A stretch of 64,000 bases of DNA from positions 1 to 64,000 of IMG/VR virus record IMGVR_UViG_3300027759_000053. The stretch is one strand, 5' to 3'. Positions 1 to 64,000 of the stretch are shown here, piece after piece; position 1 is the stretch's first letter, and each line of letters opens with the position of its first letter. The DNA comes from a virus. Both the position numbers and the translations under genes were made by a program. The notes beneath the pieces were generated by a model that saw nothing but the letters and a program-made list of their open reading frames with translations, made no database searches and had not been told where the DNA came from.

Positions 1-2
1 AG

Positions 3-689
3 GCGTTGTTCTTTAGACCAGACGGCTCAAGTTATTATATTGTTGGCTCAAGCGCAGACATAGTCAAGCGTTACGATATGACCACGCCATGGCAAGTTAA
101 TACCGCTGCCTATTACTCACAAAGTGCTTCGATCTCTTCAATTGAAACAACTCCGACTGGATTACACTTCCACCCAGATGGACTAAAAATGTTCGTTGTG
201 GGTAGTGTAAACGATCGTATAAGAGAATATGATCTAGCCACAGCATGGGATCCTGCTACAATTACATTAATAGATAGCTCAGTAGTGTTATCTAGTGGCC
301 CAACTCCTACAGGTATATTTTGGAAGCCGGACGGCACCCGTGTGTTTATATCTGATAGTAACTTAGATCAAATTAGTGCATACGACACTTTCACAACATA
401 CGCTAATACTTTCACTTATACCTATACCACAACAACTTATACAGCACCAGTGGCTGCAAATGCTGCAATGTTTAGAGTAAATGTTCTTTCTACAACCAGT
501 ACAACCACCACTACTGCGAATATATTAGCATTGGTTCCGTTAGGCACAATAAACTCAAATGGCAATGTAGTTCTTAACTCAGTAAGCGTATTTAGAAGTA
601 ATATTTGGGAACAATTTGGTACTACATTACAAAACAGCACCACAACAGGAGCACAATTTATTAGAGTGGAGCCAAGTTATATACCATGA
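3..689 (+). CDS. Beta-propeller-repeat tail fibre/adhesin protein, 5' end cut off by window
   Basis: The open frame runs in from the window edge, so this is only the C-terminal part; the first possible start codon near base 6 is internal. Two clear copies of a propeller-blade repeat are visible (PTGLHFHPDGLKMFVVG and PTGIFWKPDGTRVFISD), each followed by a stretch of the type 'DRIREYDLATAWD', the pattern of SMP-30/NHL-like six- or seven-bladed propellers found in marine phage fibre proteins. The last ~90 residues are Thr/Val/Asn-rich and look like a beta-structured fibre tip. It precedes four further fibre-type genes on the same strand, so a virion surface role is likely. Fold is inferred from repeats only. 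Confidence 0.7.
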   Translation, partial: ALFFRPDGSSYYIVGSSADIVKRYDMTTPWQVNTAAYYSQSASISSIETTPTGLHFHPDGLKMFVVGSVNDRIREYDLATAWDPATITLIDSSVVLSSGPTPTGIFWKPDGTRVFISDSNLDQISAYDTFTTYANTFTYTYTTTTYTAPVAANAAMFRVNVLSTTSTTTTTANILALVPLGTINSNGNVVLNSVSVFRSNIWEQFGTTLQNSTTTGAQFIRVEPSYIP

Positions 690-1381
690 TAAACCCACAG
701 ATAAATAATGATATGGAAGAAAAAATGGAAACTTTACCCCAAGATACACTGTCAACGCCTGACGAAAATAGCGGCCTTCATGTTGAAGGACATATTAAAA
801 TATTTGATCCAGAATCTGGAGAGGTTTTTGTTAACAAACGAAATGCCATTCATTACGAAAATATTTCTGAAGCAATAGCCTATTGCTTGGCCAATAAAGG
901 ACAAAGTTACATATATGAGATGCATTTTGGTAATGGTGGGACCAGCATTGATCCCACCGGTATTATCAACTATCTCCCGTCAAACACAAATACAAGTAAC
1001 AGCAACTTATACAATCCAACTTTCGCCAAAATTGTAGATAATACAAGCGCACTAAATTCTGACCCTGCTCGTAACAAAATTGAAATTAGACACACACCTG
1101 GTAGAGTGTACACAGACATTGTGATTAGTTGTTCATTAGATTATGGCGAACCCTCAGGACAATCTGCTTTTGATAATTCAACCACACTTGAAGATACCTA
1201 TACATTTGATGAACTAGGACTAAAAGCAAGAAGTACTGACGGAACATCAGGACTACTTACAACAGGTAAGTTACTTACGCACGTGATTTTTCATCCGGTT
1301 CAAAAGTCACTGAATAGATTAATTCAAATTGATTATACTGTAAGAATCCAGACATTAACCAATTTAAGTTCTATAGGATAA
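686..1381 (+). CDS. Putative virion structural protein, function unknown
   Basis: A 231-residue protein whose ATG overlaps the stop of the preceding fibre gene (ATGA). No catalytic motif is visible. It starts with an acidic, Met/Gln-rich segment, then has mixed beta-type sequence with DPESGEVFVNKRNAIHYEN and EMHFGNGGTSIDPTGI. Position within a tail-fibre cassette and the lack of enzyme motifs suggest a baseplate, fibre-connector or fibre-chaperone role. This is inference from context. Alternative in-frame ATGs exist at 713 and 725. Confidence 0.6.
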   Translation: MINPQINNDMEEKMETLPQDTLSTPDENSGLHVEGHIKIFDPESGEVFVNKRNAIHYENISEAIAYCLANKGQSYIYEMHFGNGGTSIDPTGIINYLPSNTNTSNSNLYNPTFAKIVDNTSALNSDPARNKIEIRHTPGRVYTDIVISCSLDYGEPSGQSAFDNSTTLEDTYTFDELGLKARSTDGTSGLLTTGKLLTHVIFHPVQKSLNRLIQIDYTVRIQTLTNLSSIG

Positions 1382-1385
1382 TATT

Positions 1386-2501
1386 ATGGCTTACTATGTA
1401 AACAAAACCGACGGCACCTCTATATTAGTCTTAGATGGCACTAAAGATACATCCTCAACTAGTTTAACCTTGTTTGGTAGATTAGTGCAATCATATGGCG
1501 AAAACACCAATGAAAATTTTGTTTGGCTGTTAGAAAATTTTGCACTAGATACAGCTCCAGCAAACCCATTAACCGGGCAAGCCTGGTATGATACATCAAT
1601 TAATAATCTTAAAGTATACGATGCAAGTTTAGGTACATGGACCACTGTGGGCAGCGACATTGTTGGAAATATTGCGTTATCTGGAAATTTATTAATTGGA
1701 CCTAACAGTTTTAAGATACAAGATTATGATGGCAATGTAACTATAAGCAACAAAGTGTCAAACGGTAATATTAGTTTTTTTAGTAACGCCGGTGGCACTT
1801 ATACAAATACTTTACATTTAGATGGCTCTACTGGATTGATTACAGTTAATGCTAACGCCACTAATAGTTTTGGTGTAACAACTAAAATTTATGTTGATAG
1901 CGAAATTGCAAAATCCAGTAGCGGAGCAAATGTTGCATTGGCAGCAAACGTCGCTATTATTAATGCAAATTTGGTTGTTCGTGTTGGAGAAGAAAATAGT
2001 TTACTGGCACGTATAACTGCAGCAAATGTACAGATTGCACTCAAGGATACTATTACACGAGTTGACTCAATTAATAGTGCAATTAGCACAGCAATACAAG
2101 CAAATGTTAACACTATCAATGCCAATTTAGGAATTAGAGTCAATCAGACCAAGGCAGTTGAAACTGCAATGCTGGCCAATGTTGCTCTGGTGCAAGCAAA
2201 TATTAATCTAATTAATGCAAATGTTATCGCTGCTAATGCATCAATTACTGCGCTTGGAATTGCTGTACAATCAAATATTTCAACTGCTGTGTCTGATAAA
2301 GCTAACATAGCTGGTCCTACTTTTACAGGCACAGTCCGTGCACCAACTCCGTCAAGTTCTGAAAACTCAACTGTAGTTGCAACTACTGCATACGTTCGTG
2401 CTAGAGAAATTTACTGGGACGGTAGTCAGAAATTTGTATCTACAGACGATCCAACATCTACAGATGGAAGTGATGGTGATCTTTGGTTAAAATATAGCTA
2501 A
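1386..2501 (+). CDS. Phage tail fibre protein with coiled-coil stalk
   Basis: 371 residues. The N-terminal ~90 residues carry a module (LLENFA...NPLTGQAWYDTS...LKVYD...TWTTVG) that recurs in the gene at 4388, so the two proteins probably share an attachment or assembly domain. Residues ~170-300 are repetitive in Ala/Asn/Ile/Val (ANVAIINANL, ANVNTINANL, ANVALVQANI), consistent with a trimeric coiled-coil or beta-helical stalk. The end has the classic fibre segment DKANIAGPTFTGTVRAPTP followed by TTAYV, seen in many long and side tail fibres. It probably forms part of the receptor-binding apparatus. Confidence 0.8.
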   Translation: MAYYVNKTDGTSILVLDGTKDTSSTSLTLFGRLVQSYGENTNENFVWLLENFALDTAPANPLTGQAWYDTSINNLKVYDASLGTWTTVGSDIVGNIALSGNLLIGPNSFKIQDYDGNVTISNKVSNGNISFFSNAGGTYTNTLHLDGSTGLITVNANATNSFGVTTKIYVDSEIAKSSSGANVALAANVAIINANLVVRVGEENSLLARITAANVQIALKDTITRVDSINSAISTAIQANVNTINANLGIRVNQTKAVETAMLANVALVQANINLINANVIAANASITALGIAVQSNISTAVSDKANIAGPTFTGTVRAPTPSSSENSTVVATTAYVRAREIYWDGSQKFVSTDDPTSTDGSDGDLWLKYS

Positions 2502-2504
2502 CCC

Positions 2505-4343
2505 ATGACAGCACCACGCCCTATAGTCAAAAAATTTACTTTTCAACCAGGCAATGGAGAAAATACTCCCAGTACTTTATATCCACGGTCCGACGGTCGT
2601 TGGGGCAGCTTCCAAAATACTTACGCAGTTTGGCCTACCACTGATAATCAAGTTGCCAGCTTTACTATTAAAAGAACTTTTACAGCCACATACACAGGCA
2701 CTTACTACTTTAGATCAACGGTTGACAATTCGGCATCAATTTACGTTGATGACGTATTAATTGGTGATACTGCTAACTTTAATCAAACTCCCACTAGAGT
2801 GGCAAAAACTTTAACAGCAGGTGCCCATGTACTAAAATTTGTTGTTTCAAATGGTGGAGATGTTGCTGGCATTGCAGTGACTATTAGTAATAGCAGCGAC
2901 ACACTTATATGGGATACCAGAACTTATGCATCAGTGACCCCCGATCCTGACGTTGGTAGATATACGTTAACAATGCCATTTAATGGCAGTGTGACTATGC
3001 ACTTATGGGGCGGCGGAGGAGGTGGCGGTAGTAATGATTATTACGTTGGTGGTAACGGCAGTCCGGGGTTATATAACACGCATACAGTCGACTTTAGTAA
3101 AAATGCTGTAATTGAAGTGATAATTGGTTCTGGCGGACAACCAGGTATAAGCGGAAGGCCGCAAATAGGCGGAGCGGGCGGCAAAAGTAGAATTAACATT
3201 GATAGTCAAAGCAGTAAGTCCTTTAACGGTGGAACTGGTGGAAATGGCCCAGTGTCCGGCGCCGGAGGCGGCGGTGGCGGTGCATCTGCAGTATTAGTCA
3301 ACGGACAAGTTGTTGCTGTTGCCGGAGGCGGCGGTGGCGGCGGCGGAGCCGGAAGTAAAACCAATGTCAATGGCAAACATGCCTCGATTGAAAATAATGC
3401 AATGGCAACAACCGGAGCAATAAAAGTACAAACTAGTAATTTTAATGTAAACCGTGATACAAGTCAAGGATGGGTGTCAGTTAATGACAGTTATGTGATC
3501 TATGGTTTAACCAGAGGTCATACTCTAGCTGTTTTTAATCCCAGTACACTAGCATTAGAGAGTAAAACAACATACGATACATACGCAGCCGGAAATTCAA
3601 ATGCACTTACTTCTGCACTAACTTTGGTATCAAATGGAAAAATAGTGGTTATTGTTCAGTGGGACGCATCATCATTAAGTTCTGGCACACGTACATTGTT
3701 AAATTCCCAATTTGGGGGTACCTCAACACAAACTTGGAGTAGTGCAAGAAACTCTCATATTTTTATTGGGATCAAGAATGGATCCACTCCTGCAGTAGAA
3801 AAGACATCTCTTACTGCAACAATTTCAGCATCATTTAACGTTGGAATAACAGTCCCAACAGAATGGCGAGGAGAAAACGGACAGAGTAGAGGAGACGATG
3901 GCGGCACTGGTGGAGCTGGTGGGGGCGGATATCCTGGAGGCGAGGGCGGTAGATGTAATTCAGGAGATTCGGGAGCAGAGGCTGGACAAACTGGTGGCAA
4001 TCTGCCATCTTCGATTGCACAAACTGGAACAAACTTGCAATACTATGTTTCTGGTGTGGCATCCGGGGGAACCAATAATAATAAAGGTAATCCTGGTTAC
4101 GCGGTACTAGTCTTTACAGCAGAAGCTGATTCTGTAGCGGTATCTGCAGTCAAAGTTGCAGGAACATGGCGTCAAGTTACCGCTGCTTATGTAAAAGTGT
4201 CGGGTGCTTGGCGATCAATAACAACTGCGTACATCAAGCAAAACGGCTTTTGGTACCCAATTCGCAGTACAGGCGATAAAACTTTAACAGAATTTACGGA
4301 ACAAACTACAAATTACGGCTCAGTGGCAAGAACTCATAGTTGA
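2505..4343 (+). CDS. Tail fibre adhesin with PA14-like and glycine-rich domains
   Basis: 612 residues. Residues ~45-150 resemble a PA14/GLEYA-like carbohydrate-binding fold (FTATYTGTYYFRSTVDNSAS followed by IYVDDVLIG). Residues ~165-290 and ~450-520 are glycine-rich blocks (WGGGGGGG, GGAGGKSR, AGGGGGGGA) like the polyglycine sandwich adhesins of T-even gp38 and related glycine-rich phage receptor-binding proteins. Near the C-terminus three short repeats follow one another (VAGTWRQVTAAYVKV, VSGAWRSITTAYIK, QNGFWYPI). The gene sits 3 bases after the previous fibre gene. This is the best candidate in the window for the host receptor-binding tip; the receptor is unknown. Confidence 0.8.
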   Translation: MTAPRPIVKKFTFQPGNGENTPSTLYPRSDGRWGSFQNTYAVWPTTDNQVASFTIKRTFTATYTGTYYFRSTVDNSASIYVDDVLIGDTANFNQTPTRVAKTLTAGAHVLKFVVSNGGDVAGIAVTISNSSDTLIWDTRTYASVTPDPDVGRYTLTMPFNGSVTMHLWGGGGGGGSNDYYVGGNGSPGLYNTHTVDFSKNAVIEVIIGSGGQPGISGRPQIGGAGGKSRINIDSQSSKSFNGGTGGNGPVSGAGGGGGGASAVLVNGQVVAVAGGGGGGGGAGSKTNVNGKHASIENNAMATTGAIKVQTSNFNVNRDTSQGWVSVNDSYVIYGLTRGHTLAVFNPSTLALESKTTYDTYAAGNSNALTSALTLVSNGKIVVIVQWDASSLSSGTRTLLNSQFGGTSTQTWSSARNSHIFIGIKNGSTPAVEKTSLTATISASFNVGITVPTEWRGENGQSRGDDGGTGGAGGGGYPGGEGGRCNSGDSGAEAGQTGGNLPSSIAQTGTNLQYYVSGVASGGTNNNKGNPGYAVLVFTAEADSVAVSAVKVAGTWRQVTAAYVKVSGAWRSITTAYIKQNGFWYPIRSTGDKTLTEFTEQTTNYGSVARTHS

Positions 4344-4349
4344 GTCGAT

Positions 4350-4365
4350 TATAAATGCATAAATA
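4350..4365 (+). promoter_or_regulatory. Possible T4-type late promoter before fibre gene
   Basis: Two overlapping near-matches to the T4 late -10 octamer TATAAATA lie here: TATAAATG (4350-4357) and CATAAATA (4358-4365), 22-30 bases upstream of the ATG at 4388, with no recognisable -35 element. This is the expected arrangement for a sigma-gp55-type late promoter of a structural gene. The region is AT-rich, so chance matches are possible. Confidence 0.4.
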
Positions 4366-4387
4366 ACAAAGTCGGAGAATATAAAAA

Positions 4388-5890
4388 ATGGCTTATAACA
4401 TTAATTTGTCAAACGGTACTGCACTTATCTCAGGTGGATTAGCTGATGGTACAATTGACACTACAAGTTCTAGTTTAACATTAGTTGGTAAAAACTACCC
4501 CGGATACGGTGTATTTTTAAATCAAAATTTTGTGCAACTAATGGAAAATTTTGCAAAATCAAGCGCACCTACTGCACCTGTACCAGGGCAACTATGGTGG
4601 GATTCTAGTGGCAAGTATTTAAAAATAAATGTTGCTACCACAAAAGGAACTGCCAATGCTGCATGGAAAACCATGGTCACAATGGCTGCTAGTTCTAGTG
4701 CACCTAGTAGTCCAATTACCGGCGAGCAATGGTGGGATACTGTTAATACTCAGCTAAAAGTGTGGAACGGATCAACTTGGACAACAATTGGTCCGGCTGC
4801 TGCGGCTGCTACAGGTAATAGCGGTGCTATTCCTGACACTATTGTTTCTTTATCCCCTGCCGCTACTTACGTAGTTTTAAAATTTTATATTGACAATACA
4901 CTAGTTGGTATTTGGAGCAAGGAATCATCATTTACTACTGCTGTGTCAGGATTTTCAGTTATCAACCGTGGTCTAAATCTGAGCACAGCAATTTCCCAAG
5001 CATTTTATGGTAATGCCGACTTAGCAAATAATTTAAATGTCAGTGGCGTTAGTATCCCGGCATCAAGCTTCTTAAGAAACGATCAAAGTGGAGTAATCAA
5101 TGGATCACTAACATTGACCAACGACACAGGCCTAAAATTTGGAGCAGCAAGTGACTTTGAAGGATTTGTCAGTAGCGGAGTAGTAACATTACGAAATGTA
5201 ACCAATAATAAAGATCTTGTATTAAGTGTTAAAAGATCCTCAACAAACTCTCCTTTCTTGAGAGGCAACTCAACTTCTGGTCTGGCAGAAGCATATGCTA
5301 ATCCAACTGCTGCATCAAATGGATACAGTTTTGCAACCAAAGATTATGTTGATACAGTATTAGGCGGAGGAACTGGCACAAGCTCATTTGCTGCTAACAT
5401 CTTACCATCAGCCAACTTAACATATAGTTTAGGAAGCTCAACAAGTTGGTTTGCTAATGTATGGGCAGGCACATTCCGTGGTACATCAATTACAGCTCAA
5501 TATGCTGACTTGGCCGAAAGATTTGAAGCAGACCAGCCGTACTCGGCAGGCACTGTAGTTGAGCTGGGTGGCTCGGCTGAGATTACTAGAGTGACAGCAG
5601 ATTTAAGTGAAGAAGTATTTGGTGTCATAAGTACACGAGCAGCATATCTAATGAATGGCGGCGCAGGATCGGATGACACTCATCCCCCGGTGGCAGTAAG
5701 TGGCCGAGTTCCGGTTCGTGTAATTGGTAAAATCAAAAAAGGTGATAGATTAGTTTCGGCTGGTAATGGCATTGCCAGAGCTGCATCTAAAAATGAGTTA
5801 ACTCCGTGGAACGTCATTGGTCGGAGTCTCGAAGATAAACTGGATAGTAGCGAAGGAACCATTGAAGCTATTGTCAAGTTAAATAGTTAA
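4388..5890 (+). CDS. Phage tail fibre protein with C-terminal processing/chaperone-like domain
   Basis: 500 residues. Two copies of the fibre N-terminal module occur (LMENFAKSSAPTAPVPGQLW and, about 60 residues later, SPITGEQWWDT...LKVWNGSTWTTIG), related to the gene at 1386. The middle is beta-rich fibre shaft, ending with ATKDYVDTVLGGG. The last ~130 residues (AQYADLAERFEADQPYSAGT...VFGVIST...VPVRVIGKIKKGDRL) match the C-terminal peptidase-G2/intramolecular-chaperone type domain common on phage fibres, which aids trimer folding and may be cleaved off. A possible late promoter lies just upstream. Confidence 0.8.
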   Translation: MAYNINLSNGTALISGGLADGTIDTTSSSLTLVGKNYPGYGVFLNQNFVQLMENFAKSSAPTAPVPGQLWWDSSGKYLKINVATTKGTANAAWKTMVTMAASSSAPSSPITGEQWWDTVNTQLKVWNGSTWTTIGPAAAAATGNSGAIPDTIVSLSPAATYVVLKFYIDNTLVGIWSKESSFTTAVSGFSVINRGLNLSTAISQAFYGNADLANNLNVSGVSIPASSFLRNDQSGVINGSLTLTNDTGLKFGAASDFEGFVSSGVVTLRNVTNNKDLVLSVKRSSTNSPFLRGNSTSGLAEAYANPTAASNGYSFATKDYVDTVLGGGTGTSSFAANILPSANLTYSLGSSTSWFANVWAGTFRGTSITAQYADLAERFEADQPYSAGTVVELGGSAEITRVTADLSEEVFGVISTRAAYLMNGGAGSDDTHPPVAVSGRVPVRVIGKIKKGDRLVSAGNGIARAASKNELTPWNVIGRSLEDKLDSSEGTIEAIVKLNS

Positions 5891-5904
5891 TAAGGACGAG
5901 TTAA

Positions 5905-6849
5905 ATGTCATATGCATCAGGTGGGTTAATCGAAGCCGTAGACTACAATAATTTAGTTGGCACAAATACCAGTGTCACTGGTACTAGTTTAAACGGAGCT
6001 TGGGCGTGGGGTGCTAATAGTAGAGGGTACGGACAAACCAGTATATCTCAAGTCTCGGCCCTGAGCACTGTCACTGCTACACAATGGGCCAGTTTGGTTA
6101 ATGCATTAAATTCAGCCAATACACACATTAATGGTTCCAGTTCAGGATTAACAGCAAACACAGCCGGACAAGTTATTACCTATGTAAGCTCGTTACAAAC
6201 CAAAATTAATGGAGTCAATACTGATAGACTGACATTCGCATCAAATTCTGCAACGGTAGCAGGAGCAGGTCAGGCATATGCAGCATGGACTAGCGCCTCA
6301 ACTGCAGCTACACTTACTAGATCTTTTGGTGCAAACGTGGCATTTGAAAGTCCAGATAAAGCAAGATTTTTCTTTAACGCCGGCGGAAGATTAAAATTTA
6401 ATATTACCGCTACAGCGGATGCAGCAGCAAGATCTGTAGCTGCAAAAGCAGTAGTTGATAATATGGGAGGCATTGCGTTATTTCGTTCGAATACTAACAG
6501 TGGAAGAACAGGCGCAGGCGGAACAGCCACAAATACCACAAACATTGGTTACTACAATTTAACTATTGCCAATGTTACTGTAGTATCGGTAACTAGTACT
6601 ACAGCTTCTTATACCGGCGACACTGGCACTATTACAGTACGCACTAACGGTACCAGAGGAGCATTTAACGATAATGGTGACATTATTAGTTTTTGGGCAA
6701 CCATAAATTCAACCCAAGGCACAGGTGCATTATCATTTGATGATTCGCTTAGTCTTACTCCGACTGTGTCGGTGGATGTATCATACCCAGAAATTACCAA
6801 TTTATCTAATACCTGGGGTGCTGTTACAGTTACCCGCCAAGGTACCTAA
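5905..6849 (+). CDS. Putative virion structural protein (fibre-associated)
   Basis: 314 residues, preceded by AAGGACGAG with good spacing to ATG. The N-terminus (MSYASGGLIEAVDYNNLVG) and a Ser/Thr/Ala-rich composition resemble conserved structural proteins of marine T4-like phages. The middle includes the beta-rich stretch FESPDKARFFFNAGGRLKFN. No enzyme motif is seen. It is the last gene of the fibre block; a strong promoter and a possible terminator hairpin follow. Structural role is inferred from position and composition. Confidence 0.65.
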   Translation: MSYASGGLIEAVDYNNLVGTNTSVTGTSLNGAWAWGANSRGYGQTSISQVSALSTVTATQWASLVNALNSANTHINGSSSGLTANTAGQVITYVSSLQTKINGVNTDRLTFASNSATVAGAGQAYAAWTSASTAATLTRSFGANVAFESPDKARFFFNAGGRLKFNITATADAAARSVAAKAVVDNMGGIALFRSNTNSGRTGAGGTATNTTNIGYYNLTIANVTVVSVTSTTASYTGDTGTITVRTNGTRGAFNDNGDIISFWATINSTQGTGALSFDDSLSLTPTVSVDVSYPEITNLSNTWGAVTVTRQGT

Positions 6850-6856
6850 AAAACTC

Positions 6857-6886
6857 TTTACATTCTTGTGCTGGTTAGTGTATAAT
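6857..6886 (+). promoter_or_regulatory. Sigma70-type promoter for the glycan/radical SAM operon
   Basis: TTTACA (6857-6862), an 18-base spacer and a perfect TATAAT (6881-6886) precede the ATG at 6915. It sits at the boundary between the structural block and the long (+) tailoring operon and is the only consensus-like promoter seen on the + strand of that block. Confidence 0.75.
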
Positions 6887-6898
6887 TACGCTAACCAG
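6871..6898 (+). promoter_or_regulatory. Inverted repeat enclosing the -10 box (operator or terminator)
   Basis: CTGGTTAG (6871-6878) and CTAACCAG (6891-6898) form a perfect 8-bp inverted repeat with the TATAAT box in the loop. As DNA it could be a repressor or activator site that covers the promoter; as RNA it could end transcripts from the upstream fibre genes, although the T-run after it (TTTCTACATTT) is poor. The sequence cannot separate the two uses. Confidence 0.5.
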
Positions 6899-6914
6899 TT
6901 TCTACATTTACACT

Positions 6915-7226
6915 ATGAATATTGAATCTTTAGTCAGTGAAGTCCGCCAGGCAACTGATTTTCAAATTAATAAAAAAATTCTGCGGGAAAAAATTCAAAC
7001 GGATTTACATCTAGCACATGCCGGGGGGTTATTTAAAATTACTCCGGAATTGATTGCGTTTGTAAAAACGTGGCCAATTGACGAATTATATATAGAAGAT
7101 GCGTATCAAAATCCTATTGCTGTAGATCGACAAGTATTTCTAGTTACAGCACAACAGCACTATCAACAAGTAATGAATCGTTGGCATAATGAATATGAGC
7201 AACTCAAAAAGATCCGAAAAGTCTAG
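6915..7226 (+). CDS. Small conserved-type phage protein, function unknown
   Basis: 103 residues, first gene after the promoter at 6857. It appears all-helical and charged, with the segment FKITPELIAFVKTWPIDELY in the middle. The pattern 'F-x-[IV]-T-P-E-L-I-A-F' with an acidic C-terminal helix resembles small hypothetical proteins of T4-like marine phages. Its 3' end overlaps the next gene by 38 bases. No function can be given. Confidence 0.6.
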   Translation: MNIESLVSEVRQATDFQINKKILREKIQTDLHLAHAGGLFKITPELIAFVKTWPIDELYIEDAYQNPIAVDRQVFLVTAQQHYQQVMNRWHNEYEQLKKIRKV

Positions 7227-7962
7227 AGGTATAGTTGCTTTTGCTTGTAATACAGAAACAACAGATTACATAAGCATTGCAGAAAAGACTTTAAAACTAG
7301 CCGAGAAAATCTTAAAGTTACCTACAACTTTAATTACAGACATCAATACAAGTTTACAAAATACACGCTATGATATTGATCTTGGAAAGTTTGTAGAGTG
7401 GAAAAACTTTGGAAGGCATGCAGCATACGAACTAAGTCCATATGATGAAACTATAGTCATTGATGCAGATTACTTGATACTTGACAATTCGTTATTACAA
7501 ATATTCCAAACTGATTGGGATTATATACTACAAAGAAACAGTCATGCGTTAACAGTTGAATGGCCAACTACAATGGGCCCAAACAGTTTACCATATATAT
7601 GGGCCACTGTATTTGCATTTAGAAAAACAGATCGTGCCGAACAGTTTTTTAATTTAGTTGCCAGGATACAAGAAAATTACAGATACTACAAATTACTGTT
7701 TAATGTACAAGAACGCAATTATCGCAATGATTACGCATTTGCAATGGCTGATATCATATTAAACGGATATACAATTGGCACAAACAGTATACCTGGTAGT
7801 ATGTTAGCAGTTGATCAAACTATAGAATCAATTGTTAAAAAAGATAATCAATTAATTATACGCGATGTTGATCGTGCATACGTAGTACCTGTTACTAACT
7901 TACATGTGATGAGCAAGAAATATTTGCAAAGCGAAGACTTCATTAAATTTATCAATGAGTAG
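7189..7962 (+). CDS. GT-A-like glycosyltransferase (putative)
   Basis: 257 residues. A Rossmann-type start (RGIVAFACNTETTDYISIAE) and an acidic metal-site-like motif VIDADYLILD (residues ~86-95) point to a GT-A nucleotide-sugar transferase fold, as does the overall length. It overlaps both neighbours and shares its opening (FACNTETTDY versus IAANTEDVDY) with the next gene, so the two look like tandem paralogues. A start at 7195 is equally possible. Donor and acceptor are unknown; the neighbourhood of sugar-tailoring enzymes supports a role in building a glycan or modifying host surface sugars. Confidence 0.55.
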   Translation: MNMSNSKRSEKSRGIVAFACNTETTDYISIAEKTLKLAEKILKLPTTLITDINTSLQNTRYDIDLGKFVEWKNFGRHAAYELSPYDETIVIDADYLILDNSLLQIFQTDWDYILQRNSHALTVEWPTTMGPNSLPYIWATVFAFRKTDRAEQFFNLVARIQENYRYYKLLFNVQERNYRNDYAFAMADIILNGYTIGTNSIPGSMLAVDQTIESIVKKDNQLIIRDVDRAYVVPVTNLHVMSKKYLQSEDFIKFINE

Positions 7963-8797
7963 ACATAAAGAGCAACAAGGATTTTTAACTATTGCCGCTA
8001 ACACAGAGGACGTTGATTATCTACGTTTGGCATATCTGCAAGCATTGAATGTAAAGGCTACGCAAAAAATTAAATCTTTTGCTGTAATAGTCGATACTAG
8101 CACAGCAGCAATAATAACTGAACAGCATCAGGCAGTATTTGATTATATTATTGAAGTTCCGGATAGTACAACAGGTCCATATGGATTAGAAGTACAAGCA
8201 TTTTGGCACACACCGTTTAAAGAAACAATTAAACTTGAAAGTGATTTGTTACTGCCAAGATCAATTGACCATTGGTGGACCACATTTAGATTACGTGATG
8301 TTGTACTAAGTACGGGATGCAAAAATTATAAACAAGAAACAGCCACATCCAGAAAGTATAGAAAACTATTCGATGATAATCATTTACCTGATGTGTATAA
8401 TGGACTAATGTATTTTAGATTCAGCCAGACTGCAACAAACTTTTTTAGCACAGCAGCTCAGATATTTGAAAATTGGTCCACAGTAAAAACGGCATTGGCA
8501 CATTGCGACGATGACTATCCTAGTACAGATGTGGTGTATGCATTAGCAGCAAACATAATTGGTACAGAATGGTGTACAATACCATCTGCAGACTTTATTA
8601 ATTTTGTGCATATGAAACCTGCTATTAATGGTTACACAGAGGATTGTAGTTTCACTGATGTGTTTGTTACAGAGTTCACAGATGGTATTGTACGTATCAA
8701 TAACATAAATCAATATCATCCACTACACTACCACGATAAAGCTTTTCCAACGGAGGAAATGATTGACTACTTTAGATCCATGGCAGGAATTCATTAA
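7955..8797 (+). CDS. GT-A-like glycosyltransferase-family protein (putative)
   Basis: 280 residues, paralogous in outline to the preceding gene: FLTIAANTEDVDYLRLA at the start and KLESDLLLP where that gene has VIDADYLILD. The C-terminal part has FINFVHMKPAINGY. The ATG overlaps the previous stop (ATGAGTAG). Loss of the exact DxD spacing leaves activity uncertain. It probably acts with the neighbouring transferases on the same substrate. Confidence 0.5.
   Translation: MSRHKEQQGFLTIAANTEDVDYLRLAYLQALNVKATQKIKSFAVIVDTSTAAIITEQHQAVFDYIIEVPDSTTGPYGLEVQAFWHTPFKETIKLESDLLLPRSIDHWWTTFRLRDVVLSTGCKNYKQETATSRKYRKLFDDNHLPDVYNGLMYFRFSQTATNFFSTAAQIFENWSTVKTALAHCDDDYPSTDVVYALAANIIGTEWCTIPSADFINFVHMKPAINGYTEDCSFTDVFVTEFTDGIVRINNINQYHPLHYHDKAFPTEEMIDYFRSMAGIH
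8752..8756 (+). promoter_or_regulatory. Strong Shine-Dalgarno deciding a TTG start
   Basis: GGAGG lies 6 bases upstream of the TTG at 8763, inside the end of the preceding gene. It supports initiation at this non-ATG codon. Confidence 0.6.
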
Positions 8798-9146
8798 AGG
8801 GTTACAATTAGCTGAGGAAATGGATCGTAACCGTCCTCGGCTAATTAAAGAATATAGATTGTACTACAATGAAGATGGAACCATAATTGGATTATGGGAA
8901 ACAAGCCATCCAGAGGGAAGTAACTATATTATACTAACTCACCCCGACGAGTATCAAAGACAAAATACTCAACTGCTACGTGTAGTAAACAATCAACTAA
9001 AGATACTTGATCCGCATACACCAAATCGTGTAAAATTAAAAAAGAGTAATGCAGGGCAACCAGTAGTAAAGGGATATGCAGCAATAGCCTTAGGCCTCAA
9101 TGAGGAATATTTAGAAATAGAATTTTATGAACAAACAAATAGTTGA
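8763..9146 (+). CDS. Small protein of unknown function
   Basis: 127 residues starting at a TTG with a consensus Shine-Dalgarno 6 bases before it. The sequence has a charged helix (QEFIKGLQLAEEMDRNRPRL) followed by beta-type segments with YRLYYNEDGTIIGLWE. It overlaps both neighbours (35 and 20 bases), so translation is probably coupled. It is not an enzyme family I recognise. Confidence 0.6.
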   Translation: MTTLDPWQEFIKGLQLAEEMDRNRPRLIKEYRLYYNEDGTIIGLWETSHPEGSNYIILTHPDEYQRQNTQLLRVVNNQLKILDPHTPNRVKLKKSNAGQPVVKGYAAIALGLNEEYLEIEFYEQTNS

Positions 9147-10056
9147 TATAGCAGACTTAGATTGCATATTTTTAACATATGATGAACCTAAAAAAGAAGA
9201 GTTTTGGATCAAAATTCAAAACATGATACCGTGGGCTAAACGTGTTGACGGAATTAAAGGAAGTGATGCTGCACATAAAGCGGCAGCGGCTGCAAGTGAC
9301 ACAGAACGATTTGTTCTTATTGATGGAGATAACATTCCAGATCCTGAGTTTTTTAATTTACAATTATCTCTTAACGAAAAGAATCATGACCAAGTTTTTA
9401 GATGGAAGGCACGTAATGTTATCAATGGGCTTCGATACGGTAATGGTGGTCTAAGTTGTTGGACAAAAGACTTTGTTAATACAATGCGTACACATGAAGC
9501 CAGTCTTGGAGATGAAGAAACCAGTGTAGAGTTTTGCTTTGATCCAAAGTATATAGCAATGCATAATTGTTATAGCACTACATATCCCAATGGCAGTCCT
9601 AAGCAGGCCTGGCGAGCAGGATTCCGTGAAGGTGTTAAGATGTGTTTGGATCGTGGACACAAACCCACACTGGCAGAATTTGAAGAAAAAGTTAACAATC
9701 GTAACTACGATCATTTGTGTATATGGCAAAGTGTTGGTGCCGATGTTGAAAACGGTCTATGGGCTATGTATGGTGCAAGGCTCGGTACATTTATGATTAT
9801 GCTTGAAAACTGGGATCATCATTATGTACAAGATTTTGATGTATTAGAAAAACTATGGGCAAGTTTTAGTAAAGAAGATCCGGTAGAAGGCTGTAATAAT
9901 ATAGAAGAGTCATTGACTAAACGTTTAGGATTACCTATAGTCACATACACCGCAGAACAAAGTAAGTTCTTTAAACACCATTATAGTACTGGTCAACGTA
10001 ACAGTGAGATTATGATGACAGAGATTGATGTTATTAGAAAGATTGAAGGATGGTAA
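9127..10056 (+). CDS. Glycosyltransferase-like protein, paralogue of the C-terminal domain of the 25550 gene
   Basis: 309 residues. The order of motifs DCIFLTYDEPKKEEFW, IPWAKRVDGIKGSDAAHKAA and FVLIDGDNIPDPEF is that of a nucleotide-sugar transferase in which DGDN serves as the metal-binding acidic motif (residues ~61-64). The protein at 25550 has the same architecture near its C-terminus (DIVFISNGEPDEE, WIQGVDGRVAAYQAAA, TWRTAFREVVKL versus AWRAGFREGVKM here). This copy lacks the upstream repeats. It belongs to the tailoring operon and probably modifies the same product as the radical SAM enzymes that follow. Confidence 0.55.
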   Translation: MNKQIVDIADLDCIFLTYDEPKKEEFWIKIQNMIPWAKRVDGIKGSDAAHKAAAAASDTERFVLIDGDNIPDPEFFNLQLSLNEKNHDQVFRWKARNVINGLRYGNGGLSCWTKDFVNTMRTHEASLGDEETSVEFCFDPKYIAMHNCYSTTYPNGSPKQAWRAGFREGVKMCLDRGHKPTLAEFEEKVNNRNYDHLCIWQSVGADVENGLWAMYGARLGTFMIMLENWDHHYVQDFDVLEKLWASFSKEDPVEGCNNIEESLTKRLGLPIVTYTAEQSKFFKHHYSTGQRNSEIMMTEIDVIRKIEGW

Positions 10057-11429
10057 GTGACTTCATGTCTGCTGCAGAGCAGATGAAGGCGAAACTGGGC
10101 GAAGCTCTGTGCCTTGCCAAGTGGCAGCAGGTTAGCCTACACCTACCTACAGGATTAACCAACAGTTGCTATCATCCTCCGCTACACGAAATAGATGCCA
10201 CATTACTAAAAGATAATCCTGGTGCATTACACAATACACCATATAAAAAAGAGCAGCGTAAAATTATGTTACGCAATGAACGTCCACAAGAATGTAGTTA
10301 TTGCTGGACACAAGAAGACTTAGGTAACCTAAGTGACAGACATTACCGTAGTGGTGAGCCCTGGGCAGCTGAACACTTTGATACAATACTAAATTTGACA
10401 GGAGATGAAGATGCCGTTCCTTCCTATGTGGAAGTTAATTTTAATCATGCTTGTAACCTTCGCTGTAGTTACTGTAGTCCACAGTTTAGTTCGTCGTGGG
10501 AAGACGAAATCCAACGATGGGGAGCCTACCCTACTAGTAAACCTCATAATGACCCGATCCATTTTAATGGCCGCCGCAAGCCTATACCTGTTCGCAATGA
10601 CAACCCCTATGTAGATGCTTTTTGGGCGTGGTGGCCCACTCTTTACCCAAAACTAAAACATTTTAGGATGACTGGTGGTGAACCGTTGATGGATCGTAAT
10701 ACCTTTAAGGTATTTGATTATGTATTGGCATTGCCTAAACCGGATTTGCATATTGATGTTACTAGTAATTTTAGTGTAGATCCACAGTTAATGAACAAGT
10801 ATATTGACTACGTTCAAAGATTATGTGACACACAAATTGAACATTTCATGCAGTATGTTAGTGTAGACTCCGGAATTCCTGAACATGCAGAATATATAAG
10901 GCATGGATTAAATTATTCTAGACTTCAATATAATTGTGCAAAGTATCTAATAGAAGTAACAAAAAGAAACAGTCTTACTTTTATTATAACAATGAACAAT
11001 CTTAGTGTATTAGGTATTAAAAATTTACTACAGGATATTTTAAATTATAGACGATTACATAGTGATACGTATCAGCGTGTTTGGTTTGATACACCACTAT
11101 TGAGACAACCCACGTGGCAAAGTTTACAAATACTTCCGCCGGTTTATGCACAACGATTAACTGATGTAGCCAATTGGATGGAAGAAAATTTAGAACGACC
11201 TGACCGTCCATTTCAAGGATTCAAAGATTATGAAGTACAGCGTATGCGGAGAACTATTGATTGGATGAAGGAAGGTAGCAAATTAGATCCAGAATATGTT
11301 AAACTACAACGTGCTGACTTTTATAGATTCTTTAACGAGCACGATAAACGTAGAGAAACAGACTTTTTAAAAACGTTCCCGGAAATGCGAGAGTTCTGGG
11401 AGGAATGTAGATATCATGCCCAGAATTAA
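10050..11429 (+). CDS. Radical SAM protein, twitch/SPASM type (1 of 6)
   Basis: 459 residues. The radical SAM cluster motif CNLRCSYC is at residues 135-142, followed by RMTGGEPL, the usual GGEP SAM-binding strand. The N-terminal ~130 residues hold extra cysteines (TNSCYHPP, ECSYCW) and the conserved phrase LHNTP; these could ligate an auxiliary Fe-S cluster, as in twitch-domain enzymes. It is closest to the genes at 11416 and 21035. Such enzymes use a 5'-deoxyadenosyl radical to alter peptides or sugars; the substrate here is unknown. The start could also be the ATG at 10065. Confidence 0.8.
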   Translation: MVSDFMSAAEQMKAKLGEALCLAKWQQVSLHLPTGLTNSCYHPPLHEIDATLLKDNPGALHNTPYKKEQRKIMLRNERPQECSYCWTQEDLGNLSDRHYRSGEPWAAEHFDTILNLTGDEDAVPSYVEVNFNHACNLRCSYCSPQFSSSWEDEIQRWGAYPTSKPHNDPIHFNGRRKPIPVRNDNPYVDAFWAWWPTLYPKLKHFRMTGGEPLMDRNTFKVFDYVLALPKPDLHIDVTSNFSVDPQLMNKYIDYVQRLCDTQIEHFMQYVSVDSGIPEHAEYIRHGLNYSRLQYNCAKYLIEVTKRNSLTFIITMNNLSVLGIKNLLQDILNYRRLHSDTYQRVWFDTPLLRQPTWQSLQILPPVYAQRLTDVANWMEENLERPDRPFQGFKDYEVQRMRRTIDWMKEGSKLDPEYVKLQRADFYRFFNEHDKRRETDFLKTFPEMREFWEECRYHAQN

Positions 11430-12768
11430 TAACGAAACAGATTTACAATATAAGCGTAGAGTGATTGACATCAAGTCAGATTCATTCTGCGGAGCAAAAT
11501 GGTACAACGCTACTATATGGTTGGGCAGCGGTATGACCACAAGTTGTCATCACCCATTGCCACACAAGATTGAAGTAGAAGATGTGATTGAAAATCCTCG
11601 AACATTACATAATACACACAAAAAGAAAGCAGAGCGACGCCTAATGCAAAAAGGCGACAGACCTGAAGGCTGTGAGTATTGTTGGAAAATAGAGGATATA
11701 GGTAGAGATAACATTAGCGATCGAGTATACAAAACAGTAATATATTCAGACGAGGATTTAAATCATGCATACAAAACATCATACACCGAAGATATTAATC
11801 TTCGCACTCTTGAAATTAGTTTTGACCGTACTTGCCAATTTGCTTGCTCTTACTGCAATCCTGCTTTCAGTTCAACATGGGTTAAAGATATCAGAGATAA
11901 TGGACCCTACACTGGTTTGGTGTCAGACGGTAGGAATCACTTTACTCACACTCATGACAGTAGTCAACTTTATAGATTTGGCGAGAGTAATCCGTATGTG
12001 GAAGCGTTTTTTAAGTGGTGGGAGTCGGATCTCCATAGTACACTAGACGAATTGCGTATCACCGGTGGTGAGCCTTTAATGTCAGGATATACCTGGCAAC
12101 TGCTAGATTGGTTTAAGACTAATCGTGGTAAAAGTAAAACAAGATTAGCAATTAACAGTAATTTGGGAACACAAGTTGATATCGATCGCTTATTTAATAG
12201 TGTGGACGCACCAATTGACCTATACACTAGTAACGAATCTATCGGAAGTCATGCAGAGTATATTAGAGACGGATTGGTTTGGGACGATTGGGCTAATAGT
12301 ATAGAACTCATATGCGACAACTACAGTGTAGTTAAATTGCGTGGATTACACATTATGTGTACCATTAATGCATTGTGTTTGGAAAGTTTAACTGAGTTCT
12401 TGGACTGTATGGTACAGTGGAAAATGTGTTACGGAAAAGACTTTCCGAACTTTACACTAAATATTTTACGTTTTCCTAGTTTTCAAAGTCCATTGGTATT
12501 GCCTGACGAACACAGAACACGACACAAAAATAATCTAGAAGCATGGTTAGCAGCCAACGATAACGAATGGTTACACGAACACGAACGTAATCATGTACAA
12601 CGCCTGATAGACTATCTTGATGTAGTTAAAACTCCACACAGCGAGGCATTTGACTTGCCCAAGTTGCGTAACGACTTTAAACAATTTCATCAACAGTATA
12701 ATCAACGGCGCAATAAAAATTTTACAGAAACATTTCCTGCTATAGCAGATTGGTATAATTCATTATGA
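11416..12768 (+). CDS. Radical SAM protein, twitch/SPASM type (2 of 6)
   Basis: 450 residues. The cluster motif CQFACSYC occupies residues 140-147, with RITGGEPL downstream. The N-terminal cysteine region (TTSCHHPL, GCEYCW) and LHNTHKKKAERR parallel the preceding gene, making the pair clear paralogues. The ATG overlaps the preceding gene by 14 bases and the TGA overlaps the next start. The extra cysteines suggest an auxiliary Fe-S cluster. Substrate unknown; the coupled arrangement suggests the enzymes act in one pathway. Confidence 0.8.
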   Translation: MPRINNETDLQYKRRVIDIKSDSFCGAKWYNATIWLGSGMTTSCHHPLPHKIEVEDVIENPRTLHNTHKKKAERRLMQKGDRPEGCEYCWKIEDIGRDNISDRVYKTVIYSDEDLNHAYKTSYTEDINLRTLEISFDRTCQFACSYCNPAFSSTWVKDIRDNGPYTGLVSDGRNHFTHTHDSSQLYRFGESNPYVEAFFKWWESDLHSTLDELRITGGEPLMSGYTWQLLDWFKTNRGKSKTRLAINSNLGTQVDIDRLFNSVDAPIDLYTSNESIGSHAEYIRDGLVWDDWANSIELICDNYSVVKLRGLHIMCTINALCLESLTEFLDCMVQWKMCYGKDFPNFTLNILRFPSFQSPLVLPDEHRTRHKNNLEAWLAANDNEWLHEHERNHVQRLIDYLDVVKTPHSEAFDLPKLRNDFKQFHQQYNQRRNKNFTETFPAIADWYNSL

Positions 12769-14084
12769 GTGTAAAAGGATTCTATAACAAAGGATATGTC
12801 TATAATGAACGTGTTCCTTATTTCATTGATCAAGATAAACTTAGCGATGATCAATTATATAAATTAACCAAAAGTAAAACATTTTGTATGCTACCGTGGG
12901 TGCATATGCATGCATATCCCGATGGTAGAGTCTATCCTTGTTGTTTAGCAGAATATTGGGAACCGTTAGGTGACCTTAGAAAGAATAAAATGATTGAAGT
13001 ATGGAACCAAGATCCATATAAAACAATCCGAACAAACATGTTGAACGATCGATCATGTAAAGAATGTACCAAGTGTTACGAGCAAGAAAAAAATGGATTT
13101 TTTAGTATGCGAAATGATAGTAATCGTAACTATGGACATTTAATAAATGAGATAAATCAAACAGAAGCAGACGGAACACACCCAGAATTTAAAATAAGAT
13201 ATTGGGATGTTAGGTTTAGTAATTTATGCAATTTTAGTTGCCGGAGCTGTGGTCCTATATTCAGCAGCAACTGGTATAACGATCATGTCAAACTATACAA
13301 CACTAAACCTGATGTACTTGGAAGAGAAATGGCAAGAGTTGAATACACTGCCGGGGACGAAGATTCTATGCTCGAGCAAATGCTTCCGCATATTCCATAC
13401 CTTGAACAAGTTTATTTTGCCGGCGGTGAACCGCTGATAATGAAAGAACATTATTTCATGTTAGAGAAACTTATCGAGCACGGAAAAACAGATGTACGTA
13501 TTCAGTATAACACAAACTTTAGTGAACTTGCATTTAAAGATAAACACGTTTTTAATTACTGGAAACATTTTAAAAATATTAGTGTTGGTGCTAGTTTAGA
13601 TGCATCAGGAGAACGTGCAGAATTAATGCGTAAAGGAACTGACTGGGAACAGGCAATTAATAACAGAAGAAGAATGATAGAAGAAGTTCCGCATGTTGAT
13701 TTTTATGTTGCTGCAACAATTAGTGCAATGAATGTACTGCATATATTAGATTTTCATCGTGAGTGGACAGATTTAGGTCTTATTAAAGCCAAAGATTTTA
13801 ATGTTAACGTATGCCAAGGCCCTGAGTGGTATCGTGTAGATATTCTGCCACCCAAGTTTAAAGATACTGTAGTGATACCTGCGTATCAAAAACATATTGA
13901 ATGGTTAGAACCACAGGATACATTGCAACGTGCAACCACTGGGTATAAGAGTTTAATTAATCTAATGCAAGCAAATGATGCCAGTCACTTATTACCAAGA
14001 TTTAGAGAAGAAATAGAAAAATTAGATATATTAAGAAAAGAAAATTTTTGGAAGGTATTCCCAGAACTAAATGATCTTGCCTAA
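12765..14084 (+). CDS. Radical SAM protein, twitch/SPASM type (3 of 6)
   Basis: 439 residues. The cluster motif CNFSCRSC is at residues 155-162, with YFAGGEPL following. The N-terminus has the phrase FCMLPWVHMHAYPDGRVYPC with paired cysteines, then CKECTKCYEQE, typical of twitch/SPASM auxiliary-cluster segments placed ahead of the barrel. It differs from the two preceding enzymes and groups with 14071 and 16047. It overlaps its neighbours by 4 and 14 bases. Confidence 0.8.
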   Translation: MSVKGFYNKGYVYNERVPYFIDQDKLSDDQLYKLTKSKTFCMLPWVHMHAYPDGRVYPCCLAEYWEPLGDLRKNKMIEVWNQDPYKTIRTNMLNDRSCKECTKCYEQEKNGFFSMRNDSNRNYGHLINEINQTEADGTHPEFKIRYWDVRFSNLCNFSCRSCGPIFSSNWYNDHVKLYNTKPDVLGREMARVEYTAGDEDSMLEQMLPHIPYLEQVYFAGGEPLIMKEHYFMLEKLIEHGKTDVRIQYNTNFSELAFKDKHVFNYWKHFKNISVGASLDASGERAELMRKGTDWEQAINNRRRMIEEVPHVDFYVAATISAMNVLHILDFHREWTDLGLIKAKDFNVNVCQGPEWYRVDILPPKFKDTVVIPAYQKHIEWLEPQDTLQRATTGYKSLINLMQANDASHLLPRFREEIEKLDILRKENFWKVFPELNDLA

Positions 14085-15285
14085 TACAATTTGTATGTTG
14101 CCGTGGATTAGTATAGAAACTAGTCCAGTCGGAACTGCTAGACCGTGTTGTTTGGCCAGAGAGGAAATAACAAACAGCAACGGTGATAAGTTTGATTTAA
14201 ATAAAGACAATTTAGAAACAATTTATCATAGCGAATACATGCAACGTCTTCGTAGGCAATTTCGTGCTGGCGAACAACCAGAAACTTGTAAACTATGTTG
14301 GGACGAGGAGTCTGCCGGCAGAACAAGTAAACGCATGAATAGTCGTATACGTTTAAAAGAATTGTATCATGACGTCGACTGGGATAATGATAATCCAGAC
14401 CAATTATGGTTTCTTGATTTGAAACTTGGTAATATTTGTAATCTTAAGTGCCGTATATGTGGATCCTGGTCTAGCAGTAAATGGGCAGTAGAAGAATTAG
14501 AGTACATGCCCAAAGACTTTGATAAGAAACAACATATTGCTTATCAATGGTTAAAACAAGGTTCGTGGCCGCGTAATCCAGATACGAACTTCTGGGAAAA
14601 CTTAAAGAGACTATTGCCCAATATTAAGTATCTTGAGTTTACTGGTGGTGAACCTTGGTTAATACAAGAACATATTGAGCTATTAAAATACGCAGTAGCA
14701 CAAGGATACAGCAAAAATATTGATATACATTATAACACTAATGCTACACAATGGCCCCAGGATCTTGTTGAAATTTGGAGAGACTTTGGGCGTGTTGACG
14801 TTGCATTTAGTATTGATAATGTAAACAATAGATTTGAATACGAAAGATACGGCGCAAAGTGGGGTACTGCTAATTCGATAATTGATTCAGTTCATGGCAT
14901 GCAACTGCTGTATCCCAACATAACTACACAATTATGTTTTACAGTTAATATACAAAATGTGTATTATCTTGATGAATTGTTAGCGTGGGCAGACACTAAG
15001 AATTTTGGCGACGTTTACTTTAATATGATGCATAGTCCGGATCATATGAGTATACAATATATGACTCAGACTGCACAAGAATTGGTGCTTGATAAATTAA
15101 CAACTACTTTCTGGTCATCTAATCGTTATCAACTTGAAATTAATAATATAATAAACTTTATTAAAAATGGCGCTGGAAGCGATGGTAAAGAATTTTGTCG
15201 TAAGATGCAACAGACTGATGCATACAGAAAACAGAACTTTATTAATACGCATCCGGAAATAGCACGGGCAATGGGCTATGTTTGA
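14071..15285 (+). CDS. Radical SAM protein, twitch/SPASM type (4 of 6)
   Basis: 404 residues. The cluster motif CNLKCRIC is at residues 123-130 and EFTGGEPW follows. The N-terminal auxiliary region is compact: ICMLPWISIETSPVGTARPC followed by ETCKLCWDEE. It overlaps the gene before by 14 bases and the unknown gene after it by 8 bases. The same cysteine pattern as its neighbours suggests one auxiliary cluster besides the SAM cluster. Confidence 0.8.
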   Translation: MILPNTICMLPWISIETSPVGTARPCCLAREEITNSNGDKFDLNKDNLETIYHSEYMQRLRRQFRAGEQPETCKLCWDEESAGRTSKRMNSRIRLKELYHDVDWDNDNPDQLWFLDLKLGNICNLKCRICGSWSSSKWAVEELEYMPKDFDKKQHIAYQWLKQGSWPRNPDTNFWENLKRLLPNIKYLEFTGGEPWLIQEHIELLKYAVAQGYSKNIDIHYNTNATQWPQDLVEIWRDFGRVDVAFSIDNVNNRFEYERYGAKWGTANSIIDSVHGMQLLYPNITTQLCFTVNIQNVYYLDELLAWADTKNFGDVYFNMMHSPDHMSIQYMTQTAQELVLDKLTTTFWSSNRYQLEINNIINFIKNGAGSDGKEFCRKMQQTDAYRKQNFINTHPEIARAMGYV

Positions 15286-16069
15286 TTTTAAAATTTTTTT
15301 TAAGGATCTACCTGCACTAACAGTAGAATTAGAAGATTCTGTAACTGGCAAGAATTATTATAATTTACTTTACAAAAATTATAATAATCAAATGCCTATT
15401 TTTAGGGATCCAGCAAAATATACCATTGAGTACATGAGTGATTTAGTTAAGGAAGCCAACTATAAACTTGGCTGGGATTGGGATTATACACCTGGCGACC
15501 ATGAAGTTGCATCTAGGTTACATAAAGACATTGAAGTATTATTAGAAAAAGGGTTTGATAGTATACCTGCAGATTGCGACGAATTGGTACACGAAATTCA
15601 TCAGTGCTTGCATTTACTAAATGAAGGAAGAAATCACTTAGTGACAAGACAAGATTGGTTACAAATTGAATGGTATAACAATAATACAATACCAATCGAC
15701 AATTTTTTTAAATTTCAAGATTCAACAACAATTGGTGATATTAAACTACAATATCCATTTGTTGGTGCAAGCCCGTTGCAACTTTATTTAGAAAAAGATT
15801 ATCAAAAAATATCACAGACGTGTAAATTTCATAGTGTTATTAGACCCGGGATCAATATTGTCATTAATAATTTTAAAAAATTTACAGAGCATCAAAAATT
15901 ATTAGACGATATTAAGAAGAACGATAATAATTTTTACCATCTACATGGCCCAGAAAAAATCTTAAGATACACAGGCTATCCTGTAATTGGAAAAGTTACA
16001 AATTTAGATGACTTAATGTATATCGTAAAACAACCAATTTTAGAATTTGAAAAACTTGAATTCAACTAA
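15278..16069 (+). CDS. Unknown protein paired with a radical SAM gene (family copy 1)
   Basis: 263 residues, no recognised domain. It is Asn/Lys/Tyr-rich with a helical middle (HEVASRLHKDIEVLLEKGFD, then VHEIHQCLHLLNEGRNHL). The gene at 17338, which also directly follows a radical SAM gene, has a similar layout (NHEVLNKLHNHFEILQG then AIRQLNNICHEMENLILSQRK), so the two are probably distant relatives. Repeated pairing with radical SAM enzymes suggests a partner, carrier or substrate-binding role. This is inference from position only. Confidence 0.5.
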   Translation: MFDFKIFFKDLPALTVELEDSVTGKNYYNLLYKNYNNQMPIFRDPAKYTIEYMSDLVKEANYKLGWDWDYTPGDHEVASRLHKDIEVLLEKGFDSIPADCDELVHEIHQCLHLLNEGRNHLVTRQDWLQIEWYNNNTIPIDNFFKFQDSTTIGDIKLQYPFVGASPLQLYLEKDYQKISQTCKFHSVIRPGINIVINNFKKFTEHQKLLDDIKKNDNNFYHLHGPEKILRYTGYPVIGKVTNLDDLMYIVKQPILEFEKLEFN

Positions 16070-17363
16070 ACCTACTACATTATGCATGGCACCGTGGACG
16101 CATACGTATCTAAGTCCGCAAACTGAACGTAGGCTATGCTGCGCCAGTCGTGAGCCTGCACAAAACTTTGAACAGTATATTGATACCAGTGCTGGTACTG
16201 GAAAATATATTCCCGTTACATTAGAACAACACTGGAACAGTGATCGTATGCGCAGTGTGCGCCGCCGCATGATGGCCGGTGAAACATTATCTGAGTGTGA
16301 AGTATGTAACGATAAACTATTAAACACTGACGTTTACCGCAGTTATTTTAATCAATTATTCGGACATAAGTATGATAAAATAGTAGAAGAAACAGACGCA
16401 ACTGGCTATACCACAATGAAGCCAGTATCGTGGGATTACAGATTCAGTAATCTCTGTAACTTCAAATGTCGCATGTGTGGAGACATGTTAAGCAGTGCTT
16501 GGGAAAGTGAGCAACGCCAACACAACATGATCAACTGGGCGGATCCAAAGAATAATTGGATGAAACCCGAGATCAAACATCAAATTGAAAAATTCCAAAC
16601 AACTCAAATTGAAGCCGAGTTCGCAGCAGCAGTAGAGGACCACCGTATCGAAGAAGTGTACTGGGTGGGAGGAGAACCGTTAATGTACGAACAACATTGG
16701 CGGTATATGCAGCGTATAATTGAACTAGGAGATGGACCAAATGTCTATGCAAGATATAACACAAACCTTAGCCGCGTACGGTATCGGAATATTGATTTGT
16801 ACAGTGATATACTTTGTAGGTTACGGGATTGGCAGATATGTGCAAGCATCGATGGCACAGAAAGAATTGGAGAGTATATACGAACAGGCCTTAACTATAC
16901 AGAATGGCTTGAAAACTTTAAAAGAGGAGTTGGCCTCGCTACAAACAGACGTCAAATGAGATTGGACTTTACACTTACCCTTCCGGGTATGTTTGAAGTT
17001 GGTAATATACAGCAGTTAGGTAACGATTTGGGCGTAGACATACTAGCCAAAGTTGTCTTTAGTTTTAGCCCGGACATAGTTATGTCACCTTTAGTACTAC
17101 CTAGAAAGATATTAAATGTATGGGTAGATGAAATTTTGGATGGCCCAACCACACCCCTCGGCCCGTTAAAGGATATACTAGTTCAACTTAAAACACGCCC
17201 TACTTTTCAAGAGCAATATGGTGAAGAAGCATACCGTTTAGGTATTGCTCGAGGTAAGGCTCGCGTGTTACAATTAGAAGCTATTCGTAGTCAATCTATT
17301 ACTATGGATGAAATACTTTCAAAAAGAGCAGATGTATATGAGTGGTGGAACGCCATCAGTTAA
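16047..17363 (+). CDS. Radical SAM protein, twitch/SPASM type (5 of 6)
   Basis: 438 residues, apparently using TTG at 16047 (another TTG at 16056 is possible), overlapping the previous stop. The cluster motif CNFKCRMC is at residues 137-144, with YWVGGEPL after it. The N-terminus carries LCMAPWTHTYLSPQ, RLCCAS and CEVCND, the auxiliary-cluster cysteines. It groups with the copies at 12765 and 14071. Confidence 0.8.
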   Translation: MKNLNSTKPTTLCMAPWTHTYLSPQTERRLCCASREPAQNFEQYIDTSAGTGKYIPVTLEQHWNSDRMRSVRRRMMAGETLSECEVCNDKLLNTDVYRSYFNQLFGHKYDKIVEETDATGYTTMKPVSWDYRFSNLCNFKCRMCGDMLSSAWESEQRQHNMINWADPKNNWMKPEIKHQIEKFQTTQIEAEFAAAVEDHRIEEVYWVGGEPLMYEQHWRYMQRIIELGDGPNVYARYNTNLSRVRYRNIDLYSDILCRLRDWQICASIDGTERIGEYIRTGLNYTEWLENFKRGVGLATNRRQMRLDFTLTLPGMFEVGNIQQLGNDLGVDILAKVVFSFSPDIVMSPLVLPRKILNVWVDEILDGPTTPLGPLKDILVQLKTRPTFQEQYGEEAYRLGIARGKARVLQLEAIRSQSITMDEILSKRADVYEWWNAIS

Positions 17364-18432
17364 AGTTGTATTACGCAACCCATTGGATTATAACGATCAA
17401 TTTGATTATAATATAATCTCGCATAATAACGAATTATCTAAAAATTGGATTGATGCGTTAAAAGTGTTATTAACTAACAAAAATCTACTAGAAAAGAATT
17501 TTTGTTTTATGGGGTTTCCGCAAACAGCAAGAACTCTAGAATACCTTTGCAATGAATTAAATTCTGCCGTAGCGACTATCAATAACTTTTTCACGGATTA
17601 TCAAATTGATGATGTATATACAACAGAAAATGTTGTAGCATTTGATTACGCAGACAATGGTCTCAATCATGAAGTCTTAAATAAATTGCATAATCATTTT
17701 GAAATACTACAAGGTACAGTTTGGGATTTAAGTGAGTACTATCGCAAGGCAGACTATGAAACAAAGTATGCTATTCGGCAGTTAAACAATATCTGCCATG
17801 AAATGGAAAACTTGATTCTAAGTCAGCGTAAAGCTGCAACATTGCCGTTCTGGGTGCGTCCTAGTCAAATTACAACATTTATTAATGCTCAACGATATGA
17901 ATTAACTGATGAACATAGAAAACTATTTTCTGTTAATGGATATGACCGTGTATTGGGTGGAGTATATATGCATTGGACACAAATAGGAAAAACAGTATAC
18001 GAAGTGTTCCGTGATGAAGATGCACCTCCACTAACAGCGACAGTGTGCGAAGCAATTACTGAGTTAAAATATTACAGCGGCGAATTTGATGTTGAATGGG
18101 GAAATGATGTTGTGTATGGTGGCCCTCATCCGTGGCACAACATTGAACAAGATAAATTTAGAAAATGGTTAACAGACAACGGTAGAGATTATCGCGACCC
18201 AAAATTAAGTTGCGGGTATTTACCAATTGGACAAATAGATTTACAATCAAGTTTTGGTACAACAGATTATCAAGATGTTTGGAATACACTAAGCAGTCAC
18301 TTGGATATCTATAAAATTGAAGTAGATGGAGTTAGTAGTACATTTGATTATAGCTGGTCGGACAATAATTATAAACAGATGCAAATAGATATGATGAAGC
18401 CAGGATATGACTACAGTTCTAGCTGGAGGTGA
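17338..18432 (+). CDS. Unknown protein paired with a radical SAM gene (family copy 2)
   Basis: About 364 residues. In-frame ATGs occur at 17308, 17332 and 17338; 17338 is preferred because AAAGAG lies 9 bases upstream and the overlap with the radical SAM gene is then only 26 bases. The middle helical part resembles the protein at 15278; the C-terminal half is extra, with YGGPHPWHNIEQDKFRKWL and the phrase LSCGYLPIGQIDLQ. No known catalytic motif was recognised. The next gene starts within its end. Confidence 0.5.
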   Translation: MSGGTPSVKVVLRNPLDYNDQFDYNIISHNNELSKNWIDALKVLLTNKNLLEKNFCFMGFPQTARTLEYLCNELNSAVATINNFFTDYQIDDVYTTENVVAFDYADNGLNHEVLNKLHNHFEILQGTVWDLSEYYRKADYETKYAIRQLNNICHEMENLILSQRKAATLPFWVRPSQITTFINAQRYELTDEHRKLFSVNGYDRVLGGVYMHWTQIGKTVYEVFRDEDAPPLTATVCEAITELKYYSGEFDVEWGNDVVYGGPHPWHNIEQDKFRKWLTDNGRDYRDPKLSCGYLPIGQIDLQSSFGTTDYQDVWNTLSSHLDIYKIEVDGVSSTFDYSWSDNNYKQMQIDMMKPGYDYSSSWR

Positions 18433-18955
18433 TAGTTTTGTATGGGGTAGTGAACTTGCTGATAGTCCCAATGGCGGCCCTGATGGGTACAGTCGTCGAA
18501 CCTTTCCTGCATTGTTGGCCGACGATTACTTGTGTGCAGCATACCCTGGACTGGGTAATAGAGAAATAGCTCAACGTGTACGTGATTACTTGACCTGGTC
18601 CAAAGTTGACATTGTTATTGTGTGTTGGACTTGGCCCAGTAGAGATTATACATTAGACAGTGATTTTCATATTAAAAATTTAGAAGAATATTTGTTGTAT
18701 CACAATATTCCGTATTTGTTTACATGTGCAGATAATTGCGTAGTAACAGATAACTTAGATTACCGTAACTGGTTTTTCTTTCCTCCGGGCCAAGGGGAGG
18801 ACCAAACAGAAAGTCCAAGAGGTTTTTACCAGTGGGCTGTGGAGAATAAGTACAAGTGCGGTATACAACAACATCCATTGGAACAAGCCCATTCTGATGC
18901 AGCAGACCTTATAAAAGGAAAATTCAATGAACTGGTTACGAAACGTTTACAATAG
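18407..18955 (+). CDS. SGNH/GDSL-like hydrolase fold protein (1 of 5)
   Basis: 182 residues. The nucleophile block GGDSFVWGSEL is at residues ~7-17, a glycine block with Asn (YPGLGNREIAQRV) follows, and the last block has HPLEQAHSDAA with the catalytic-type His. This is the SGNH order seen in acyl esterases and acetyltransferase-like enzymes of polysaccharide pathways. It could remove or transfer acyl groups on the product of this operon. The start overlaps the preceding gene by 26 bases. Confidence 0.65.
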   Translation: MTTVLAGGDSFVWGSELADSPNGGPDGYSRRTFPALLADDYLCAAYPGLGNREIAQRVRDYLTWSKVDIVIVCWTWPSRDYTLDSDFHIKNLEEYLLYHNIPYLFTCADNCVVTDNLDYRNWFFFPPGQGEDQTESPRGFYQWAVENKYKCGIQQHPLEQAHSDAADLIKGKFNELVTKRLQ

Positions 18956-19028
18956 AATTAAACTAGAAATCAAGTATCGACGTAAACTACGTGAATTACG
19001 TAAAAGAGATCCATTTATTTACAAATGA
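18927..19028 (+). CDS. 33-residue very basic conserved-type phage peptide
   Basis: A small open frame of 33 codons plus stop, beginning ATG at 18927 with AAAGGAAAA just upstream and ending TGA at 19026-19028. It overlaps the end of the previous gene and the ATG of the next (ATGA), so it fills an otherwise empty gap exactly. The product begins MNWLRNVYNRIK and ends RKRDPFIYK, rich in Arg/Lys and probably one amphipathic helix. Short proteins ending in RDPFIY are familiar from marine T4-like phages. Function unknown. Confidence 0.65.
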   Translation: MNWLRNVYNRIKLEIKYRRKLRELRKRDPFIYK

Positions 19029-19600
19029 TTTTAGTAAACGGGTGTAGCTTTACCAGTGGCGAAGAAAGCCCTATCGCCTGGCCAAGTCTGATACAGAATT
19101 CTGTTAATATTGCAGTTGCAGGAGCCAGTAATGATTATATATTGCGTAGTACAGTAGATTATGTCAATGACACTAGCAATTATCAATTAAAAGTTATTGT
19201 AGCCTGGACAACTCCTAACAGGATTGAAATATCAAATAAACACCTAACACCAACTAGTAATCGTCGGTACGGTAATGCAGTAGTTGATGAAGTATTTCAT
19301 GATTGGGACGAAGAATGGGCTCAAAAGAAATTCTTAACCCAAGTTCAATTACTGCATGAATTTTTGTATATGCGCTTAGTGCCGCATTTTTTTGTTAGTG
19401 CATTTGGTATACAAACGTGGGCACAAGGGGAAACAAACTTACCATGGCCAGGATGGCCCAAAGAAGGACTAGTTGAATGGATGGGAGACTGTCCTAAGGG
19501 TGTTGGTGGTCATCCGTTGGAACTAGGACATCAACGAATAGCAGAAAAAATAAATGAACATATTAGGCATCTCGGCTGGTTTTCACGACGCAGCGATTAG
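19025..19600 (+). CDS. SGNH/GDSL-like hydrolase fold protein (2 of 5)
   Basis: 191 residues. The start MILVNGCSFTSGEE places Cys-Ser where the usual GDS motif lies; AGASNDYI carries the SGNH Asn block, and GGHPLELGHQRIAEKI carries the terminal His block. The nucleophile serine is present even though the preceding Asp is replaced. It overlaps the carbamoyltransferase gene by 47 bases. It probably acts on an acylated sugar or similar small group. Confidence 0.6.
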   Translation: MILVNGCSFTSGEESPIAWPSLIQNSVNIAVAGASNDYILRSTVDYVNDTSNYQLKVIVAWTTPNRIEISNKHLTPTSNRRYGNAVVDEVFHDWDEEWAQKKFLTQVQLLHEFLYMRLVPHFFVSAFGIQTWAQGETNLPWPGWPKEGLVEWMGDCPKGVGGHPLELGHQRIAEKINEHIRHLGWFSRRSD

Positions 19601-21038
19601 TGTAATTAATCGTCGAGGTGATATACTGTTTGCCGGACATAGTGAGCGTTATAGTAAATTAAAAAACGATACAGATATCTCTCCGGATCTAATGGAAGAA
19701 ATATGTGGGTATGAACTTGATACCGTTGCGTATTACGAAATCCCTTGGCGTAAACAATTACGTAGATTAGTTTCTGGCGAAGGCATCGAACTAAACAAGT
19801 TAACCGTAAAACAAATTGTTCATGATCAAACACGACCTTGGTTACGTAATACACCCAAGAACATAGTCAGCTTTGGCCATCATTTAAGTCATGCTGCCGC
19901 TGGCTTTCAAACCAGTCCGTATGATCGTGCCACAGTGGTAGTAATAGATGCCATTGGCGAGTCTGACACTATTAGTATATACGGTGCAGAATATGATAGT
20001 AGAGGTCAGGCACACTATAAAAAATTATGGGGACAACGATATCCACATAGCATAGGGTTAATGTATAGTGCAATGACCGAACGTGCCGGCCTTAAACCCA
20101 ATGAGGATGAATATATCTTAATGGGCATGAGTGCATATGGTAAACGAGACATTAGTGATTTAATGAGTCATAGATTTGTACATGACGAAGTTGACATTTT
20201 ATTCAAGGAAAACTTCCATGCTGGTATCCCGTCTGATTATCTTGAATACGTACACAATACAGACATTGCCGCCGGAGCACAAGACCTATTAGAGACTCTT
20301 GTATATAATGTAATGCGTCGTGCTAGAAATTTTAAATGGAGCACAAATTTAGTTTATATGGGTGGTGTTGCCCTTAACTGTTTAGCAAATAGAAACTTAG
20401 GAGAATACTTTGAACATATATGGATTATGCCTAATCCTGGTGATGCTGGTAGCAGCCTTGGTGCTGCGGCACTGGCCTACGGTCATCGTCTCAACTGGCG
20501 CAATGCTTATCTTGGGCATGATATACCTGGGCAGTATCCAGTTAATGCCCTTCTTGATTGCCTACTGGCTAATGGCATTGTTGGTGTTGCTAACGGTCGT
20601 GCAGAATTTGGGCCAAGAGCCTTAGGCAATCGTAGTTTATTAGCAGATCCACGCGGTGCAGACATAAAGGATCGTGTAAATGAAATTAAACGACGTCAAA
20701 AATTTAGACCTTTTGCCCCGGTCATATTGGAAGAGATGGCTGATCAGTATTTTGATTTCAGCCCTGGGTGGACTACTAGCCGTTATATGCAGTCAGTTGC
20801 TCGTTGTTGGTATCCTGACTTGTTTCCTGCTATCTGCCATTATGATGGGACCAGCCGAGTACAAACGGTACCACGAGATGGTTCAGGGATTAGAGAACTC
20901 TTAGAGAAATGGTTTGTAATGACTGACTGTCCTATGTTACTTAATACTAGCTTAAATATTCGAGGTGAGCCAATGGTCAACGACCGAGTAGACGCAGATA
21001 GATTTGAACAACTATATAAAGTAAAGGTATTAAGTTGA
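19554..21038 (+). CDS. Carbamoyltransferase, NodU/CmcH/TobZ family
   Basis: 494 residues, shorter than the ~570 usual for this family. The N-terminal YrdC-partner-like ASKHA domain starts MNILGISAGFHDAAISVI and has the histidine site GHHLSHAAAGFQTSPYD. The C-terminal domain has NGRAEFGPRALGNRSLLADP, RPFAPVILEE and NTSLNIRGEP, all family hallmarks. The family makes carbamoyl-AMP from carbamoyl phosphate and ATP, then carbamoylates a hydroxyl of a sugar or antibiotic. It adds a further tailoring step to the operon. The start lies inside the preceding SGNH gene. Confidence 0.9.
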   Translation: MNILGISAGFHDAAISVINRRGDILFAGHSERYSKLKNDTDISPDLMEEICGYELDTVAYYEIPWRKQLRRLVSGEGIELNKLTVKQIVHDQTRPWLRNTPKNIVSFGHHLSHAAAGFQTSPYDRATVVVIDAIGESDTISIYGAEYDSRGQAHYKKLWGQRYPHSIGLMYSAMTERAGLKPNEDEYILMGMSAYGKRDISDLMSHRFVHDEVDILFKENFHAGIPSDYLEYVHNTDIAAGAQDLLETLVYNVMRRARNFKWSTNLVYMGGVALNCLANRNLGEYFEHIWIMPNPGDAGSSLGAAALAYGHRLNWRNAYLGHDIPGQYPVNALLDCLLANGIVGVANGRAEFGPRALGNRSLLADPRGADIKDRVNEIKRRQKFRPFAPVILEEMADQYFDFSPGWTTSRYMQSVARCWYPDLFPAICHYDGTSRVQTVPRDGSGIRELLEKWFVMTDCPMLLNTSLNIRGEPMVNDRVDADRFEQLYKVKVLS

Positions 21039-22303
21039 AACAAATATTCCCAATCAAATCAGATACAGCGTGTCTTTTAAAATGGACTTGGTCCACCGTT
21101 TTTTTAAACATAGGAACCACTAGCAGTTGTCATAGAGTCAATCACGATAAAATTACAGTTGACACATTTGATTCATTTCATAATACTCCTCGTAAAATTG
21201 CAACTCGAGAGATGATGCGCCAAGGCGAATGGCCAAAAGCAGGATGCGAATACTGTCAAAAAATAGAAGAAGCAGGAGGTGTTAGCGACAGACAATTTCA
21301 ATTGTCTAGCATGCATTACGAAGTTCCGGATGAACTTCTTGAAGATAATAGTACAAATGTTGTAACTCCAAAAATACTAGAAGTTTATTTTTCTAATACA
21401 TGTAACATGAGTTGTTTATATTGCGGACCGCATTTTAGTTCTATGTGGGAAGCAGAAAATAATAGATTTGGAAATTTTCAAAATAAGCAGATTCTTTTAA
21501 AGACCACTGAACAAGTAGGATTTAATAAAGAATATGACCAAATGCGAGAAAAGTTTTTTCAATGGTTAGAAAAATATGGTCATGGCCTACAAGATCTACA
21601 TATACTGGGTGGCGAACCTTTTCATCAGCCTGAATTAGAAATGTGTTTAGATTTTTTTGAAAAATTTCCAGCACCTAATATGAGATTTACTTTGATCAGT
21701 AATTTAAAAGTAAATCCTAATAAGTTTAAAAATATTATCAATAAGATGATAAAACTTAAACAAGATAAAAAAATTAAGGAATTGCAAATTACCGGAAGTT
21801 TGGATTGCTGGGGACCACAGCAAGAGTATATTAGATACGGATTAGATTTAAATGAGTATACTGCTAACATGGAGTATCTGTTGGACAAGGATATTGTTCT
21901 TTGTGTAAATGCTGCAATTAATGCGTTAAGCATTAAAACAATGCCCGAATATATTGCCAAAATAAATGAATGGAATACCATTAGACTAGCATCATGGAAC
22001 AATGATCCTAAAAGAAAAATCAGTTTCAGTTTCATGACAGCAAATGCTCCTCCGTACATGATGCCTGATATTTTTGTTCCTGGATTATTCAAAAACGAAT
22101 TTGAACAAATTTTAAATTTAATGCCAAGAGACACAGATTATCAAAATCAAAACTATGAGCATATGACGGGAATTTACAAACAAGTAGATACTACACCAGC
22201 AAACAATGATATGATCGAAACATTAAAAATTTATTTAGATGAAATAGATCGTAGACGCAATACCAATTGGCGTAGCTTATTTCCATGGTTGGAAGAACAA
22301 TGA
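21035..22303 (+). CDS. Radical SAM protein, twitch/SPASM type (6 of 6)
   Basis: 422 residues, starting at a TTG that overlaps the previous stop (TTGA). The cluster motif CNMSCLYC is at residues 123-130 and HILGGEPF follows. The N-terminal cysteines (SSCHRVNH, GCEYCQK) and FHNTPRKIATRE match the 10050/11416 subgroup, although it is separated from them by the carbamoyltransferase block. It is more AT-rich than those. Its stop overlaps the ATG of a decayed cysC fragment. Confidence 0.8.
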   Translation: MKQIFPIKSDTACLLKWTWSTVFLNIGTTSSCHRVNHDKITVDTFDSFHNTPRKIATREMMRQGEWPKAGCEYCQKIEEAGGVSDRQFQLSSMHYEVPDELLEDNSTNVVTPKILEVYFSNTCNMSCLYCGPHFSSMWEAENNRFGNFQNKQILLKTTEQVGFNKEYDQMREKFFQWLEKYGHGLQDLHILGGEPFHQPELEMCLDFFEKFPAPNMRFTLISNLKVNPNKFKNIINKMIKLKQDKKIKELQITGSLDCWGPQQEYIRYGLDLNEYTANMEYLLDKDIVLCVNAAINALSIKTMPEYIAKINEWNTIRLASWNNDPKRKISFSFMTANAPPYMMPDIFVPGLFKNEFEQILNLMPRDTDYQNQNYEHMTGIYKQVDTTPANNDMIETLKIYLDEIDRRRNTNWRSLFPWLEEQ

Positions 22304-22382
22304 GCATTCAAATATTAATAATGGGACTACTAGTCTAGCAGCCTTTTAAAAGAAATTAGACAATAAAGGTTTTAGTGTTGAA
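22300..22382 (+). pseudogene. Decayed 5' fragment of the APS kinase gene (partial duplication)
   Basis: These 83 bases align with the first 102 bases of the intact gene at 23039. ATGAGC, then AATATTAATAATGGGACT, match apart from two changes; after a net loss of 19 bases covering the P-loop codons, CAATAAAGGTTTT and GTTGAA match again. Translation from 22300 gives MSIQILIMGL and then stops. The copy overlaps the preceding stop codon as an active start would (ATGA), suggesting that cysC once began here and was displaced. Confidence 0.8.
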
Positions 22383-23037
22383 AAATATAATTATAGTTGG
22401 TGATAGTTTTTGTACTACTCCAAATTTCTGGCCTAGACTACTGGCTAAGTCACTAGACATGAATCTTATTAATTTTGGTTTAGCTGGAGGCTCTTGGTGG
22501 AGTGTAAAAAGTTTTTTAGAGAGATTGCCCCCGGAACATATTGATAACTGTGAAATAATCGTATTTGTACATACAAATGCACAACGTATACCGACAACTG
22601 ATGAGGAAATTAATCAAGTAAATTTTTCAAATTTAGAGTCAAACAATGAGTTAAATCGTGCAATTGGTTTATATTATAAGTATATACACAACGAAATGTT
22701 TTTAAGTTGGGCGCAGTTAAAATGGTTTGAAGAAATAAATCAACAATGGAATAACATTAAAGTTGTACATTTATTTTCGTTTCCCCAGAATCAAAAATAT
22801 GTGCTTAATGGTATGAAAGTCTCTCCGAGTTTATCAGCAATCAGCTTAGATGAAATAGCATCTAAAGATGGCAGTCTCGTTAACGACAAAAGACCAAATC
22901 ACCTTAGTAGGAGTAACAATAACCAGTTAGCACAACAATTATTTCAGTTAATTAGCAACTATCAGATTGGCGAAGTTAATTTAGATATAAGTAAATTTAA
23001 TTTATTATCCAATCAATGGATACAAAAATGGAATTAA
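22375..23037 (+). CDS. SGNH/GDSL-like hydrolase fold protein (3 of 5), inserted gene
   Basis: About 220 residues, starting at GTG 22375 or TTG 22378 within the decayed cysC fragment. The opening IIIVGDSFCTTPNFWPRLLA carries the GDS nucleophile block and FGLAGGSWWS the second block; the C-terminal part lacks an obvious DxxH motif, with HLSRSNNNQLAQQL in the right place. It is clearly richer in A+T than the cysC gene after it. Its flanks are the duplicated cysC 5' sequences, so it looks like a recent arrival. Confidence 0.6.
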   Translation: MLKNIIIVGDSFCTTPNFWPRLLAKSLDMNLINFGLAGGSWWSVKSFLERLPPEHIDNCEIIVFVHTNAQRIPTTDEEINQVNFSNLESNNELNRAIGLYYKYIHNEMFLSWAQLKWFEEINQQWNNIKVVHLFSFPQNQKYVLNGMKVSPSLSAISLDEIASKDGSLVNDKRPNHLSRSNNNQLAQQLFQLISNYQIGEVNLDISKFNLLSNQWIQKWN

Positions 23038-23038
23038 T

Positions 23039-23674
23039 ATGAGCGTTCGAATATTAATAATGGGACTTCCTGGTTCGGGTAAAACTTATCTAGCCACAGC
23101 CCTTCAAACAGAATTACACAATAAAGGTTTTACGGTTGAATGGTTTAATGCTGATGAGGTACGTGAACGATTCGACGATTGGGATTTTAGTGAAGCAGGT
23201 CGTATACGCCAAGGGCACCGTATGCGAGACCTGGCAGAAAAGTCTAGTGCAGACTTTGTAATTAGTGACTTTGTTGCTCCTTTACCTGTAATGAGGGAGG
23301 CATATGGAGCCAATTTGGTTATCTGGTTGGATACTATTGATACTAGTCGTTATGAAGATACTAATAGAGTATTTGTAGCACCCGAGCAATACGATTATCG
23401 TATTATGGCGAAAAGCGCCGAACGCTGGGCCAATACGATTGCAAATAAACTTGCAATGAATTTTAAACAGCGACAAGAGAGTCGTATCAGATCTATTACC
23501 AAAGCAGTTACATGGAGATTCACTGGCAGCCTTGATACATTTGTTGTTAGTTGGTTATTAACCGGGCAACCTCATCTTGCAGCAGGAATAGCCAGCATTG
23601 AATTTTTTACAAAGATTGTTTTATACTATTTTCATGAACGTATATGGCATAAAATTAAATGGGGTAAACCATGA
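23039..23674 (+). CDS. cysC: APS kinase (CysC-like) fused to DUF2061 membrane domain
   Basis: 211 residues. A P-loop GLPGSGKT is at residues 9-16, followed by FNADEVRERFDDWDFSEAGR and FVISDFVAPLPVMREAY, the order of adenylylsulfate kinases, which phosphorylate APS to the sulfate donor PAPS. The C-terminal ~60 residues (SITKAVTWRFTGSLDTFVVS to FHERIWHKIKWG) are a DUF2061-type segment with two hydrophobic helices, so the enzyme may be membrane-attached. A free-standing DUF2061 copy is at 46444. Sulfotransferase-like genes at 60764-62671 could use the PAPS. It overlaps the next gene by 4 bases. Confidence 0.8.
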   Translation: MSVRILIMGLPGSGKTYLATALQTELHNKGFTVEWFNADEVRERFDDWDFSEAGRIRQGHRMRDLAEKSSADFVISDFVAPLPVMREAYGANLVIWLDTIDTSRYEDTNRVFVAPEQYDYRIMAKSAERWANTIANKLAMNFKQRQESRIRSITKAVTWRFTGSLDTFVVSWLLTGQPHLAAGIASIEFFTKIVLYYFHERIWHKIKWGKP

Positions 23675-24039
23675 CAGAAAAAACTTTTGATTGGCAAAAG
23701 CCTACAGTACAAATGCTAGGACGGTGGCAACCTTGGCATGCAGGTCATCGTGCATTATTTGAACGTGCTATTGCTAAGACCGGGCAGGTCTGCATTATGA
23801 TACGAGATTGTCAAGGATGGAACTATAGTAACCCTTTTGGTCTAGAAGAAGTAAAGAATTATATTCGTGCAGATCTTGATCCTATTTACAAAGGAATGTA
23901 TGAAATTTTAGTGGTTCCTAATATTGTAAATATTACGTATGGTAGAGATGTAGGATACCTAATAGAACAAGAAACGTTTGATGATACCACACAGGCAATA
24001 TCGGCAACTGCAATTAGAAAGCAAATGGGTGTAGAGTGA
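23671..24039 (+). CDS. Small nucleotidyltransferase of the HxGH/cytidylyltransferase-like superfamily
   Basis: 122 residues. GRWQPWHAGHRALFERAI carries the HxGH nucleotide-binding signature and ISATAIRKQ near the C-terminus is the ISxTxxR motif. Families with this layout include NMN/nicotinate adenylyltransferases, phosphopantetheine adenylyltransferase and glycerol-phosphate cytidylyltransferase. ATP sulfurylase belongs to the same wide superfamily, and the gene touches cysC, so an adenylyl transfer linked to sulfate activation is imaginable but unsupported. Substrate is undecided. Confidence 0.75.
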   Translation: MTEKTFDWQKPTVQMLGRWQPWHAGHRALFERAIAKTGQVCIMIRDCQGWNYSNPFGLEEVKNYIRADLDPIYKGMYEILVVPNIVNITYGRDVGYLIEQETFDDTTQAISATAIRKQMGVE

Positions 24040-24458
24040 AGGAAAAGTTTAAACGTGCTTATATGCAGACAGCACACACATTTGCTGAATTAAGTCACGC
24101 ACGTAGATTAAAAGTTGGTGCTATCGTAGTCAAGGATGATAGAATTATTTCCATTGGATATAATGGAATGCCAGCCGGATGGAGCAATGTTTGTGAGGAT
24201 GTATCCGAAGATGGATCATTAAAAACAAAAGCAGAAGTACTACACGCCGAATCAAATGCTATTGCAAAGTTGGCAAAGTCAAACGATTCCGGGGATCAAG
24301 CTACTTTATTTGTTACTCATAGCCCTTGTCTTGAATGCGCTAAACTGATATACCAGTCTGGTATTCAGCAGGTGTATTATCAAGAGAAATATAGAGATGA
24401 TCTAGGATTGGAGTTCCTCCAGGCGAGCGGGGTGGATGTTGAACAACTGCCTGTGTAA
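24036..24458 (+). CDS. Deoxycytidylate (dCMP) deaminase
   Basis: 140 residues from a GTG start overlapping the previous stop (GTGA). The zinc site is complete: HAESNAIAKLAK supplies His and the catalytic Glu, and PCLECAKLIYQSGI supplies the two Cys. SIGYNGMPAGWSNVCED is the usual dCMP deaminase substrate loop. It converts dCMP to dUMP, the substrate of the ThyA at 31600, supporting phage dTTP supply. Its last 119 bases are antisense to the 3' end of the glycosyltransferase gene on the other strand. Confidence 0.9.
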   Translation: MKEKFKRAYMQTAHTFAELSHARRLKVGAIVVKDDRIISIGYNGMPAGWSNVCEDVSEDGSLKTKAEVLHAESNAIAKLAKSNDSGDQATLFVTHSPCLECAKLIYQSGIQQVYYQEKYRDDLGLEFLQASGVDVEQLPV

Positions 24459-25551
24459 GACTTTGTTTTAAATTATTCCACTCACGTTGAACAAATTCTT
24501 TACTGTAAAATAAATTGTAATTGTAATTTAAAACATATTGCATGCCACGAAGCGTTGCTTCCAATTCGTCCTCGGGCATTGCACATATGTCTTTGATAAT
24601 TTTTACCACAGCTTGAATTCTTTCTACAGGATCTTGAATTTTATCGTAACTCTCATCCCACCAGGAATCAAACGTTTTAAATCCGTAGTTTTTTAAATAT
24701 TTTAAATTATTGGCACACCCAAGTAATACAAAAGGTTGTCTGGCCACAATAGGTTTAAATATTTTTTCAGTTAAATGATCTTTAGTTTCCCAGAAGCATG
24801 TTTCAGTTACTACATGTAAAAAACTTTCCATCATTTCTGGTATAGCATTTAGTGTTTGGCTACCGTTTGGTATAAGAGCAGTATCTTTAAAATCAATACG
24901 CAACGGAAAGGTAATACTATCCAAAATTGTTTTACATGCTAACACGTACTCCGTAGAAACATTGTGTTTTTCAATTATTTCGTGTATACTTGTGCTATAG
25001 TGTCCGTGTTCTGGACAAGTATCGCTATAACTAACATGCCCGTGCTCTATTAGATTATTCTTATCAAGTTCGGCAACAAAAAGACTACGATAAGCTCGAC
25101 TGTTACCAGTAATACGATTAAAGGTTATGTATTTCTTTTTAATTTTACGCTTTGAAGGGTCTATTAATTCGACACAATGCTGGTACCCGCGATACCAATC
25201 TGCTGCAGCAAAGATATGAAAGAAGCAAGAACAATCGCCAAATTTAAATTCTTCTAGCAGTTTGTTTTTTATTTTGCTATTTGTTTCTGTATTAAGTAGT
25301 ATTATGCTTCGATCTCCGCCCGGTGAATACATTTGTTTAACTTGTCTAAATGTTTCAACACAACTATCCAATATTGGTTCTTGATCATAGCAAACTATTA
25401 CCGGTGATGTTCCATCACCGTTGCAATGCATGTATTCAACATTTTCAAATTTAGTAGAGCCAAATGGATAAAAACTTAGAAGTACAGGATCTTTAACAAC
25501 AGTTTTTAAAAAAGAAAAGATATGTTCGTAATGACTGTGAATATTATACAT
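24340..25551 (-). CDS. Glycosyltransferase-like protein (GT10/exostosin-type C-terminus)
   Basis: 403 residues. The C-terminal half has HLTEKIFKPIVARQPFVLLG, the pattern of GT-B transferases such as the fucosyltransferase/exostosin families where TEK contacts the nucleotide sugar. The N-terminal half is not recognisable but has VIVCYDQEPILDS. Its last ~39 codons run antisense through the dCMP deaminase gene, so the tail (from about QHPPRSPGGTPI) may be an accident of a lost stop codon. Its start codon overlaps that of the divergent gene at 25550. Confidence 0.55.
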   Translation of the reverse strand: MYNIHSHYEHIFSFLKTVVKDPVLLSFYPFGSTKFENVEYMHCNGDGTSPVIVCYDQEPILDSCVETFRQVKQMYSPGGDRSIILLNTETNSKIKNKLLEEFKFGDCSCFFHIFAAADWYRGYQHCVELIDPSKRKIKKKYITFNRITGNSRAYRSLFVAELDKNNLIEHGHVSYSDTCPEHGHYSTSIHEIIEKHNVSTEYVLACKTILDSITFPLRIDFKDTALIPNGSQTLNAIPEMMESFLHVVTETCFWETKDHLTEKIFKPIVARQPFVLLGCANNLKYLKNYGFKTFDSWWDESYDKIQDPVERIQAVVKIIKDICAMPEDELEATLRGMQYVLNYNYNLFYSKEFVQREWNNLKQSLTQAVVQHPPRSPGGTPILDHLYISLDNTPAEYQTGISV

Positions 25552-27766
25552 GTTTGATGTTTTTTATTTTGGGCCCAAGCCCAATAGATTTGCACATGAA
25601 CAGCCTGCTAACAGTTTAGAGGATGCTGCTGATAAGAGTAGAACTCGATTCTACTGGTATATTTATGGTGGTAATGATTACACCAATTTTGATTTTGATT
25701 GGAATCCGGCACCTTGGGAACAAGATCATGTTCATGTATTCTCTAGTCAGTGGCAACGCAACGGCGATGTGTATCTAGCAAACAAAGATACTGCGCATAA
25801 TAAAGAATGGAATTGGCGCACAGAACAATCTGTAACAAGATTGAGCAATGAAGAAAACTGGAAATTACTTGTCCCAAAACTATTGTGCTACTTGGGCATA
25901 GATCGTAGTTGGCATCCTGATTCGCACGACCCTCCTTACACGTATCACTTTGCCAGTCAACATCAAACCAGTTGCGGATTAGTTTATCATGTACCAGGTG
26001 CAACTGGAATTAAGTTATGTAATGATTTTACTGTTACAGTCACTGAAGATAAACGCAACTGGATTATACCCAGCAACATCAATGATACCAACTTTGATTA
26101 TTCCTGGCATCCTAATCCCTTAGATCCGCCCTACGAATATCGTTTTGGTACACAATGGCAACGTAATGGAGGACCGGTATATCCCGGATCTGCAGGTATC
26201 AAGTATGTGTATAGTCAACAAGTAAGTAAGTTAGAAGATCGCAGCAATTGGGATATTCCTAGCGGAATCAATGACTCAGATTTTGACTATTCATGGCACC
26301 CTGATTTAGATGAACCGGACTACGAATATCATTTTCCTACACAATGGCAACGTGATGGTGGTCCTGTATATCGCGGAACCGCAGGTATCAAGTATATGAG
26401 TAATCAGCGCATACGTAACAATGCCACGCAAATCTTTTACATGGATTTTTTAAATCCACAAAGCAACAATCAGTTCAAAACACTACAAGAATCTTATCCT
26501 GATATCAAATTAACACGTTATGTTGATAATCATTTAAATGTTTTTAAGCGTATAGTCAATCTAGCAACTACTGAGTTTGTTTGGATTATTAGTAGTATCT
26601 GCGATTACACAGATTTTGACTTTACATGGCACCCAGATCCATCACAAAAAGAAATGGTTCATGTATTTGCTAGCGACAATCAACGAAGGGGAGACACTTT
26701 CTTTATTCACGTTGAATCGTTTAAACGCCAATTGTATGAATTAGCAATACTTGATTGGTTTAATGTAATTAATTATTGCACTGACCAACAAGTAGAAAGA
26801 TTTCCTCCCACGTTAGTAAACTATTCTGAAGATACTATTGTTGATGCAATACAACAGTATCAATTTGATTTTCCGTATGCTATTTTTTCTAGTGTTGGAG
26901 ATTATATCATGAATAATTACACTGTTCCGTGTCTTTGGAGAGCCGAAGACAGAACTATTATTCCAATAAGTCAAAGTGGATCTACATCTCTTGTGCCTAG
27001 GGAAGCAAAAAGTTATATTAAGCGACAAGTATATGATTATCCTTACATAAACAAAGAGATTAAACGTTACTCAAGTGTGCCACCGCTGGATATCGTATTC
27101 ATTAGTAACGGCGAACCTGATGAAGAAATGATGTATCGTCACACTGAATACATGACAAACAGTGCAGTTACATGGATACAGGGAGTCGACGGCCGTGTGG
27201 CAGCATATCAAGCAGCAGCCCGTGCAAGCGCCACGCCTTGGTTCTTTGCTGTATTTGCCAAACTTGAAGTAGCGGGCGGAAGTTTTCCTTGGTATGATTG
27301 GCAACCAGACTATTGGCAAGAGCCCAAACACTATATCTTTAATGCACAAAATCCTGTCAACGGATTGGTGTATGGACATCAAGGTATGATTGCGTATAAT
27401 AAGAAACTAGTACTAGAGAATAACAATCCTGGTATTGACTTTACATTAAGTCAGCCTCATGAGAGTGTACCTTTATTAAGTGGAATAGCACGATTCAATC
27501 AAGATCCTTGGATGACTTGGCGCACAGCATTCCGTGAAGTAGTTAAGTTAAAACACTTTATGGCCACACAACCTACACTAGAGACTGAGCACAGATTAAA
27601 CACTTGGTTAACAGTAGCAGATGGTGATTATGCCGAATGGTGCTTGCGTGGATCAGCTGATGCTGTAAATTACTACGAAGAAGTTGCGGGGGACTACGAT
27701 AAACTTATGTTAAGTTTTGAATGGGCTTGGTTGAAGAATAGATTTAATAATCTATATACTGCTTAA
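25550..27766 (+). CDS. Glycosyltransferase-like protein with six W-H-P-D repeats
   Basis: 738 residues. A module with consensus FDYSWHPDPxxPPYEYxF-xxQWQRNGGPVY occurs six times in increasingly divergent form: near residues 46, 120, 185, 245, 355 and 590. Copies three and four are almost identical (TQWQRNGGPVY and TQWQRDGGPVY). From ~508 on, DIVFISNGEPDEE, GVDGRVAAYQAAA and TWRTAFREVVKL match the protein at 9127. The repeats resemble a duplicated acidic/aromatic sugar-binding element. It lies alone on + between - genes, and its last 23 bases overlap the convergent aminotransferase gene. Confidence 0.55.
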   Translation: MFDVFYFGPKPNRFAHEQPANSLEDAADKSRTRFYWYIYGGNDYTNFDFDWNPAPWEQDHVHVFSSQWQRNGDVYLANKDTAHNKEWNWRTEQSVTRLSNEENWKLLVPKLLCYLGIDRSWHPDSHDPPYTYHFASQHQTSCGLVYHVPGATGIKLCNDFTVTVTEDKRNWIIPSNINDTNFDYSWHPNPLDPPYEYRFGTQWQRNGGPVYPGSAGIKYVYSQQVSKLEDRSNWDIPSGINDSDFDYSWHPDLDEPDYEYHFPTQWQRDGGPVYRGTAGIKYMSNQRIRNNATQIFYMDFLNPQSNNQFKTLQESYPDIKLTRYVDNHLNVFKRIVNLATTEFVWIISSICDYTDFDFTWHPDPSQKEMVHVFASDNQRRGDTFFIHVESFKRQLYELAILDWFNVINYCTDQQVERFPPTLVNYSEDTIVDAIQQYQFDFPYAIFSSVGDYIMNNYTVPCLWRAEDRTIIPISQSGSTSLVPREAKSYIKRQVYDYPYINKEIKRYSSVPPLDIVFISNGEPDEEMMYRHTEYMTNSAVTWIQGVDGRVAAYQAAARASATPWFFAVFAKLEVAGGSFPWYDWQPDYWQEPKHYIFNAQNPVNGLVYGHQGMIAYNKKLVLENNNPGIDFTLSQPHESVPLLSGIARFNQDPWMTWRTAFREVVKLKHFMATQPTLETEHRLNTWLTVADGDYAEWCLRGSADAVNYYEEVAGDYDKLMLSFEWAWLKNRFNNLYTA

Positions 27767-28844
27767 TTTTTTCTACTACAGTTTCTACTTCTGCATCGGA
27801 CAGTTCAGGATATACGGGTAAACTTAAACATTCTCTAGTAAAAGTACTTGTTTCTGTGTATAAATCTCGACTATAATCTACATAATTAAATCCTACACCT
27901 AGATCGTATAATGCATAGTCGTAGTGTACCTTGGTTTCAATTCCTTGATATGATAAGTGACTCATTAATGCAGATCTATGTTCTGTTCTAATAACAAACT
28001 TATGCCAGGCATGTTCTACTCCTTCGTTGGAAGTAAGAATGTCTACGTATTGATATAGTTCTTGTATGTAGTAGTTGGCAATTTCCGATCTACGACGCTG
28101 CCATGCGTCAAAGTGTCCTAGTTTAATCAACATCTGAGCACAGTCAGCTTCGCTCATTTTACTATTAGTACCCGGGGTGTCGTGTATAATTTTGCCGTTG
28201 TCTCTAAGTCCGCGAACGGTTTCGTATATCTGAAAATCGTCTGTAAGTATCATACCACCCGATCCGTAGTTGTTTAGATTCTTGGTTGGGTCAAAACTTA
28301 ACACACTTACATCACCCATCTTGCCACTAGGCGTACCTTTATAACTGGCACCAAAGCTTTGTGCAGCATCTTCGATTATAACTAGATCATCATTAAAGAA
28401 CTTGGTATGCATTTGGAATCTATCCCAGTCAAGGCAGTTACCAAATAGATTTACATACATAACTGCACCAACACTTTGATCTAGCTTATACGAATATGAA
28501 TCAAGATCCAGTAATCCTTTATAATCAACATCGCAGAATACCGGGGTATGATTATTCATAAGCACACTATTAATAGTGGCTACAAAACTAACTGTGGGAA
28601 TTAAAACTGAATATGGCGGGCGATCCATGGTGGCCATCTGTGCAAAGATTAAGGCCTGAGTGCCGGAGTTGACTGCAAGTGCATACGCTCTCTGGCATCG
28701 TCTTGCTATCTGTAATTCAAACTCTCTAGTGTATTCGCCGTCTAAAACCCGACCAGTAGAGTATACACGATCAGTAACATCAAGTATTTCCTCTCGCAAG
28801 TTTGCATATTGTCTAGCAACACCAAAAAAAGGAATTATGCTCAT
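27744..28844 (-). CDS. DegT/DnrJ/EryC1/StrS sugar aminotransferase
   Basis: 366 residues from the ATG at 28844, chosen because it overlaps the previous stop (ATGA) and gives MSIIPFFGVARQY, a typical family start. AVNSGTQALIFAQM binds the PLP phosphate, DAAQSFGASYKG is the cofactor-contacting motif and SFDPTKNLNNYGSGG contains the PLP lysine. The family transaminates keto sugars bound to nucleotides, giving aminosugars. With the dioxygenase and epimerase just upstream it forms a nucleotide-sugar tailoring set. Confidence 0.9.
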   Translation of the reverse strand: MSIIPFFGVARQYANLREEILDVTDRVYSTGRVLDGEYTREFELQIARRCQRAYALAVNSGTQALIFAQMATMDRPPYSVLIPTVSFVATINSVLMNNHTPVFCDVDYKGLLDLDSYSYKLDQSVGAVMYVNLFGNCLDWDRFQMHTKFFNDDLVIIEDAAQSFGASYKGTPSGKMGDVSVLSFDPTKNLNNYGSGGMILTDDFQIYETVRGLRDNGKIIHDTPGTNSKMSEADCAQMLIKLGHFDAWQRRRSEIANYYIQELYQYVDILTSNEGVEHAWHKFVIRTEHRSALMSHLSYQGIETKVHYDYALYDLGVGFNYVDYSRDLYTETSTFTRECLSLPVYPELSDAEVETVVEKIKQYIDY

Positions 28845-29431
28845 CGCCAGCGAGGACCAGTTACCCAACCAACAATACTTTTACGTGTACCTCGTGTAAC
28901 AGGAGTCACTTCATGCATAATATACGAAGGAAAGACTGTAATAGCACCTCGATTTTTACGTGCAACGTCAGGAGTTGATCCATGTTTGATCAATAGTTCG
29001 CCACCATCGTAATCAGCAGGATTAGATAATTGCATAGTAAAGCTCAATTTACGAATAGCATTATTTGGATTTTTATATCCAAGATCCATATGATCCCGAT
29101 AAAATTGTCCTTTGTTATACACAGTGTATTGTAATGATTCTAATCGACTTAATTCAAATTTAAAAAATCGTTCATTGGCATTGTTGATTAATCCAGTAAA
29201 TCTTTCAAATATCCATTTATTAGATTCAATGTTAGATTCTATAAAATTAATTTTACTATCTCTAATAGTAGTATCTTTAGTGTCGCCTGATATTTCCCCA
29301 ATATAAAGATCATTATCGGACACTAATTTTTCTATTGTATCTAGTTCTTCGTTAGTAAAAATATCTTCGTACCAAGCAAAGAACTCCATATCTGACATAT
29401 CTAACCACCAGTCGTACGACAATTTATTCAT
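28841..29431 (-). CDS. 2-oxoglutarate/Fe(II) dioxygenase, PKHD-type hydroxylase
   Basis: 196 residues. The iron site is complete: His114 and Asp116 in RDHMDLG, distal His173 in MHEVTPV, and Arg183 in TRKSIVGW for 2-oxoglutarate. The ending VTPVTRGTRKSIVGWVTGP is characteristic of PiuC/PKHD-type prolyl-4-hydroxylase-like enzymes. Many marine phages carry such genes; targets are unproven. AGGATAATAT before the ATG gives a fair ribosome site. It is translationally coupled to the aminotransferase. Confidence 0.85.
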   Translation of the reverse strand: MNKLSYDWWLDMSDMEFFAWYEDIFTNEELDTIEKLVSDNDLYIGEISGDTKDTTIRDSKINFIESNIESNKWIFERFTGLINNANERFFKFELSRLESLQYTVYNKGQFYRDHMDLGYKNPNNAIRKLSFTMQLSNPADYDGGELLIKHGSTPDVARKNRGAITVFPSYIMHEVTPVTRGTRKSIVGWVTGPRWR

Positions 29432-29434
29432 ATA

Positions 29435-30406
29435 TTATCCTATTTTTTGCTGCCAGTAATATGATCTCTGAAACCAATCGTAGTAACGACGGAATCCTTC
29501 TTCTACATTAACTGTTGGGTTATAATTAAAATCTTTCACTGCACGTTCAATATTTAAACGACCACGTTTAGGAAAACTCAGATCTCTATCTTGTATTTCA
29601 ATTGAGCCTTTGCCTGCTATTGCGATTGCTATTTCTGCTGCTTCGCGTAATGTAGTTAATTTTGTATCGCTGCGAGTGATATTATAAATTTTATTTGCAG
29701 CTAGGTTATTTGTAGTGGCCTGTGCAATGCCCATTGCAGCATCTTCTACATAGGTAAAGTCTAATACTTCTCCGGCACCTTTAACTCGTAATGTTTCGCC
29801 ACGCATGGCACCTAACATAAACTTACTGACCACACGATCCTCTACATCATATTCACCGTATACAGCACTGGGACGTATAATTACATATTCAAATCCGTAT
29901 TTGCGAGCATAATCTTCAACCAACTTCTCGCCCATGTACTTCATGATGCCATATTGGCCAATTGGATTACACGGGGAAGCTTCATCAACATCATTTTCAA
30001 AGTCTCCGTATACCATGCTGCTACTAATGTATACAAAACGTTTAATCCGATGTGTTCTAGCAGCCTCAAGTAAATTAATTAATCCGGTACTCATAACTTC
30101 ACTGGCTAGTGCTGGATTTTGTTCTACTACCTTCTGTCTTGGAAAACTGGCAAGATGAACAATAGTCTTAATACCAAACATTCCTACACGCTGTTGTATA
30201 TCATCGTTATTGCGTATATCCCCAACCATTGGAAACGTATGTATTCTTTTAGCACGTTCTTTAAACAAATATTCTGCTTCGTCTTTGGGAATAAATCCAT
30301 AGTTTGTTCTATTATCTAATCCAAAGATTTCGTTTTCTTGTTGCTCTAAAAAACGAACAACGTTATGCCCAATAAAACCAGCAGCACCAGTTACAAGTAT
30401 TTTCAT
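29435..30406 (-). CDS. NAD-dependent sugar epimerase/dehydratase (SDR family)
   Basis: 323 residues. GAAGFIGHNVV is the extended-SDR NAD site (residues ~7-13), ISSSMVYG gives the catalytic Ser, and YGIMKYMGEKL the YxxxK pair. The layout is that of UDP-sugar 4-epimerases and 4,6-dehydratases. It sits directly upstream of the dioxygenase and aminotransferase in the transcript, so it may make the keto sugar used by the aminotransferase. The exact substrate cannot be told. Confidence 0.85.
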   Translation of the reverse strand: MKILVTGAAGFIGHNVVRFLEQQENEIFGLDNRTNYGFIPKDEAEYLFKERAKRIHTFPMVGDIRNNDDIQQRVGMFGIKTIVHLASFPRQKVVEQNPALASEVMSTGLINLLEAARTHRIKRFVYISSSMVYGDFENDVDEASPCNPIGQYGIMKYMGEKLVEDYARKYGFEYVIIRPSAVYGEYDVEDRVVSKFMLGAMRGETLRVKGAGEVLDFTYVEDAAMGIAQATTNNLAANKIYNITRSDTKLTTLREAAEIAIAIAGKGSIEIQDRDLSFPKRGRLNIERAVKDFNYNPTVNVEEGFRRYYDWFQRSYYWQQKIG

Positions 30407-30633
30407 CGATATTTTAGTGTGAAATAAGTTTCTGCTTCGGGGGTAAGTTTACCTGTTATTACTACACGATGCCCCATGCTAAGAATATCAGGTGCTATAG
30501 TAAACACTGGTTCTTCTATTACATTCGCCATAACCCATTGTCCCATTTCTGTTTGCTGCCATTCAGAGATTGGGAACCCTGCGTAGAGATAAGGATCTTC
30601 TACATCTCCCATTGTAAATGAATGTAGTACCAT
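30403..30633 (-). CDS. Small conserved-type phage protein
   Basis: 76 residues beginning MVLHSFTMGDVEDPYLYAGF, a start familiar from small proteins of marine T4-like phages. It has no membrane segment or known motif. Its stop overlaps the start of the epimerase gene (ATGA-type), so the two are co-translated. Function unknown. Confidence 0.65.
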   Translation of the reverse strand: MVLHSFTMGDVEDPYLYAGFPISEWQQTEMGQWVMANVIEEPVFTIAPDILSMGHRVVITGKLTPEAETYFTLKYR

Positions 30634-30637
30634 AAAG

Positions 30638-31600
30638 TTATTTTTCTTTTATAAAATTCAATATTTGGTCTGCGTACCATTGGTGCATTAGTGGCCCAGG
30701 ATGCAGATTGTCGTCCGCAAAATCAATAAACATGTCGTCGATATTTAGGCCAAAAAATCCGTACAAGTGACGATAACCTGGTATAGACGAAAAGTGTGAT
30801 AGTTCTTCATTTTCAACGAATATTCCCGCCAGTATCAATTTGGCATCAATTGCCTTGCAAAAATTAATTACCTGATAAACACTTATTATTGATTGATATA
30901 TACTATTTTCGCTGTCAAGTGTGGTAATATTAATTAAATTATTAAATTCTGGAAATGATTCATAAAAAGAACTATTGACATGTAGAACTTTTTTATTTTG
31001 ATAATAATTGAATCTGCATGCAGAAGTCAATCCAAAAATTACAATATCATCTTTTCGTATATCAGAACGTAAAATCTGATCCGAAGCCCATTTAATAGAA
31101 CTTCCGCTTTTCGCTAAAAATGATACAGGAATTTCTAATTTGTTCGATAATATTTGACCATATCTGTCTTCGGGGTTTAACCAGTCACCGGCAGACACAC
31201 TACATCCTGCAACCCATAATTGCTGAGAATCAACTTTTCTAGTATCAACAAGTGACAACATTGCATCAGTGTCACTGATATTAGATACTTGCTCTATTCC
31301 CTCGACTTTTTTATAACCACTATATGCATGTAAGTAAAATTCCGTCCACTTTTGCATATAACTAAAATTATTTCTATCAGTGTCGGTCCAGTATTTTGGT
31401 GGACAATAAATTAATCTATTTGCGCTATGTAAAGCCAATACAAAATTTTTAATAGATGTAAAATCGCCAAGACTAATATAATAAACTCCGTTTGAAATAT
31501 TTCTGAAATTATCTTCGGTAATCAAACTTGCATTATTACTATATTTTTTTGCCGCAACAGATAGATATTCTGTTGTATCGCCCACTAGCATAGTAATCAT
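30638..31600 (-). CDS. SGNH-like protein (4 of 5)
   Basis: 320 residues. After ~120 residues of unrecognised N-terminal sequence comes LWVAGCSVSAGDWL (nucleophile-like block), AKSGSSIKWASDQI (second block) and, at the end, FADDNLHPGPLMHQWYADQI, a good match to the SGNH D-x-x-H block. The nucleophile block has Cys-Ser as in the copy at 19025. The N-terminal extension may be a binding domain. It follows thyA in the transcript, overlapping by one base. Confidence 0.6.
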   Translation of the reverse strand: MITMLVGDTTEYLSVAAKKYSNNASLITEDNFRNISNGVYYISLGDFTSIKNFVLALHSANRLIYCPPKYWTDTDRNNFSYMQKWTEFYLHAYSGYKKVEGIEQVSNISDTDAMLSLVDTRKVDSQQLWVAGCSVSAGDWLNPEDRYGQILSNKLEIPVSFLAKSGSSIKWASDQILRSDIRKDDIVIFGLTSACRFNYYQNKKVLHVNSSFYESFPEFNNLINITTLDSENSIYQSIISVYQVINFCKAIDAKLILAGIFVENEELSHFSSIPGYRHLYGFFGLNIDDMFIDFADDNLHPGPLMHQWYADQILNFIKEK

Positions 31601-32517
31601 TATACCGCCATTTGGGCTTTAATAGCACCATGCGATTGATAGTCATGTAGCACAATATCACCCATGGTAAACTCTGTGATTTCTTGTATACCCGGACTTA
31701 GCAGTAGTCGTGGAGCAGGTAATGGTTCACGCTTCAATTGTTCGTTTACCTGATCTATATGATCCAAATATATATGTGCGTCGCCGAGTACGTGAACGAA
31801 CTCGCCTACATCGAGGCCGCACACTTGAGCAATCATGTGCGTCAATAGCGAGTAGCTTGCGATGTTAAAAGGTACACCTAAAAACATATCACAAGAACGC
31901 TGGTACATTTGGCACGACAACCGACCGTCGGAGACATAAAACTGCGCAAAGCAATGACAAGGTGGTAGAGCCATTTGATCTAGCTCACCAGGATTCCATG
32001 CTGTTAATATATGTCTACGACCATATGGGTCTTTGCGAATACCGTCAATCAATTGGCGTAATTGGTCTACTTCTCGTAATTCTACTTCACTACCTATCCT
32101 ACGATAAGTAGATCCAAAACCGTCTTTGAATGTAGCATTTGGTTCACGCGGTTTAATTGTACGCCAATGACGCCATTGTACTCCGTATACCCGACCCAAG
32201 TCACCATCAAATTTGGCCCGGGGTTTCCAATAAGGAGCAAGTGCATTGGGAGTCCATATAGTCGCCTTACCGTCAGCAATGCCGTGTGTGAGTTCTGCAA
32301 GCCTGCGCTCGCTACCACTGCCTTCGATGAACCAAAGTAGTTCACCTACACAAGCCCGCCACGCTAATTTCTTGGTAGTGACAGCAGGAAATCCCTGGGA
32401 CAGATCGTATCGTTGCTGCATACCAAATTTAGATATGGTACCCACACCCGTGCGATCATCTCTGCGTGTTCCAGTTTCTAAAACTTCACGCAATGCTGTT
32501 AAGTATTGTTGTTCCAT
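31600..32517 (-). CDS. thyA: Thymidylate synthase ThyA
   Basis: 305 residues. The active-site cysteine is in LPPCHCFAQFYV and the dUMP-binding run is QRSCDMFLGVPFNIASYS, followed by HVLGDAHIYLDHIDQ, all standard for ThyA. It methylates dUMP to dTMP using methylene-tetrahydrofolate. DHFR lies immediately upstream, regenerating the folate, and dCMP deaminase at 24036 supplies dUMP. This is the classical folate-consuming type, not the flavin ThyX that many cyanophages carry. Confidence 0.95.
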   Translation of the reverse strand: MEQQYLTALREVLETGTRRDDRTGVGTISKFGMQQRYDLSQGFPAVTTKKLAWRACVGELLWFIEGSGSERRLAELTHGIADGKATIWTPNALAPYWKPRAKFDGDLGRVYGVQWRHWRTIKPREPNATFKDGFGSTYRRIGSEVELREVDQLRQLIDGIRKDPYGRRHILTAWNPGELDQMALPPCHCFAQFYVSDGRLSCQMYQRSCDMFLGVPFNIASYSLLTHMIAQVCGLDVGEFVHVLGDAHIYLDHIDQVNEQLKREPLPAPRLLLSPGIQEITEFTMGDIVLHDYQSHGAIKAQMAV

Positions 32518-33027
32518 TTATAAAGGTCTGAAGATATCTATATTTTTGTAGATACTAAAGTTTAACATTTTATCTGTGCTAGGTCGACTACTAGTTATTC
32601 GCATTCCGGTCATAAACGCTCGAAGATCAATACGAACGTCACTATGTGCTGCACCTTTGCGATGTGTTACATAAGCATAGTCTATTAAATCTTTACAGTC
32701 CATTATGAGTTCAGGACCGCCGAGTATAAAAATATTTTTATTTGGGAATAACGTTTGTAGATCCTTGATTTGTTTTTTATAATCACCCGACAGTCGTCGT
32801 ACACTAGGGTACCCTACAATAGGGCTATTGCTAATAACACAATTAACTCTATTAGGTAACGGCTTCTTCATTTTAGGATCGTCCCATGTACGTCGTCCCA
32901 TTACAACAATTTGATCATGAGTATGTTCTCGAAACCAAGACATATCCTCAGGATCCATTGGCCAAGGTAAAGTACCTCGGTTACCAAATGTTCCCATTTG
33001 GTCTGTAGCAAATATAGTACAAATCAT
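32518..33027 (-). CDS. Dihydrofolate reductase
   Basis: 169 residues. MGTFGNRGTLPWPMDPEDM holds the Met20-type loop and substrate Asp region, VVMGRRTWDD the NADPH-contacting motif, and IFILGGPELI the GG pair. Length fits the family. It reduces dihydrofolate produced by ThyA. The gene abuts thyA with no gap and overlaps the unknown gene upstream by 4 bases. Confidence 0.9.
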   Translation of the reverse strand: MICTIFATDQMGTFGNRGTLPWPMDPEDMSWFREHTHDQIVVMGRRTWDDPKMKKPLPNRVNCVISNSPIVGYPSVRRLSGDYKKQIKDLQTLFPNKNIFILGGPELIMDCKDLIDYAYVTHRKGAAHSDVRIDLRAFMTGMRITSSRPSTDKMLNFSIYKNIDIFRPL

Positions 33028-33365
33028 AAATTTTTTAATAGTTCGTCGGTAGCTGGTTGAACAATCTTGGCTACCTCTTTTACACTGATGAAAAAATCAA
33101 TATCATCAATTATATTGTCTAGTGCTCTGAGTTTATCTTTTATCTCATGCTCTAGATCATCAGGATCAGCACCTTCGGATAATAGTTCACGTATATTGAT
33201 TTTAACTATAGTACCGTCTGCAAGATTAACATTTATACTTTCCAGCATAGCAATTGGGATCTCTTTTTTCTCTACGGATTTTAAAATAGATTCCCATTTT
33301 GCTTTGCTGTTTAAGTTAAGCCGTTTGCTTTTTTGTCGTGGTTTTTTTGGTTTTTGTTCCGACAT
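33024..33365 (-). CDS. Unknown phage protein with basic N-terminus
   Basis: 113 residues. The first ~20 residues are Lys/Arg/Gln-rich (KPKKPRQKSKR), the rest is acidic and helical with NIRELLSEGADPDDLEHEIK. It overlaps the gene before by 50 bases and DHFR by 4. A nucleic-acid or protein-scaffold role is possible from composition only. No family recognised. Confidence 0.6.
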   Translation of the reverse strand: MSEQKPKKPRQKSKRLNLNSKAKWESILKSVEKKEIPIAMLESINVNLADGTIVKINIRELLSEGADPDDLEHEIKDKLRALDNIIDDIDFFISVKEVAKIVQPATDELLKNL

Positions 33366-34014
33366 TGTTTACCTTAGGATCTAGACTGCCTGCTTCTGCT
33401 TTAAGACGTGCTGCTTCTTCTAAAAGTTGTTTAGCACTAGCTTCCATTCTTTGTGCTTGTTCTAGTCGTTGTACGGCTAGATCGTTGTCACTTAGCATAC
33501 CAGCTAGCATGTCGGCTGCGCTAGTATTTCCTTGGGCTTCACGCATTTTACGCTCACCAAGTTCTTGGATTTCGGCACGTCGTGGTTGATTCTTGTCAGT
33601 GTTATTCTTTTTACCTGTAAATCCGCGATTAGAATCGATGTTCTGTAATCGTTCCATTGCTTCTTTACCTTTGGCCATTTCATCTAAGATGTCGTTGAGT
33701 TCATCAAGACGTACACTTGAAGTAGTGGTAGGTGTCACTAACACTTGATTAGTTGGAACTTTTTTCATTAGTCCGTTGCGATGTAGACTCTCTAGGCAGT
33801 TGTTTCCGTCTGCCATGATAGTTCTAAATAGAACTTCGGAGATGTCCATTGCCTCTTGTCCTTGAGGACTTTCAACTGCCCGCATAATTTCATCGTGTGT
33901 CATACGTGGTAATAGATCACTGTAAACAACAAGAGCCATATGCTCAAGTTCAGGTATCTTTCGAAATACAATAACACATCTTTTATCGTTGTGTTTGCCA
34001 ACGTGCTTTAACAT
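33316..34014 (-). CDS. Unknown conserved-type phage protein with coiled-coil C-terminus
   Basis: 232 residues. The N-terminal ~80 residues (RCVIVFRKIPELEHMALVVY, PRMTHDEIMRAVESPQGQEA) form a compact domain similar in pattern to hypothetical proteins of marine T4-like phages. Residues ~105-215 are mostly Ala/Glu/Leu/Arg helix with AQRMEASAKQLLEEAARLKA, likely a coiled coil, ending in a Lys/Thr-rich tail. No catalytic motif. Confidence 0.6.
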   Translation of the reverse strand: MLKHVGKHNDKRCVIVFRKIPELEHMALVVYSDLLPRMTHDEIMRAVESPQGQEAMDISEVLFRTIMADGNNCLESLHRNGLMKKVPTNQVLVTPTTTSSVRLDELNDILDEMAKGKEAMERLQNIDSNRGFTGKKNNTDKNQPRRAEIQELGERKMREAQGNTSAADMLAGMLSDNDLAVQRLEQAQRMEASAKQLLEEAARLKAEAGSLDPKVNNVGTKTKKTTTKKQTA

Positions 34015-34030
34015 ATAAGTCTCCTAGGTA

Positions 34031-34261
34031 TTATGCGTTTGAATCGTCTGATGCTTCAGATTCTGGGGGTGTAGGTGCAGATTGATTTAATGCACCACTT
34101 GCTTGCAGAAATTTGCCCAGCTTTTCGTAGACTGCGCCCACAGCTGACATTTCTTCTGCTTTGATTGCACCGCGGTCTGCAGTGACTCTGACTAGATTAA
34201 GAAGAAGTACCAAATCGTTTAGTGATAAACTTGGTGCTTCTGGTTGAGTTTCTTGTTCCAT
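34031..34261 (-). CDS. Small acidic phage protein, unknown
   Basis: 76 residues: acidic ends with Pro/Ser/Glu-rich sequence around a helical core (LSLNDLVLLLNLVRVTADRG). The pattern fits small helical proteins of T4-like phages. A 56-base gap upstream contains ATTTACGGAGAACAT, with GGAG as ribosome site. No function known. Confidence 0.6.
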   Translation of the reverse strand: MEQETQPEAPSLSLNDLVLLLNLVRVTADRGAIKAEEMSAVGAVYEKLGKFLQASGALNQSAPTPPESEASDDSNA

Positions 34262-34317
34262 ATGTTCTCCGTAAATAACTACTATTATTTACTCAAACAA
34301 TAACCACAGGAATATTT

Positions 34318-34608
34318 TTATTTGTAGTAGGTATTAGCCTGTATTTGGTCCAAACATAATCCAAACATACTTGCTTCGCCAGGTAGTTCAAATGCGGCAC
34401 AAGTATCCATTGCAATGACACCAGTATTGTTAGTATAAAACCAATCACCAAACCAAAAACGACCTTCAAAGTTTTCCCAAATCCAATCAGTGATTTGTTT
34501 ACGGGAACACCTTAGATCAAATTGTACTTGTACAAAATGAGGCGGGCAACGCTCTAGTTCGCGAAGCCCGTGTACATTTAACGGATTAGCTTCACCGTTA
34601 CGTAACAT
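34318..34608 (-). CDS. Small aromatic-rich protein, unknown
   Basis: 96 residues with a Trp/Phe-rich middle (ITDWIWENFEGRFWFGDWFY) and several cysteines that are not in a metal-site pattern. It overlaps the next upstream gene by 11 bases. No membrane segment of normal length is visible. Confidence 0.6.
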   Translation of the reverse strand: MLRNGEANPLNVHGLRELERCPPHFVQVQFDLRCSRKQITDWIWENFEGRFWFGDWFYTNNTGVIAMDTCAAFELPGEASMFGLCLDQIQANTYYK

Positions 34609-34891
34609 TCTTATTGTCCTCTACCGGATCGTCGTCTGTAACAATAGTCATTTTATAATTGTCGGCAGCAATACTTGAATCCGGGCGAACAATACGATCT
34701 CGAAGTAATTCATTTGCCTGTTGTACAAAGATACTCATCATTTCAACTTGTCCGGTTACTTCGGCAATCTCAGCAGCACGAGCAATATCTTCGAGTGCAT
34801 CCTCTGTTTGCAGTACACGATATTGCAATTCAGCAATCAACTTCTTTACTTTTTTGCTGGCTTTAACATTGTTGAAGTCAATCGGTTCCAT
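34598..34891 (-). CDS. Small helical protein, unknown
   Basis: 97 residues from the ATG at 34891, preferred over the one at 34930 because AAGGAA lies 7 bases upstream and the overlap with the preceding gene falls to 14 bases. It begins MEPIDFNNVKASKKVKKLI and is an almost continuous charged helix, likely coiled coil, ending in an acidic tail. No family recognised. Confidence 0.6.
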   Translation of the reverse strand: MEPIDFNNVKASKKVKKLIAELQYRVLQTEDALEDIARAAEIAEVTGQVEMMSIFVQQANELLRDRIVRPDSSIAADNYKMTIVTDDDPVEDNKNVT

Positions 34892-35297
34892 TATCAAATT
34901 CCTTTTTAAGTGTTTTAAAAGTTTCTGCACGTTCTTGATTATACTGTATTTTGGCTAATCTTGCAATCTCTTTTGCTTCAAACTGTTCGCGACGTTGTGC
35001 AGACATTGCACCAATCATTTGATCATAGTTTCTTGACCAACGAATACCTTCGAAGAAGTTTTCAAGTTCGACCAAGTTGCCACTAAAAAAACAAGCATCA
35101 CGACTGTACACAGGTAGACTTTGATCTTTTGGATATAGTGCAATATTGTCAATATTGTCAGTTGCACCATAACTGTTATATGGTATCTTGCCTAGTCTGA
35201 ATCCATAATGATCAGCCAGTTCGCGAACACGATCAATACGTTCGAACATGTCCATACCAACAGCTATGCCTACGTGTTTCACAGTTGATCCTTCCAT
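34878..35297 (-). CDS. Unknown phage protein
   Basis: 139 residues. The N-terminal part (VKHVGIAVGMDMFERIDRVR) is alpha/beta-like; the last 40 residues are a charged helix (EAKEIARLAKIQYNQERAET). It has no recognised motif. It overlaps both neighbours by about 14-19 bases, consistent with one operon of small genes. Confidence 0.6.
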   Translation of the reverse strand: MEGSTVKHVGIAVGMDMFERIDRVRELADHYGFRLGKIPYNSYGATDNIDNIALYPKDQSLPVYSRDACFFSGNLVELENFFEGIRWSRNYDQMIGAMSAQRREQFEAKEIARLAKIQYNQERAETFKTLKKEFDNGTD

Positions 35298-35497
35298 TGG
35301 AATCCAACATAATATTCCATTAGTGTTTCCATTGCCTCAATATAACGCAAGTTGTGTTCGATATCTTTTAGTTGATGTGCTCCTTTATTTTTGAGCTTGT
35401 TTAAACGATCAGTATCTTCAAGTAATCCTTTGTAGTCTTGAATCAAGATGCTTTTAATAAGGCCATCCACTGCTTCATTATTTAGGTCTATAATCAT
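35279..35497 (-). CDS. Small protein, unknown
   Basis: 72 residues from the ATG at 35497, chosen because AAGGAG lies 5-6 bases upstream; a GTG at 35503 would sit on that ribosome site. Helical and charged, with LIKSILIQDYKGLLEDTDRL and a Trp near the end. It overlaps the next gene by 19 bases. Confidence 0.6.
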   Translation of the reverse strand: MIIDLNNEAVDGLIKSILIQDYKGLLEDTDRLNKLKNKGAHQLKDIEHNLRYIEAMETLMEYYVGFQWKDQL

Positions 35498-35669
35498 TAT
35501 CACTCCTTGCTTTTCTACAGGCTTCCTTGATTGCGTTGGTATAGTCTGGACTAATTTCTGCTATGTCACAATTAATCCACATACCTTGAGGTTTATTCAT
35601 TAAATGAACTACACACAATGTTGCTATTAATAGCACAACAGCAATCCATATAATTGTTGATTCTTTCAT
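35478..35669 (-). CDS. Small single-pass membrane protein, unknown
   Basis: 63 residues. Residues ~5-23 (TIIWIAVVLLIATLCVVHL) form one strongly hydrophobic helix, followed by a short polar domain with WINCDIAEIS. The N-terminus is short and basic-poor, so topology is unclear. It overlaps its neighbours at both ends and likely goes with the membrane protein upstream. Confidence 0.6.
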   Translation of the reverse strand: MKESTIIWIAVVLLIATLCVVHLMNKPQGMWINCDIAEISPDYTNAIKEACRKARSDNDYRPK

Positions 35670-35941
35670 TTTAGATCTTTATCTTTAAGTATGTTAAAGG
35701 CTCGTTCGTCATCTTCTTTGAAACGATTCCACATTGACTTGATACCTTGTAAGATAAAACTAAGCATAGCAATTATTGCTATAACTGCAGCAGCACCAAA
35801 CCAAAATTGCTTAGACTCATTGTCACCTTGTGCTATTGCAGCTAGTCCGGAGCCTAAACAAAAACTTCCTGACAGCAGGTACCATTCAGCCAACCCCATA
35901 CCAACAAAACACCATTTAATAAATCGCCAAGCTCGTTTCAT
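35666..35941 (-). CDS. Small two-pass membrane protein, unknown
   Basis: 91 residues from the ATG at 35941, which follows the stop of the metallopeptidase gene by one base and has AAAGGA upstream; the longer frame to 36109 would be nested in that gene. Two hydrophobic segments are visible (MGLAEWYLLSGSFCLGSGLA and FGAAAVIAIIAMLSFIL), with a basic N-terminus (KRAWRFIKW) and a charged tail. Function unknown. Confidence 0.6.
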   Translation of the reverse strand: MKRAWRFIKWCFVGMGLAEWYLLSGSFCLGSGLAAIAQGDNESKQFWFGAAAVIAIIAMLSFILQGIKSMWNRFKEDDERAFNILKDKDLK

Positions 35942-35942
35942 A

Positions 35943-37202
35943 TCAACGTCCTTTCGCTGCTTCTTCGTAATGTGCCCAAATGCCCCATGGTGGTTCGCAA
36001 CCTGGGTTACCTTTAATGATCCAAACAGTTTCGCAATACTGCTCTTCGCCCCACTCACCAAACGGCATACCATCAGTAAACATAATGAACTTCTTGGGTT
36101 CAATCGCATTCGCTTTCATGAACTCCCAATTGGCCATAAAGTCAGTGCCGCCACCGCCTTGAGGTTCATACTCCATGATGTCGTCAATGTTGTCTGACGT
36201 GTATGTCTGCACGTTATAGATGTCTGTGTCAAAGCACCACAGTGTAATCTTGTACTCGTCGAATGCTTCCATGATACCTTTGATCTCACCCAAAAATGCC
36301 TTGCTATCTTCTTCGCTGATACTGCCCGACTGGTCCATGGCAATGCACACATCAATCATCTCACCGGGCTTCAAGCCAGGCAATATGGCATCCATGTGCC
36401 AACCCCTACGACTTGGCCGTGCCCAGCTAAAGTCATTCTTGACAACACTTTGAATCTGTTGCTGTAATAATTCCTTCCAGCCAATTACTGGCTCAGTCAT
36501 GTCTTTGAGTAAACGCTTGACACCGCTAGGCAAGTTACCTGCACCTGCACTCTGTGCCGCAGCAATAACAGCACCTTTGATCTCATCGCGGATAGCCTGT
36601 GCTTCTTCTTTGCTCAGTCGAGGGCGACCTTTGCCATCTTCACCGTCGCCGTCACCGTCACCGTCACCGTCATCTTCCAAGTGCTCGTCGAGAATCATCT
36701 GCTCCAGCTGTTCCATATTGATCTTGTCTGCGTTCTCGTACAAGTAATCATATACTTCTTCGTAGCTTTGCCCTTTGAACTTAGAATCAAACAAGATAGG
36801 TACTACACTAATCTTTTCGCCAATACGTTGTTCAACCAAGTCTTGGTTAACACAATAATCAGCAGCAATATTACTCAGCCGAGGCAGTCGGTCGCCGCGG
36901 CGTCCCATGTGATCATATACAGCATGCAGGATCTCGTGTCCAACCAAGAACTCAAGTTGTTTAAGCGGCATGTTGTTAACAAACTCGCTATTGTAATAGA
37001 ACTTGCGTCCGTCTGTAGCAGCAGTACCGCACCATTCGTCGGCATTAGTAAGCGTCATACGTGTAGCCAACTGTCCAAAGAACGGAGCCTTTAGCAGCAA
37101 GCCAATGCGAGCAGTAGTAAGTTTTTCGCGAGCAGCCGCGTCCGTCTTTGGGTTAGTTACAGTCTTAACTTTTGCTTTGTCAATTACAGTAGATTCTGCC
37201 AT
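35943..37202 (-). CDS. DUF2201-type metallopeptidase/VWA protein, partner of MoxR ATPase
   Basis: 419 residues. The N-terminal domain has the zinc motif HEILH (residues 89-93) and the phrase AADYCVNQDL seen in DUF2201 putative metallopeptidases. A Gly/Asp acidic linker (EDDGDGDGDGDGEDG) follows, and the C-terminal VWA domain has the MIDAS-type AMDQSGSISEED and FTDGMPFG. Proteins of this type pair with MoxR AAA ATPases, one of which lies upstream at 37636. Such pairs insert metals or remodel complexes; the phage role is unknown. A perfect sigma70 promoter precedes the gene. Confidence 0.8.
   Translation of the reverse strand: MAESTVIDKAKVKTVTNPKTDAAAREKLTTARIGLLLKAPFFGQLATRMTLTNADEWCGTAATDGRKFYYNSEFVNNMPLKQLEFLVGHEILHAVYDHMGRRGDRLPRLSNIAADYCVNQDLVEQRIGEKISVVPILFDSKFKGQSYEEVYDYLYENADKINMEQLEQMILDEHLEDDGDGDGDGDGEDGKGRPRLSKEEAQAIRDEIKGAVIAAAQSAGAGNLPSGVKRLLKDMTEPVIGWKELLQQQIQSVVKNDFSWARPSRRGWHMDAILPGLKPGEMIDVCIAMDQSGSISEEDSKAFLGEIKGIMEAFDEYKITLWCFDTDIYNVQTYTSDNIDDIMEYEPQGGGGTDFMANWEFMKANAIEPKKFIMFTDGMPFGEWGEEQYCETVWIIKGNPGCEPPWGIWAHYEEAAKGR
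36641..36675. repeat. Hexanucleotide tandem repeat encoding Gly-Asp linker
   Basis: About five to six imperfect copies of CACCGT/CGTCAC (on +) encode the alternating Gly-Asp linker between the metallopeptidase and VWA domains. It is a likely slippage site that changes linker length in steps of two residues. Confidence 0.7.
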
Positions 37203-37226
37203 GTCGCCTCCTTAACGTGTAAACAT

Positions 37227-37255
37227 ATTATATAACAAAATGGATTTACTGTCAA
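37227..37255 (-). promoter_or_regulatory. Perfect sigma70 consensus promoter
   Basis: On the minus strand TTGACA (37255-37250), a 17-base spacer and TATAAT (37232-37227) match the Escherichia-type consensus at all twelve positions. It lies 25 bases upstream of the metallopeptidase/VWA ATG at 37202, which has AAGGAGG as ribosome site. Confidence 0.85.
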
Positions 37256-37623
37256 AGCCATTTTAATTGGATATTACTCAATGTTGCATCATCTTTAATG
37301 TAGATGTACAAGTCTCCTTGGCTGACATCTATGTGCCAACACCAAGGCGGATTAAACAGTTCGTGCCCTTTGTAGGCTTTATGTGCTTCGGCTGTGTTTA
37401 TATAGTAATTTCGTTCACAACTCGGACCATATTGCTCGGTCATCCAAACTCTCAAATCGTGAAAACCTTTGAATCTATCGTTGCTGTGCTGGTATAACAC
37501 ATACTGTAGCATATACACACGATACTTCCACAGTTCGTGTCCGGTATGCCTCCCGTCTAATTTTTCAAGAATAAATTGCATAATAAAAAGGGTCTTACGG
37601 ACCAGGTCCTGCCCCTGCCTCAC
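37252..37623 (-). CDS. Unknown protein between MoxR and its VWA partner
   Basis: Up to 123 residues from GTG 37623; a shorter version begins at ATG 37581 (MQFILEKLDGRHTGHELWKY). Neither has a clear ribosome site. It is rich in aromatic residues and His (HELFNPPWCWHIDVSQGD). Being flanked by moxR and the VWA gene, it may belong to that complex, but no motif supports this. Confidence 0.5.
   Translation of the reverse strand: MRQGQDLVRKTLFIMQFILEKLDGRHTGHELWKYRVYMLQYVLYQHSNDRFKGFHDLRVWMTEQYGPSCERNYYINTAEAHKAYKGHELFNPPWCWHIDVSQGDLYIYIKDDATLSNIQLKWL
37585..37603 (-). terminator. Weak intrinsic-terminator-like hairpin after moxR
   Basis: On the minus strand GGTC-CGTAA-GACC is followed by CTTTTT, within the start region of the unknown gene 3' of moxR. 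The stem is only 4 bp, so termination would be partial at best. Confidence 0.3.
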
Positions 37624-37635
37624 ACGCGACTCAGA

Positions 37636-38742
37636 TTATTTAGAACTGCCTGCTGCTGCTAAAACATACTTGCCAAAACGCTGATGGAACTCGTCAAAGC
37701 TAGGCATCTTGCCAGGAACCATTGGCAGATTGTATGTAGTCAATGCAACACGAGCACCCATAACAGTAACTTCAGTTGTAAAGTTATCCATCATAAATCG
37801 CAGGAAGTTGTCTGCCATTTTGTGGAACTCAGCCAACTTGTCTTTGCCGTTCTTGGTGTAGTAGTCTTGCAACTCATAACACATACTCGTAGTCAAAGAA
37901 TACATTGCCGAAACTTCTTTGGTCTTTAACTCTTTGACCTTGCCTGCCAGAATGTCTTCGGGCTTGGGCAAGTTAGCAGCATGTTTGCGATGCGCCATAA
38001 ACTTAACAGCAGTACCTTCGCCAACACAACCTGCAATCAAGTCAGTCAATTCTGCGTCAGACATATCCTTGTCATGACAGAACTCGCTAGCAAAGGTCCA
38101 AGTACGTGGTGTAGCGAATGAACGACTGTTACTACGTGGATCAAAGTCAAACATGTCGGCTTTGGCAAAACTCAAGTAACCAACAACATCCGAGTGGATC
38201 TTGTTTTTAACAGCCCAGTTCTGCCATGATTGAAAGTCTGGACGTACTTCTAAGTGCAAGAAACGATTTGCCAACGGACTAGGCATACGGAACGTAACAC
38301 CTTTGTCGCTGTCACGATTGCCTGCAGCTACCATAACAACATTGTCCGGCAACTTGTATTTGCCAATGCGTCGATTCAGAATCAACTGATAGGCCGCTGC
38401 CTGCACTGCAGGTGCCGCTGAGTTCATCTCGTCAAGCAACAACACAACAATAGGATACTGTGCAGCGAGCTCGTCGTCGGGCAAGTCAATGGGTGGTGCC
38501 CAATCCATCTTCTCGTTGTTCTTGTTAAAGAACGGGATGCCGCGAATGTCAGTTGGCTCCATTTGCGATAGTCGCAAGTCAATCATGTAGCCACCGAGCT
38601 CTGTAGCAATGTCTGCTACTACTTCGGATTTGCCTACGCCTGGCGGCCCCCAGAGGAACACAGGACGCTTATGCTTGAAGCAGCGCAACATACGACTACG
38701 TGCTTCTTCGGGTGTTACAGTACGACTTTCAGTTACTGCCAT
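37636..38742 (-). CDS. MoxR-type AAA+ ATPase
   Basis: 368 residues. Walker A is WGPPGVGKSE (residues ~31-40) and Walker B is VVLLLDEMNSA; DIRGIPFF and VVMVAAGNRDSD give further AAA+/MoxR features such as sensor 1. MoxR ATPases act as chaperones for VWA-domain partners, here the protein at 35943. In phages the pair may remodel host or virion assemblies; no specific role is known. It has its own promoter-like sequence upstream and a good Shine-Dalgarno (AAGGAGAAC). Confidence 0.85.
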   Translation of the reverse strand: MAVTESRTVTPEEARSRMLRCFKHKRPVFLWGPPGVGKSEVVADIATELGGYMIDLRLSQMEPTDIRGIPFFNKNNEKMDWAPPIDLPDDELAAQYPIVVLLLDEMNSAAPAVQAAAYQLILNRRIGKYKLPDNVVMVAAGNRDSDKGVTFRMPSPLANRFLHLEVRPDFQSWQNWAVKNKIHSDVVGYLSFAKADMFDFDPRSNSRSFATPRTWTFASEFCHDKDMSDAELTDLIAGCVGEGTAVKFMAHRKHAANLPKPEDILAGKVKELKTKEVSAMYSLTTSMCYELQDYYTKNGKDKLAEFHKMADNFLRFMMDNFTTEVTVMGARVALTTYNLPMVPGKMPSFDEFHQRFGKYVLAAAGSSK

Positions 38743-38773
38743 TTAAGTTCTCCTTGTCAACATGTGAAAACAT

Positions 38774-38802
38774 ATTATAGTTAAACAGTGAATTAAAGTC
38801 TG
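38774..38802 (-). promoter_or_regulatory. Probable promoter before moxR
   Basis: A perfect TATAAT (minus strand, 38779-38774) is preceded at 17 bases by CAGACT, which keeps only the GAC core of the -35 consensus. It lies 32 bases upstream of the moxR ATG. Its -35 overlaps a hairpin at 38797-38822. Confidence 0.5.
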
Positions 38803-38822
38803 TGGCTGTTACACCACAGACT
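38797..38822 (-). terminator. Hairpin ending the 38832 transcript
   Basis: AGTCTGTGG and CCACAGACT form a perfect 9-bp stem with an 8-base loop, 10 bases after the stop of the 38832 gene, followed on the minus strand by TTAATT. It has the position of a terminator, but the T-run is short. It overlaps the -35 region of the moxR promoter. Confidence 0.5.
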
Positions 38823-38831
38823 ATCAAACTA

Positions 38832-39212
38832 TTAGAATCCAAATTTTGCATTAACGCGAGCTTCTTTGTCTGCAAACCATGCAATAGCAAAATCCTCTGG
38901 GCTTTGATTTTTGCGCGGCTTGTCGCCAACACGCTTTGCCGTTTTAACAACAGTTGCAGTTTTAGCAACCTTTGCTACTTTAGCAACAGTTGCAGTTTTA
39001 GCAACACGGGGCATTTTGCCTGCTGTAATGCCTTGTGTACCAAGATAATCAACAGCCGCTTCTTTACCCATTGCAAACGGCAGCTCAATCATGTTAACAT
39101 CTGTGCAACCAAAACGCTCTAATGCTTTGGCACGTTTAGCGTCGTTAGCAAATTTGTAAACAGTAGCGCCTTTTTCTGTACAAGTGCCGGCAAAAGTAAA
39201 AAGTTTAGACAT
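38832..39212 (-). CDS. Unknown basic protein with Ala-Lys-Thr-Val linker repeats
   Basis: 126 residues. Residues 1-65 form a small domain (KLFTFAGTCTEKGATVYKFA), then comes the repetitive basic linker VAKTATVAKVAKVAKTATV, then a short C-terminal segment (SPEDFAIAWFADKEARVNAK). The composition recalls histone-H1-like DNA-binding tails. Two strong tandem promoters precede it, so it is probably made early and in quantity. Function is not known. Confidence 0.65.
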   Translation of the reverse strand: MSKLFTFAGTCTEKGATVYKFANDAKRAKALERFGCTDVNMIELPFAMGKEAAVDYLGTQGITAGKMPRVAKTATVAKVAKVAKTATVVKTAKRVGDKPRKNQSPEDFAIAWFADKEARVNAKFGF

Positions 39213-39242
39213 TTACGACTCCTTATTAGTTAACGTACAAAC

Positions 39243-39271
39243 ATTATAGCAAAACGGGGAATTATGTGCAA
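39243..39271 (-). promoter_or_regulatory. Sigma70 promoter, proximal of a tandem pair
   Basis: On the minus strand TTGCAC (39271-39266), 17 bases, TATAAT (39248-39243), 31 bases before the ATG at 39212. It shares the 16-base string ATTATAGCAAAACGGG (as + strand) with the distal promoter 86 bases away, as well as CAACGGTT beside the -35. Confidence 0.75.
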
Positions 39272-39328
39272 CGGTTACTTTTTAACAACTAGTTGCTACA
39301 AAAGCAATGCCCGCTTTACTACTCTATT

Positions 39329-39357
39329 ATTATAGCAAAACGGGCATTTTTGGTCAA
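39329..39357 (-). promoter_or_regulatory. Sigma70 promoter, distal of a tandem pair
   Basis: On the minus strand TTGACC (39357-39352), 17 bases, TATAAT (39334-39329). An 8-bp inverted repeat, AATGCCCG (39306-39313) and CGGGCATT (39341-39348), brackets the -10 box with a 27-base spacing, which could be an operator. The whole 39213-39369 interval holds no gene and is filled by these two promoters. Confidence 0.75.
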
Positions 39358-39369
39358 CGGTTGTTAATT

Positions 39370-39741
39370 TTACACTATTACATATTTGCTAATGCTTGGA
39401 TGTCCACTAACTTCCCACTCTACCCAAGATTTAATTTGATCGTACTCGACTTCTTCGTTTATCCATTCGTATCTAAATCCTAAATGGCCCGTGACTGCAT
39501 AATCATAGAATTCTGCCTTTATATGGTCTTCAAGATCTTTAATAGGACGTTTTGGACCAATCCACATATCTGCAAACTGAATTAATTTTCCGTTGTGTCC
39601 TTCGTATCCGTTGAGACGACCGTTTGGGCCAAACGGATTGCCAGTAATTCCGAAACAGGTTCGAGTGACTATAAGATCATCATCTAGCACAATCCGATTA
39701 CGCCAAAGGTAAAAGTAATAATCTAAATTAGATTCCACCAT
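39370..39741 (-). CDS. Unknown phage protein
   Basis: 123 residues, rich in Trp/Tyr and acidic residues. It contains TCFGITGNPFGPNGRLNGYE and ends with VSGHPSISKYVIV. No enzymatic motif is recognised. It overlaps the upstream ParB-like gene by 14 bases and shares its promoter. Confidence 0.6.
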   Translation of the reverse strand: MVESNLDYYFYLWRNRIVLDDDLIVTRTCFGITGNPFGPNGRLNGYEGHNGKLIQFADMWIGPKRPIKDLEDHIKAEFYDYAVTGHLGFRYEWINEEVEYDQIKSWVEWEVSGHPSISKYVIV

Positions 39742-40900
39742 ATGTTGTCATGCCTTTCACTTGAGGAACAGCACATTGTCCGCCCGCATTTAGATAATCA
39801 ATAATTAAAATAGGAGTAAGACAGGAATCAGACCAGGAATCTTTAAGATTATTTGCAATTTGAAATTTCTTGAGTCTAGTTTTGCAGTCTGCATGAAATC
39901 CTTTTGGGCTTCCGTAAGTAGCACGAATATGATTATATAAATCAAGTTCAAGTTCGGGAGTAAGTTCAACATTCTCATCACGAGCTTCTGCACTTAAACG
40001 ACCAAATGCAAGAATAAAACCACCATCAACACCTTTTTCGTTAGCAAAATAAGTATTATGCCAGTTTAGTGCCCATTGTAAATCTTCCTTACCCATTTCA
40101 AAGATTTCTTCTGTTTCTGCACCGTGATGTCCGATATTGTTTACACCAGTAATATAAGTAACCATTCCTGGCTGTGCCTGCTGACCTTTTGCTTCTACTG
40201 CAGGAGCAGGAAACATATTATTTTTCTCTAGTATCTCTTGTAACTCGTGGCTCTGTACATCTTCGGTCAAATTTGATCCGTAAAGTCTTTTGCCGTTAAC
40301 ACGACTACGATGGACAAAGAAAGCATCAATAGATTTACGACCACTGCCGCCAAGCCGTCTAAATCCATAATTACCAACAGCTTCTCCAACATCAGTGCTT
40401 CCTGGCACAACAAGATCGTCGTCAACTACCTTACATTGAATCTTAGTACCAGGTGCAATTAATCCAAAATGTTTCATGAGATAAAACGCTGTACCACTTT
40501 GTTGCCCCTCCCATGAACTGTAACGTCCAGTCTCTTTAATAAAGATAACATTAAGAGGTTGCATAATACGCGGATCAAATAAAGTAATAATATTATCAGC
40601 AATATGAAGTTCTTCCAAAAACCTTTGTATATCAATATTGATGTCAATTAAACTTTCATCAACTTCCATCAGACGTCCAAAATGTTCTTGAATATATACT
40701 TCACCGTTTAGTCGTTGTTTCAGAATATTAATTGCTTCTTGAATTTTAGAAGAAGCAATTAACGGTTGTGCTCGTTGTGGCAATGCTTCGTATTTGCCTT
40801 TTTTATTTGACAACTGTTGATTTTTAATTTTTGCAATAGGAGCAAAAGGATTTGCTCCTCGAACCACTGTACGCAATTGATTTACATTATCCGCAGACAT
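39728..40900 (-). CDS. Unknown protein with possible ParB-like domain
   Basis: 390 residues. The segment NIDIQRFLEELHIADNIITL...FDPRIMQPLNVI...YSSWEGQQSGTA is arranged like the ParB/Srx nucleotide-hydrolase fold, where a D/E-G-Q-H box follows an 'R-x-x-E-x-H' helix; here the box is EGQQ, so the conserved His is absent. The C-terminal half has YITGVNNIGHHGAETEEIFE. It has a strong dedicated promoter. A replication or DNA-processing role is possible but unproven. Confidence 0.45.
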   Translation of the reverse strand: MSADNVNQLRTVVRGANPFAPIAKIKNQQLSNKKGKYEALPQRAQPLIASSKIQEAINILKQRLNGEVYIQEHFGRLMEVDESLIDINIDIQRFLEELHIADNIITLFDPRIMQPLNVIFIKETGRYSSWEGQQSGTAFYLMKHFGLIAPGTKIQCKVVDDDLVVPGSTDVGEAVGNYGFRRLGGSGRKSIDAFFVHRSRVNGKRLYGSNLTEDVQSHELQEILEKNNMFPAPAVEAKGQQAQPGMVTYITGVNNIGHHGAETEEIFEMGKEDLQWALNWHNTYFANEKGVDGGFILAFGRLSAEARDENVELTPELELDLYNHIRATYGSPKGFHADCKTRLKKFQIANNLKDSWSDSCLTPILIIDYLNAGGQCAVPQVKGMTTYGGI

Positions 40901-40935
40901 TGCTACTCCTTTAATGAAGTTATTTAAAGAAGTGT

Positions 40936-40964
40936 AGTATATAAAAAAAGAAAATTACTGTCAA
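40936..40964 (-). promoter_or_regulatory. Sigma70 promoter before the ParB-like gene
   Basis: Minus strand TTGACA (40964-40959), 17 bases, TATACT (40941-40936), 36 bases before the ATG at 40900, which has AAAGGAG. The sequence beside the -35 (CAACGG) resembles that of the tandem promoters at 39243-39357. Confidence 0.8.
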
Positions 40965-40970
40965 CCGTTG

Positions 40971-41336
40971 CTAAAGTTGCAAGTTATCCAAATATTGCTG
41001 TAGATTGTTGGCATGCAAACTTAGCAACACAGTTTCTTCTTCTCCAAGTAATACAATTTTATTATTTTTTTTAATATAGTAAGGACAAGTAAACAGGCGT
41101 GACAATTGTACGAATGTTCTGCTTAGTAATGGGTTGGCAAGTTCAATTTGATACGTTGTAATTTTGGCATACTTTTCAACAAACACGATGCCGGATTTGC
41201 TTAGTCTGAGATTGGCGGGAACAGTATGATTAAACCACCAATCCCGACGATAATACTCAAAGTTGTCCATTCCTATACCCGCAGCTTCTAAAAAGACACG
41301 AGTATAATGCGATTGATTAAGGGTAGATTTGGTCAC
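40971..41336 (-). CDS. Conserved-type marine phage protein, unknown
   Basis: 121 residues. RRDWWFNHTVPANLRLSKSG and LSRTFVQLSRLFTCPYYI resemble a hypothetical protein carried by many marine T4-like phages. It is alpha/beta in character, with no catalytic motif visible. Overlaps the next upstream gene by 20 bases. Confidence 0.65.
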   Translation of the reverse strand: MTKSTLNQSHYTRVFLEAAGIGMDNFEYYRRDWWFNHTVPANLRLSKSGIVFVEKYAKITTYQIELANPLLSRTFVQLSRLFTCPYYIKKNNKIVLLGEEETVLLSLHANNLQQYLDNLQL

Positions 41337-41604
41337 CTTGTTTCATTAAGACCACGGTGAATTTATCGGTCTTGAACAATGTGTTAAGTTTTTTGCAAAG
41401 ATTGATAGCATGTCCGCTATTACTAAAAGAGACCTTTTTGTATTTTGGACCAGGATAGTGCAATAGAATATTATGAGTTTTAAGATTAATGGGTTTATTG
41501 TCGTAGAAAACCGCCCAGATTCCTTCGCTGCTTAATACCTGATCGCTCTTGAAGTTAGTTTTATTAACGTGTTCTAACAACACTGTTGGTTTAGGTCTGG
41601 ACAT
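41317..41604 (-). CDS. Conserved-type marine phage protein, unknown
   Basis: 95 residues. The start MSRPKPTVLLEHVNKTNFKS and the phrase LLHYPGPKYKKVSFSNSGHA are of a type I recognise from T4-like cyanophages, where the protein is uncharacterised. It pairs with the gene at 40971, which it overlaps. Confidence 0.65.
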   Translation of the reverse strand: MSRPKPTVLLEHVNKTNFKSDQVLSSEGIWAVFYDNKPINLKTHNILLHYPGPKYKKVSFSNSGHAINLCKKLNTLFKTDKFTVVLMKQGDQIYP

Positions 41605-41651
41605 CGTAGACTTTCCTTGAACTGTGTATTTATGACTTTAAACGGCGTAGA

Positions 41652-41867
41652 TTACTTAAAGCCCCCGCCATCGAGTCCGGGTGTGACTGGTTCTTCTGTA
41701 TTTCTAGGAGTAGATACTGCTTCTGCCAAATTGGCCAGTAAAGCATATATATCCGAGTGCAAATTACGAGCTTCATCAATGTTAAGTACAAGTTGTTTAC
41801 TACCACTTTGATTCATTTGCTTGACACGATTGTTGAAGTTTTGAATTGCTAGACTAATATTTTGCAT
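41652..41867 (-). CDS. Small conserved-type phage protein, unknown
   Basis: 71 residues, one long helix containing LNIDEARNLHSDIYALLANL, a pattern seen in short T4-like cyanophage proteins, then a Pro/Gly-rich end. The start overlaps the preceding stop by 14 bases. Function unknown. Confidence 0.65.
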   Translation of the reverse strand: MQNISLAIQNFNNRVKQMNQSGSKQLVLNIDEARNLHSDIYALLANLAEAVSTPRNTEEPVTPGLDGGGFK

Positions 41868-42330
41868 TTTTTTCCTTTAACACTTGGTTAACTTCTTCTT
41901 CACTTTTGTATGGTCCAACAAAGTCGTATCTACACAAGGTAATATTTTTTGGACAGTATTGTACGGTCCATGCATTGTTTAATTCTATTAGGTAATATCC
42001 TGCACAGAAAAAACTTTTACTCTTGGGTGTTTTAGTATAGATAGGTAATCGTCTTAGGATATCGAATACTTGATTGTACACTCGCCCAGTTACTGGATAA
42101 TCATACACTGTATTATTAGTTTTTGTTTTATTTTTATCAACAGTGGAAAATTTAATCTGATACTTTTGTTTTAGAATTTTCACTGATGGAAAGTATTCTC
42201 TTAAATCGTCGTGTACGTAAACAAAACCCCCATCGTTACGTGCTTGGATGGTAGCAATCTTTTGTCCTTGATCTTCGACTACCCAGAATTTATCTTTAAC
42301 AACAGGTTTTGCAATTCGTTCGTTTATCAT
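41854..42330 (-). CDS. Unknown phage protein
   Basis: 158 residues, beta-rich, with WVVEDQGQKIATIQARNDGG near the N-terminus and YYLIELNNAWTVQYCPKNIT in the middle. Its start overlaps the preceding stop by 4 bases. The mixed Lys/Asn/Tyr content gives no motif. Function unknown. Confidence 0.6.
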   Translation of the reverse strand: MINERIAKPVVKDKFWVVEDQGQKIATIQARNDGGFVYVHDDLREYFPSVKILKQKYQIKFSTVDKNKTKTNNTVYDYPVTGRVYNQVFDILRRLPIYTKTPKSKSFFCAGYYLIELNNAWTVQYCPKNITLCRYDFVGPYKSEEEVNQVLKEKNAKY

Positions 42331-42593
42331 TCTTTTGCCAGTGTGTGATGTGTAACAATTTTACCAAGTTCTTGGCCTAGGTCTTGATCATCTGAGACAA
42401 CATACATATCATCTTCTGCACCGTATCCCTTTGACACTTTAATAACATAACCACCGTGTGCAGTATGTACATCAAAGGATATTTTTTTATTAGGTAATTT
42501 AGATTTGTCAGAGTAACCTCCGATGTCAATTGGTGATATCTGTCCCATAGTCAACGGACCAACTGCTGTTGCAGACATATTATAATTACTCAT
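42327..42593 (-). CDS. Small phage protein, paralogue of 42590 gene
   Basis: 88 residues. The C-terminal half (GGYVIKVSKGYGAEDDMYVV followed by SDDQDLGQELGKIV) matches in layout the C-terminal half of the next upstream protein (GGHILETSIYNEKDDE, LYMIKDDEDFAKQVSQSI). The two genes overlap by 4 bases and are probably a diverged tandem duplication. Function unknown. Confidence 0.6.
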   Translation of the reverse strand: MSNYNMSATAVGPLTMGQISPIDIGGYSDKSKLPNKKISFDVHTAHGGYVIKVSKGYGAEDDMYVVSDDQDLGQELGKIVTHHTLAKE

Positions 42594-42946
42594 CGTTTCA
42601 TCATCTCCAACATAATAGATTGTGATACTTGTTTGGCAAAATCCTCATCGTCTTTGATCATATACAAGGTATGATCAGTTTCATCGTCTTTTTCATTATA
42701 GATAGAAGTTTCAAGTATGTGTCCACCAACACAGGCATACAGTCTAAAGTTCATACTTGATGCACGTAGTCGAGCAGGTTCCGAATCAGCTTCATCAAAC
42801 ATTCTTGACAGATTGCCACGACTACGCCGCACAGAAACTGAATGTGAATTACTTGATATTTTGTGCTGTTGTTCATGTTCGAACTCGTCATTGTCTTCCC
42901 AGGCACGTTTGGTCATTCGCCAAACAATTCGTCTAAACCATTTCAT
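42590..42946 (-). CDS. Small phage protein, paralogue of 42327 gene
   Basis: 118 residues. A basic N-terminal half (MKWFRRIVWRMTKRAW, VSVRRSRGNLSR) is joined to the domain shared with the 42327 gene. It overlaps the upstream gene by one base. Function unknown. Confidence 0.6.
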   Translation of the reverse strand: MKWFRRIVWRMTKRAWEDNDEFEHEQQHKISSNSHSVSVRRSRGNLSRMFDEADSEPARLRASSMNFRLYACVGGHILETSIYNEKDDETDHTLYMIKDDEDFAKQVSQSIMLEMMKR

Positions 42947-43302
42947 TATTTTTTATCCTCTTTGTAACAAAGTATCTTCATCATTTCTAACTTGTCGTGC
43001 AAGTCTTTTAGTCCTGGATGCCGCTCCATCATCGCCCGTAGTTTCTTTTCTTCGTGCATTTTATGTTCTGCCCAGCCAAGAATTTCTTTAGCTTGAGCAG
43101 TTAGATCCACAGCGGCATGCGAGGTATTGAACATGCGCCAATCGTGGCCATCATATACTTCAAGTTGACTAACATTGGCATTATATCGTAAATTGCCTGT
43201 GACTCTTAATTCGTTCTGTACGTTGCTGTGAAGGAGACTATTTGGTATGGTTACACCACCTTGTACCATTACATACTCTCCACCACCAATTGATTTAATC
43301 AT
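42946..43302 (-). CDS. Conserved-type phage protein, unknown
   Basis: 118 residues. The middle GNLRYNANVSQLEVYDGHDW is a beta motif also found in fibre-type proteins ('LKVYD...W'), and the C-terminal half is a charged helix. The mix of a fibre-like motif with a helical tail suggests a structural or assembly protein, but this is weak. Confidence 0.6.
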   Translation of the reverse strand: MIKSIGGGEYVMVQGGVTIPNSLLHSNVQNELRVTGNLRYNANVSQLEVYDGHDWRMFNTSHAAVDLTAQAKEILGWAEHKMHEEKKLRAMMERHPGLKDLHDKLEMMKILCYKEDKK

Positions 43303-43673
43303 ATATATTCTGTTAATAAAATTGAAACTGTAAACCCAATCAATAGATAAGTCAAATAGTGTAGTAATTGGTCAATGCCAAACCATACCCAATACGCATT
43401 ATCTTCTGTAGTTAACCTAACAGATATACGTCTATTAGCCCAATCAATGACATAGTGTATAATCATATCAAATGCAGCCAACATAACGCAGGCCTGCAGA
43501 TTTAAAAAATGCATTAGGATAACATAGGTCAATGCACCGTGAAGTCCAGCATGTTGAAAGCCACCAAGTCTACCAAAGTGTCCTTTGTCTTTTAGCATAC
43601 GATTGGTTTGCCAGCAAAAATCAGCCAGACAGTGTTTAACTAACAATAAAGTCAATACCAACCACGTGGTCAT
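43299..43673 (-). CDS. DUF3307-type membrane protein
   Basis: 124 residues with four hydrophobic segments. KHCLADFCWQTNRML, QHAGLHGALTYVILM and MIIHYVIDWAN carry the spaced His/Asp residues typical of DUF3307 integral membrane proteins. Function of the family is unknown. Start and stop overlap both neighbours by 4 bases. Confidence 0.7.
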   Translation of the reverse strand: MTTWLVLTLLLVKHCLADFCWQTNRMLKDKGHFGRLGGFQHAGLHGALTYVILMHFLNLQACVMLAAFDMIIHYVIDWANRRISVRLTTEDNAYWVWFGIDQLLHYLTYLLIGFTVSILLTEYI

Positions 43674-44665
43674 CCAGGATACTCCGTACCTAGCATTTCT
43701 GCATAGTGTTGACTGTGTTCGCTTAATTTATTCAACTCATACTTGCCACAGAACTTCAAGAACTGTGCGCCTACCATGGGACGACTTCGCTTTACTGCGC
43801 CTTCGGCAATAGTTGCTGCAATTTTGGCTTTGACTTCGTCGGGCTGTGCAGTAAGATCTACTAGCTGTACATTGCGTTGATAATCATCTAGTACACGATG
43901 TTCTTCGCCATTATGATCAGTCCACCGCTGTAACATCAGATTGTTCCAGTTGAATCCTTTTTTATCTCTATCCTCATAGGCCTCTTGGAGCCCAACCTTG
44001 TTCTTGGAGCCTTTGGTCCTAACACCAGGATATGCCGAGAACACATTGTCAGTGGGATCACCACGCATACATTTCTCAAACAAGATCCACGAAGGATCTG
44101 GAATTTTTTTAGGTTCTTTTGTCTTTTTATCAATTACCGGTTTACCCTTTTTGTCCAGGATACCCGCTAGTGTATGAAGCTCATCACTGATACCATTGTA
44201 CTGATTTACATTTGATGCCAGTAGTTGATAGAAGTCAGTGTCGCTGCTGACAATAGTATGATGATCCTCGGGATGACTTTGTATCCAACCAGCAATAAGA
44301 TCATCTGCTTCTAAGTTTTCGTGACGCAATACTGTACAGTTAGTTTTTTCGCTTAAGAATGTTTTAAGTTCATCAAAGGTTTCCCAGAACAGTCGATCTT
44401 CTTCTGCTTCGGCTTCGGTAAGTGCGGCACGGGCAACAGCACGATTCTTTTTATACGGTTCGTAAAAGTCTTTGCGCCAACTGCGACCTTCTAAGCAGAA
44501 TACAACATGATCGGCTTTCTGATCGCGCCATGCTTTATTAACACTACCAAGTGTTACATGAATAGCAAAACCCAGTTTATCCCAAGTATCGCTTTGACGA
44601 TGGGCACTGTGTCTGGCTCGGAAGAATGTATTTGCGGTATCTACGACCAAGAATCTTTTTTTCAT
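43670..44665 (-). CDS. T4 RNase H-like 5'-3' exonuclease (FEN family)
   Basis: 331 residues. The acidic metal-site motifs are in order: LVVDTANTFFRARHS at the N-terminus, LEADDLIAGWI and IVSSDTDFYQLL in the middle, and CMRGDPTDNVF after them, as in FEN-1/PIN-type 5' nucleases including T4 RNase H. It removes RNA primers or flaps during phage DNA replication. A consensus promoter lies directly upstream. The length is near the ~305 of T4 RNase H. Confidence 0.88.
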   Translation of the reverse strand: MKKRFLVVDTANTFFRARHSAHRQSDTWDKLGFAIHVTLGSVNKAWRDQKADHVVFCLEGRSWRKDFYEPYKKNRAVARAALTEAEAEEDRLFWETFDELKTFLSEKTNCTVLRHENLEADDLIAGWIQSHPEDHHTIVSSDTDFYQLLASNVNQYNGISDELHTLAGILDKKGKPVIDKKTKEPKKIPDPSWILFEKCMRGDPTDNVFSAYPGVRTKGSKNKVGLQEAYEDRDKKGFNWNNLMLQRWTDHNGEEHRVLDDYQRNVQLVDLTAQPDEVKAKIAATIAEGAVKRSRPMVGAQFLKFCGKYELNKLSEHSQHYAEMLGTEYPG

Positions 44666-44671
44666 TTAATA

Positions 44672-44700
44672 ATAGTAGCATTTAATTTGAATAATGTCAA
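44672..44700 (-). promoter_or_regulatory. Sigma70 promoter before the exonuclease gene
   Basis: Minus strand TTGACA (44700-44695), 17 bases, TACTAT (44677-44672) with TG one base before, an extended -10. Only 7 bases separate the -10 from the ATG at 44665, so transcripts from here would be nearly leaderless; a start codon further in is not supported by the conserved N-terminus. Confidence 0.65.
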
Positions 44701-44717
44701 CAAAAAAATAAATTTTG

Positions 44718-44760
44718 GATAAATAAGATTGTAGTTCGCGGAATTGGCGTTCCCAACTAC
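44718..44760 (+). promoter_or_regulatory. Late-promoter-like box and hairpin before the GIY-YIG gene
   Basis: GATAAATA (44718-44725) differs from the T4 late octamer only in the first base. A hairpin follows: GTAGTT/AACTAC (44731-44736, 44755-44760) enclosing GGAA/TTCC. This resembles the T4 I-TevI arrangement, where a late promoter lies near an RNA hairpin that limits translation from early transcripts. Here the hairpin does not cover the GGAG at 44772. Confidence 0.4.
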
Positions 44761-44777
44761 TCTAACATTATGGAGCA

Positions 44778-45374
44778 ATGTCAGCAATGTATTTACATCA
44801 AAAATTTATCTGTTCAGTTTATTGGATCCATTTATCAAATCATTCTTGGAATGATGGATATATTGGGGTATCTATAGATCCATCAAGACGATTTACCGAA
44901 CATCAAAGTTCAAAACAACGTTATAGATTGCATGAGGAAATCAAAAATAATGAGTCTGAAATAATATACGATATTATTTACATTGGTACAGAAGAATCCT
45001 GTTATGATTTTGAAAAAGAATTAAGACCGACAATACACATTGGTTGGAATCTTGCAGCAGGCGGCATCGGTGGCACTAGCGGATTACTTAAAGGTGTAAA
45101 GAAATCAAAGCCAGCACATAACAAAGGTAAACCTATGTCAGAAGAACAAAAAGAGCATTTACGACAAATAATGACTGGCTGTACCTCTTCAAACAAAGGC
45201 AAATCCCACGGACCAAAATCACAAGAAATAAAAGATAAAATTTCAAAAACAGGTAAGGCATTAAACAGAATTGGACATTGGTCAGGTAAAATCAAAGGAC
45301 CAATATCAGATGAAACTAAAGAAAAGATACGCCAAGCTAAGTTGGGTAAACCTAATTTAGGATATAAGAAATAA
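44778..45374 (+). CDS. GIY-YIG homing endonuclease with NUMOD3-type DNA-binding repeats
   Basis: 198 residues (or 195 from the ATG at 44787, which is better spaced from TGGAG). SVYWIHLSNHSWNDGYIGVS gives the GIY-YIG core (variant VYW...YIG), with R near residue 36 and Glu near 70 as further catalytic positions. Downstream, KGKPMSEEQKEHLRQIMTG, NKGKSHGPKSQEIKDKISKT and ISDETKEKIRQAKLG are NUMOD3 repeats. It is a free-standing mobile gene inserted on the opposite strand to its neighbours, between the exonuclease and an SGNH gene. Confidence 0.85.
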   Translation: MSAMYLHQKFICSVYWIHLSNHSWNDGYIGVSIDPSRRFTEHQSSKQRYRLHEEIKNNESEIIYDIIYIGTEESCYDFEKELRPTIHIGWNLAAGGIGGTSGLLKGVKKSKPAHNKGKPMSEEQKEHLRQIMTGCTSSNKGKSHGPKSQEIKDKISKTGKALNRIGHWSGKIKGPISDETKEKIRQAKLGKPNLGYKK

Positions 45375-46052
45375 TTATAACAATCGTGTCAAGTGCGGTA
45401 AAAGAAATTCTGCCCATTTTCTATGAGCAGCAGCTCCAAAATGGTAGCTTGGTTTTGATTCAAAGCCGTAATCGGTTAACCATTTATAATAAGTTAAGTT
45501 TTGGTCGTACGGATAAAAATAATTCTCGTGCCAATCAACGACTGGTTGTTTAAAATAACTGTAAGTATTAAAAAACAAATGAGGAATTTTGAGATCTGAT
45601 AATTCAGTATGTAGTTCGTATATTGCTTTATGGGCCTGCTGTTCTGCCAAGTCCCAATCTAAGTTGACAACATATTCTTTGTATCGTTCTTTTATTGGGC
45701 CAGGCCAATCATGTCCAACACCGCCGGCATTGACCTGCCAATAAACATCTTCGTGTAACCACTCTTCTCTTTCCCAGGTACTCCACCCAATTATAACGGC
45801 ATCTGGAGTATATTCCGTAAGATATTGTCTTGTGGTTCTTATAATTCTCGTATTTGAACTGGCCGATTCGGCATCACAATGCAATATAGCCGATAGTTCG
45901 TTAGCAATATTGCATCCATAACTGACCTGCAAGTTGTCAGGATGAGGTTGTCTACCTAGTCCGTAATACAAACCGTCGTCCTCGGCAAAGCCAAAATCAT
46001 TAACTGCTTCGGCACCTGCACTATGACTGTCACCATTCACATACAAAATCAT
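45375..46052 (-). CDS. SGNH-like protein (5 of 5)
   Basis: 225 residues. MILYVNGDSHSAGAEAVNDF has the GDS block, ESASSNTRIIRTTRQYL the second block and SYHFGAAAHRKWAEFLLPHL the terminal His block. VIIGWSTWEREEW lies where the copy at 19025 has IVAWTTPNRIE, so these phage SGNH proteins form a family. It is followed on the other strand by the GIY-YIG gene and overlaps the upstream gene by 4 bases. Confidence 0.65.
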   Translation of the reverse strand: MILYVNGDSHSAGAEAVNDFGFAEDDGLYYGLGRQPHPDNLQVSYGCNIANELSAILHCDAESASSNTRIIRTTRQYLTEYTPDAVIIGWSTWEREEWLHEDVYWQVNAGGVGHDWPGPIKERYKEYVVNLDWDLAEQQAHKAIYELHTELSDLKIPHLFFNTYSYFKQPVVDWHENYFYPYDQNLTYYKWLTDYGFESKPSYHFGAAAHRKWAEFLLPHLTRLL

Positions 46053-46447
46053 GAGACTTCGGTTCTTCCTCCGCCAAGGTCTCTTCGATCAACCATACGT
46101 GGTCGAGCATCTAACGGTTGATTAACTTCCCATTGTTCGTAGTTTTCTGCAATGATATTTTTACATACTGTTTGAAACCAACGATCCACAATATCAGCAT
46201 CAGTATCATCTTTTTTCTGCTGGAACCCGGCCTTTACTAATCGTGCAATAAAAATTTCATTCCAGTCTAATTCAAATGCACCATTGCCTACATCATCAGG
46301 ATCTAGTTCCACAGTGACCACACTCACATAAGGTTCACCCGCTTCTGTTGCGAGTTCTTTAGCAGTCTTTGCCTTAATCTTATGTGTCTTGGGTTTCTCT
46401 TCTTTAGGTTCTTGTTTAGGTTTACGTGTTAGCCAATCAAAAATCAT
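46049..46447 (-). CDS. Conserved-type marine phage protein, unknown
   Basis: 132 residues from the ATG at 46447, which overlaps the preceding stop (ATGA) and has GGGGAAGAG upstream. After a Lys/Glu/Pro-rich segment comes GAFELDWNEIFIARLVKAGF and NIIAENYEQWEVNQ, ending DLGGGRTEVS; this layout is familiar from T4-like cyanophages. Function unknown. Confidence 0.65.
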   Translation of the reverse strand: MIFDWLTRKPKQEPKEEKPKTHKIKAKTAKELATEAGEPYVSVVTVELDPDDVGNGAFELDWNEIFIARLVKAGFQQKKDDTDADIVDRWFQTVCKNIIAENYEQWEVNQPLDARPRMVDRRDLGGGRTEVS

Positions 46448-46617
46448 TCTCTTCCCCATTTAATTTTTAACCATACACGCTCATGTATGTAATGTAGTAC
46501 TGTCAAAACAATGTTAGCAAGAATAGCACCAGACCATCCTGCCCATATAGCGGTTACTAGCGTAGCAATGATCCTCCACACTATTGATCTTGCTATAGTT
46601 CTTTTATGCGATTCCAT
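46444..46617 (-). CDS. Stand-alone DUF2061 membrane protein
   Basis: 57 residues from the ATG at 46617 (TAATG overlap with queE). RTIARSIVWRIIATLVTAIW and IHERVWLKIKWG match the C-terminal domain of the APS kinase fusion at 23039 (SITKAVTWRFTG, FHERIWHKIKWG). Two hydrophobic helices are predicted. DUF2061 is repeatedly associated with CysC in proteobacteria; here one copy is fused and one is free. Confidence 0.8.
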   Translation of the reverse strand: MESHKRTIARSIVWRIIATLVTAIWAGWSGAILANIVLTVLHYIHERVWLKIKWGRE

Positions 46618-47459
46618 TAAGTACCCCATTCATTTTTAAATAGCGGTACTTGTAATCTATCGCTGTATCTTAATCCGTGTTTCATAGCAAGTTCTGCTAC
46701 ACGACGATTGTTTAATGCATACACACTCTCAACACCACCTGTGGGCATCAGATATACATGCCCTGTAAATCCTGCTTGTCTATAAACTTGTACGGTCCAT
46801 AATGCTTCTTCTACATCGTCGTCTGTTGCTACAACAAATTTAAGATAGGTATTTCCTACAGATTGATATTCGCAAACAACTTCTGGTTGTAGTGCTTCTT
46901 CTCTACTTTCGCCGCTACAACTTAGTTTAGCACTTACACTAAATGTAACTTCTCTATCCCAGTTTTCAGCAGTCCACTCTCCTAAATAATGTTTAAATTC
47001 TGGAGTTAGCTTTTGAGTACCATTAGTTTCAAAGGTAATTTCTTTAAGTCCTGCCATCCGAGGATGATTTAACAAGTCCGGATAAGCACGTTGCCACCCT
47101 AGTAAAGGTTCTCCACCTGTAATAACCAAGTGTTCATCTCGCCACTCGTTAAAAGGCAATATCTCCATGATACGATCCGCAATAGCATCGCTTTCGAGCA
47201 TGGGACTAAGATCTTTAAATCTTGGATCCCAACTAGCGTAACTATCGCAACCTGTGCTAACTAAAGGTAGTTTATCGTAGAATTTATATTTTTCCGGATC
47301 AACCAAATCTGCCTCTGTACTTAATTGTCCTCGAGGCATACCAAAGCCGGCACATTTAAAGTTACACCCAAATGTTCGCAAGAACACACTAGGCACACCC
47401 ATGTAACGACCTTCTCCTTGTATGCTGTAAAACAGCTCTGCAATTTTAATTTTTGACAT
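46617..47459 (-). CDS. queE: 7-carboxy-7-deazaguanine synthase QueE
   Basis: 280 residues. IAELFYSIQGEGRYMGVPSV is the QueE opening; the [4Fe-4S] cysteines are C32, C36 and, after an insertion, C71 (GCNFKC...STGCDSY), a spacing longer than in the classical CxxxCxxC. VITGGEPLLGWQ binds SAM. It turns carboxy-tetrahydropterin (from QueD) into CDG. In phages this step feeds 7-deazaguanine DNA modification together with DpdA (59227). A TATAAT with a poor -35 lies at 47465-47470 just upstream. Confidence 0.88.
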   Translation of the reverse strand: MSKIKIAELFYSIQGEGRYMGVPSVFLRTFGCNFKCAGFGMPRGQLSTEADLVDPEKYKFYDKLPLVSTGCDSYASWDPRFKDLSPMLESDAIADRIMEILPFNEWRDEHLVITGGEPLLGWQRAYPDLLNHPRMAGLKEITFETNGTQKLTPEFKHYLGEWTAENWDREVTFSVSAKLSCSGESREEALQPEVVCEYQSVGNTYLKFVVATDDDVEEALWTVQVYRQAGFTGHVYLMPTGGVESVYALNNRRVAELAMKHGLRYSDRLQVPLFKNEWGT

Positions 47460-47464
47460 AATGT

Positions 47465-47470
47465 ATTATA
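47465..47470 (-). promoter_or_regulatory. Possible promoter -10 box before queE
   Basis: A perfect TATAAT on the minus strand 6 bases before the queE ATG, but with no good -35 at 16-18 bases and too little room for a leader. Reported only as a possible site. Confidence 0.25.
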
Positions 47471-47480
47471 CTACAAATAT

Positions 47481-48323
47481 TTAGATAATAAAAGCTTTTA
47501 CTACGAAGTCAAATGTCCTATCAATCCGACTATAATCTTCCACACCTTCGGCAATAATAATACGGCCAAAACAAAGCCTAGGATCGTTATTAGTTTCTAT
47601 CGCCCATTGCTTTTTAAAAAACGCTTGATGTTCACTGACCCACGATCTGAATCCACGTTCGTCCTTAAAGATATGACTATCATCAGGAATAAACCATTTA
47701 GCACCTGAACCAACTTTATGTTGTATAACACAACTAGTGTACAGACTGGAGTCATCTTGATATAGGTAACTGTTATGTGGACTACGTCCTACATGACTAA
47801 AATCGTCTTGTATAAAGTTAGTGCATGGTTCTGTAGTAAATTCTTTATAGTCATCCAAGGTCATGTCAATTATTAGCCCTGGTGGTACCCACTGTAACTT
47901 CTTGAACACAACATCAGTTGCACCTTCCCAAATACTTTCTAAGTAATGTATGTCATTGTGTAACACAAGATGTTCGGCGGCATGTTGATGATTGTGCTCA
48001 ATATATCTATGGACAGCATTGACCAAGTCTTGATTGATCACGGTTCTATCAATGTTAGAGTCTAATAAAAACTCTTGTATATCTGTGTTGTTGTTTAATG
48101 CATCTGCAATACGTTGCTCGTATACACCGGCATCGTGTTCTAGCCATTTGGGAAATCCGTATTGATGTGGAGGTAAGTGTTCCACACTACGTATGCAGTC
48201 TATCCATTTGCCGGAGTAAGAGCCCGGACGAATATTGAATTCTAAGTCTAAGAATTCTTGACCATCCGGATTCCGGGCACATCGTATAACGAACTTACGC
48301 AAACAGATCCTCGTTCCATTCAC
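47481..48323 (-). CDS. Unknown protein between queD and queE
   Basis: 280 residues. It has ICLRKFVIRCARNPDGQEFL at the start and a His-rich centre (HRYIEHNHQHAAEHLVLHND). No known domain is recognised. It overlaps queD by 29 bases and is followed by queE, so it may belong to the deazaguanine pathway or simply travel with it. Confidence 0.55.
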   Translation of the reverse strand: MNGTRICLRKFVIRCARNPDGQEFLDLEFNIRPGSYSGKWIDCIRSVEHLPPHQYGFPKWLEHDAGVYEQRIADALNNNTDIQEFLLDSNIDRTVINQDLVNAVHRYIEHNHQHAAEHLVLHNDIHYLESIWEGATDVVFKKLQWVPPGLIIDMTLDDYKEFTTEPCTNFIQDDFSHVGRSPHNSYLYQDDSSLYTSCVIQHKVGSGAKWFIPDDSHIFKDERGFRSWVSEHQAFFKKQWAIETNNDPRLCFGRIIIAEGVEDYSRIDRTFDFVVKAFII

Positions 48324-48792
48324 GGTGACCTTCTCGGTACGCCATGTTTGCTTGTGTCTCTCTAACCTCTACACGATAACACCATAAGCGTTCAGCTTCA
48401 CTAGGTCCCCACATATCAGGAATATAAACACCATTCACATATTTGTACAGCGAGTCAGCTAGGCCTTCACAGCCTAAACGTGGTAGTATGACAATCTTGG
48501 CCATGTTCCGTTCTTGTAACAACTTAAATGTTGCAAGTTCGGGATCGTCCTCGGCTACAATTAATGTGTGGTCAAATTGATCTTCAAGAATCTTTTTAAG
48601 TTCTTTAAGTCCACCGTAGTCAGCTGCCCAATTACGAACGTCTAAGTCGTTAGTACCAAAGTAGAACTTCATACTAAATGAATAGCCGTGTATTAGATTA
48701 CAATGACTATCGGCACGCCATTGCCGGTAAGCGCAAGGAAAGGCGTCGTGATACTCTTTGGTACTAGTAAATTTATATACAACAGGTTGCAT
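48295..48792 (-). CDS. queD: 6-carboxy-tetrahydropterin synthase QueD (PTPS family)
   Basis: 165 residues. The zinc-ligand His pattern and the catalytic Cys are in SHCNLIHGYSF; FDHTLIVAEDD and the family-type Glu near the end (VEVRETQANMAY) complete the tunnelling-fold active site. It makes carboxy-tetrahydropterin from dihydroneopterin triphosphate (FolE product, 52412). It is first behind the promoter at 48812 and upstream of queE. Confidence 0.82.
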   Translation of the reverse strand: MQPVVYKFTSTKEYHDAFPCAYRQWRADSHCNLIHGYSFSMKFYFGTNDLDVRNWAADYGGLKELKKILEDQFDHTLIVAEDDPELATFKLLQERNMAKIVILPRLGCEGLADSLYKYVNGVYIPDMWGPSEAERLWCYRVEVRETQANMAYREGHREWNEDLFA

Positions 48793-48811
48793 TGTTTTTC
48801 TCCTATGTTAA

Positions 48812-48841
48812 GATTTTAGCATAGGCTTGCAGAATTTGTAA
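48812..48841 (-). promoter_or_regulatory. Sigma70 promoter before queD
   Basis: Minus strand TTTACA (48841-48836), 18 bases, TAAAAT (48817-48812) with a TG one base before the -10 (extended). It lies 20 bases before the queD ATG, which has TAGGAG. It fills most of the 93-base gap between queD and the radical SAM gene at 48886. Confidence 0.6.
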
Positions 48842-48885
48842 AGCGGGATGAATGCCAGAAAGGCCGCTGTGTAGAACAGTATTTA

Positions 48886-50391
48886 TTAATTAATTTTAAT
48901 TGGTGTTATCTTATATGTTGGATTTTTTTCTTTTATTTCATAAAATCTAATTAGAGTTTGTTTTAATTCTTCAGCTCTTGATTCAAATCTCCAAATAGGC
49001 CATTTATATTTTGCAGCTTCTTCGTATAGTCTGATTTGCCTAATAGCTCGCTGCTCAAAATCAAAACTTGGATTTAATTTTGATACCCAGAAATTACCAG
49101 TAGTAATTCTATCACTCTCTAAAAATGCAATTTGATACTCATCAATCATACTAGCTAGTGGGGTTCCTTCGAGAACTATCAAAGGACTACCTAATTCTAA
49201 ACCATTGATAGTTCCACTGGCTACATACTTTTGCCATCTTAAAAACATATCTAATGTGTCTTGATGATCCTTTTCAGTTTCTGTAATATAGCCAGGAAAC
49301 ATTAAAAAAGTACATTTCAATTTATTCTTTTTAAATTCTTCAAGTTGATAACTAATATCTTCGTTGGTAAAATTTTTACCCATTTGTTTTCTAACTTGAT
49401 CACTGCCAGTTTCTATTCCTACGTAAAAAGTATTAGTACCGCCGGCCTTAGCGATCATTTCAAAATGCTCCGGTGGCACAGTTCTTTCATTTCTGAAAAT
49501 AAATTGTCCTCCCCAGCTAATTTCTTTGCTATATGGGTAATTAGCAAGAATATCGCACATCTGATTGAATGATTTTAAACTTCCGTTAACTAAGCTATCA
49601 GTAAAGTAAAATTTTTTAATGCCAAATTTTTCGTAATTGTTAATAAGCTCGTGTGCAATATGCTGACCACTTCTGAAACGATATTTTGGCCAAAATTTCT
49701 GAACATCACAATAAGTACATTTACGTACACATCCCCTACTACCTTCTACATAAACATCTTTAGTTTCAGTGAGATATTCATAAGCATCTAAGTCAACAAA
49801 ACTATAATCAATTAACGGTAATGAATCTAAATCATCAATCTGCACAGGATCATAGTTATTAATTCCTGGATATTCTTTACCGTCTAAATAATATTTTAAG
49901 GATTCTTCGCACTCGCCTTTTATAAAATCGTCTATTAGATTTTGTTTTTGCATCTCCACAACAAAAGAATTATGCCCACGATTCATAATAGACACAAATG
50001 CTCCCGAACCACCTAATAAAATTTTATAAGATCTATCTACTGCAATTTTTTTTAATAACATTTCAGTGAAGTAATGGCTACTTGAGCCAAATACACTGAT
50101 CATAATGATATCGTAAGAATGCAAATCTTCAGTTGCAATAAAATTATCTATATGAGTGTGTATATGTGATAGTTCTAAATTTGATGGTTCTACATATCTA
50201 TCCCAAATTGGATCAAATTTTTGATATTCTATATTATTTAATTTACAATAATGATAAAATTCAATATTTAGATCTCGTAACTTAACATCACAACCGTGAT
50301 TTTTGCATACAGTAGCAACAAGAGTAGCACTAATTGGGGGGCGATGTGGTTCGAGTCGCGGAACTGATAATACTAAAACTTTTTTATTCAT
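48886..50391 (-). CDS. B12-binding-domain radical SAM protein
   Basis: 501 residues. The N-terminal ~200 residues look like a Rossmann cobalamin-binding domain (VLVLSVPRLEPHRPPISATL, IIMISVFGSSSHYFTEMLLK). The radical SAM cluster motif CVRKCTYC is at residues 221-228, with YVGIETGSDQVRKQMGK further on, as in methylthio- and B12-dependent families. The usual B12 DxHxxG motif is not obvious. It is more AT-rich than its neighbours. Substrate unknown; the unknown gene upstream overlaps it by 8 bases and may be a partner. Confidence 0.75.
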   Translation of the reverse strand: MNKKVLVLSVPRLEPHRPPISATLVATVCKNHGCDVKLRDLNIEFYHYCKLNNIEYQKFDPIWDRYVEPSNLELSHIHTHIDNFIATEDLHSYDIIMISVFGSSSHYFTEMLLKKIAVDRSYKILLGGSGAFVSIMNRGHNSFVVEMQKQNLIDDFIKGECEESLKYYLDGKEYPGINNYDPVQIDDLDSLPLIDYSFVDLDAYEYLTETKDVYVEGSRGCVRKCTYCDVQKFWPKYRFRSGQHIAHELINNYEKFGIKKFYFTDSLVNGSLKSFNQMCDILANYPYSKEISWGGQFIFRNERTVPPEHFEMIAKAGGTNTFYVGIETGSDQVRKQMGKNFTNEDISYQLEEFKKNKLKCTFLMFPGYITETEKDHQDTLDMFLRWQKYVASGTINGLELGSPLIVLEGTPLASMIDEYQIAFLESDRITTGNFWVSKLNPSFDFEQRAIRQIRLYEEAAKYKWPIWRFESRAEELKQTLIRFYEIKEKNPTYKITPIKIN

Positions 50392-50953
50392 TTTCTGTAA
50401 TAATTTTTTTAATTTCTTCTAATTTACTTAATCCAAGATGAAAATTAAATAGTTCCGTGCTGTTACTAAAATAAGCAATGTCTTTGTTATGATCAACTTT
50501 ATACTTTTTATCAATTAAAAAATCATATATAGGAGTTGAAAAATTAAAATTCAGTCTTCCGTTAAAGACTATCATACCGTTGGATTGATATCTATTATAT
50601 TTAGATCTAAATTCTTCGTTGTGTGAAGAAAGCTGGTGTTCAGTCCAGTGGGTTTCAAATTCAACTTTTGACAACAAGTGATCAATTGACACATCATCAA
50701 AAGTAATATCTTTAATTTGAATTTCTTGTCCTTGTCCGTTACTGTCCACATCATATATTCCGCCATCGCCGAATCTTTTTCCGTACATCTCAATTGAGAG
50801 AAGGTTATCAACGCTAGGTTTAATTTGATAATGTAACTCTAGTGACTGATGACAAATTACATCGTCGAGTAGACTATTGTTATGATAGATTTTAATTTTT
50901 GGCCAATTATCATTAAATGGCTTAGATTCTAGATATATTCCTACATTGATCAT
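50384..50953 (-). CDS. Unknown protein, lectin-like or carrier partner of radical SAM
   Basis: 189 residues, AT-rich in the same way as the 48886 gene. The first 120 residues are beta-type (KIKIYHNNSLLDDVICHQSL, IEMYGKRFGDGGIYDVD) and could be a jelly-roll or lectin-like domain; the rest is helical. It may have entered the genome together with the B12-type radical SAM gene. No firm function. Confidence 0.5.
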   Translation of the reverse strand: MINVGIYLESKPFNDNWPKIKIYHNNSLLDDVICHQSLELHYQIKPSVDNLLSIEMYGKRFGDGGIYDVDSNGQGQEIQIKDITFDDVSIDHLLSKVEFETHWTEHQLSSHNEEFRSKYNRYQSNGMIVFNGRLNFNFSTPIYDFLIDKKYKVDHNKDIAYFSNSTELFNFHLGLSKLEEIKKIITENE

Positions 50954-50960
50954 AATTTAC

Positions 50961-51299
50961 TTAGTCAACCTCGTGAGCATGACGTTCCATTACGTCTTGT
51001 AAATTATTACTAGTTACGTGATTGAAAAACTTTAATATAAACATACTGGCCGCACTAGCATCATCACCGTGGAAGTGTAACCTAGTACCACCTTGACCGT
51101 TGTGATGATGATGGCATCGTTTGCTCTTGCCATAACTCACGTAGTTTACTGTTTGTTCTCTACCTCGAGTATCATACCAACGATCTTCGTAAACCTTGCC
51201 ATCAACTTGACGATACCATTCAACCATTTCGTTGGTGAGTCGATTTACATCGACCCAAACAGCATAGGTAACAGTACAGCCTGGCGGTAAGGCAATCAT
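50961..51299 (-). CDS. Unknown His-rich phage protein
   Basis: 112 residues from the ATG at 51299, which overlaps the stop of the phosphoribosyltransferase gene (ATGA) with GGGAGG upstream; the longer frame from 51338 lies inside that gene. A His cluster (RCHHHHNGQGGTRLHFHGDD) could bind metal. Pattern is of a conserved phage protein. Function unknown. Confidence 0.6.
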   Translation of the reverse strand: MIALPPGCTVTYAVWVDVNRLTNEMVEWYRQVDGKVYEDRWYDTRGREQTVNYVSYGKSKRCHHHHNGQGGTRLHFHGDDASAASMFILKFFNHVTSNNLQDVMERHAHEVD

Positions 51300-51829
51300 G
51301 CCTCCCACCAATTTTCCCAGGGGAACACTACCCAACACGGATCATCAAGTTTATTAATGTTACGACCTGAATAATCCACATGCTCATAGTTACTGGATTC
51401 GTTATTGATTAATACAGCAAAACGCACGTTCTTGTTCCATACATATTTCCAAGATTCGTCGTTGGGCAAACAACTTGATTGCCAATCTTCACGTATCCAT
51501 TCAAGTGTAGAACCGGTATCGTTAATGTCATCGACAACAAGAATTTTCTTTTTAAATGTAGCGTCACTGCGTTTATCTATGCCTTCACGTAGCGGACCGT
51601 CTGGAATATATCCAAATGCATCTTCAGCCATCCAGCAATTGCTTTCCGATCTTGGCTTCAATGTTTCCATAGGAACATCAAAATAATGACTGATCATGGC
51701 AGCAGCAGTAAGTCCACCACGAGTTAAACCTACAACATAGTCAGGTCGCCAATCGCTATTGGCAATATCTCTGCAGAGCTTGTGAACTAATTTTTTAAAT
51801 TCAGCATCCGAGATAATTAACTTTTTCAT
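51296..51829 (-). CDS. Phosphoribosyltransferase-family protein
   Basis: 177 residues. KKILVVDDINDTGSTLEW is the PRPP-binding loop (DDINDTG) and YVVGLTRGGLTAAAMIS the preceding beta-alpha unit; a hood sequence (YSGRNINKLDDPCWVVFPWE) closes it, like xanthine/hypoxanthine-type enzymes. It may salvage purines or act as a regulator. It overlaps the next gene by 4 bases. Confidence 0.8.
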   Translation of the reverse strand: MKKLIISDAEFKKLVHKLCRDIANSDWRPDYVVGLTRGGLTAAAMISHYFDVPMETLKPRSESNCWMAEDAFGYIPDGPLREGIDKRSDATFKKKILVVDDINDTGSTLEWIREDWQSSCLPNDESWKYVWNKNVRFAVLINNESSNYEHVDYSGRNINKLDDPCWVVFPWENWWEA

Positions 51830-52017
51830 TAGTCACGTTCCATTATGGTAGCTTCTTCGATAAGATTGGTTAGTTCTTTAAAATCTGTGCAAAGAACTTT
51901 GGCAGTAACCCATTCGTCGTTGTCGTCACGTCCACCAATTTCAACCATATAGCCATTGTCGTACATATAGACAGTAAAATGATCGTTGCATTTTACTAGC
52001 TTGTCGTTGAGTTTCAT
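51829..52017 (-). CDS. Small phage protein, unknown
   Basis: 62 residues from the ATG at 52017, preferred because AAGGAG is 6 bases upstream; the ATG at 52023 would sit directly after it. Contains FTVYMYDNGYMVEIGGRDDN, beta-type. Stop overlaps the next gene. Function unknown. Confidence 0.6.
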   Translation of the reverse strand: MKLNDKLVKCNDHFTVYMYDNGYMVEIGGRDDNDEWVTAKVLCTDFKELTNLIEEATIMERD

Positions 52018-52041
52018 ATACATCTCCTTGATTAATTGAAT

Positions 52042-52371
52042 TTACTTCTTTTTACCAAATAATGATTTTTTGGCTAACTTTTCTTTTGCTATCTTTGCTG
52101 CTCTTTCTAATGCTTCTTTAGCTTCAGCTGCTCGTTTAGCTTCTAGTTTTTCTCGTTCAATACGTATTGCATCTTCTTTACCTTGTGCAATCATTTTTTT
52201 AAATATCAAAATAACTCGATCTTTTTCTCGCTCTGAGATTATTTTAACAGCTTCTAATTTGCCTTCGTAACTTTTAGCATCGTCTAAGAAACCTTCAGGA
52301 ACGGCTAACTTCTTTTTTTTGGGCTTTAGGGCTTGTAATTTTTTTTTAAACTCTTCTTGTTCGTCTGACAT
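52042..52371 (-). CDS. Lysine-rich coiled-coil protein, unknown
   Basis: 109 residues, almost all helix and very rich in Lys, Glu and Ala (EREKLEAKRAAEAKEALERA), ending in a basic KSLFGKKK tail. It could be a DNA-binding or scaffold protein. The ribosome site AAAGGAG is inside a predicted hairpin (52373-52411), so its translation may be controlled. Confidence 0.6.
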   Translation of the reverse strand: MSDEQEEFKKKLQALKPKKKKLAVPEGFLDDAKSYEGKLEAVKIISEREKDRVILIFKKMIAQGKEDAIRIEREKLEAKRAAEAKEALERAAKIAKEKLAKKSLFGKKK

Positions 52372-52372
52372 T

Positions 52373-52411
52373 TTTGCTCCTTTACCTTATATTTAAGGCG
52401 GTTGGAGCAAA
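52373..52411 (-). promoter_or_regulatory. Hairpin able to cover the ribosome site of the 52042 gene
   Basis: On the minus strand TTTGCTCC (52411-52404) pairs with GGAGCAAA (52380-52373), and inside it CCTTA pairs with TAAGG. The GGAG in the 3' arm is the Shine-Dalgarno of the ATG at 52371, and the hairpin begins right after the folE stop. It may block translation or act as a weak terminator. Confidence 0.5.
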
Positions 52412-53254
52412 TTACCTTGGTGCAAATTCTTGTTGTAGTTTAATGTTGTCGAAGAATTCCTTCTTAGTATGAGGATCATCTTTGAATGTTCCCTTTAATA
52501 CTGTAGTTTGAGTTAACGAACTATGTGCCATAATGCCGCGATTTTCGCAACATCCATGTATCGCTTGTACATATACTGCTACATCTTTAGCATCAGTGGC
52601 CTTCATAATCTCTCTAGCGATATCATTACACAGCTCTTCTTGTAGTGTGCCACGACGAGCGCACCACTGAGCAATACGAGTATACTTACTAAGACCGATA
52701 AGTTTATTAGCGGCGATAATACCAATATAAGCAACACCAGTAACGGGCTGGTGATGATGGCTACACATACTGCGAAGTTCACTTCTAACCACAAGCATAC
52801 CTTCATATCTTTCCTCCGAATCATTTGGAAAAGCCGTTGCGTCTGGTGCCGTTTCATATCTACCTGCCATTATTTCGTTGAAGTACATTTTAGCCAGGCG
52901 TCGTGCTGTACCTCGACTGTTAGGATCATTTTCGCGATCAATCAGCAAACGGTCTAGTACTAGTTCAAATGCTTCTGCGGCTTCGCTGATTAGATGTTCT
53001 TTGTCACTGTCCGCTAGATAGTCACTGATGTTATCTCCTGCCCAGTATCTTTTACCGTCACGTTTCATCCTGGCACGAATAGCATCCGACAAATATGATT
53101 GTTTAGCGGCAGCAGCTTCGCCAGCTTTCACATATACCTTTTGTGGTAAAGCCACATACATAGATTCCAGTTCCATAGGAACAAATTCTTTATCAGGTGT
53201 TTCGTTTAATACTGGATTTGGTGTAAATTCTTTTGTGGTCAACTTATTCTCCAA
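52412..53254 (-). CDS. folE: GTP cyclohydrolase I FolE
   Basis: 280 residues, with an N-terminal extension of ~60 residues beyond the usual core. CSHHHQPVTGVAYIGII supplies the zinc Cys and His, and HGCCENRG the second zinc Cys and active site. It opens GTP to dihydroneopterin triphosphate, the first step toward both folate and 7-deazaguanines. With QueD and QueE in the window, a deazaguanine role is most likely. Confidence 0.9.
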   Translation of the reverse strand: MENKLTTKEFTPNPVLNETPDKEFVPMELESMYVALPQKVYVKAGEAAAAKQSYLSDAIRARMKRDGKRYWAGDNISDYLADSDKEHLISEAAEAFELVLDRLLIDRENDPNSRGTARRLAKMYFNEIMAGRYETAPDATAFPNDSEERYEGMLVVRSELRSMCSHHHQPVTGVAYIGIIAANKLIGLSKYTRIAQWCARRGTLQEELCNDIAREIMKATDAKDVAVYVQAIHGCCENRGIMAHSSLTQTTVLKGTFKDDPHTKKEFFDNIKLQQEFAPR

Positions 53255-53828
53255 TAATTTTAATATCTCTTAGATCAGGATATTCGTGATATTTAGGCAG
53301 TTCATTAACATCGCGCAATTTTATTAATCCAATCGCAGCTTCTTCCGGAGTCGGTCTATAATGATAGCCCACCATGAAGGTTTTTTGTTCCTGCCAGGGT
53401 GTAACTGATAATTTGCGCCCATCATATCGTTGTTCCGTTATAGTGTTGTATGCTTGTTCATTGTCTAACAGTATAGCACCACCACGGCCTATTTGTAAAG
53501 GCTTAGTGTAACCGAAGCTGAGACATTGCATCTGTCCTGCTCGATACATTCCTCGCTCTAGCCTACGTGCGCTATCCCAAATTGTGGTTCCGTGGAATTG
53601 ATATTCGCCAGTCCATACTTCGGGAATCAATCTGTACTCAATTCCTAGTTTGTGCATGGTCATTGGCACAGACAGATAGGTAAAAGCAGTAAATGCACAA
53701 TGAGTGGGCTTTTGAAATCTTAGACACAACTCAATAGCATGAGTACAACAATCAGTCATGATTGCGTATGGCGCACCTGTGTATTCGGCCAGTGCTTGTT
53801 CAAACTCCAATATGCGATCAAAGCTCAC
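53244..53828 (-). CDS. Short DegT/DnrJ/EryC1/StrS aminotransferase-like protein
   Basis: About 194 residues from GTG 53828, which begins at the conserved N-terminus (SFDRILEFEQALAEYTGAPY); a start at 53858 is also open. MTDCCTHAIELCLR is the PLP phosphate-binding region and SFGYTKPLQIGRGG holds the PLP Lys. The family is normally ~370 residues; the C-terminal small domain is missing almost entirely. It may still be catalytic, act as a dimer with the full-length copy at 27744, or be decaying. It overlaps galE by 11 bases. Confidence 0.7.
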   Translation of the reverse strand: MSFDRILEFEQALAEYTGAPYAIMTDCCTHAIELCLRFQKPTHCAFTAFTYLSVPMTMHKLGIEYRLIPEVWTGEYQFHGTTIWDSARRLERGMYRAGQMQCLSFGYTKPLQIGRGGAILLDNEQAYNTITEQRYDGRKLSVTPWQEQKTFMVGYHYRPTPEEAAIGLIKLRDVNELPKYHEYPDLRDIKIIGE

Positions 53829-54792
53829 GAGTATACCATTTGTATGCACTATCAACAATTTGATTGATCGTTGAGTAGACAGGTTTCCATTTTAATAAAG
53901 CATATGCTACACTTGCATCAGCAACAAGTCGATCTGGATCTCCGGGGCGCCTTGGCCCAACTACAACATCAATGCCACCGTAGTTTACTGTTACATAATC
54001 AATAATCTCTTGATTGCTAATACCATGTTGAGTACCAAGATTCATCACTGCAGCACGTTTCTCATTCTCATTGTTCATCCACTCAATGGCACGTATGTGT
54101 GCGTCAGCCAAATCCCATACGTGTATGTAATCACGAATACAAGTACGATCCGGTGTGTTATAATCTGCACCATTAAGCGTAAACGATTTCCCAGCAAGTT
54201 TGGCTTCTAGTATTCTAGCAACGATATGACTGGCACCAGGTGCTTGCCCAAGGTCATGTGCAAAAGGTTCTGCTCCGGCTGCATTAAAATATCTAAAGCA
54301 CACACTAGGAACACCGTATGCTGCATGATAGTCACTTAATAGTCGTTCAGTAACATGTTTGCTAACACCATATGGACTGATAGGCAGTTTGGGATCTGAC
54401 TCATATACCGGAACAGTCGCAGGATTGCCGTACACACTGGCACTACTACTAAACAGTATCAAAGGTTTCTTACGTAGATCTTTTACATGCGACAATAGAG
54501 TAATAGTCTTTGCAATATTGTTTTCATAATACTCAGCAGGATTGGTCATACTCTCGCCAACAAGACTGCTGCCTGCACAATGCACAATAACATCAGGTTC
54601 TAGTTCCGTAATCCATAGCAAACTGTTCTTGCTGGCATAATCTTCGTGTAGGTAGCCGTCTACATCTTGAAGTGTATGATCTCTACGCACACGGTCAATA
54701 ATGTATACACAATTATCTGCATTGTGTTGTTTTAGTGCTCGTGCGATGTGACTACCAATGTAGCCACATCCTCCTGTGATAACTATTTTCAT
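53818..54792 (-). CDS. galE: UDP-glucose 4-epimerase-like protein (GalE type)
   Basis: 324 residues. GGCGYIGSHIARAL binds NAD, FSSSASVYGNP carries the Ser, YGVSKHVTERLL the YxxxK, and RYFNAAGAEP and DRTCIRDYIHVWDLADAH are GalE-specific. It interconverts UDP-glucose and UDP-galactose or their N-acetyl forms. It is translated together with the glycosyltransferase upstream, which may use the product. Confidence 0.9.
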   Translation of the reverse strand: MKIVITGGCGYIGSHIARALKQHNADNCVYIIDRVRRDHTLQDVDGYLHEDYASKNSLLWITELEPDVIVHCAGSSLVGESMTNPAEYYENNIAKTITLLSHVKDLRKKPLILFSSSASVYGNPATVPVYESDPKLPISPYGVSKHVTERLLSDYHAAYGVPSVCFRYFNAAGAEPFAHDLGQAPGASHIVARILEAKLAGKSFTLNGADYNTPDRTCIRDYIHVWDLADAHIRAIEWMNNENEKRAAVMNLGTQHGISNQEIIDYVTVNYGGIDVVVGPRRPGDPDRLVADASVAYALLKWKPVYSTINQIVDSAYKWYTREL

Positions 54793-55985
54793 TAATACTT
54801 GTGCTCGTGTGTATGTTTACGATAGTCGGTACTCATGCGCTGCCACTGTTCGCCCTTGCCTTCTAGAATGTCCACAATGCGATCAATGGTACCCCCAGTC
54901 CAATCACTAATGGTGCCCATACCGGGATGAGGATGCTCCAATAGCTTATTAAGTTTAGTAATTGCGTCATCTATACTCCAAGGAATGTAAAGTCTTTCAT
55001 GATCGTTAGCAAAAGACTCAGGAAAACTACGATATGCGGGATATAACACATTACATCCCAGAGTGTCGGCTTCGCTGACAGTGTTACTAACCCAGTCTTG
55101 TAAAGCGCAATTGAATAACACACGAGTATCATTGAGTAAATTATAATAATCATTTTTTTCCAAGTCCTCATGAACGACAAGTTTACCTTCAGCCTGCATA
55201 CGTCGAGTACGAGCCATGTAACTGTCGTTATTGCTTTTTAGTTTACTGCCACTGAATACGCAGAACTCAACATTGGGCCAATCATTAAACACAAAACTGG
55301 CACGACGGTGATATTCTTCTATTAGATCCATGTAAAAGTCTGGTTGCTTCTCTTGATCCCATCGGGCAGCAAATCCCACACGATACTTACGACCATGGAA
55401 TGGCTTTAGTGCACCGGCCACACGACCACGTACTTCCTCTTTGCCAAATGCCAGTCCACTAATATTATACACAGGAGCCTGCCATCCTGCAACCTTCATG
55501 TGCATAACCATTTCTTCGTTACTGGCAAGAACGATATCGGCAAAACTATCTACCATCTTTTCATAATGCCCCATCCACTGTTGCATGCCCCAGACATGAA
55601 CAAAGTCATCTGGGTCAATGCTTTGTGCAAGACAACGAACAGCAATCTTGGGACGCATAGCAGGATCGCACTGCTGCATGATATAAGGCAAGCTCTCGAT
55701 ACCAGGTTGAAACATGTCTTCGAAGTATACAACATCTTCATTGGTAACTTCTCCTGCTTTCATCTTGCGAACAAGATTCATCAGTTGGCTCATACCAAAG
55801 TATGTACGACCATGTGCATCTAGCACTTGTCCGGTTACAATGGCTTGGTCGTTACTTAGCGTTTCGCCTTCTACTATTTCGTAGTTGATGCCACGGCGGT
55901 CAAATACAGCACGATTCCACTCTTGTAACTGTAGAGTGTATCGTGCTTTATAGGGTTCTAGACCCATATACCATAATTTACGCAT
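54792..55985 (-). CDS. GT-B glycosyltransferase (GT4-like)
   Basis: 397 residues. The C-terminal half reads as a GT-B donor domain: YRVGFAARWDQEKQPDFYMD, KLVVHEDLEKNDYYNLLNDT, and VLFNCALQDWVSNTVSEADT where the conserved E-x7-E type Glu lies. It probably transfers a sugar from a UDP donor, perhaps made by the GalE gene, which it overlaps by one base. Acceptor unknown. Confidence 0.75.
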   Translation of the reverse strand: MRKLWYMGLEPYKARYTLQLQEWNRAVFDRRGINYEIVEGETLSNDQAIVTGQVLDAHGRTYFGMSQLMNLVRKMKAGEVTNEDVVYFEDMFQPGIESLPYIMQQCDPAMRPKIAVRCLAQSIDPDDFVHVWGMQQWMGHYEKMVDSFADIVLASNEEMVMHMKVAGWQAPVYNISGLAFGKEEVRGRVAGALKPFHGRKYRVGFAARWDQEKQPDFYMDLIEEYHRRASFVFNDWPNVEFCVFSGSKLKSNNDSYMARTRRMQAEGKLVVHEDLEKNDYYNLLNDTRVLFNCALQDWVSNTVSEADTLGCNVLYPAYRSFPESFANDHERLYIPWSIDDAITKLNKLLEHPHPGMGTISDWTGGTIDRIVDILEGKGEQWQRMSTDYRKHTHEHKY

Positions 55986-56530
55986 TATTTTCCTTTTACA
56001 ATTTCATTAAATTTGGTATCCATATACCAATTGATACCAATGCTCATTCTCCAATCACCTTCATTGGGTGCTAGTGCTTCGTGTTCTATACGACTATTAA
56101 ACACTACCAATCTATGTTTTCTAAACTTGATCTTCTTAGTAGTGTTATCAAGATAAAATACTAGGTCTCCTGAATTTCCTAACAGGAAATAAACAGCAGT
56201 CCACATATTACGATCATCATAGTCAGGATGTCTACCAGGAGACATACCACCTATCTGCCCGTTTACAATCACTCTTTGAAATTCATTGAATGTTGCACTT
56301 GGGTCAATTTTATTCACAAGGTCATACCTAATACAATCACACAAAGCATCTACAAAATAAGGAGATTGAACATATACTCCTGTTTTTTTGTTGTATAGAC
56401 ACTTACCAAAAAATGGAGGATTTTCATCTTTTGTGCGATGATTATATTCTAAAGGAAATCTATAGAACTGATTTTCTCCAGACTCCTCTAACCAAGTTGG
56501 GAGTACATGATCGTAAGTTAAAACGTTCAT
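55985..56530 (-). CDS. 2-oxoglutarate/Fe(II) dioxygenase (prolyl-4-hydroxylase-like)
   Basis: 181 residues. The iron site is His101/Asp103 in GRHPDYDD and His150 in RIEHEALAP, with Arg161 in DWRMSIGINW for 2-oxoglutarate. The segment SRIEHEALAPNEGDWRMSIG is typical of P4H-like enzymes. It is the second 2OG enzyme of the window (see 28841), again next to a sugar epimerase. It starts 4 bases after the preceding small gene. Confidence 0.8.
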   Translation of the reverse strand: MNVLTYDHVLPTWLEESGENQFYRFPLEYNHRTKDENPPFFGKCLYNKKTGVYVQSPYFVDALCDCIRYDLVNKIDPSATFNEFQRVIVNGQIGGMSPGRHPDYDDRNMWTAVYFLLGNSGDLVFYLDNTTKKIKFRKHRLVVFNSRIEHEALAPNEGDWRMSIGINWYMDTKFNEIVKGK

Positions 56531-56534
56531 TTAA

Positions 56535-56753
56535 TTAGGTACGTTCCTTCTTGGCATACCAATTCATCTTGGGCCATTTGCCACGTTGTACACGTTCGAA
56601 CTCGCCCCAAGGTGTTTTTTCGTTGTACAAGTGACGCTCGTCGTAGATGTAACCGTATGTTACACAAAACTCTTTGTATTTCTCGAGGTCTTCAAAGATT
56701 TGATTGACTTCGGGTTTCATCTTTAGATACTTCTTGAGCCATGCTGCGGCCAT
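56535..56753 (-). CDS. Small conserved-type phage protein, unknown
   Basis: 72 residues. VNQIFEDLEKYKEFCVTYGY and the basic end WPKMNWYAKKERT follow a pattern seen in small T4-like cyanophage proteins. Preceded by TAGGAG. Function unknown. Confidence 0.6.
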   Translation of the reverse strand: MAAAWLKKYLKMKPEVNQIFEDLEKYKEFCVTYGYIYDERHLYNEKTPWGEFERVQRGKWPKMNWYAKKERT

Positions 56754-56775
56754 TTTATTCTCCTAGTTATTAAGG

Positions 56776-57699
56776 TTAGTTGTTTGGATCGTAGGCAATG
56801 CCACGCCATTGTTTTATTTTTACTTCTGGTGTTTCGGGAGTGTCATCTGCCCAGACACTGAGCCATCGTGTGCCTGTCCATCGTGCTGTAGTTGGACTAA
56901 AGTTTGGCCATTTTTCTTTATTACCTGCATCAATTTCATAAACACCTTCGCGCACAGGTTTGGTGTTTTTTGGAAACCATGCAGTCATTTCGTAAGTGCA
57001 ATCATCTTCGTTACGATAACGTTCCCACTTACCATTCTTCATTGATCCTGCAACATAGAATCCAAATTCTGAACTCTTGCCAGTGGTATCGCCACCATAG
57101 TTATCAATCGACTCGCCGTCGTATTCTATTCCGCAGACAACTTCACTGCCGTCTACGTCTTCAATTTTGAAAGTTAGTTTGTTGATATCAAACGGGGCAC
57201 TAAGATCAATACTGCCTTCAAAGAACGTACCTTTTTCGTTACTGTTGCCAATGAATACTATAGTGCCTGGCGGCTTATCGTCAATAAAGGTTTCGTCTGT
57301 GTAATCTAATTCAGGACAGTCTTCGTCTTGGAAAGCATCAATCCCACACTGGAGAATTTCGTCACCGTTTTCATCTTCAATGTGTACAGTGCCACTATCT
57401 AATACAACACCATTGACATGTGCTATATCATCACACTCGTACCATGAACCAGGAGAGAATGGCCACATCGCTTCGGGAATATTGTTTTCTTCGGCGTAGT
57501 CGCTGTCCCATGCAAAGCCACTAACATCAAGTCTACGCTGTTTAAAGTAATCGTAGATTTCGCGAGGTACGGTACCCATAACAGATTCGCCACCATATCC
57601 CCACAATGAAATTTTATAGGTACGTGGTGTAAACTTTAAAACCGCAATGAGTTTTTCGTGCTCGGCATCTAGTGCAGCAGACTTTTTTACTCGGGGCAT
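56776..57699 (-). CDS. Large acidic phage protein, unknown
   Basis: 307 residues, strongly acidic and Trp/Tyr-rich. The N-terminal 50 residues include LKFTPRTYKISLWGYGGESV; the rest reads as repeated beta domains (GTVHIEDENGDEILQCGIDA, LTFKIEDVDGSEVVCGIEYD). The acidic character could mean a DNA-mimic or a protein-binding role, but no known family is recognised. Follows the HNH gene. Confidence 0.6.
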   Translation of the reverse strand: MPRVKKSAALDAEHEKLIAVLKFTPRTYKISLWGYGGESVMGTVPREIYDYFKQRRLDVSGFAWDSDYAEENNIPEAMWPFSPGSWYECDDIAHVNGVVLDSGTVHIEDENGDEILQCGIDAFQDEDCPELDYTDETFIDDKPPGTIVFIGNSNEKGTFFEGSIDLSAPFDINKLTFKIEDVDGSEVVCGIEYDGESIDNYGGDTTGKSSEFGFYVAGSMKNGKWERYRNEDDCTYEMTAWFPKNTKPVREGVYEIDAGNKEKWPNFSPTTARWTGTRWLSVWADDTPETPEVKIKQWRGIAYDPNN

Positions 57700-57716
57700 A
57701 GTTGCTCCTTAGATTT

Positions 57717-58091
57717 TTATTGAAAGTTGAAAATTGAATTAAATGTAGTTTGTATTTTTTTATTGTAACGTCTAAGATGATTTTTTTCTTTATGCGTTTT
57801 ATGAGCGTGACAACAAGCACACAAAGTCTGAAGATTTTTTGGATCGTTATTGTAACGATCTCCGTCAACGTGATCTACTTGTAATTGATACGGACCTAAG
57901 ATAGTAGTGGTACATTTAAATCCAAGGCGACCATCAATATTTTCGCAATAATCTTTTTTAGACATGTTTAAATTCGTTTTATGATGTTTGCTACAGGTAT
58001 TTCGATATTTTTTTGTGCCATCTTGGTTTCTATTAATGTAAGAAGAAGATCTTCCGCACCCTAATACTATACATGGAGGAGCTTTAACCAT
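57717..58091 (-). CDS. HNH homing endonuclease
   Basis: 124 residues. The HNH core is LQVDHVDGDRYNNDPKNLQT followed by LCACCHAHKT, with zinc-ligand Cys pairs (CIVLGCGR, CSKHHK) before it. It is inserted between the T-fold-like gene and the 56776 gene on the same strand, with no overlap. It is a free-standing mobile endonuclease gene, lysine-rich and more AT-rich than its neighbours. Confidence 0.85.
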   Translation of the reverse strand: MVKAPPCIVLGCGRSSSYINRNQDGTKKYRNTCSKHHKTNLNMSKKDYCENIDGRLGFKCTTTILGPYQLQVDHVDGDRYNNDPKNLQTLCACCHAHKTHKEKNHLRRYNKKIQTTFNSIFNFQ

Positions 58092-58092
58092 A

Positions 58093-58521
58093 TTAAATTT
58101 TCATTGATTGATAAGGTTGGTGTGTATTGTAAGTGATAGTACAGCCATTTTCGCCGTCTTCACTCACGTTGATTATAACATTACGTCCGGGAAATTTACT
58201 AGCAATTTGGACATATAAGTCATCAGCAATCATTTCGCAACTTTTATAATCTAAAATGAGTGTACTAGCACTATACAGCCCTTCGAGCCAGCGTTTGAAT
58301 TGGATGAATTCGATGTCCCGGTCATTGTGGAACACATCAATTGACACCCGGAAATGAAAGATATGGCGATGAGGATAGCCAAGAAAAGATACATCCGCAA
58401 GTTGTGGTTCCTCCAATGCTGCTGGGTATTTATGGATACCTTCGCGCCTAAAAGTTACCCAAATTTGTCTTTCGGCACGTTCTATAATTCTATCTGCTGT
58501 TTGTCTTTGTTCTTGATTCAT
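58093..58521 (-). CDS. Divergent tunnelling-fold (QueD/FolE/QueF-like) protein beside dpdA
   Basis: 142 residues. GYPHRHIFHFRVSIDVFHND, then IEFIQFKRWLEGLY, then KSCEMIADDLYVQIASKFPG and VSEDGENGCTITY repeat the order of secondary structure and motifs of PTPS/QueD proteins (His pair, D-F-xx-LK helix, E-x-I-A helix, terminal Glu strand). The catalytic Cys of QueD is not in its usual place. The gene overlaps the preceding one by 4 bases in the dpdA transcript. It may process a 7-deazaguanine intermediate; this is inference. Confidence 0.5.
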   Translation of the reverse strand: MNQEQRQTADRIIERAERQIWVTFRREGIHKYPAALEEPQLADVSFLGYPHRHIFHFRVSIDVFHNDRDIEFIQFKRWLEGLYSASTLILDYKSCEMIADDLYVQIASKFPGRNVIINVSEDGENGCTITYNTHQPYQSMKI

Positions 58522-59045
58522 TTAATAATCTCGTCTTTGGTGTATTTAGACCAGTCAGTGAACACTCGACGATTTTGTAACTTGTGTACACTATGACACC
58601 ATACACCAGGATTGGTTGCATTAAAATCTTTATCGTCGAGCTTAATTATAGCATTATATCCTAATTGTTGTATATAGGGCAATTTAACCGAAATCATTGG
58701 GATAAAATTATGATATTCGGTGAACCCATATTCCAATACATATTCAACATGGGATACATCAAAATCCAACGTACACAAACGATCTTTCTTAAGAAAATGG
58801 GTAATCATTTCTTCCCATAAAGTAAAATAATTAGCAGTACCGTTGGGTGCAAAACTTTGATTAGCACCAAAGTATATGTGTTCGCATTTATGTGCAAGGT
58901 ATGCGGCTTCGATTAATTCTATAGATTGTATATCAACAACAAATAGTGTCTTTAAATCAAATGCAGGTGTATGTTCTACTTCAGTGCCTACAAAAAGGCT
59001 TGCATTGTTATGTCCGTTTCTATTCATCGCCGTGTACCGTTTCAT
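58518..59045 (-). CDS. Unknown protein of the dpdA cluster
   Basis: About 175 residues from the ATG at 59045 (MKRYTAMNRNGHNNASLFVG); further upstream starts lie deeper in the previous gene, and ATG 59027 is also possible. FVGTEVEHTPAFDLKTLFVV, HIYFGANQSFAPNGTANYFT and DDKDFNATNPGVWCHSVHKL look like a conserved alpha/beta enzyme seen in cyanophages, without known function. The genomic link to dpdA suggests a part in deazaguanine use. Confidence 0.55.
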   Translation of the reverse strand: MKRYTAMNRNGHNNASLFVGTEVEHTPAFDLKTLFVVDIQSIELIEAAYLAHKCEHIYFGANQSFAPNGTANYFTLWEEMITHFLKKDRLCTLDFDVSHVEYVLEYGFTEYHNFIPMISVKLPYIQQLGYNAIIKLDDKDFNATNPGVWCHSVHKLQNRRVFTDWSKYTKDEIIK

Positions 59046-59226
59046 GATCGTGATCCCATTGTAACTTATTAAGACGGCTGATTTCGTCTTTAACAAGTAG
59101 TTTTTTCTTTTTCATTTCAGCAAGTCGATCAACTTCAACATGAGGATGATTACGTTCCATGTCGTCTATCTGTTTGTTTAACACACGATGAGATTCTTCA
59201 AGTTGTTTAATTTTAGCTTTGTACAT
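59020..59226 (-). CDS. Small DUF465/YdcH-like coiled-coil protein
   Basis: 68 residues: QLEESHRVLNKQIDDMERNH followed by EMKKKKLLVKDEISRLNKLQ fits the DUF465 (YdcH) helical-hairpin pattern. Starts one base after the dpdA stop. Function of the family is unknown. Confidence 0.7.
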   Translation of the reverse strand: MYKAKIKQLEESHRVLNKQIDDMERNHPHVEVDRLAEMKKKKLLVKDEISRLNKLQWDHDHETVHGDE

Positions 59227-60774
59227 TTATACCTCAAAAAGATCTGGATTTAAAATTGCCAAGGGTTTTTCTTTCTTGGACTTCTCTACTTTAACACTAC
59301 TGCCTTCTAATTCAAAATGCACATCCATCATTGTTTCAGAATTCAACGCTTTTTTACCTTTGTTGCCTCTAGTGCCAACAATTTCCATCCAATACTTACT
59401 ATAATGTTCAACGATATCAAGTGCTGTTTGTTTGTCAGGCGCAGCAAAAATACTATCAATGATATCTTTAAACTTATCTTGTCCGGGGCCACTATACTGC
59501 ATCATAGCAGGATAGTTGCCGGCATCATATTCACGATTGGCACGTTGAACTGATTCAATGTGCGTCCATACGTTATGCCCCATTAGCAATGCATAACTGA
59601 AACTATCCCAAGAAGTCTTGCCTTCCTTGCCATTCTTATTTAGGTCGCCGGGTTTATATATACAAATATCTTTCATTTGTAAACGTTGGCTAATCGGACT
59701 TTCGTCAAAATGTTTCCAGAAACCGTCTTGTATAGTGCCGTCTTTGTAACTGCGAGTATCTGTGGAATATTTTTTATCGTCGGCACTGGGATTCATTCTA
59801 TAGGACCATTTTTGTCCTGGGGTAAGGTCAATTTCGTGGTAGACTTGTCCATTCGCCGTAGCAAGGAAAGGACTAGCACAGTCAAAGGAAATAGTAAAAG
59901 AAGGGTTAACATATCGGCGTATTGATCTCTGTATATCTGTGAGTAGTAATGCCCACTCTAGTTTTGAAGTACCCAAGAAGTGCATCCAATCATGAACACC
60001 TTCTTGTAGTAAATTGTCGTAACGTAATGCAATCAATCGCTTTAGGATTAAATGTACATCACACATGTTCTGTCCGCCCATTGCCCACCCATCAAAGTGT
60101 TTGCCAGGATACTGTGCAGGATCGCAATACTTTTTCATTTCTTGATACCAAGATTCTGCATTGGTGTGTGTAGAACCTTGTAACACATTTAAGAACTTGG
60201 CACCACCGTTGTCTTTGCCTTTTCTGTTTGCAATAAAGTATTCATTGTTAAACTTTGTTGCTGCAATAGCTTCAGGAACTGTTTTGATTTGACAGGCGGC
60301 GCTGGCCTTGGGATCTTTAGTTACCCAGGTAGGTATATCAAGAATCATGCCGTAATCAGCAATGCCATCCAGCCATTTAAGTACCGCTTCGCGTTTACCT
60401 TGAGCCTTGGGGCAACCTGAGTTGGCTTTCCAATCACCTTCCCATAAACCCTTGGCAATTTGGAATCCACCTGAGTCACCTAACATGAATGTACCCGGTT
60501 CGCGTTTACGAACCATGTCCTCGCTTGGATCGTCTTTGGTTAAATCCAAATTGGCATGACCACCTGAATACAAACTCCAGCGATACGGAAACCAAGATTG
60601 CTGACTGTTAAGCCAATTCATTTGCTCTAAGTCAGTTAGTCCTACAGGAAAACGTGCAGGGTCAACATAGTCGTTGTTAACACGCTGCTTTCCTATAAAA
60701 GTTGCATAGAAGCCCGAGATAGCAGGTAAGAATACTGCGTAATCATTTTGTTTACTTGTTAAATTATCTTGCAT
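59227..60774 (-). CDS. dpdA: DNA-guanine transglycosylase, DpdA-like (TGT superfamily)
   Basis: 515 residues. GDSGGFQ (Asp100-Gln105) is the TGT substrate-binding motif, NVLQGS (~196-201) and FDGWAMGG (~227-234) are the next TGT strands, and FDCASP with Asp298 corresponds to the nucleophile Asp region of tRNA-guanine transglycosylases. Phage homologues (DpdA) exchange guanine in DNA for a 7-deazaguanine. FolE, QueD and QueE in the same window supply the precursor. It is longer than bacterial Tgt (~375), as expected for phage DpdA types. Confidence 0.85.
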   Translation of the reverse strand: MQDNLTSKQNDYAVFLPAISGFYATFIGKQRVNNDYVDPARFPVGLTDLEQMNWLNSQQSWFPYRWSLYSGGHANLDLTKDDPSEDMVRKREPGTFMLGDSGGFQIAKGLWEGDWKANSGCPKAQGKREAVLKWLDGIADYGMILDIPTWVTKDPKASAACQIKTVPEAIAATKFNNEYFIANRKGKDNGGAKFLNVLQGSTHTNAESWYQEMKKYCDPAQYPGKHFDGWAMGGQNMCDVHLILKRLIALRYDNLLQEGVHDWMHFLGTSKLEWALLLTDIQRSIRRYVNPSFTISFDCASPFLATANGQVYHEIDLTPGQKWSYRMNPSADDKKYSTDTRSYKDGTIQDGFWKHFDESPISQRLQMKDICIYKPGDLNKNGKEGKTSWDSFSYALLMGHNVWTHIESVQRANREYDAGNYPAMMQYSGPGQDKFKDIIDSIFAAPDKQTALDIVEHYSKYWMEIVGTRGNKGKKALNSETMMDVHFELEGSSVKVEKSKKEKPLAILNPDLFEV

Positions 60775-61408
60775 AAAAATTAATTCCGCTTATAAAATCG
60801 TAGTCTGGTTGTAAATAATCCATTATTTTGTTTTTAATTTTATGATTCTTGTAATTAAATAAAAAAGAAATTACTTCTCGGTATAGTGGGTCTTTTTTAT
60901 CAATCCCGTTTTCTATACTGTTATTCAATGATGTTATTTCATTATGAGACTGAAGCCATTTATTTAATTGATATCCAGTCTGACCATTGAGCCAAAAAAA
61001 GTTAATTTTTTTTAAGTCTGGATGATCTAAAAGTGCTACAGATTGTAAATTGGTATACATATCAAATTCTTGAATAGGTGCACGATTAAATAGCAATTCA
61101 ACAAAATCATCTTTATTTTTTGATGCTAACAGAGAATTCAAAGAAGATTGATCAAATATAGGATTTTTAATATAAGAAACATAAGTAGAGATCCAACGCT
61201 CGTATGGGTCGCGAAGTATTGCAAATTGCACAGATTTATTAACAAACTTATCTTCGTTGATTATATTGGTGCGAATTAGTGTATCCCAATTCTTTCTTTT
61301 TAAACATGAGGTAATCTTAGTGCTGGCATTTTTATATATTGGAAGATACCAAAATTTTTGATCTGGATCTATTAGAGAGTCCGCGTACCAGTATTTTATT
61401 AATTTCAT
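60764..61408 (-). CDS. Sulfotransferase-like protein (1 of 3)
   Basis: 214 residues. LPIYKNASTKI (KNAST at residues 26-30) fits the 5'-phosphosulfate-binding loop of Sulfotransfer_2-type enzymes, and AILRDPYERWIS (66-74) the 3'-phosphate-binding R-x-P-x-x-R-x-x-S motif. The C-terminal YLQPDYDFISGINFYA is shared by all three copies. It would transfer sulfate from PAPS, which the CysC-like enzyme at 23039 could make, to a hydroxyl or amine of a glycan. It is AT-rich and overlaps dpdA by 11 bases. Confidence 0.7.
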   Translation of the reverse strand: MKLIKYWYADSLIDPDQKFWYLPIYKNASTKITSCLKRKNWDTLIRTNIINEDKFVNKSVQFAILRDPYERWISTYVSYIKNPIFDQSSLNSLLASKNKDDFVELLFNRAPIQEFDMYTNLQSVALLDHPDLKKINFFWLNGQTGYQLNKWLQSHNEITSLNNSIENGIDKKDPLYREVISFLFNYKNHKIKNKIMDYLQPDYDFISGINFYAR

Positions 61409-62055
61409 TGGGCAACAAATTTCACTGAGTTAAAAAAATCGTAATCAGGTTGTAACCAAGTCATTAATTTTTCTTTATAACGAGGATTTGTATCTAGAAA
61501 CGATACTATTCGATTATATATTAAATTTGATTTGGCTGTTTGATTTACATAACGATCGTTAAAAAATATTTCTAAATTAACAGTATCGCACCAATTTTGC
61601 AAATTGGACCAAACATTTTCGTTAAGTAGAAAAAAGTTAATATCTGTATTTGTATCATTATAACTGTCAAAACAATTGCATTGTAATTGAGTATGAATAT
61701 CAAATTCAAAATTATCACTAAAGTCAAATATTGATTGTAAAGTAATGTACCAATGATCTGAGTTTAATAATCTATACAACGAGAGATTAAGAGTTCCCCT
61801 GGCTCCTGGCAACTTAGCATATGTTGTAAATCCGCTTACCCATCTCTCATATGGTTCCCTTAGTACAGAAAAAAGTATTTTGTCGTTAAGAAAATTATTT
61901 TTTTCTTTTCGTTCCATAACAGGCAAATTGGTCCATTCGGCATTACGCAGAGTATTTAGAATCTTTGTAGAGGCATTTTTTGATACATCCAGGAATATAA
62001 ATTTTTCTGTTGGGTCAATTAGTCCTCTAATTTGAAAAGATTGAATGATTGTCAT
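61405..62055 (-). CDS. Sulfotransferase-like protein (2 of 3)
   Basis: 216 residues. LDVSKNASTKI (KNAST 26-30) and SVLREPYERWVS (66-74) give both PAPS motifs, and the end is WLQPDYDFFNSVKFVA. The shared spacing with the first copy shows a tandem duplication, although the middle parts have diverged, which suggests different acceptors. It overlaps its neighbours by 4 and 29 bases. Confidence 0.7.
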   Translation of the reverse strand: MTIIQSFQIRGLIDPTEKFIFLDVSKNASTKILNTLRNAEWTNLPVMERKEKNNFLNDKILFSVLREPYERWVSGFTTYAKLPGARGTLNLSLYRLLNSDHWYITLQSIFDFSDNFEFDIHTQLQCNCFDSYNDTNTDINFFLLNENVWSNLQNWCDTVNLEIFFNDRYVNQTAKSNLIYNRIVSFLDTNPRYKEKLMTWLQPDYDFFNSVKFVAQ

Positions 62056-62671
62056 AAAAATTAATAGATCTAATTAGTTTGTAGTCTTTAGAAAAAAAAT
62101 TATCCAAATTCGTAGTGTATTTAGAATTTTTATCTAGTACCTGTTTAAAAGTTTGTTTGAATTGACTTCTGATAGGATCATCTTGTGTCACATGTTGATA
62201 ATCGTAATTGAAATATCTATTACTCATTCCGCGATTATTTAAAAAATGACTGAATAGTTCTCTATATTGAGATCCACACCAAAAGAAAGTACAGTTAGTA
62301 AGATTCAATCCTTCTAAGAATAATACTTGTTGTTCGGTGTGATCGTCAAATGCTATTCTATCAAATACTAAATCAAAAAAACAATTTGAAAAATGTGCTG
62401 TATCTAAATTTCTATGGTACAGATACATGTATTCAGCAATGCCACTTAACCAACGTTCAACTGGATTACGCAAAACTATTATAGCATGTTTATGATACAA
62501 ATTATCAGTATGATAGTTGTAATTCTCCCATCCCCAATCTTTTAAATTAGGTTTGGTCCATGAACTGGCATTTTTAGGAATATTAACGTACATAAGGTCA
62601 GTGTCGGCTTTACTCATACATTCGCCGAACACATGACCCTTTGTTTTATAATATTCTATAAAATCTATCAC
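62027..62671 (-). CDS. Sulfotransferase-like protein (3 of 3)
   Basis: 214 residues. VNIPKNASSWTKP (KNASSW 33-38) and IVLRNPVERWLS (68-76) are the two PAPS motifs; IPKNAS is the closest of the three to known Sulfotransfer_2 loops. The end FFSKDYKLIRSINFY matches the others. Its start overlaps the stop of the sliding clamp gene by 4 bases, so the three genes may be transcribed with the clamp. Confidence 0.7.
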   Translation of the reverse strand: MIDFIEYYKTKGHVFGECMSKADTDLMYVNIPKNASSWTKPNLKDWGWENYNYHTDNLYHKHAIIVLRNPVERWLSGIAEYMYLYHRNLDTAHFSNCFFDLVFDRIAFDDHTEQQVLFLEGLNLTNCTFFWCGSQYRELFSHFLNNRGMSNRYFNYDYQHVTQDDPIRSQFKQTFKQVLDKNSKYTTNLDNFFSKDYKLIRSINFYDNHSIFSN

Positions 62672-63399
62672 TTGGTTTGTGCTGGCAAGATATAATTATA
62701 AACGGCTAATCCAGAATCCACTGTGATTTGAGCTGCACCTTCGTCACTGAATCTAATCATTTTATCACCAGGCAATGCCAAAATACTAATTACAGCAGCA
62801 ATTGGCCAATGCCATGCTTTGGTCAATGTTCCTGCTACATCGTGTGCAAACACAAAGTTACCAGCATGACTACTATGATCACCAAAATAGAATACTAAAT
62901 TACCATTTTCAACTTTGGCAATAAAACTTGTTTCTTCACTATTGGCTTGTGCTTGAAATCGAAGTTTCTGTATCGAAGTCACGCTGGGTTCAATTTCTAC
63001 TCCCCATTTAACACCTTTAAACTTAACTGTTTGCAAAGTGTTGTTTACTACATTGGCACTCATGAATCGATAACTATTTTTAAAATCTCCTTCTTTGTTT
63101 TCAAAATGAATGCCTTCGGGTGTCTTGACACCTTCGACGTCTTTAGAGATAATAGACAGTTTGGCATCTTCCTTGTACTCAGGAATATTAAGAATGGTAT
63201 TAAGTTTGCCCAGATTAGGCATACCAAAGGTACCCATAAACTCTGGAACAGGATTATGAAATTGTGCTTCCACAATAGCCACACGTTCTTCGCCAACTGC
63301 GTTAACAAGAGTCAACGAATCAGTACCGGTAATTTTAACTAAATCAATAACACCCAAACTATGAGTGTGTGATACTATATCGAGTAAGTAATCTCGCAT
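62668..63399 (-). CDS. DNA polymerase sliding clamp (T4 gp45/PCNA type)
   Basis: 243 residues. The layout of two similar halves fits a T4-type trimeric clamp: LLDIVSHTHSLGVIDLVKIT at the start, FGMPNLGKLNTILNIPEYKE in the first domain, NSYRFMSANVVNNTLQTVKF and LRFQAQANSEETSFIAKVEN in the second, and LALPGDKMIRFSDEGAAQIT near the end. It would tether phage DNA polymerase and, in T4-like phages, also activate late transcription. The identity rests on pattern, not alignment. Confidence 0.72.
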   Translation of the reverse strand: MRDYLLDIVSHTHSLGVIDLVKITGTDSLTLVNAVGEERVAIVEAQFHNPVPEFMGTFGMPNLGKLNTILNIPEYKEDAKLSIISKDVEGVKTPEGIHFENKEGDFKNSYRFMSANVVNNTLQTVKFKGVKWGVEIEPSVTSIQKLRFQAQANSEETSFIAKVENGNLVFYFGDHSSHAGNFVFAHDVAGTLTKAWHWPIAAVISILALPGDKMIRFSDEGAAQITVDSGLAVYNYILPAQTK

Positions 63400-63452
63400 T
63401 TATTTCTCCTAAGAATATTTGTAATTGTAACTATTGTATTTAGAAAAGTCAA

Positions 63453-64000
63453 CTAACCTCTGTGTACTATTTCACCTAATGCTTGGTGAGCTTTGACAGT
63501 TTTTAAAATTCCGGGCTTCCTAATTTCAATCCAACTAGTCGAGGGATTATAGTCCGGGGCACTTATTATTTCGTACCCTAGACTTTCTACCATTGGGGCC
63601 AACATGCTTTTTGGAACATAGGTCATAAAGTAACCTTCACACATGCCAGCACTGGCACTCATGTCGGCATTGTTATAAGTAAACATCATTACGCCACCAG
63701 GTTTTAACCATTGGTTGGCTTGAATTAACAATTGTTTAATACTGTCTAGGCTTAGATAATTAAAAAAATTGTAACTAAAAATAAATCCAAATTGGTTTAT
63801 AGGTAAGTTAGATATCTGATAATCTTTAACCAAATACTTTCGGAGTCGTGCTTGATATTCCTTGGTAAACTGATTAACAGTGCTTATAAGAAACTCCTCG
63901 TTGATATCAGTAATGTACAATGGATCTGCAGCAATTAGTTTTTTGGTCCATTCGCCATCCCTGCATCCTATTTCTAACGTGGCATATTTCCAGTCACAAT
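63453..64000 (-). CDS. Class I SAM-dependent methyltransferase, 5' end outside window
   Basis: The frame is open to the window edge. Before the TTG near 63920 it continues as LEIGCRDGEWTKKLIAADPL, which is SAM-binding motif I, followed by YITDINEEF (motif II acidic residue), FGFIFSYNFFNYLSLDSIKQ (motif IV) and WLKPGGVMMFTYNN (motif V). All marks of a Rossmann methyltransferase of the Methyltransf_11/25 kind. The substrate is not evident. A 53-base gap separates it from the clamp. Confidence 0.75.
   Translation of the reverse strand, partial: CDWKYATLEIGCRDGEWTKKLIAADPLYITDINEEFLISTVNQFTKEYQARLRKYLVKDYQISNLPINQFGFIFSYNFFNYLSLDSIKQLLIQANQWLKPGGVMMFTYNNADMSASAGMCEGYFMTYVPKSMLAPMVESLGYEIISAPDYNPSTSWIEIRKPGILKTVKAHQALGEIVHRG

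Follow-up and report, generated by a model that had tools for sequence, protein, structure and literature searches.

What would a phage do with six radical SAM paralogues in a single operon, and on what would they act? The question is raised by IMG/VR record IMGVR_UViG_3300027759_000053 (144 kb), a T4-like phage akin to jumbo phages. We analyzed its positions 1–64,000 (the window), for which an earlier note had described a six-gene array of twitch-type radical SAM enzymes and suggested the stepwise tailoring of a sugar or peptide product.

Radical SAM content of the phage

The six genes, R1–R6, are uninterrupted ORFs on the plus strand within 10050–22303 (Table 1). All of them exceeded the whole-protein cut-off of 170 bits of the NCBIfam model NF033640 (twitch-domain radical SAM, N_Twi_rSAM), with scores of 233.8–405.1 bits, while with PF04055 alone half of them were missed or under-scored. 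CxxxCxxC and GGEP are invariant columns in their alignment, and each protein carries four N-terminal cysteines in addition. The genes, their start positions and their motifs were thus confirmed as first described; neither placement in unrelated families nor frame errors, which the earlier note had named as counter-evidence, were found. None of 14 well-known bacterial and archaeal genomes gave an NF033640 match above the cut-off, and therefore the matches in the phage are not due to chance.

With a B12-type protein (48886–50391) and a QueE-like protein (46617–47459), the window holds eight radical SAM genes, in agreement with the original count. Outside the window, the record encodes a seventh NF033640 member (67714–68817, 203 bits) and a CxxxCxxC protein (91788–92789) with a sub-threshold PF04055 match. 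The load had been considered very high for a phage; it is high, but not unique, as 20 related records have 7–16 matches each and, in the excerpted text of PMC5332604, the T4-like ocean genome TARA_ERS488813_N000010 is credited with 12 radical SAM genes and an A-type carrier. Such a carrier is also encoded in the present record and in 9 of 12 relatives. Further sugar genes in the window (a DegT aminotransferase and epimerases) were supported by profiles, and a thymidylate synthase-like gene was recognized in the phage by reading the sequence. Copies of the T4 late promoter TATAAATA were searched for and not found, although some would be expected.

Table 1. Features of the radical SAM cassette and its surroundings (positions in the window).
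Coordinates	Strand	Product	Evidence
4388..5890	+	Tail-fibre-type protein, Peptidase_G2 intramolecular chaperone domain	PF11962 1.4e-6; phrog_19602 tail fiber 5.6e-10
5905..6849	+	Fibre-like structural protein, RxFFNxGG motif	44/48 loci; alignment
7189..7962	+	GT-like protein, DADY motif	Homologous to 7955 product (hhalign 99.2%)
7955..8797	+	GT-like protein	Homologous to 7189 product (hhalign 99.2%)
8763..9146	+	Small conserved protein between GT-like genes	
9127..10056	+	GT-A-like protein, IDGDN motif	Upstream of R1 in 75/75 testable loci
10050..11429	+	R1, twitch radical SAM, LHNT/CSYCW subgroup, conserved core	NF033640 307.8 bits; clade 100
11416..12768	+	R2, twitch radical SAM, LHNT/CEYCW subgroup, conserved core	NF033640 278.1 bits; clade 99
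12765..14084	+	R3, twitch radical SAM, CMLPW/PCC subgroup, conserved core	NF033640 405.1 bits; AF2 pLDDT 92.9, pTM 0.90
14071..15285	+	R4, twitch radical SAM, CMLPW/PCC subgroup, conserved core	NF033640 333.5 bits
15278..16069	+	Accessory small protein	Rare among relatives
16047..17363	+	R5, twitch radical SAM, CMAPW/LCC subgroup, conserved core	NF033640 281.3 bits; clade 100
17308..18432	+	Conserved phage protein	In 81/81 freshwater-type loci, none of marine cassettes
18407..18955	+	SGNH-like, GDS start, HPLExAH end	Alignment with invariant G, S, N, H; no profile match
19025..19600	+	SGNH-like	GCSF and HPLELGH motifs
19554..21038	+	O-carbamoyltransferase, NodU/Nol-like	PF16861 2.3e-45; PF02543 7.6e-35; phrog_1601 1.6e-87
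21035..22303	+	R6, twitch radical SAM, R1/R2 subgroup, accessory, seldom shared	NF033640 233.8 bits
22375..23037	+	SGNH-like	GDSF start by sequence reading; no Pfam match
23039..23674	+	APS-kinase-like P-loop domain fused to DUF2061	PF01583 1.8e-9; PF09834 4.1e-21

Subgroups and domain architecture

Division into two subgroups, proposed earlier from the N-terminal patterns, is also supported by trees (R1, R2 and R6 versus R3, R4 and R5), with R6 having FHNT instead of LHNT. The four twitch and three radical SAM cysteines are invariant across approximately 90–103 orthologues per gene, and most other cysteines are variable. The seven cluster cysteines occur in 103/103 orthologues of R1 and in 100–102 of the 102 of R2, and eight cysteines are retained in all 94 orthologues of R4 (N-terminal and core) and all 90 of R5.

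The twitch of R3 (residues 36–106) precedes the barrel, the radical SAM motif lying at residues 155–162. In a profile alignment, this N-terminal cysteine region was matched to the C-terminal twitch of BtrN with four of four cysteines (E = 2e-3), and the domain order is therefore permuted. BtrN, a twitch radical SAM dehydrogenase of butirosin biosynthesis that oxidizes an aminocyclitol (PMC9012708), has a similar four-cysteine twitch, but on the C-terminal side of the barrel, and its whole-protein likeness to the R proteins is, like their other PDB likenesses, weak and generic. The AF2 model of R3 is confident, with fold matches to anSME, CteB, BlsE, DesII and viperin, and R4 had a weak profile match to SkfB. 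The SPASM/twitch peptide maturases anSME, SkfB and CteB also combine a radical SAM barrel with an auxiliary cluster; unlike those systems, the R proteins have one four-cysteine auxiliary site and their cassette has no small precursor gene.

A conserved set of five enzymes

The gene-neighbourhood comparison that had been recommended was carried out on 81 distinct IMG/VR loci. R1–R5 were complete in 78 of them, and 71 had the exact order R1-R2-R3-R4-R5. In the tree, R1–R5 form five separate clades, each including freshwater phage, marine phage and bacterial sequences. Since these clades are kept together in a fixed order, R1–R5 are non-redundant, as stepwise tailoring requires. With dN/dS values of 0.04–0.12, they are under strong purifying selection. 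For R6, no more than 9 best-hit ORFs were found in 160 related loci, compared with 140–186 for R1–R5; the conserved core thus consists of R1–R5, with R6 as an accessory that few relatives share. The idea of one phage operon stood insofar as the genes overlap or adjoin (largest gap 71 nt), but the uniform six-gene array has to be replaced by five core genes plus an accessory one.

Paralogues lying side by side in one operon would also be produced by recent tandem amplification, with redundant or absent function. We regard this as highly improbable, given that the five clades already existed before the phages and a bacterial set diverged, that identity to R3 is 20–25% among paralogues against mostly 65–90% to orthologues, and that dN/dS is so low. 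A recent duplication of R1–R5 is contradicted by the tree.

The same cassette is carried by marine phages, and a complete R1–R5 set was found on a Bacteriovoracaceae chromosome, where GT-like, SGNH and carbamoyltransferase genes are absent. Among DNA polymerase relatives, two of six long contigs were without the five-gene set; most contigs were fragments. The phages that carry the set are large, uncultured and aquatic.

Earlier publications already cover the NF033640 family, the high radical SAM load among T4-like phages and the presence of radical SAM cassettes within host-recognition regions. NF033640 is a subfamily model without assigned function, which describes no fixed five-paralogue set; our literature search found no report of the R1–R5 quintet and no enzyme, substrate or product for any member of the family.

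Genomic context of the cassette

In freshwater, marine and alphaproteobacterial contigs alike, the cassette immediately follows fibre genes, and the fibre-type gene at 4388 was upstream of it in 39 of 48 loci. Fibre genes adjoin it as in the host recognition clusters of T4-like aquatic phages, the GT identity in the cassette being by motif only. Pelagimyophages are described as having radical SAM cassettes within the host recognition cluster (PMC7029224, excerpted text). As far as the excerpts go, these phages and that of PMC5332604 are likewise T4-like and aquatic, with radical SAM genes and glycosyltransferases in the fibre region and an A-type Fe-S carrier in the same genome; compared by description only, the excerpts count or mention genes, but give no five clades, gene order, GT-like link or cellular set.

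Interweaving of the array with GT-like, SGNH and carbamoyltransferase genes, as reported earlier, was borne out, and the carbamoyltransferase, present in 71/81 distinct loci, is solidly assigned by Pfam. The three GT-like proteins gave no Pfam, NCBIfam or PDB profile match; they are putative glycosyltransferases by their DxD-like motifs, by the homology between the 7189 and 7955 products and by analogy with Vibrio phage K566. As the 9127 product has no profile match, its enzyme type is inferred; loci chosen by this gene had radical SAM genes downstream in 58 of 59 cases. In K566, several family-like radical SAM genes are similarly interleaved with two GT8 genes (PF01501 8e-8 and 2.5e-12), beside PagP and LpxC, but these members have 23–27% identity, are not the R1–R5 set and are not placed in the R clades. 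Comparison of the GT-like families with the K566 GT8 proteins by hhalign gave nothing, and GT8 membership is therefore not claimed.

The AF2 model of the 17308 product (pLDDT 88.8) had 10 BFVD phage matches at E<1e-6 and no match in a PDB fold search. Its grouping with the products of 15278 and record position 68836 as one partner family was rejected, since a profile built without the other two finds neither of them.

Proposed pathway and alternative substrates

R1–R5 are kept together and in order under strong purifying selection, behind fibre genes and near GT-like, SGNH-like and carbamoyltransferase genes. On these grounds we propose, with confidence just short of an even balance, that the array encodes a pathway dedicated to oxidative tailoring, whose five non-redundant steps act on a saccharide belonging to phage fibres or to the host surface. 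Each of the R1–R5 enzymes would make a 5'-deoxyadenosyl radical and remove one substrate hydrogen, with its auxiliary cluster accepting an electron. The saccharide, built by the neighbouring GT-like proteins, would undergo five successive oxidations or rearrangements and be finished by carbamoylation and acyl transfer. It would most likely decorate phage fibres or the host envelope, altering receptor recognition or blocking rival phages, and loading of the Fe-S clusters would probably be aided by the phage-encoded A-type carrier. Of the two products first suggested, a classic peptide is less likely, because the spaces in the operon are too short for a small precursor gene.

Several points weigh against a glycan substrate: the Bacteriovoracaceae set stands without the GT-like, SGNH and carbamoyltransferase genes, the GT-like proteins are glycosyltransferases by motif only, the likeness to BtrN and PDB entries is weak, and the context in Halobacteriovorax points to protein substrates. 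There, an R1-like gene overlaps the gene for a PqqD-like RRE (matching PDB 5v1u at 2.5e-9), and next comes a tail-fibre-chaperone-like protein of 144 aa and S74 type (matching the long tail fibre subunit PDB 6f45 at 1.4e-6); in another genome, a single ORF comprises both the RRE and the S74-like part and lies beside a divergent family-like member.

This context fits the main rival explanation, in which R1–R5 modify side chains of the adjoining tail-fibre or adhesin proteins in the manner of SPASM/twitch maturases and the GT-like proteins then glycosylate the same fibres. Most known SPASM/twitch enzymes act on peptides, the fibre genes directly precede the cassette in all three kinds of contigs, and neighbouring fibre proteins carry intramolecular chaperone domains; a large fibre protein as substrate would account for the absence of a small precursor gene. 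However, a phmmer search of the window with a single query sequence found no RRE in the phage cassette, the fibre proteins are far more variable (30–68% identity) than the radical SAM enzymes (65–90%), no common modification motif was noticed in them beyond RxFFNxGG, and the carbamoyltransferase is left unexplained. We consider modification of the fibre protein itself rather unlikely.

A free small molecule used in infection, whether a diffusible compound, a cofactor or a nucleotide modified in a viperin-like manner or for DNA hypermodification, appears improbable. Viperin is among the R3 fold matches, all six proteins had weak viperin profile matches (PADLOC, 16–28 bits), and QueE and the thymidylate synthase-like gene are in the same phage. 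On the other hand, NF038283 viperin scores, where reported, were 18–23 bits against a cut-off of 180, viperins to our knowledge have no N-terminal twitch, and the set sits with fibre genes rather than nucleotide genes. Viperin-type (pVip) defence was rejected on these scores.

Beyond the proposed saccharide tailoring, a broader reading, which we hold to be unlikely but put forward as speculation, is that R1–R5 might be a self-contained five-step radical pathway older than its phages, common to T4-like aquatic phages and Bdellovibrio-like bacteria, and modifying the fibres or fibre-borne glycans by which these phages and bacteria grip Gram-negative cells; this would amount to a radical-chemistry modification of host-recognition fibres.

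Conclusion

As a rule, a metabolic gene in a phage supplies one isolated step. Here, five different radical enzymes are conserved as a fixed set, with a GT-like partner that is nearly obligate, in freshwater and marine phages, and the set is also present on a bacterial chromosome; this implies a whole uncharacterized pathway. The set provides five groups of orthologous enzymes, a permuted twitch architecture and a genomic context for a product search, and would give the NF033640 radical SAM subfamily a first function.

The radical SAM genes and their phage

The earlier note had reported six twitch-type radical SAM paralogues in two subgroups, and this gene-array observation was confirmed: all six are intact ORFs on the same strand, overlapping or closely spaced, and CxxxCxxC, GGEP and four N-terminal cysteines form invariant columns in an alignment of the six, where identity of the paralogues to R3 is 20–25%. 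Each exceeds the cut-off of the previously published family model NF033640 (N_Twi_rSAM), which places them in one family, and a tree separates R1, R2 and R6 from R3, R4 and R5. PF04055 by itself recovers just three above its own cut-off, so a routine scan would have shown less than the earlier reader noticed.

The source virus record comprises 144,478 bases and includes a seventh NF033640 member. Its DNA polymerase shares 50% identity with that of Sinorhizobium phage Phosso and 46% with that of Agrobacterium phage Atu_ph07 (genomes of 469–490 kb); on this likeness the record is a T4-like phage, and probably a fragment. The T4 late promoter word TATAAATA occurs 0 times on both strands of the window versus 8.6 expected, which is odd for a T4-like phage. 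Phage-encoded phosphate-related genes were seen as well (see table). Earlier publications describe one T4-like phage from the ocean with a high radical SAM load (PMC5332604) and pelagimyophages whose host recognition cluster contains cassettes of radical SAM genes (PMC7029224). In the literature searched, with subscription papers and preprints largely outside its coverage, neither the ordered quintet nor any function for it was found.

Conserved quintet

What can be regarded as secure is that five non-redundant twitch radical SAM enzymes form a conserved set in fixed order, linked to a GT-like gene of the fibre region. Related loci came from two IMG/VR scans in which every ORF was then mapped; because R1 and R3 served as queries, these loci are the closer relatives, while the choice made no use of R2, R4 or R5. 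After removal of duplicates, and with enough downstream sequence required, 81 loci were counted. The recurrent order is fibre genes, two GT-like genes, the GT-like gene at 9127, R1 to R5, the phage gene at 17308, SGNH-like genes and the carbamoyltransferase. All five quintet genes occur in 78 of the 81 loci, in exact order in 71; the 9127 gene lies upstream in 75/75, the 17308 gene downstream in every one of the 81, and the carbamoyltransferase downstream in 71/81. Identity among quintet orthologues is mostly 65–90%, that of the fibre genes mostly 30–68%. The proposed array of six holds for this phage, but the conserved unit is five: R6 is accessory, with just 9 best-hit ORFs among the mapped loci, and other loci have different extra family members inserted between core genes.

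The link between 9127 and radical SAM genes holds independently of choosing loci by radical SAM: among 59 loci picked by 9127, which are its closest relatives and to which the link applies, 58 had at least one radical SAM gene within 8 kb downstream and 57 had R1. Marine contigs that seem to be phage sequence wrongly assigned to bacterial bins carry the same cassette at 40–66% identity, with R5 ahead of R4.

Clade support in a 130-row tree was 100 (R1), 99 (R2), 95 (R3), 98 (R4) and 100 (R5). In a second, more careful tree that took in marine and cellular sequences, each of the five groups comprised a freshwater set, a marine set and one Bacteriovoracaceae chromosome sequence (with strong support for R1, R2 and R5, fair support for R4 and weak support for R3). 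The five-way split therefore predates these phages. By sequence reading, the Bacteriovoracaceae contig bears ObgE and an Lgt-like gene; no fibre genes were found on it. Median dN/dS values of 0.04–0.12 across the quintet genes indicate purifying selection on each copy, and nearly every unique orthologue retains all four cysteines of the twitch domain and all three of the radical SAM site.

Positions of the features discussed (plain positions refer to the window)
Sequence	Position	Strand	Feature
Window	10050-11429	+	R1
Window	11416-12768	+	R2
Window	12765-14084	+	R3
Window	14071-15285	+	R4
Window	16047-17363	+	R5
Window	17308-18432		Conserved phage protein, confident model, very conserved C-terminal tail (GYDYSS)
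Window	19554-21038		Carbamoyltransferase
Window	21035-22303	+	R6
Window	23039-23674		APS-kinase-like gene
Window	25550-27766		About five internal repeats (FDYSWHP...YEYHF...QWQRNGG), then 9127-homologous domain
Window	60764-62671		Two sulfotransferase-family genes (PF03567) and a third look-alike
Virus record	67714-68817		Seventh NF033640 member, beyond the window
Virus record	107818-108186 (L011:6818-7186)	-	A-type Fe-S carrier (PF01521, 3.6e-19)
Phage	L012:9282-10697		Phosphate-selective porin (PF07396)
Phage	L013:1261-2286		PstS-like phosphate-binding protein
Vibrio phage K566	L014:10473-23259		Family-like radical SAM and GT8 genes
Bacteriovoracaceae chromosome	L193:6040-18036		Eight-gene radical SAM cluster with each of the five phage clades represented; fibre and GT-like genes absent
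Halobacteriovorax marinus	L325:16932-17778		RRE and small S74-like protein near N-terminal-twitch radical SAM genes
Second genome	L224:2563-3327		The same, fused ORF
Third genome	L203:5132-5902		The same, adjacent genes
Bdellovibrionia MAG (G027)	L320-L321		Dense chromosomal cluster of about 30 kb, about fifteen N-terminal-twitch radical SAM genes with Asp/Asn hydroxylase-like genes

Architecture and predicted chemistry

The predicted structure of R3 is confident (pLDDT 92.9, pTM 0.90). Its best solved folds (GDGT-MAS, anSME, CteB, BlsE, DesII and viperin) come from radical SAM enzymes of the general SPASM/twitch type or from relatives of these, and their low TM-scores mean that R3 has no close solved structure. 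Since profile residues 36–106 align with the C-terminal twitch of BtrN, a dehydrogenase from butirosin biosynthesis, with all four cysteines matched, the twitch module is placed ahead of the barrel in R3, whereas it follows the barrel in BtrN. BtrN and similar twitch enzymes perform two-electron oxidations in which the electron is probably passed to the auxiliary cluster (PMC9012708); by analogy, R1–R5 may do the same. An A-type Fe-S carrier is encoded in the record and in 9/12 related records, and an earlier paper had already noted such carriers paired with many radical SAM genes (PMC5332604).

Candidate substrates

The family is abundant in Bdellovibrionota, with about ten to thirty-odd matches in each genome and one dense 30-kb cluster of about fifteen; the Asp/Asn hydroxylase-like genes seen there are homologous to this phage's gene at 116048. 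A Paenibacillus copy sits, by its sequence, in a fatty-acid/polyketide-like cluster. The N-terminal-twitch family is thus probably not confined to a single pathway.

Radical modification of the fibre proteins themselves is the main and a serious rival, because the phage cassette directly follows chaperone-bearing fibre genes, although we give it a lower probability than the reading preferred below. PF11962 and other domains of fibre or intramolecular-chaperone type are present in the proteins upstream. A small precursor gene would not fit anywhere in the operon, which makes a classic peptide product less likely. In Halobacteriovorax, R1-like and PqqD-like RRE genes overlap, and the next gene encodes a protein of 144 residues with an S74-like tail-fibre chaperone domain; another genome has both domains in one ORF adjoining a divergent family-like member, and a third has the two genes side by side on opposite strands. 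These pairs may represent a novel type of system for maturing peptides or fibres. Bdellovibrio probably has fibre adhesins of a phage-like kind.

The reading we prefer, in which the enzymes oxidatively tailor a saccharide of the surface or the fibres, is held tentatively, at slightly under an even chance. The earlier proposal of stepwise tailoring of a sugar or peptide, and with it the interpretation overall, is supported in part only: five non-redundant conserved enzymes and the GT-like and carbamoyltransferase context favour it, the sugar or peptide nature of the product being putative. The carbamoyltransferase identity is certain. In the SGNH-like proteins, Gly, Ser, Asn and His are invariant and come in the sequence expected of the family; profile searches gave no match for them or for the GT-like proteins of the cassette. 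The GT-like products of 7189 and 7955 are homologous to each other, and the C-terminal portion of the 25550 product is homologous to the 9127 protein. The 17308 product had no match among solved structures. On the opposite strand nearby lie a DegT aminotransferase and NAD-dependent epimerases. Separately, the PF03567 genes and the APS-kinase-like gene constitute a possible phage sulfation route.

A glycan role is best supported by the parallel in Vibrio phage K566: there, distant family-like radical SAM genes and two GT8 genes take turns along the DNA, with PagP and LpxC as neighbours. As K566 is a named phage, the association of radical SAM and GT8 genes is testable there.
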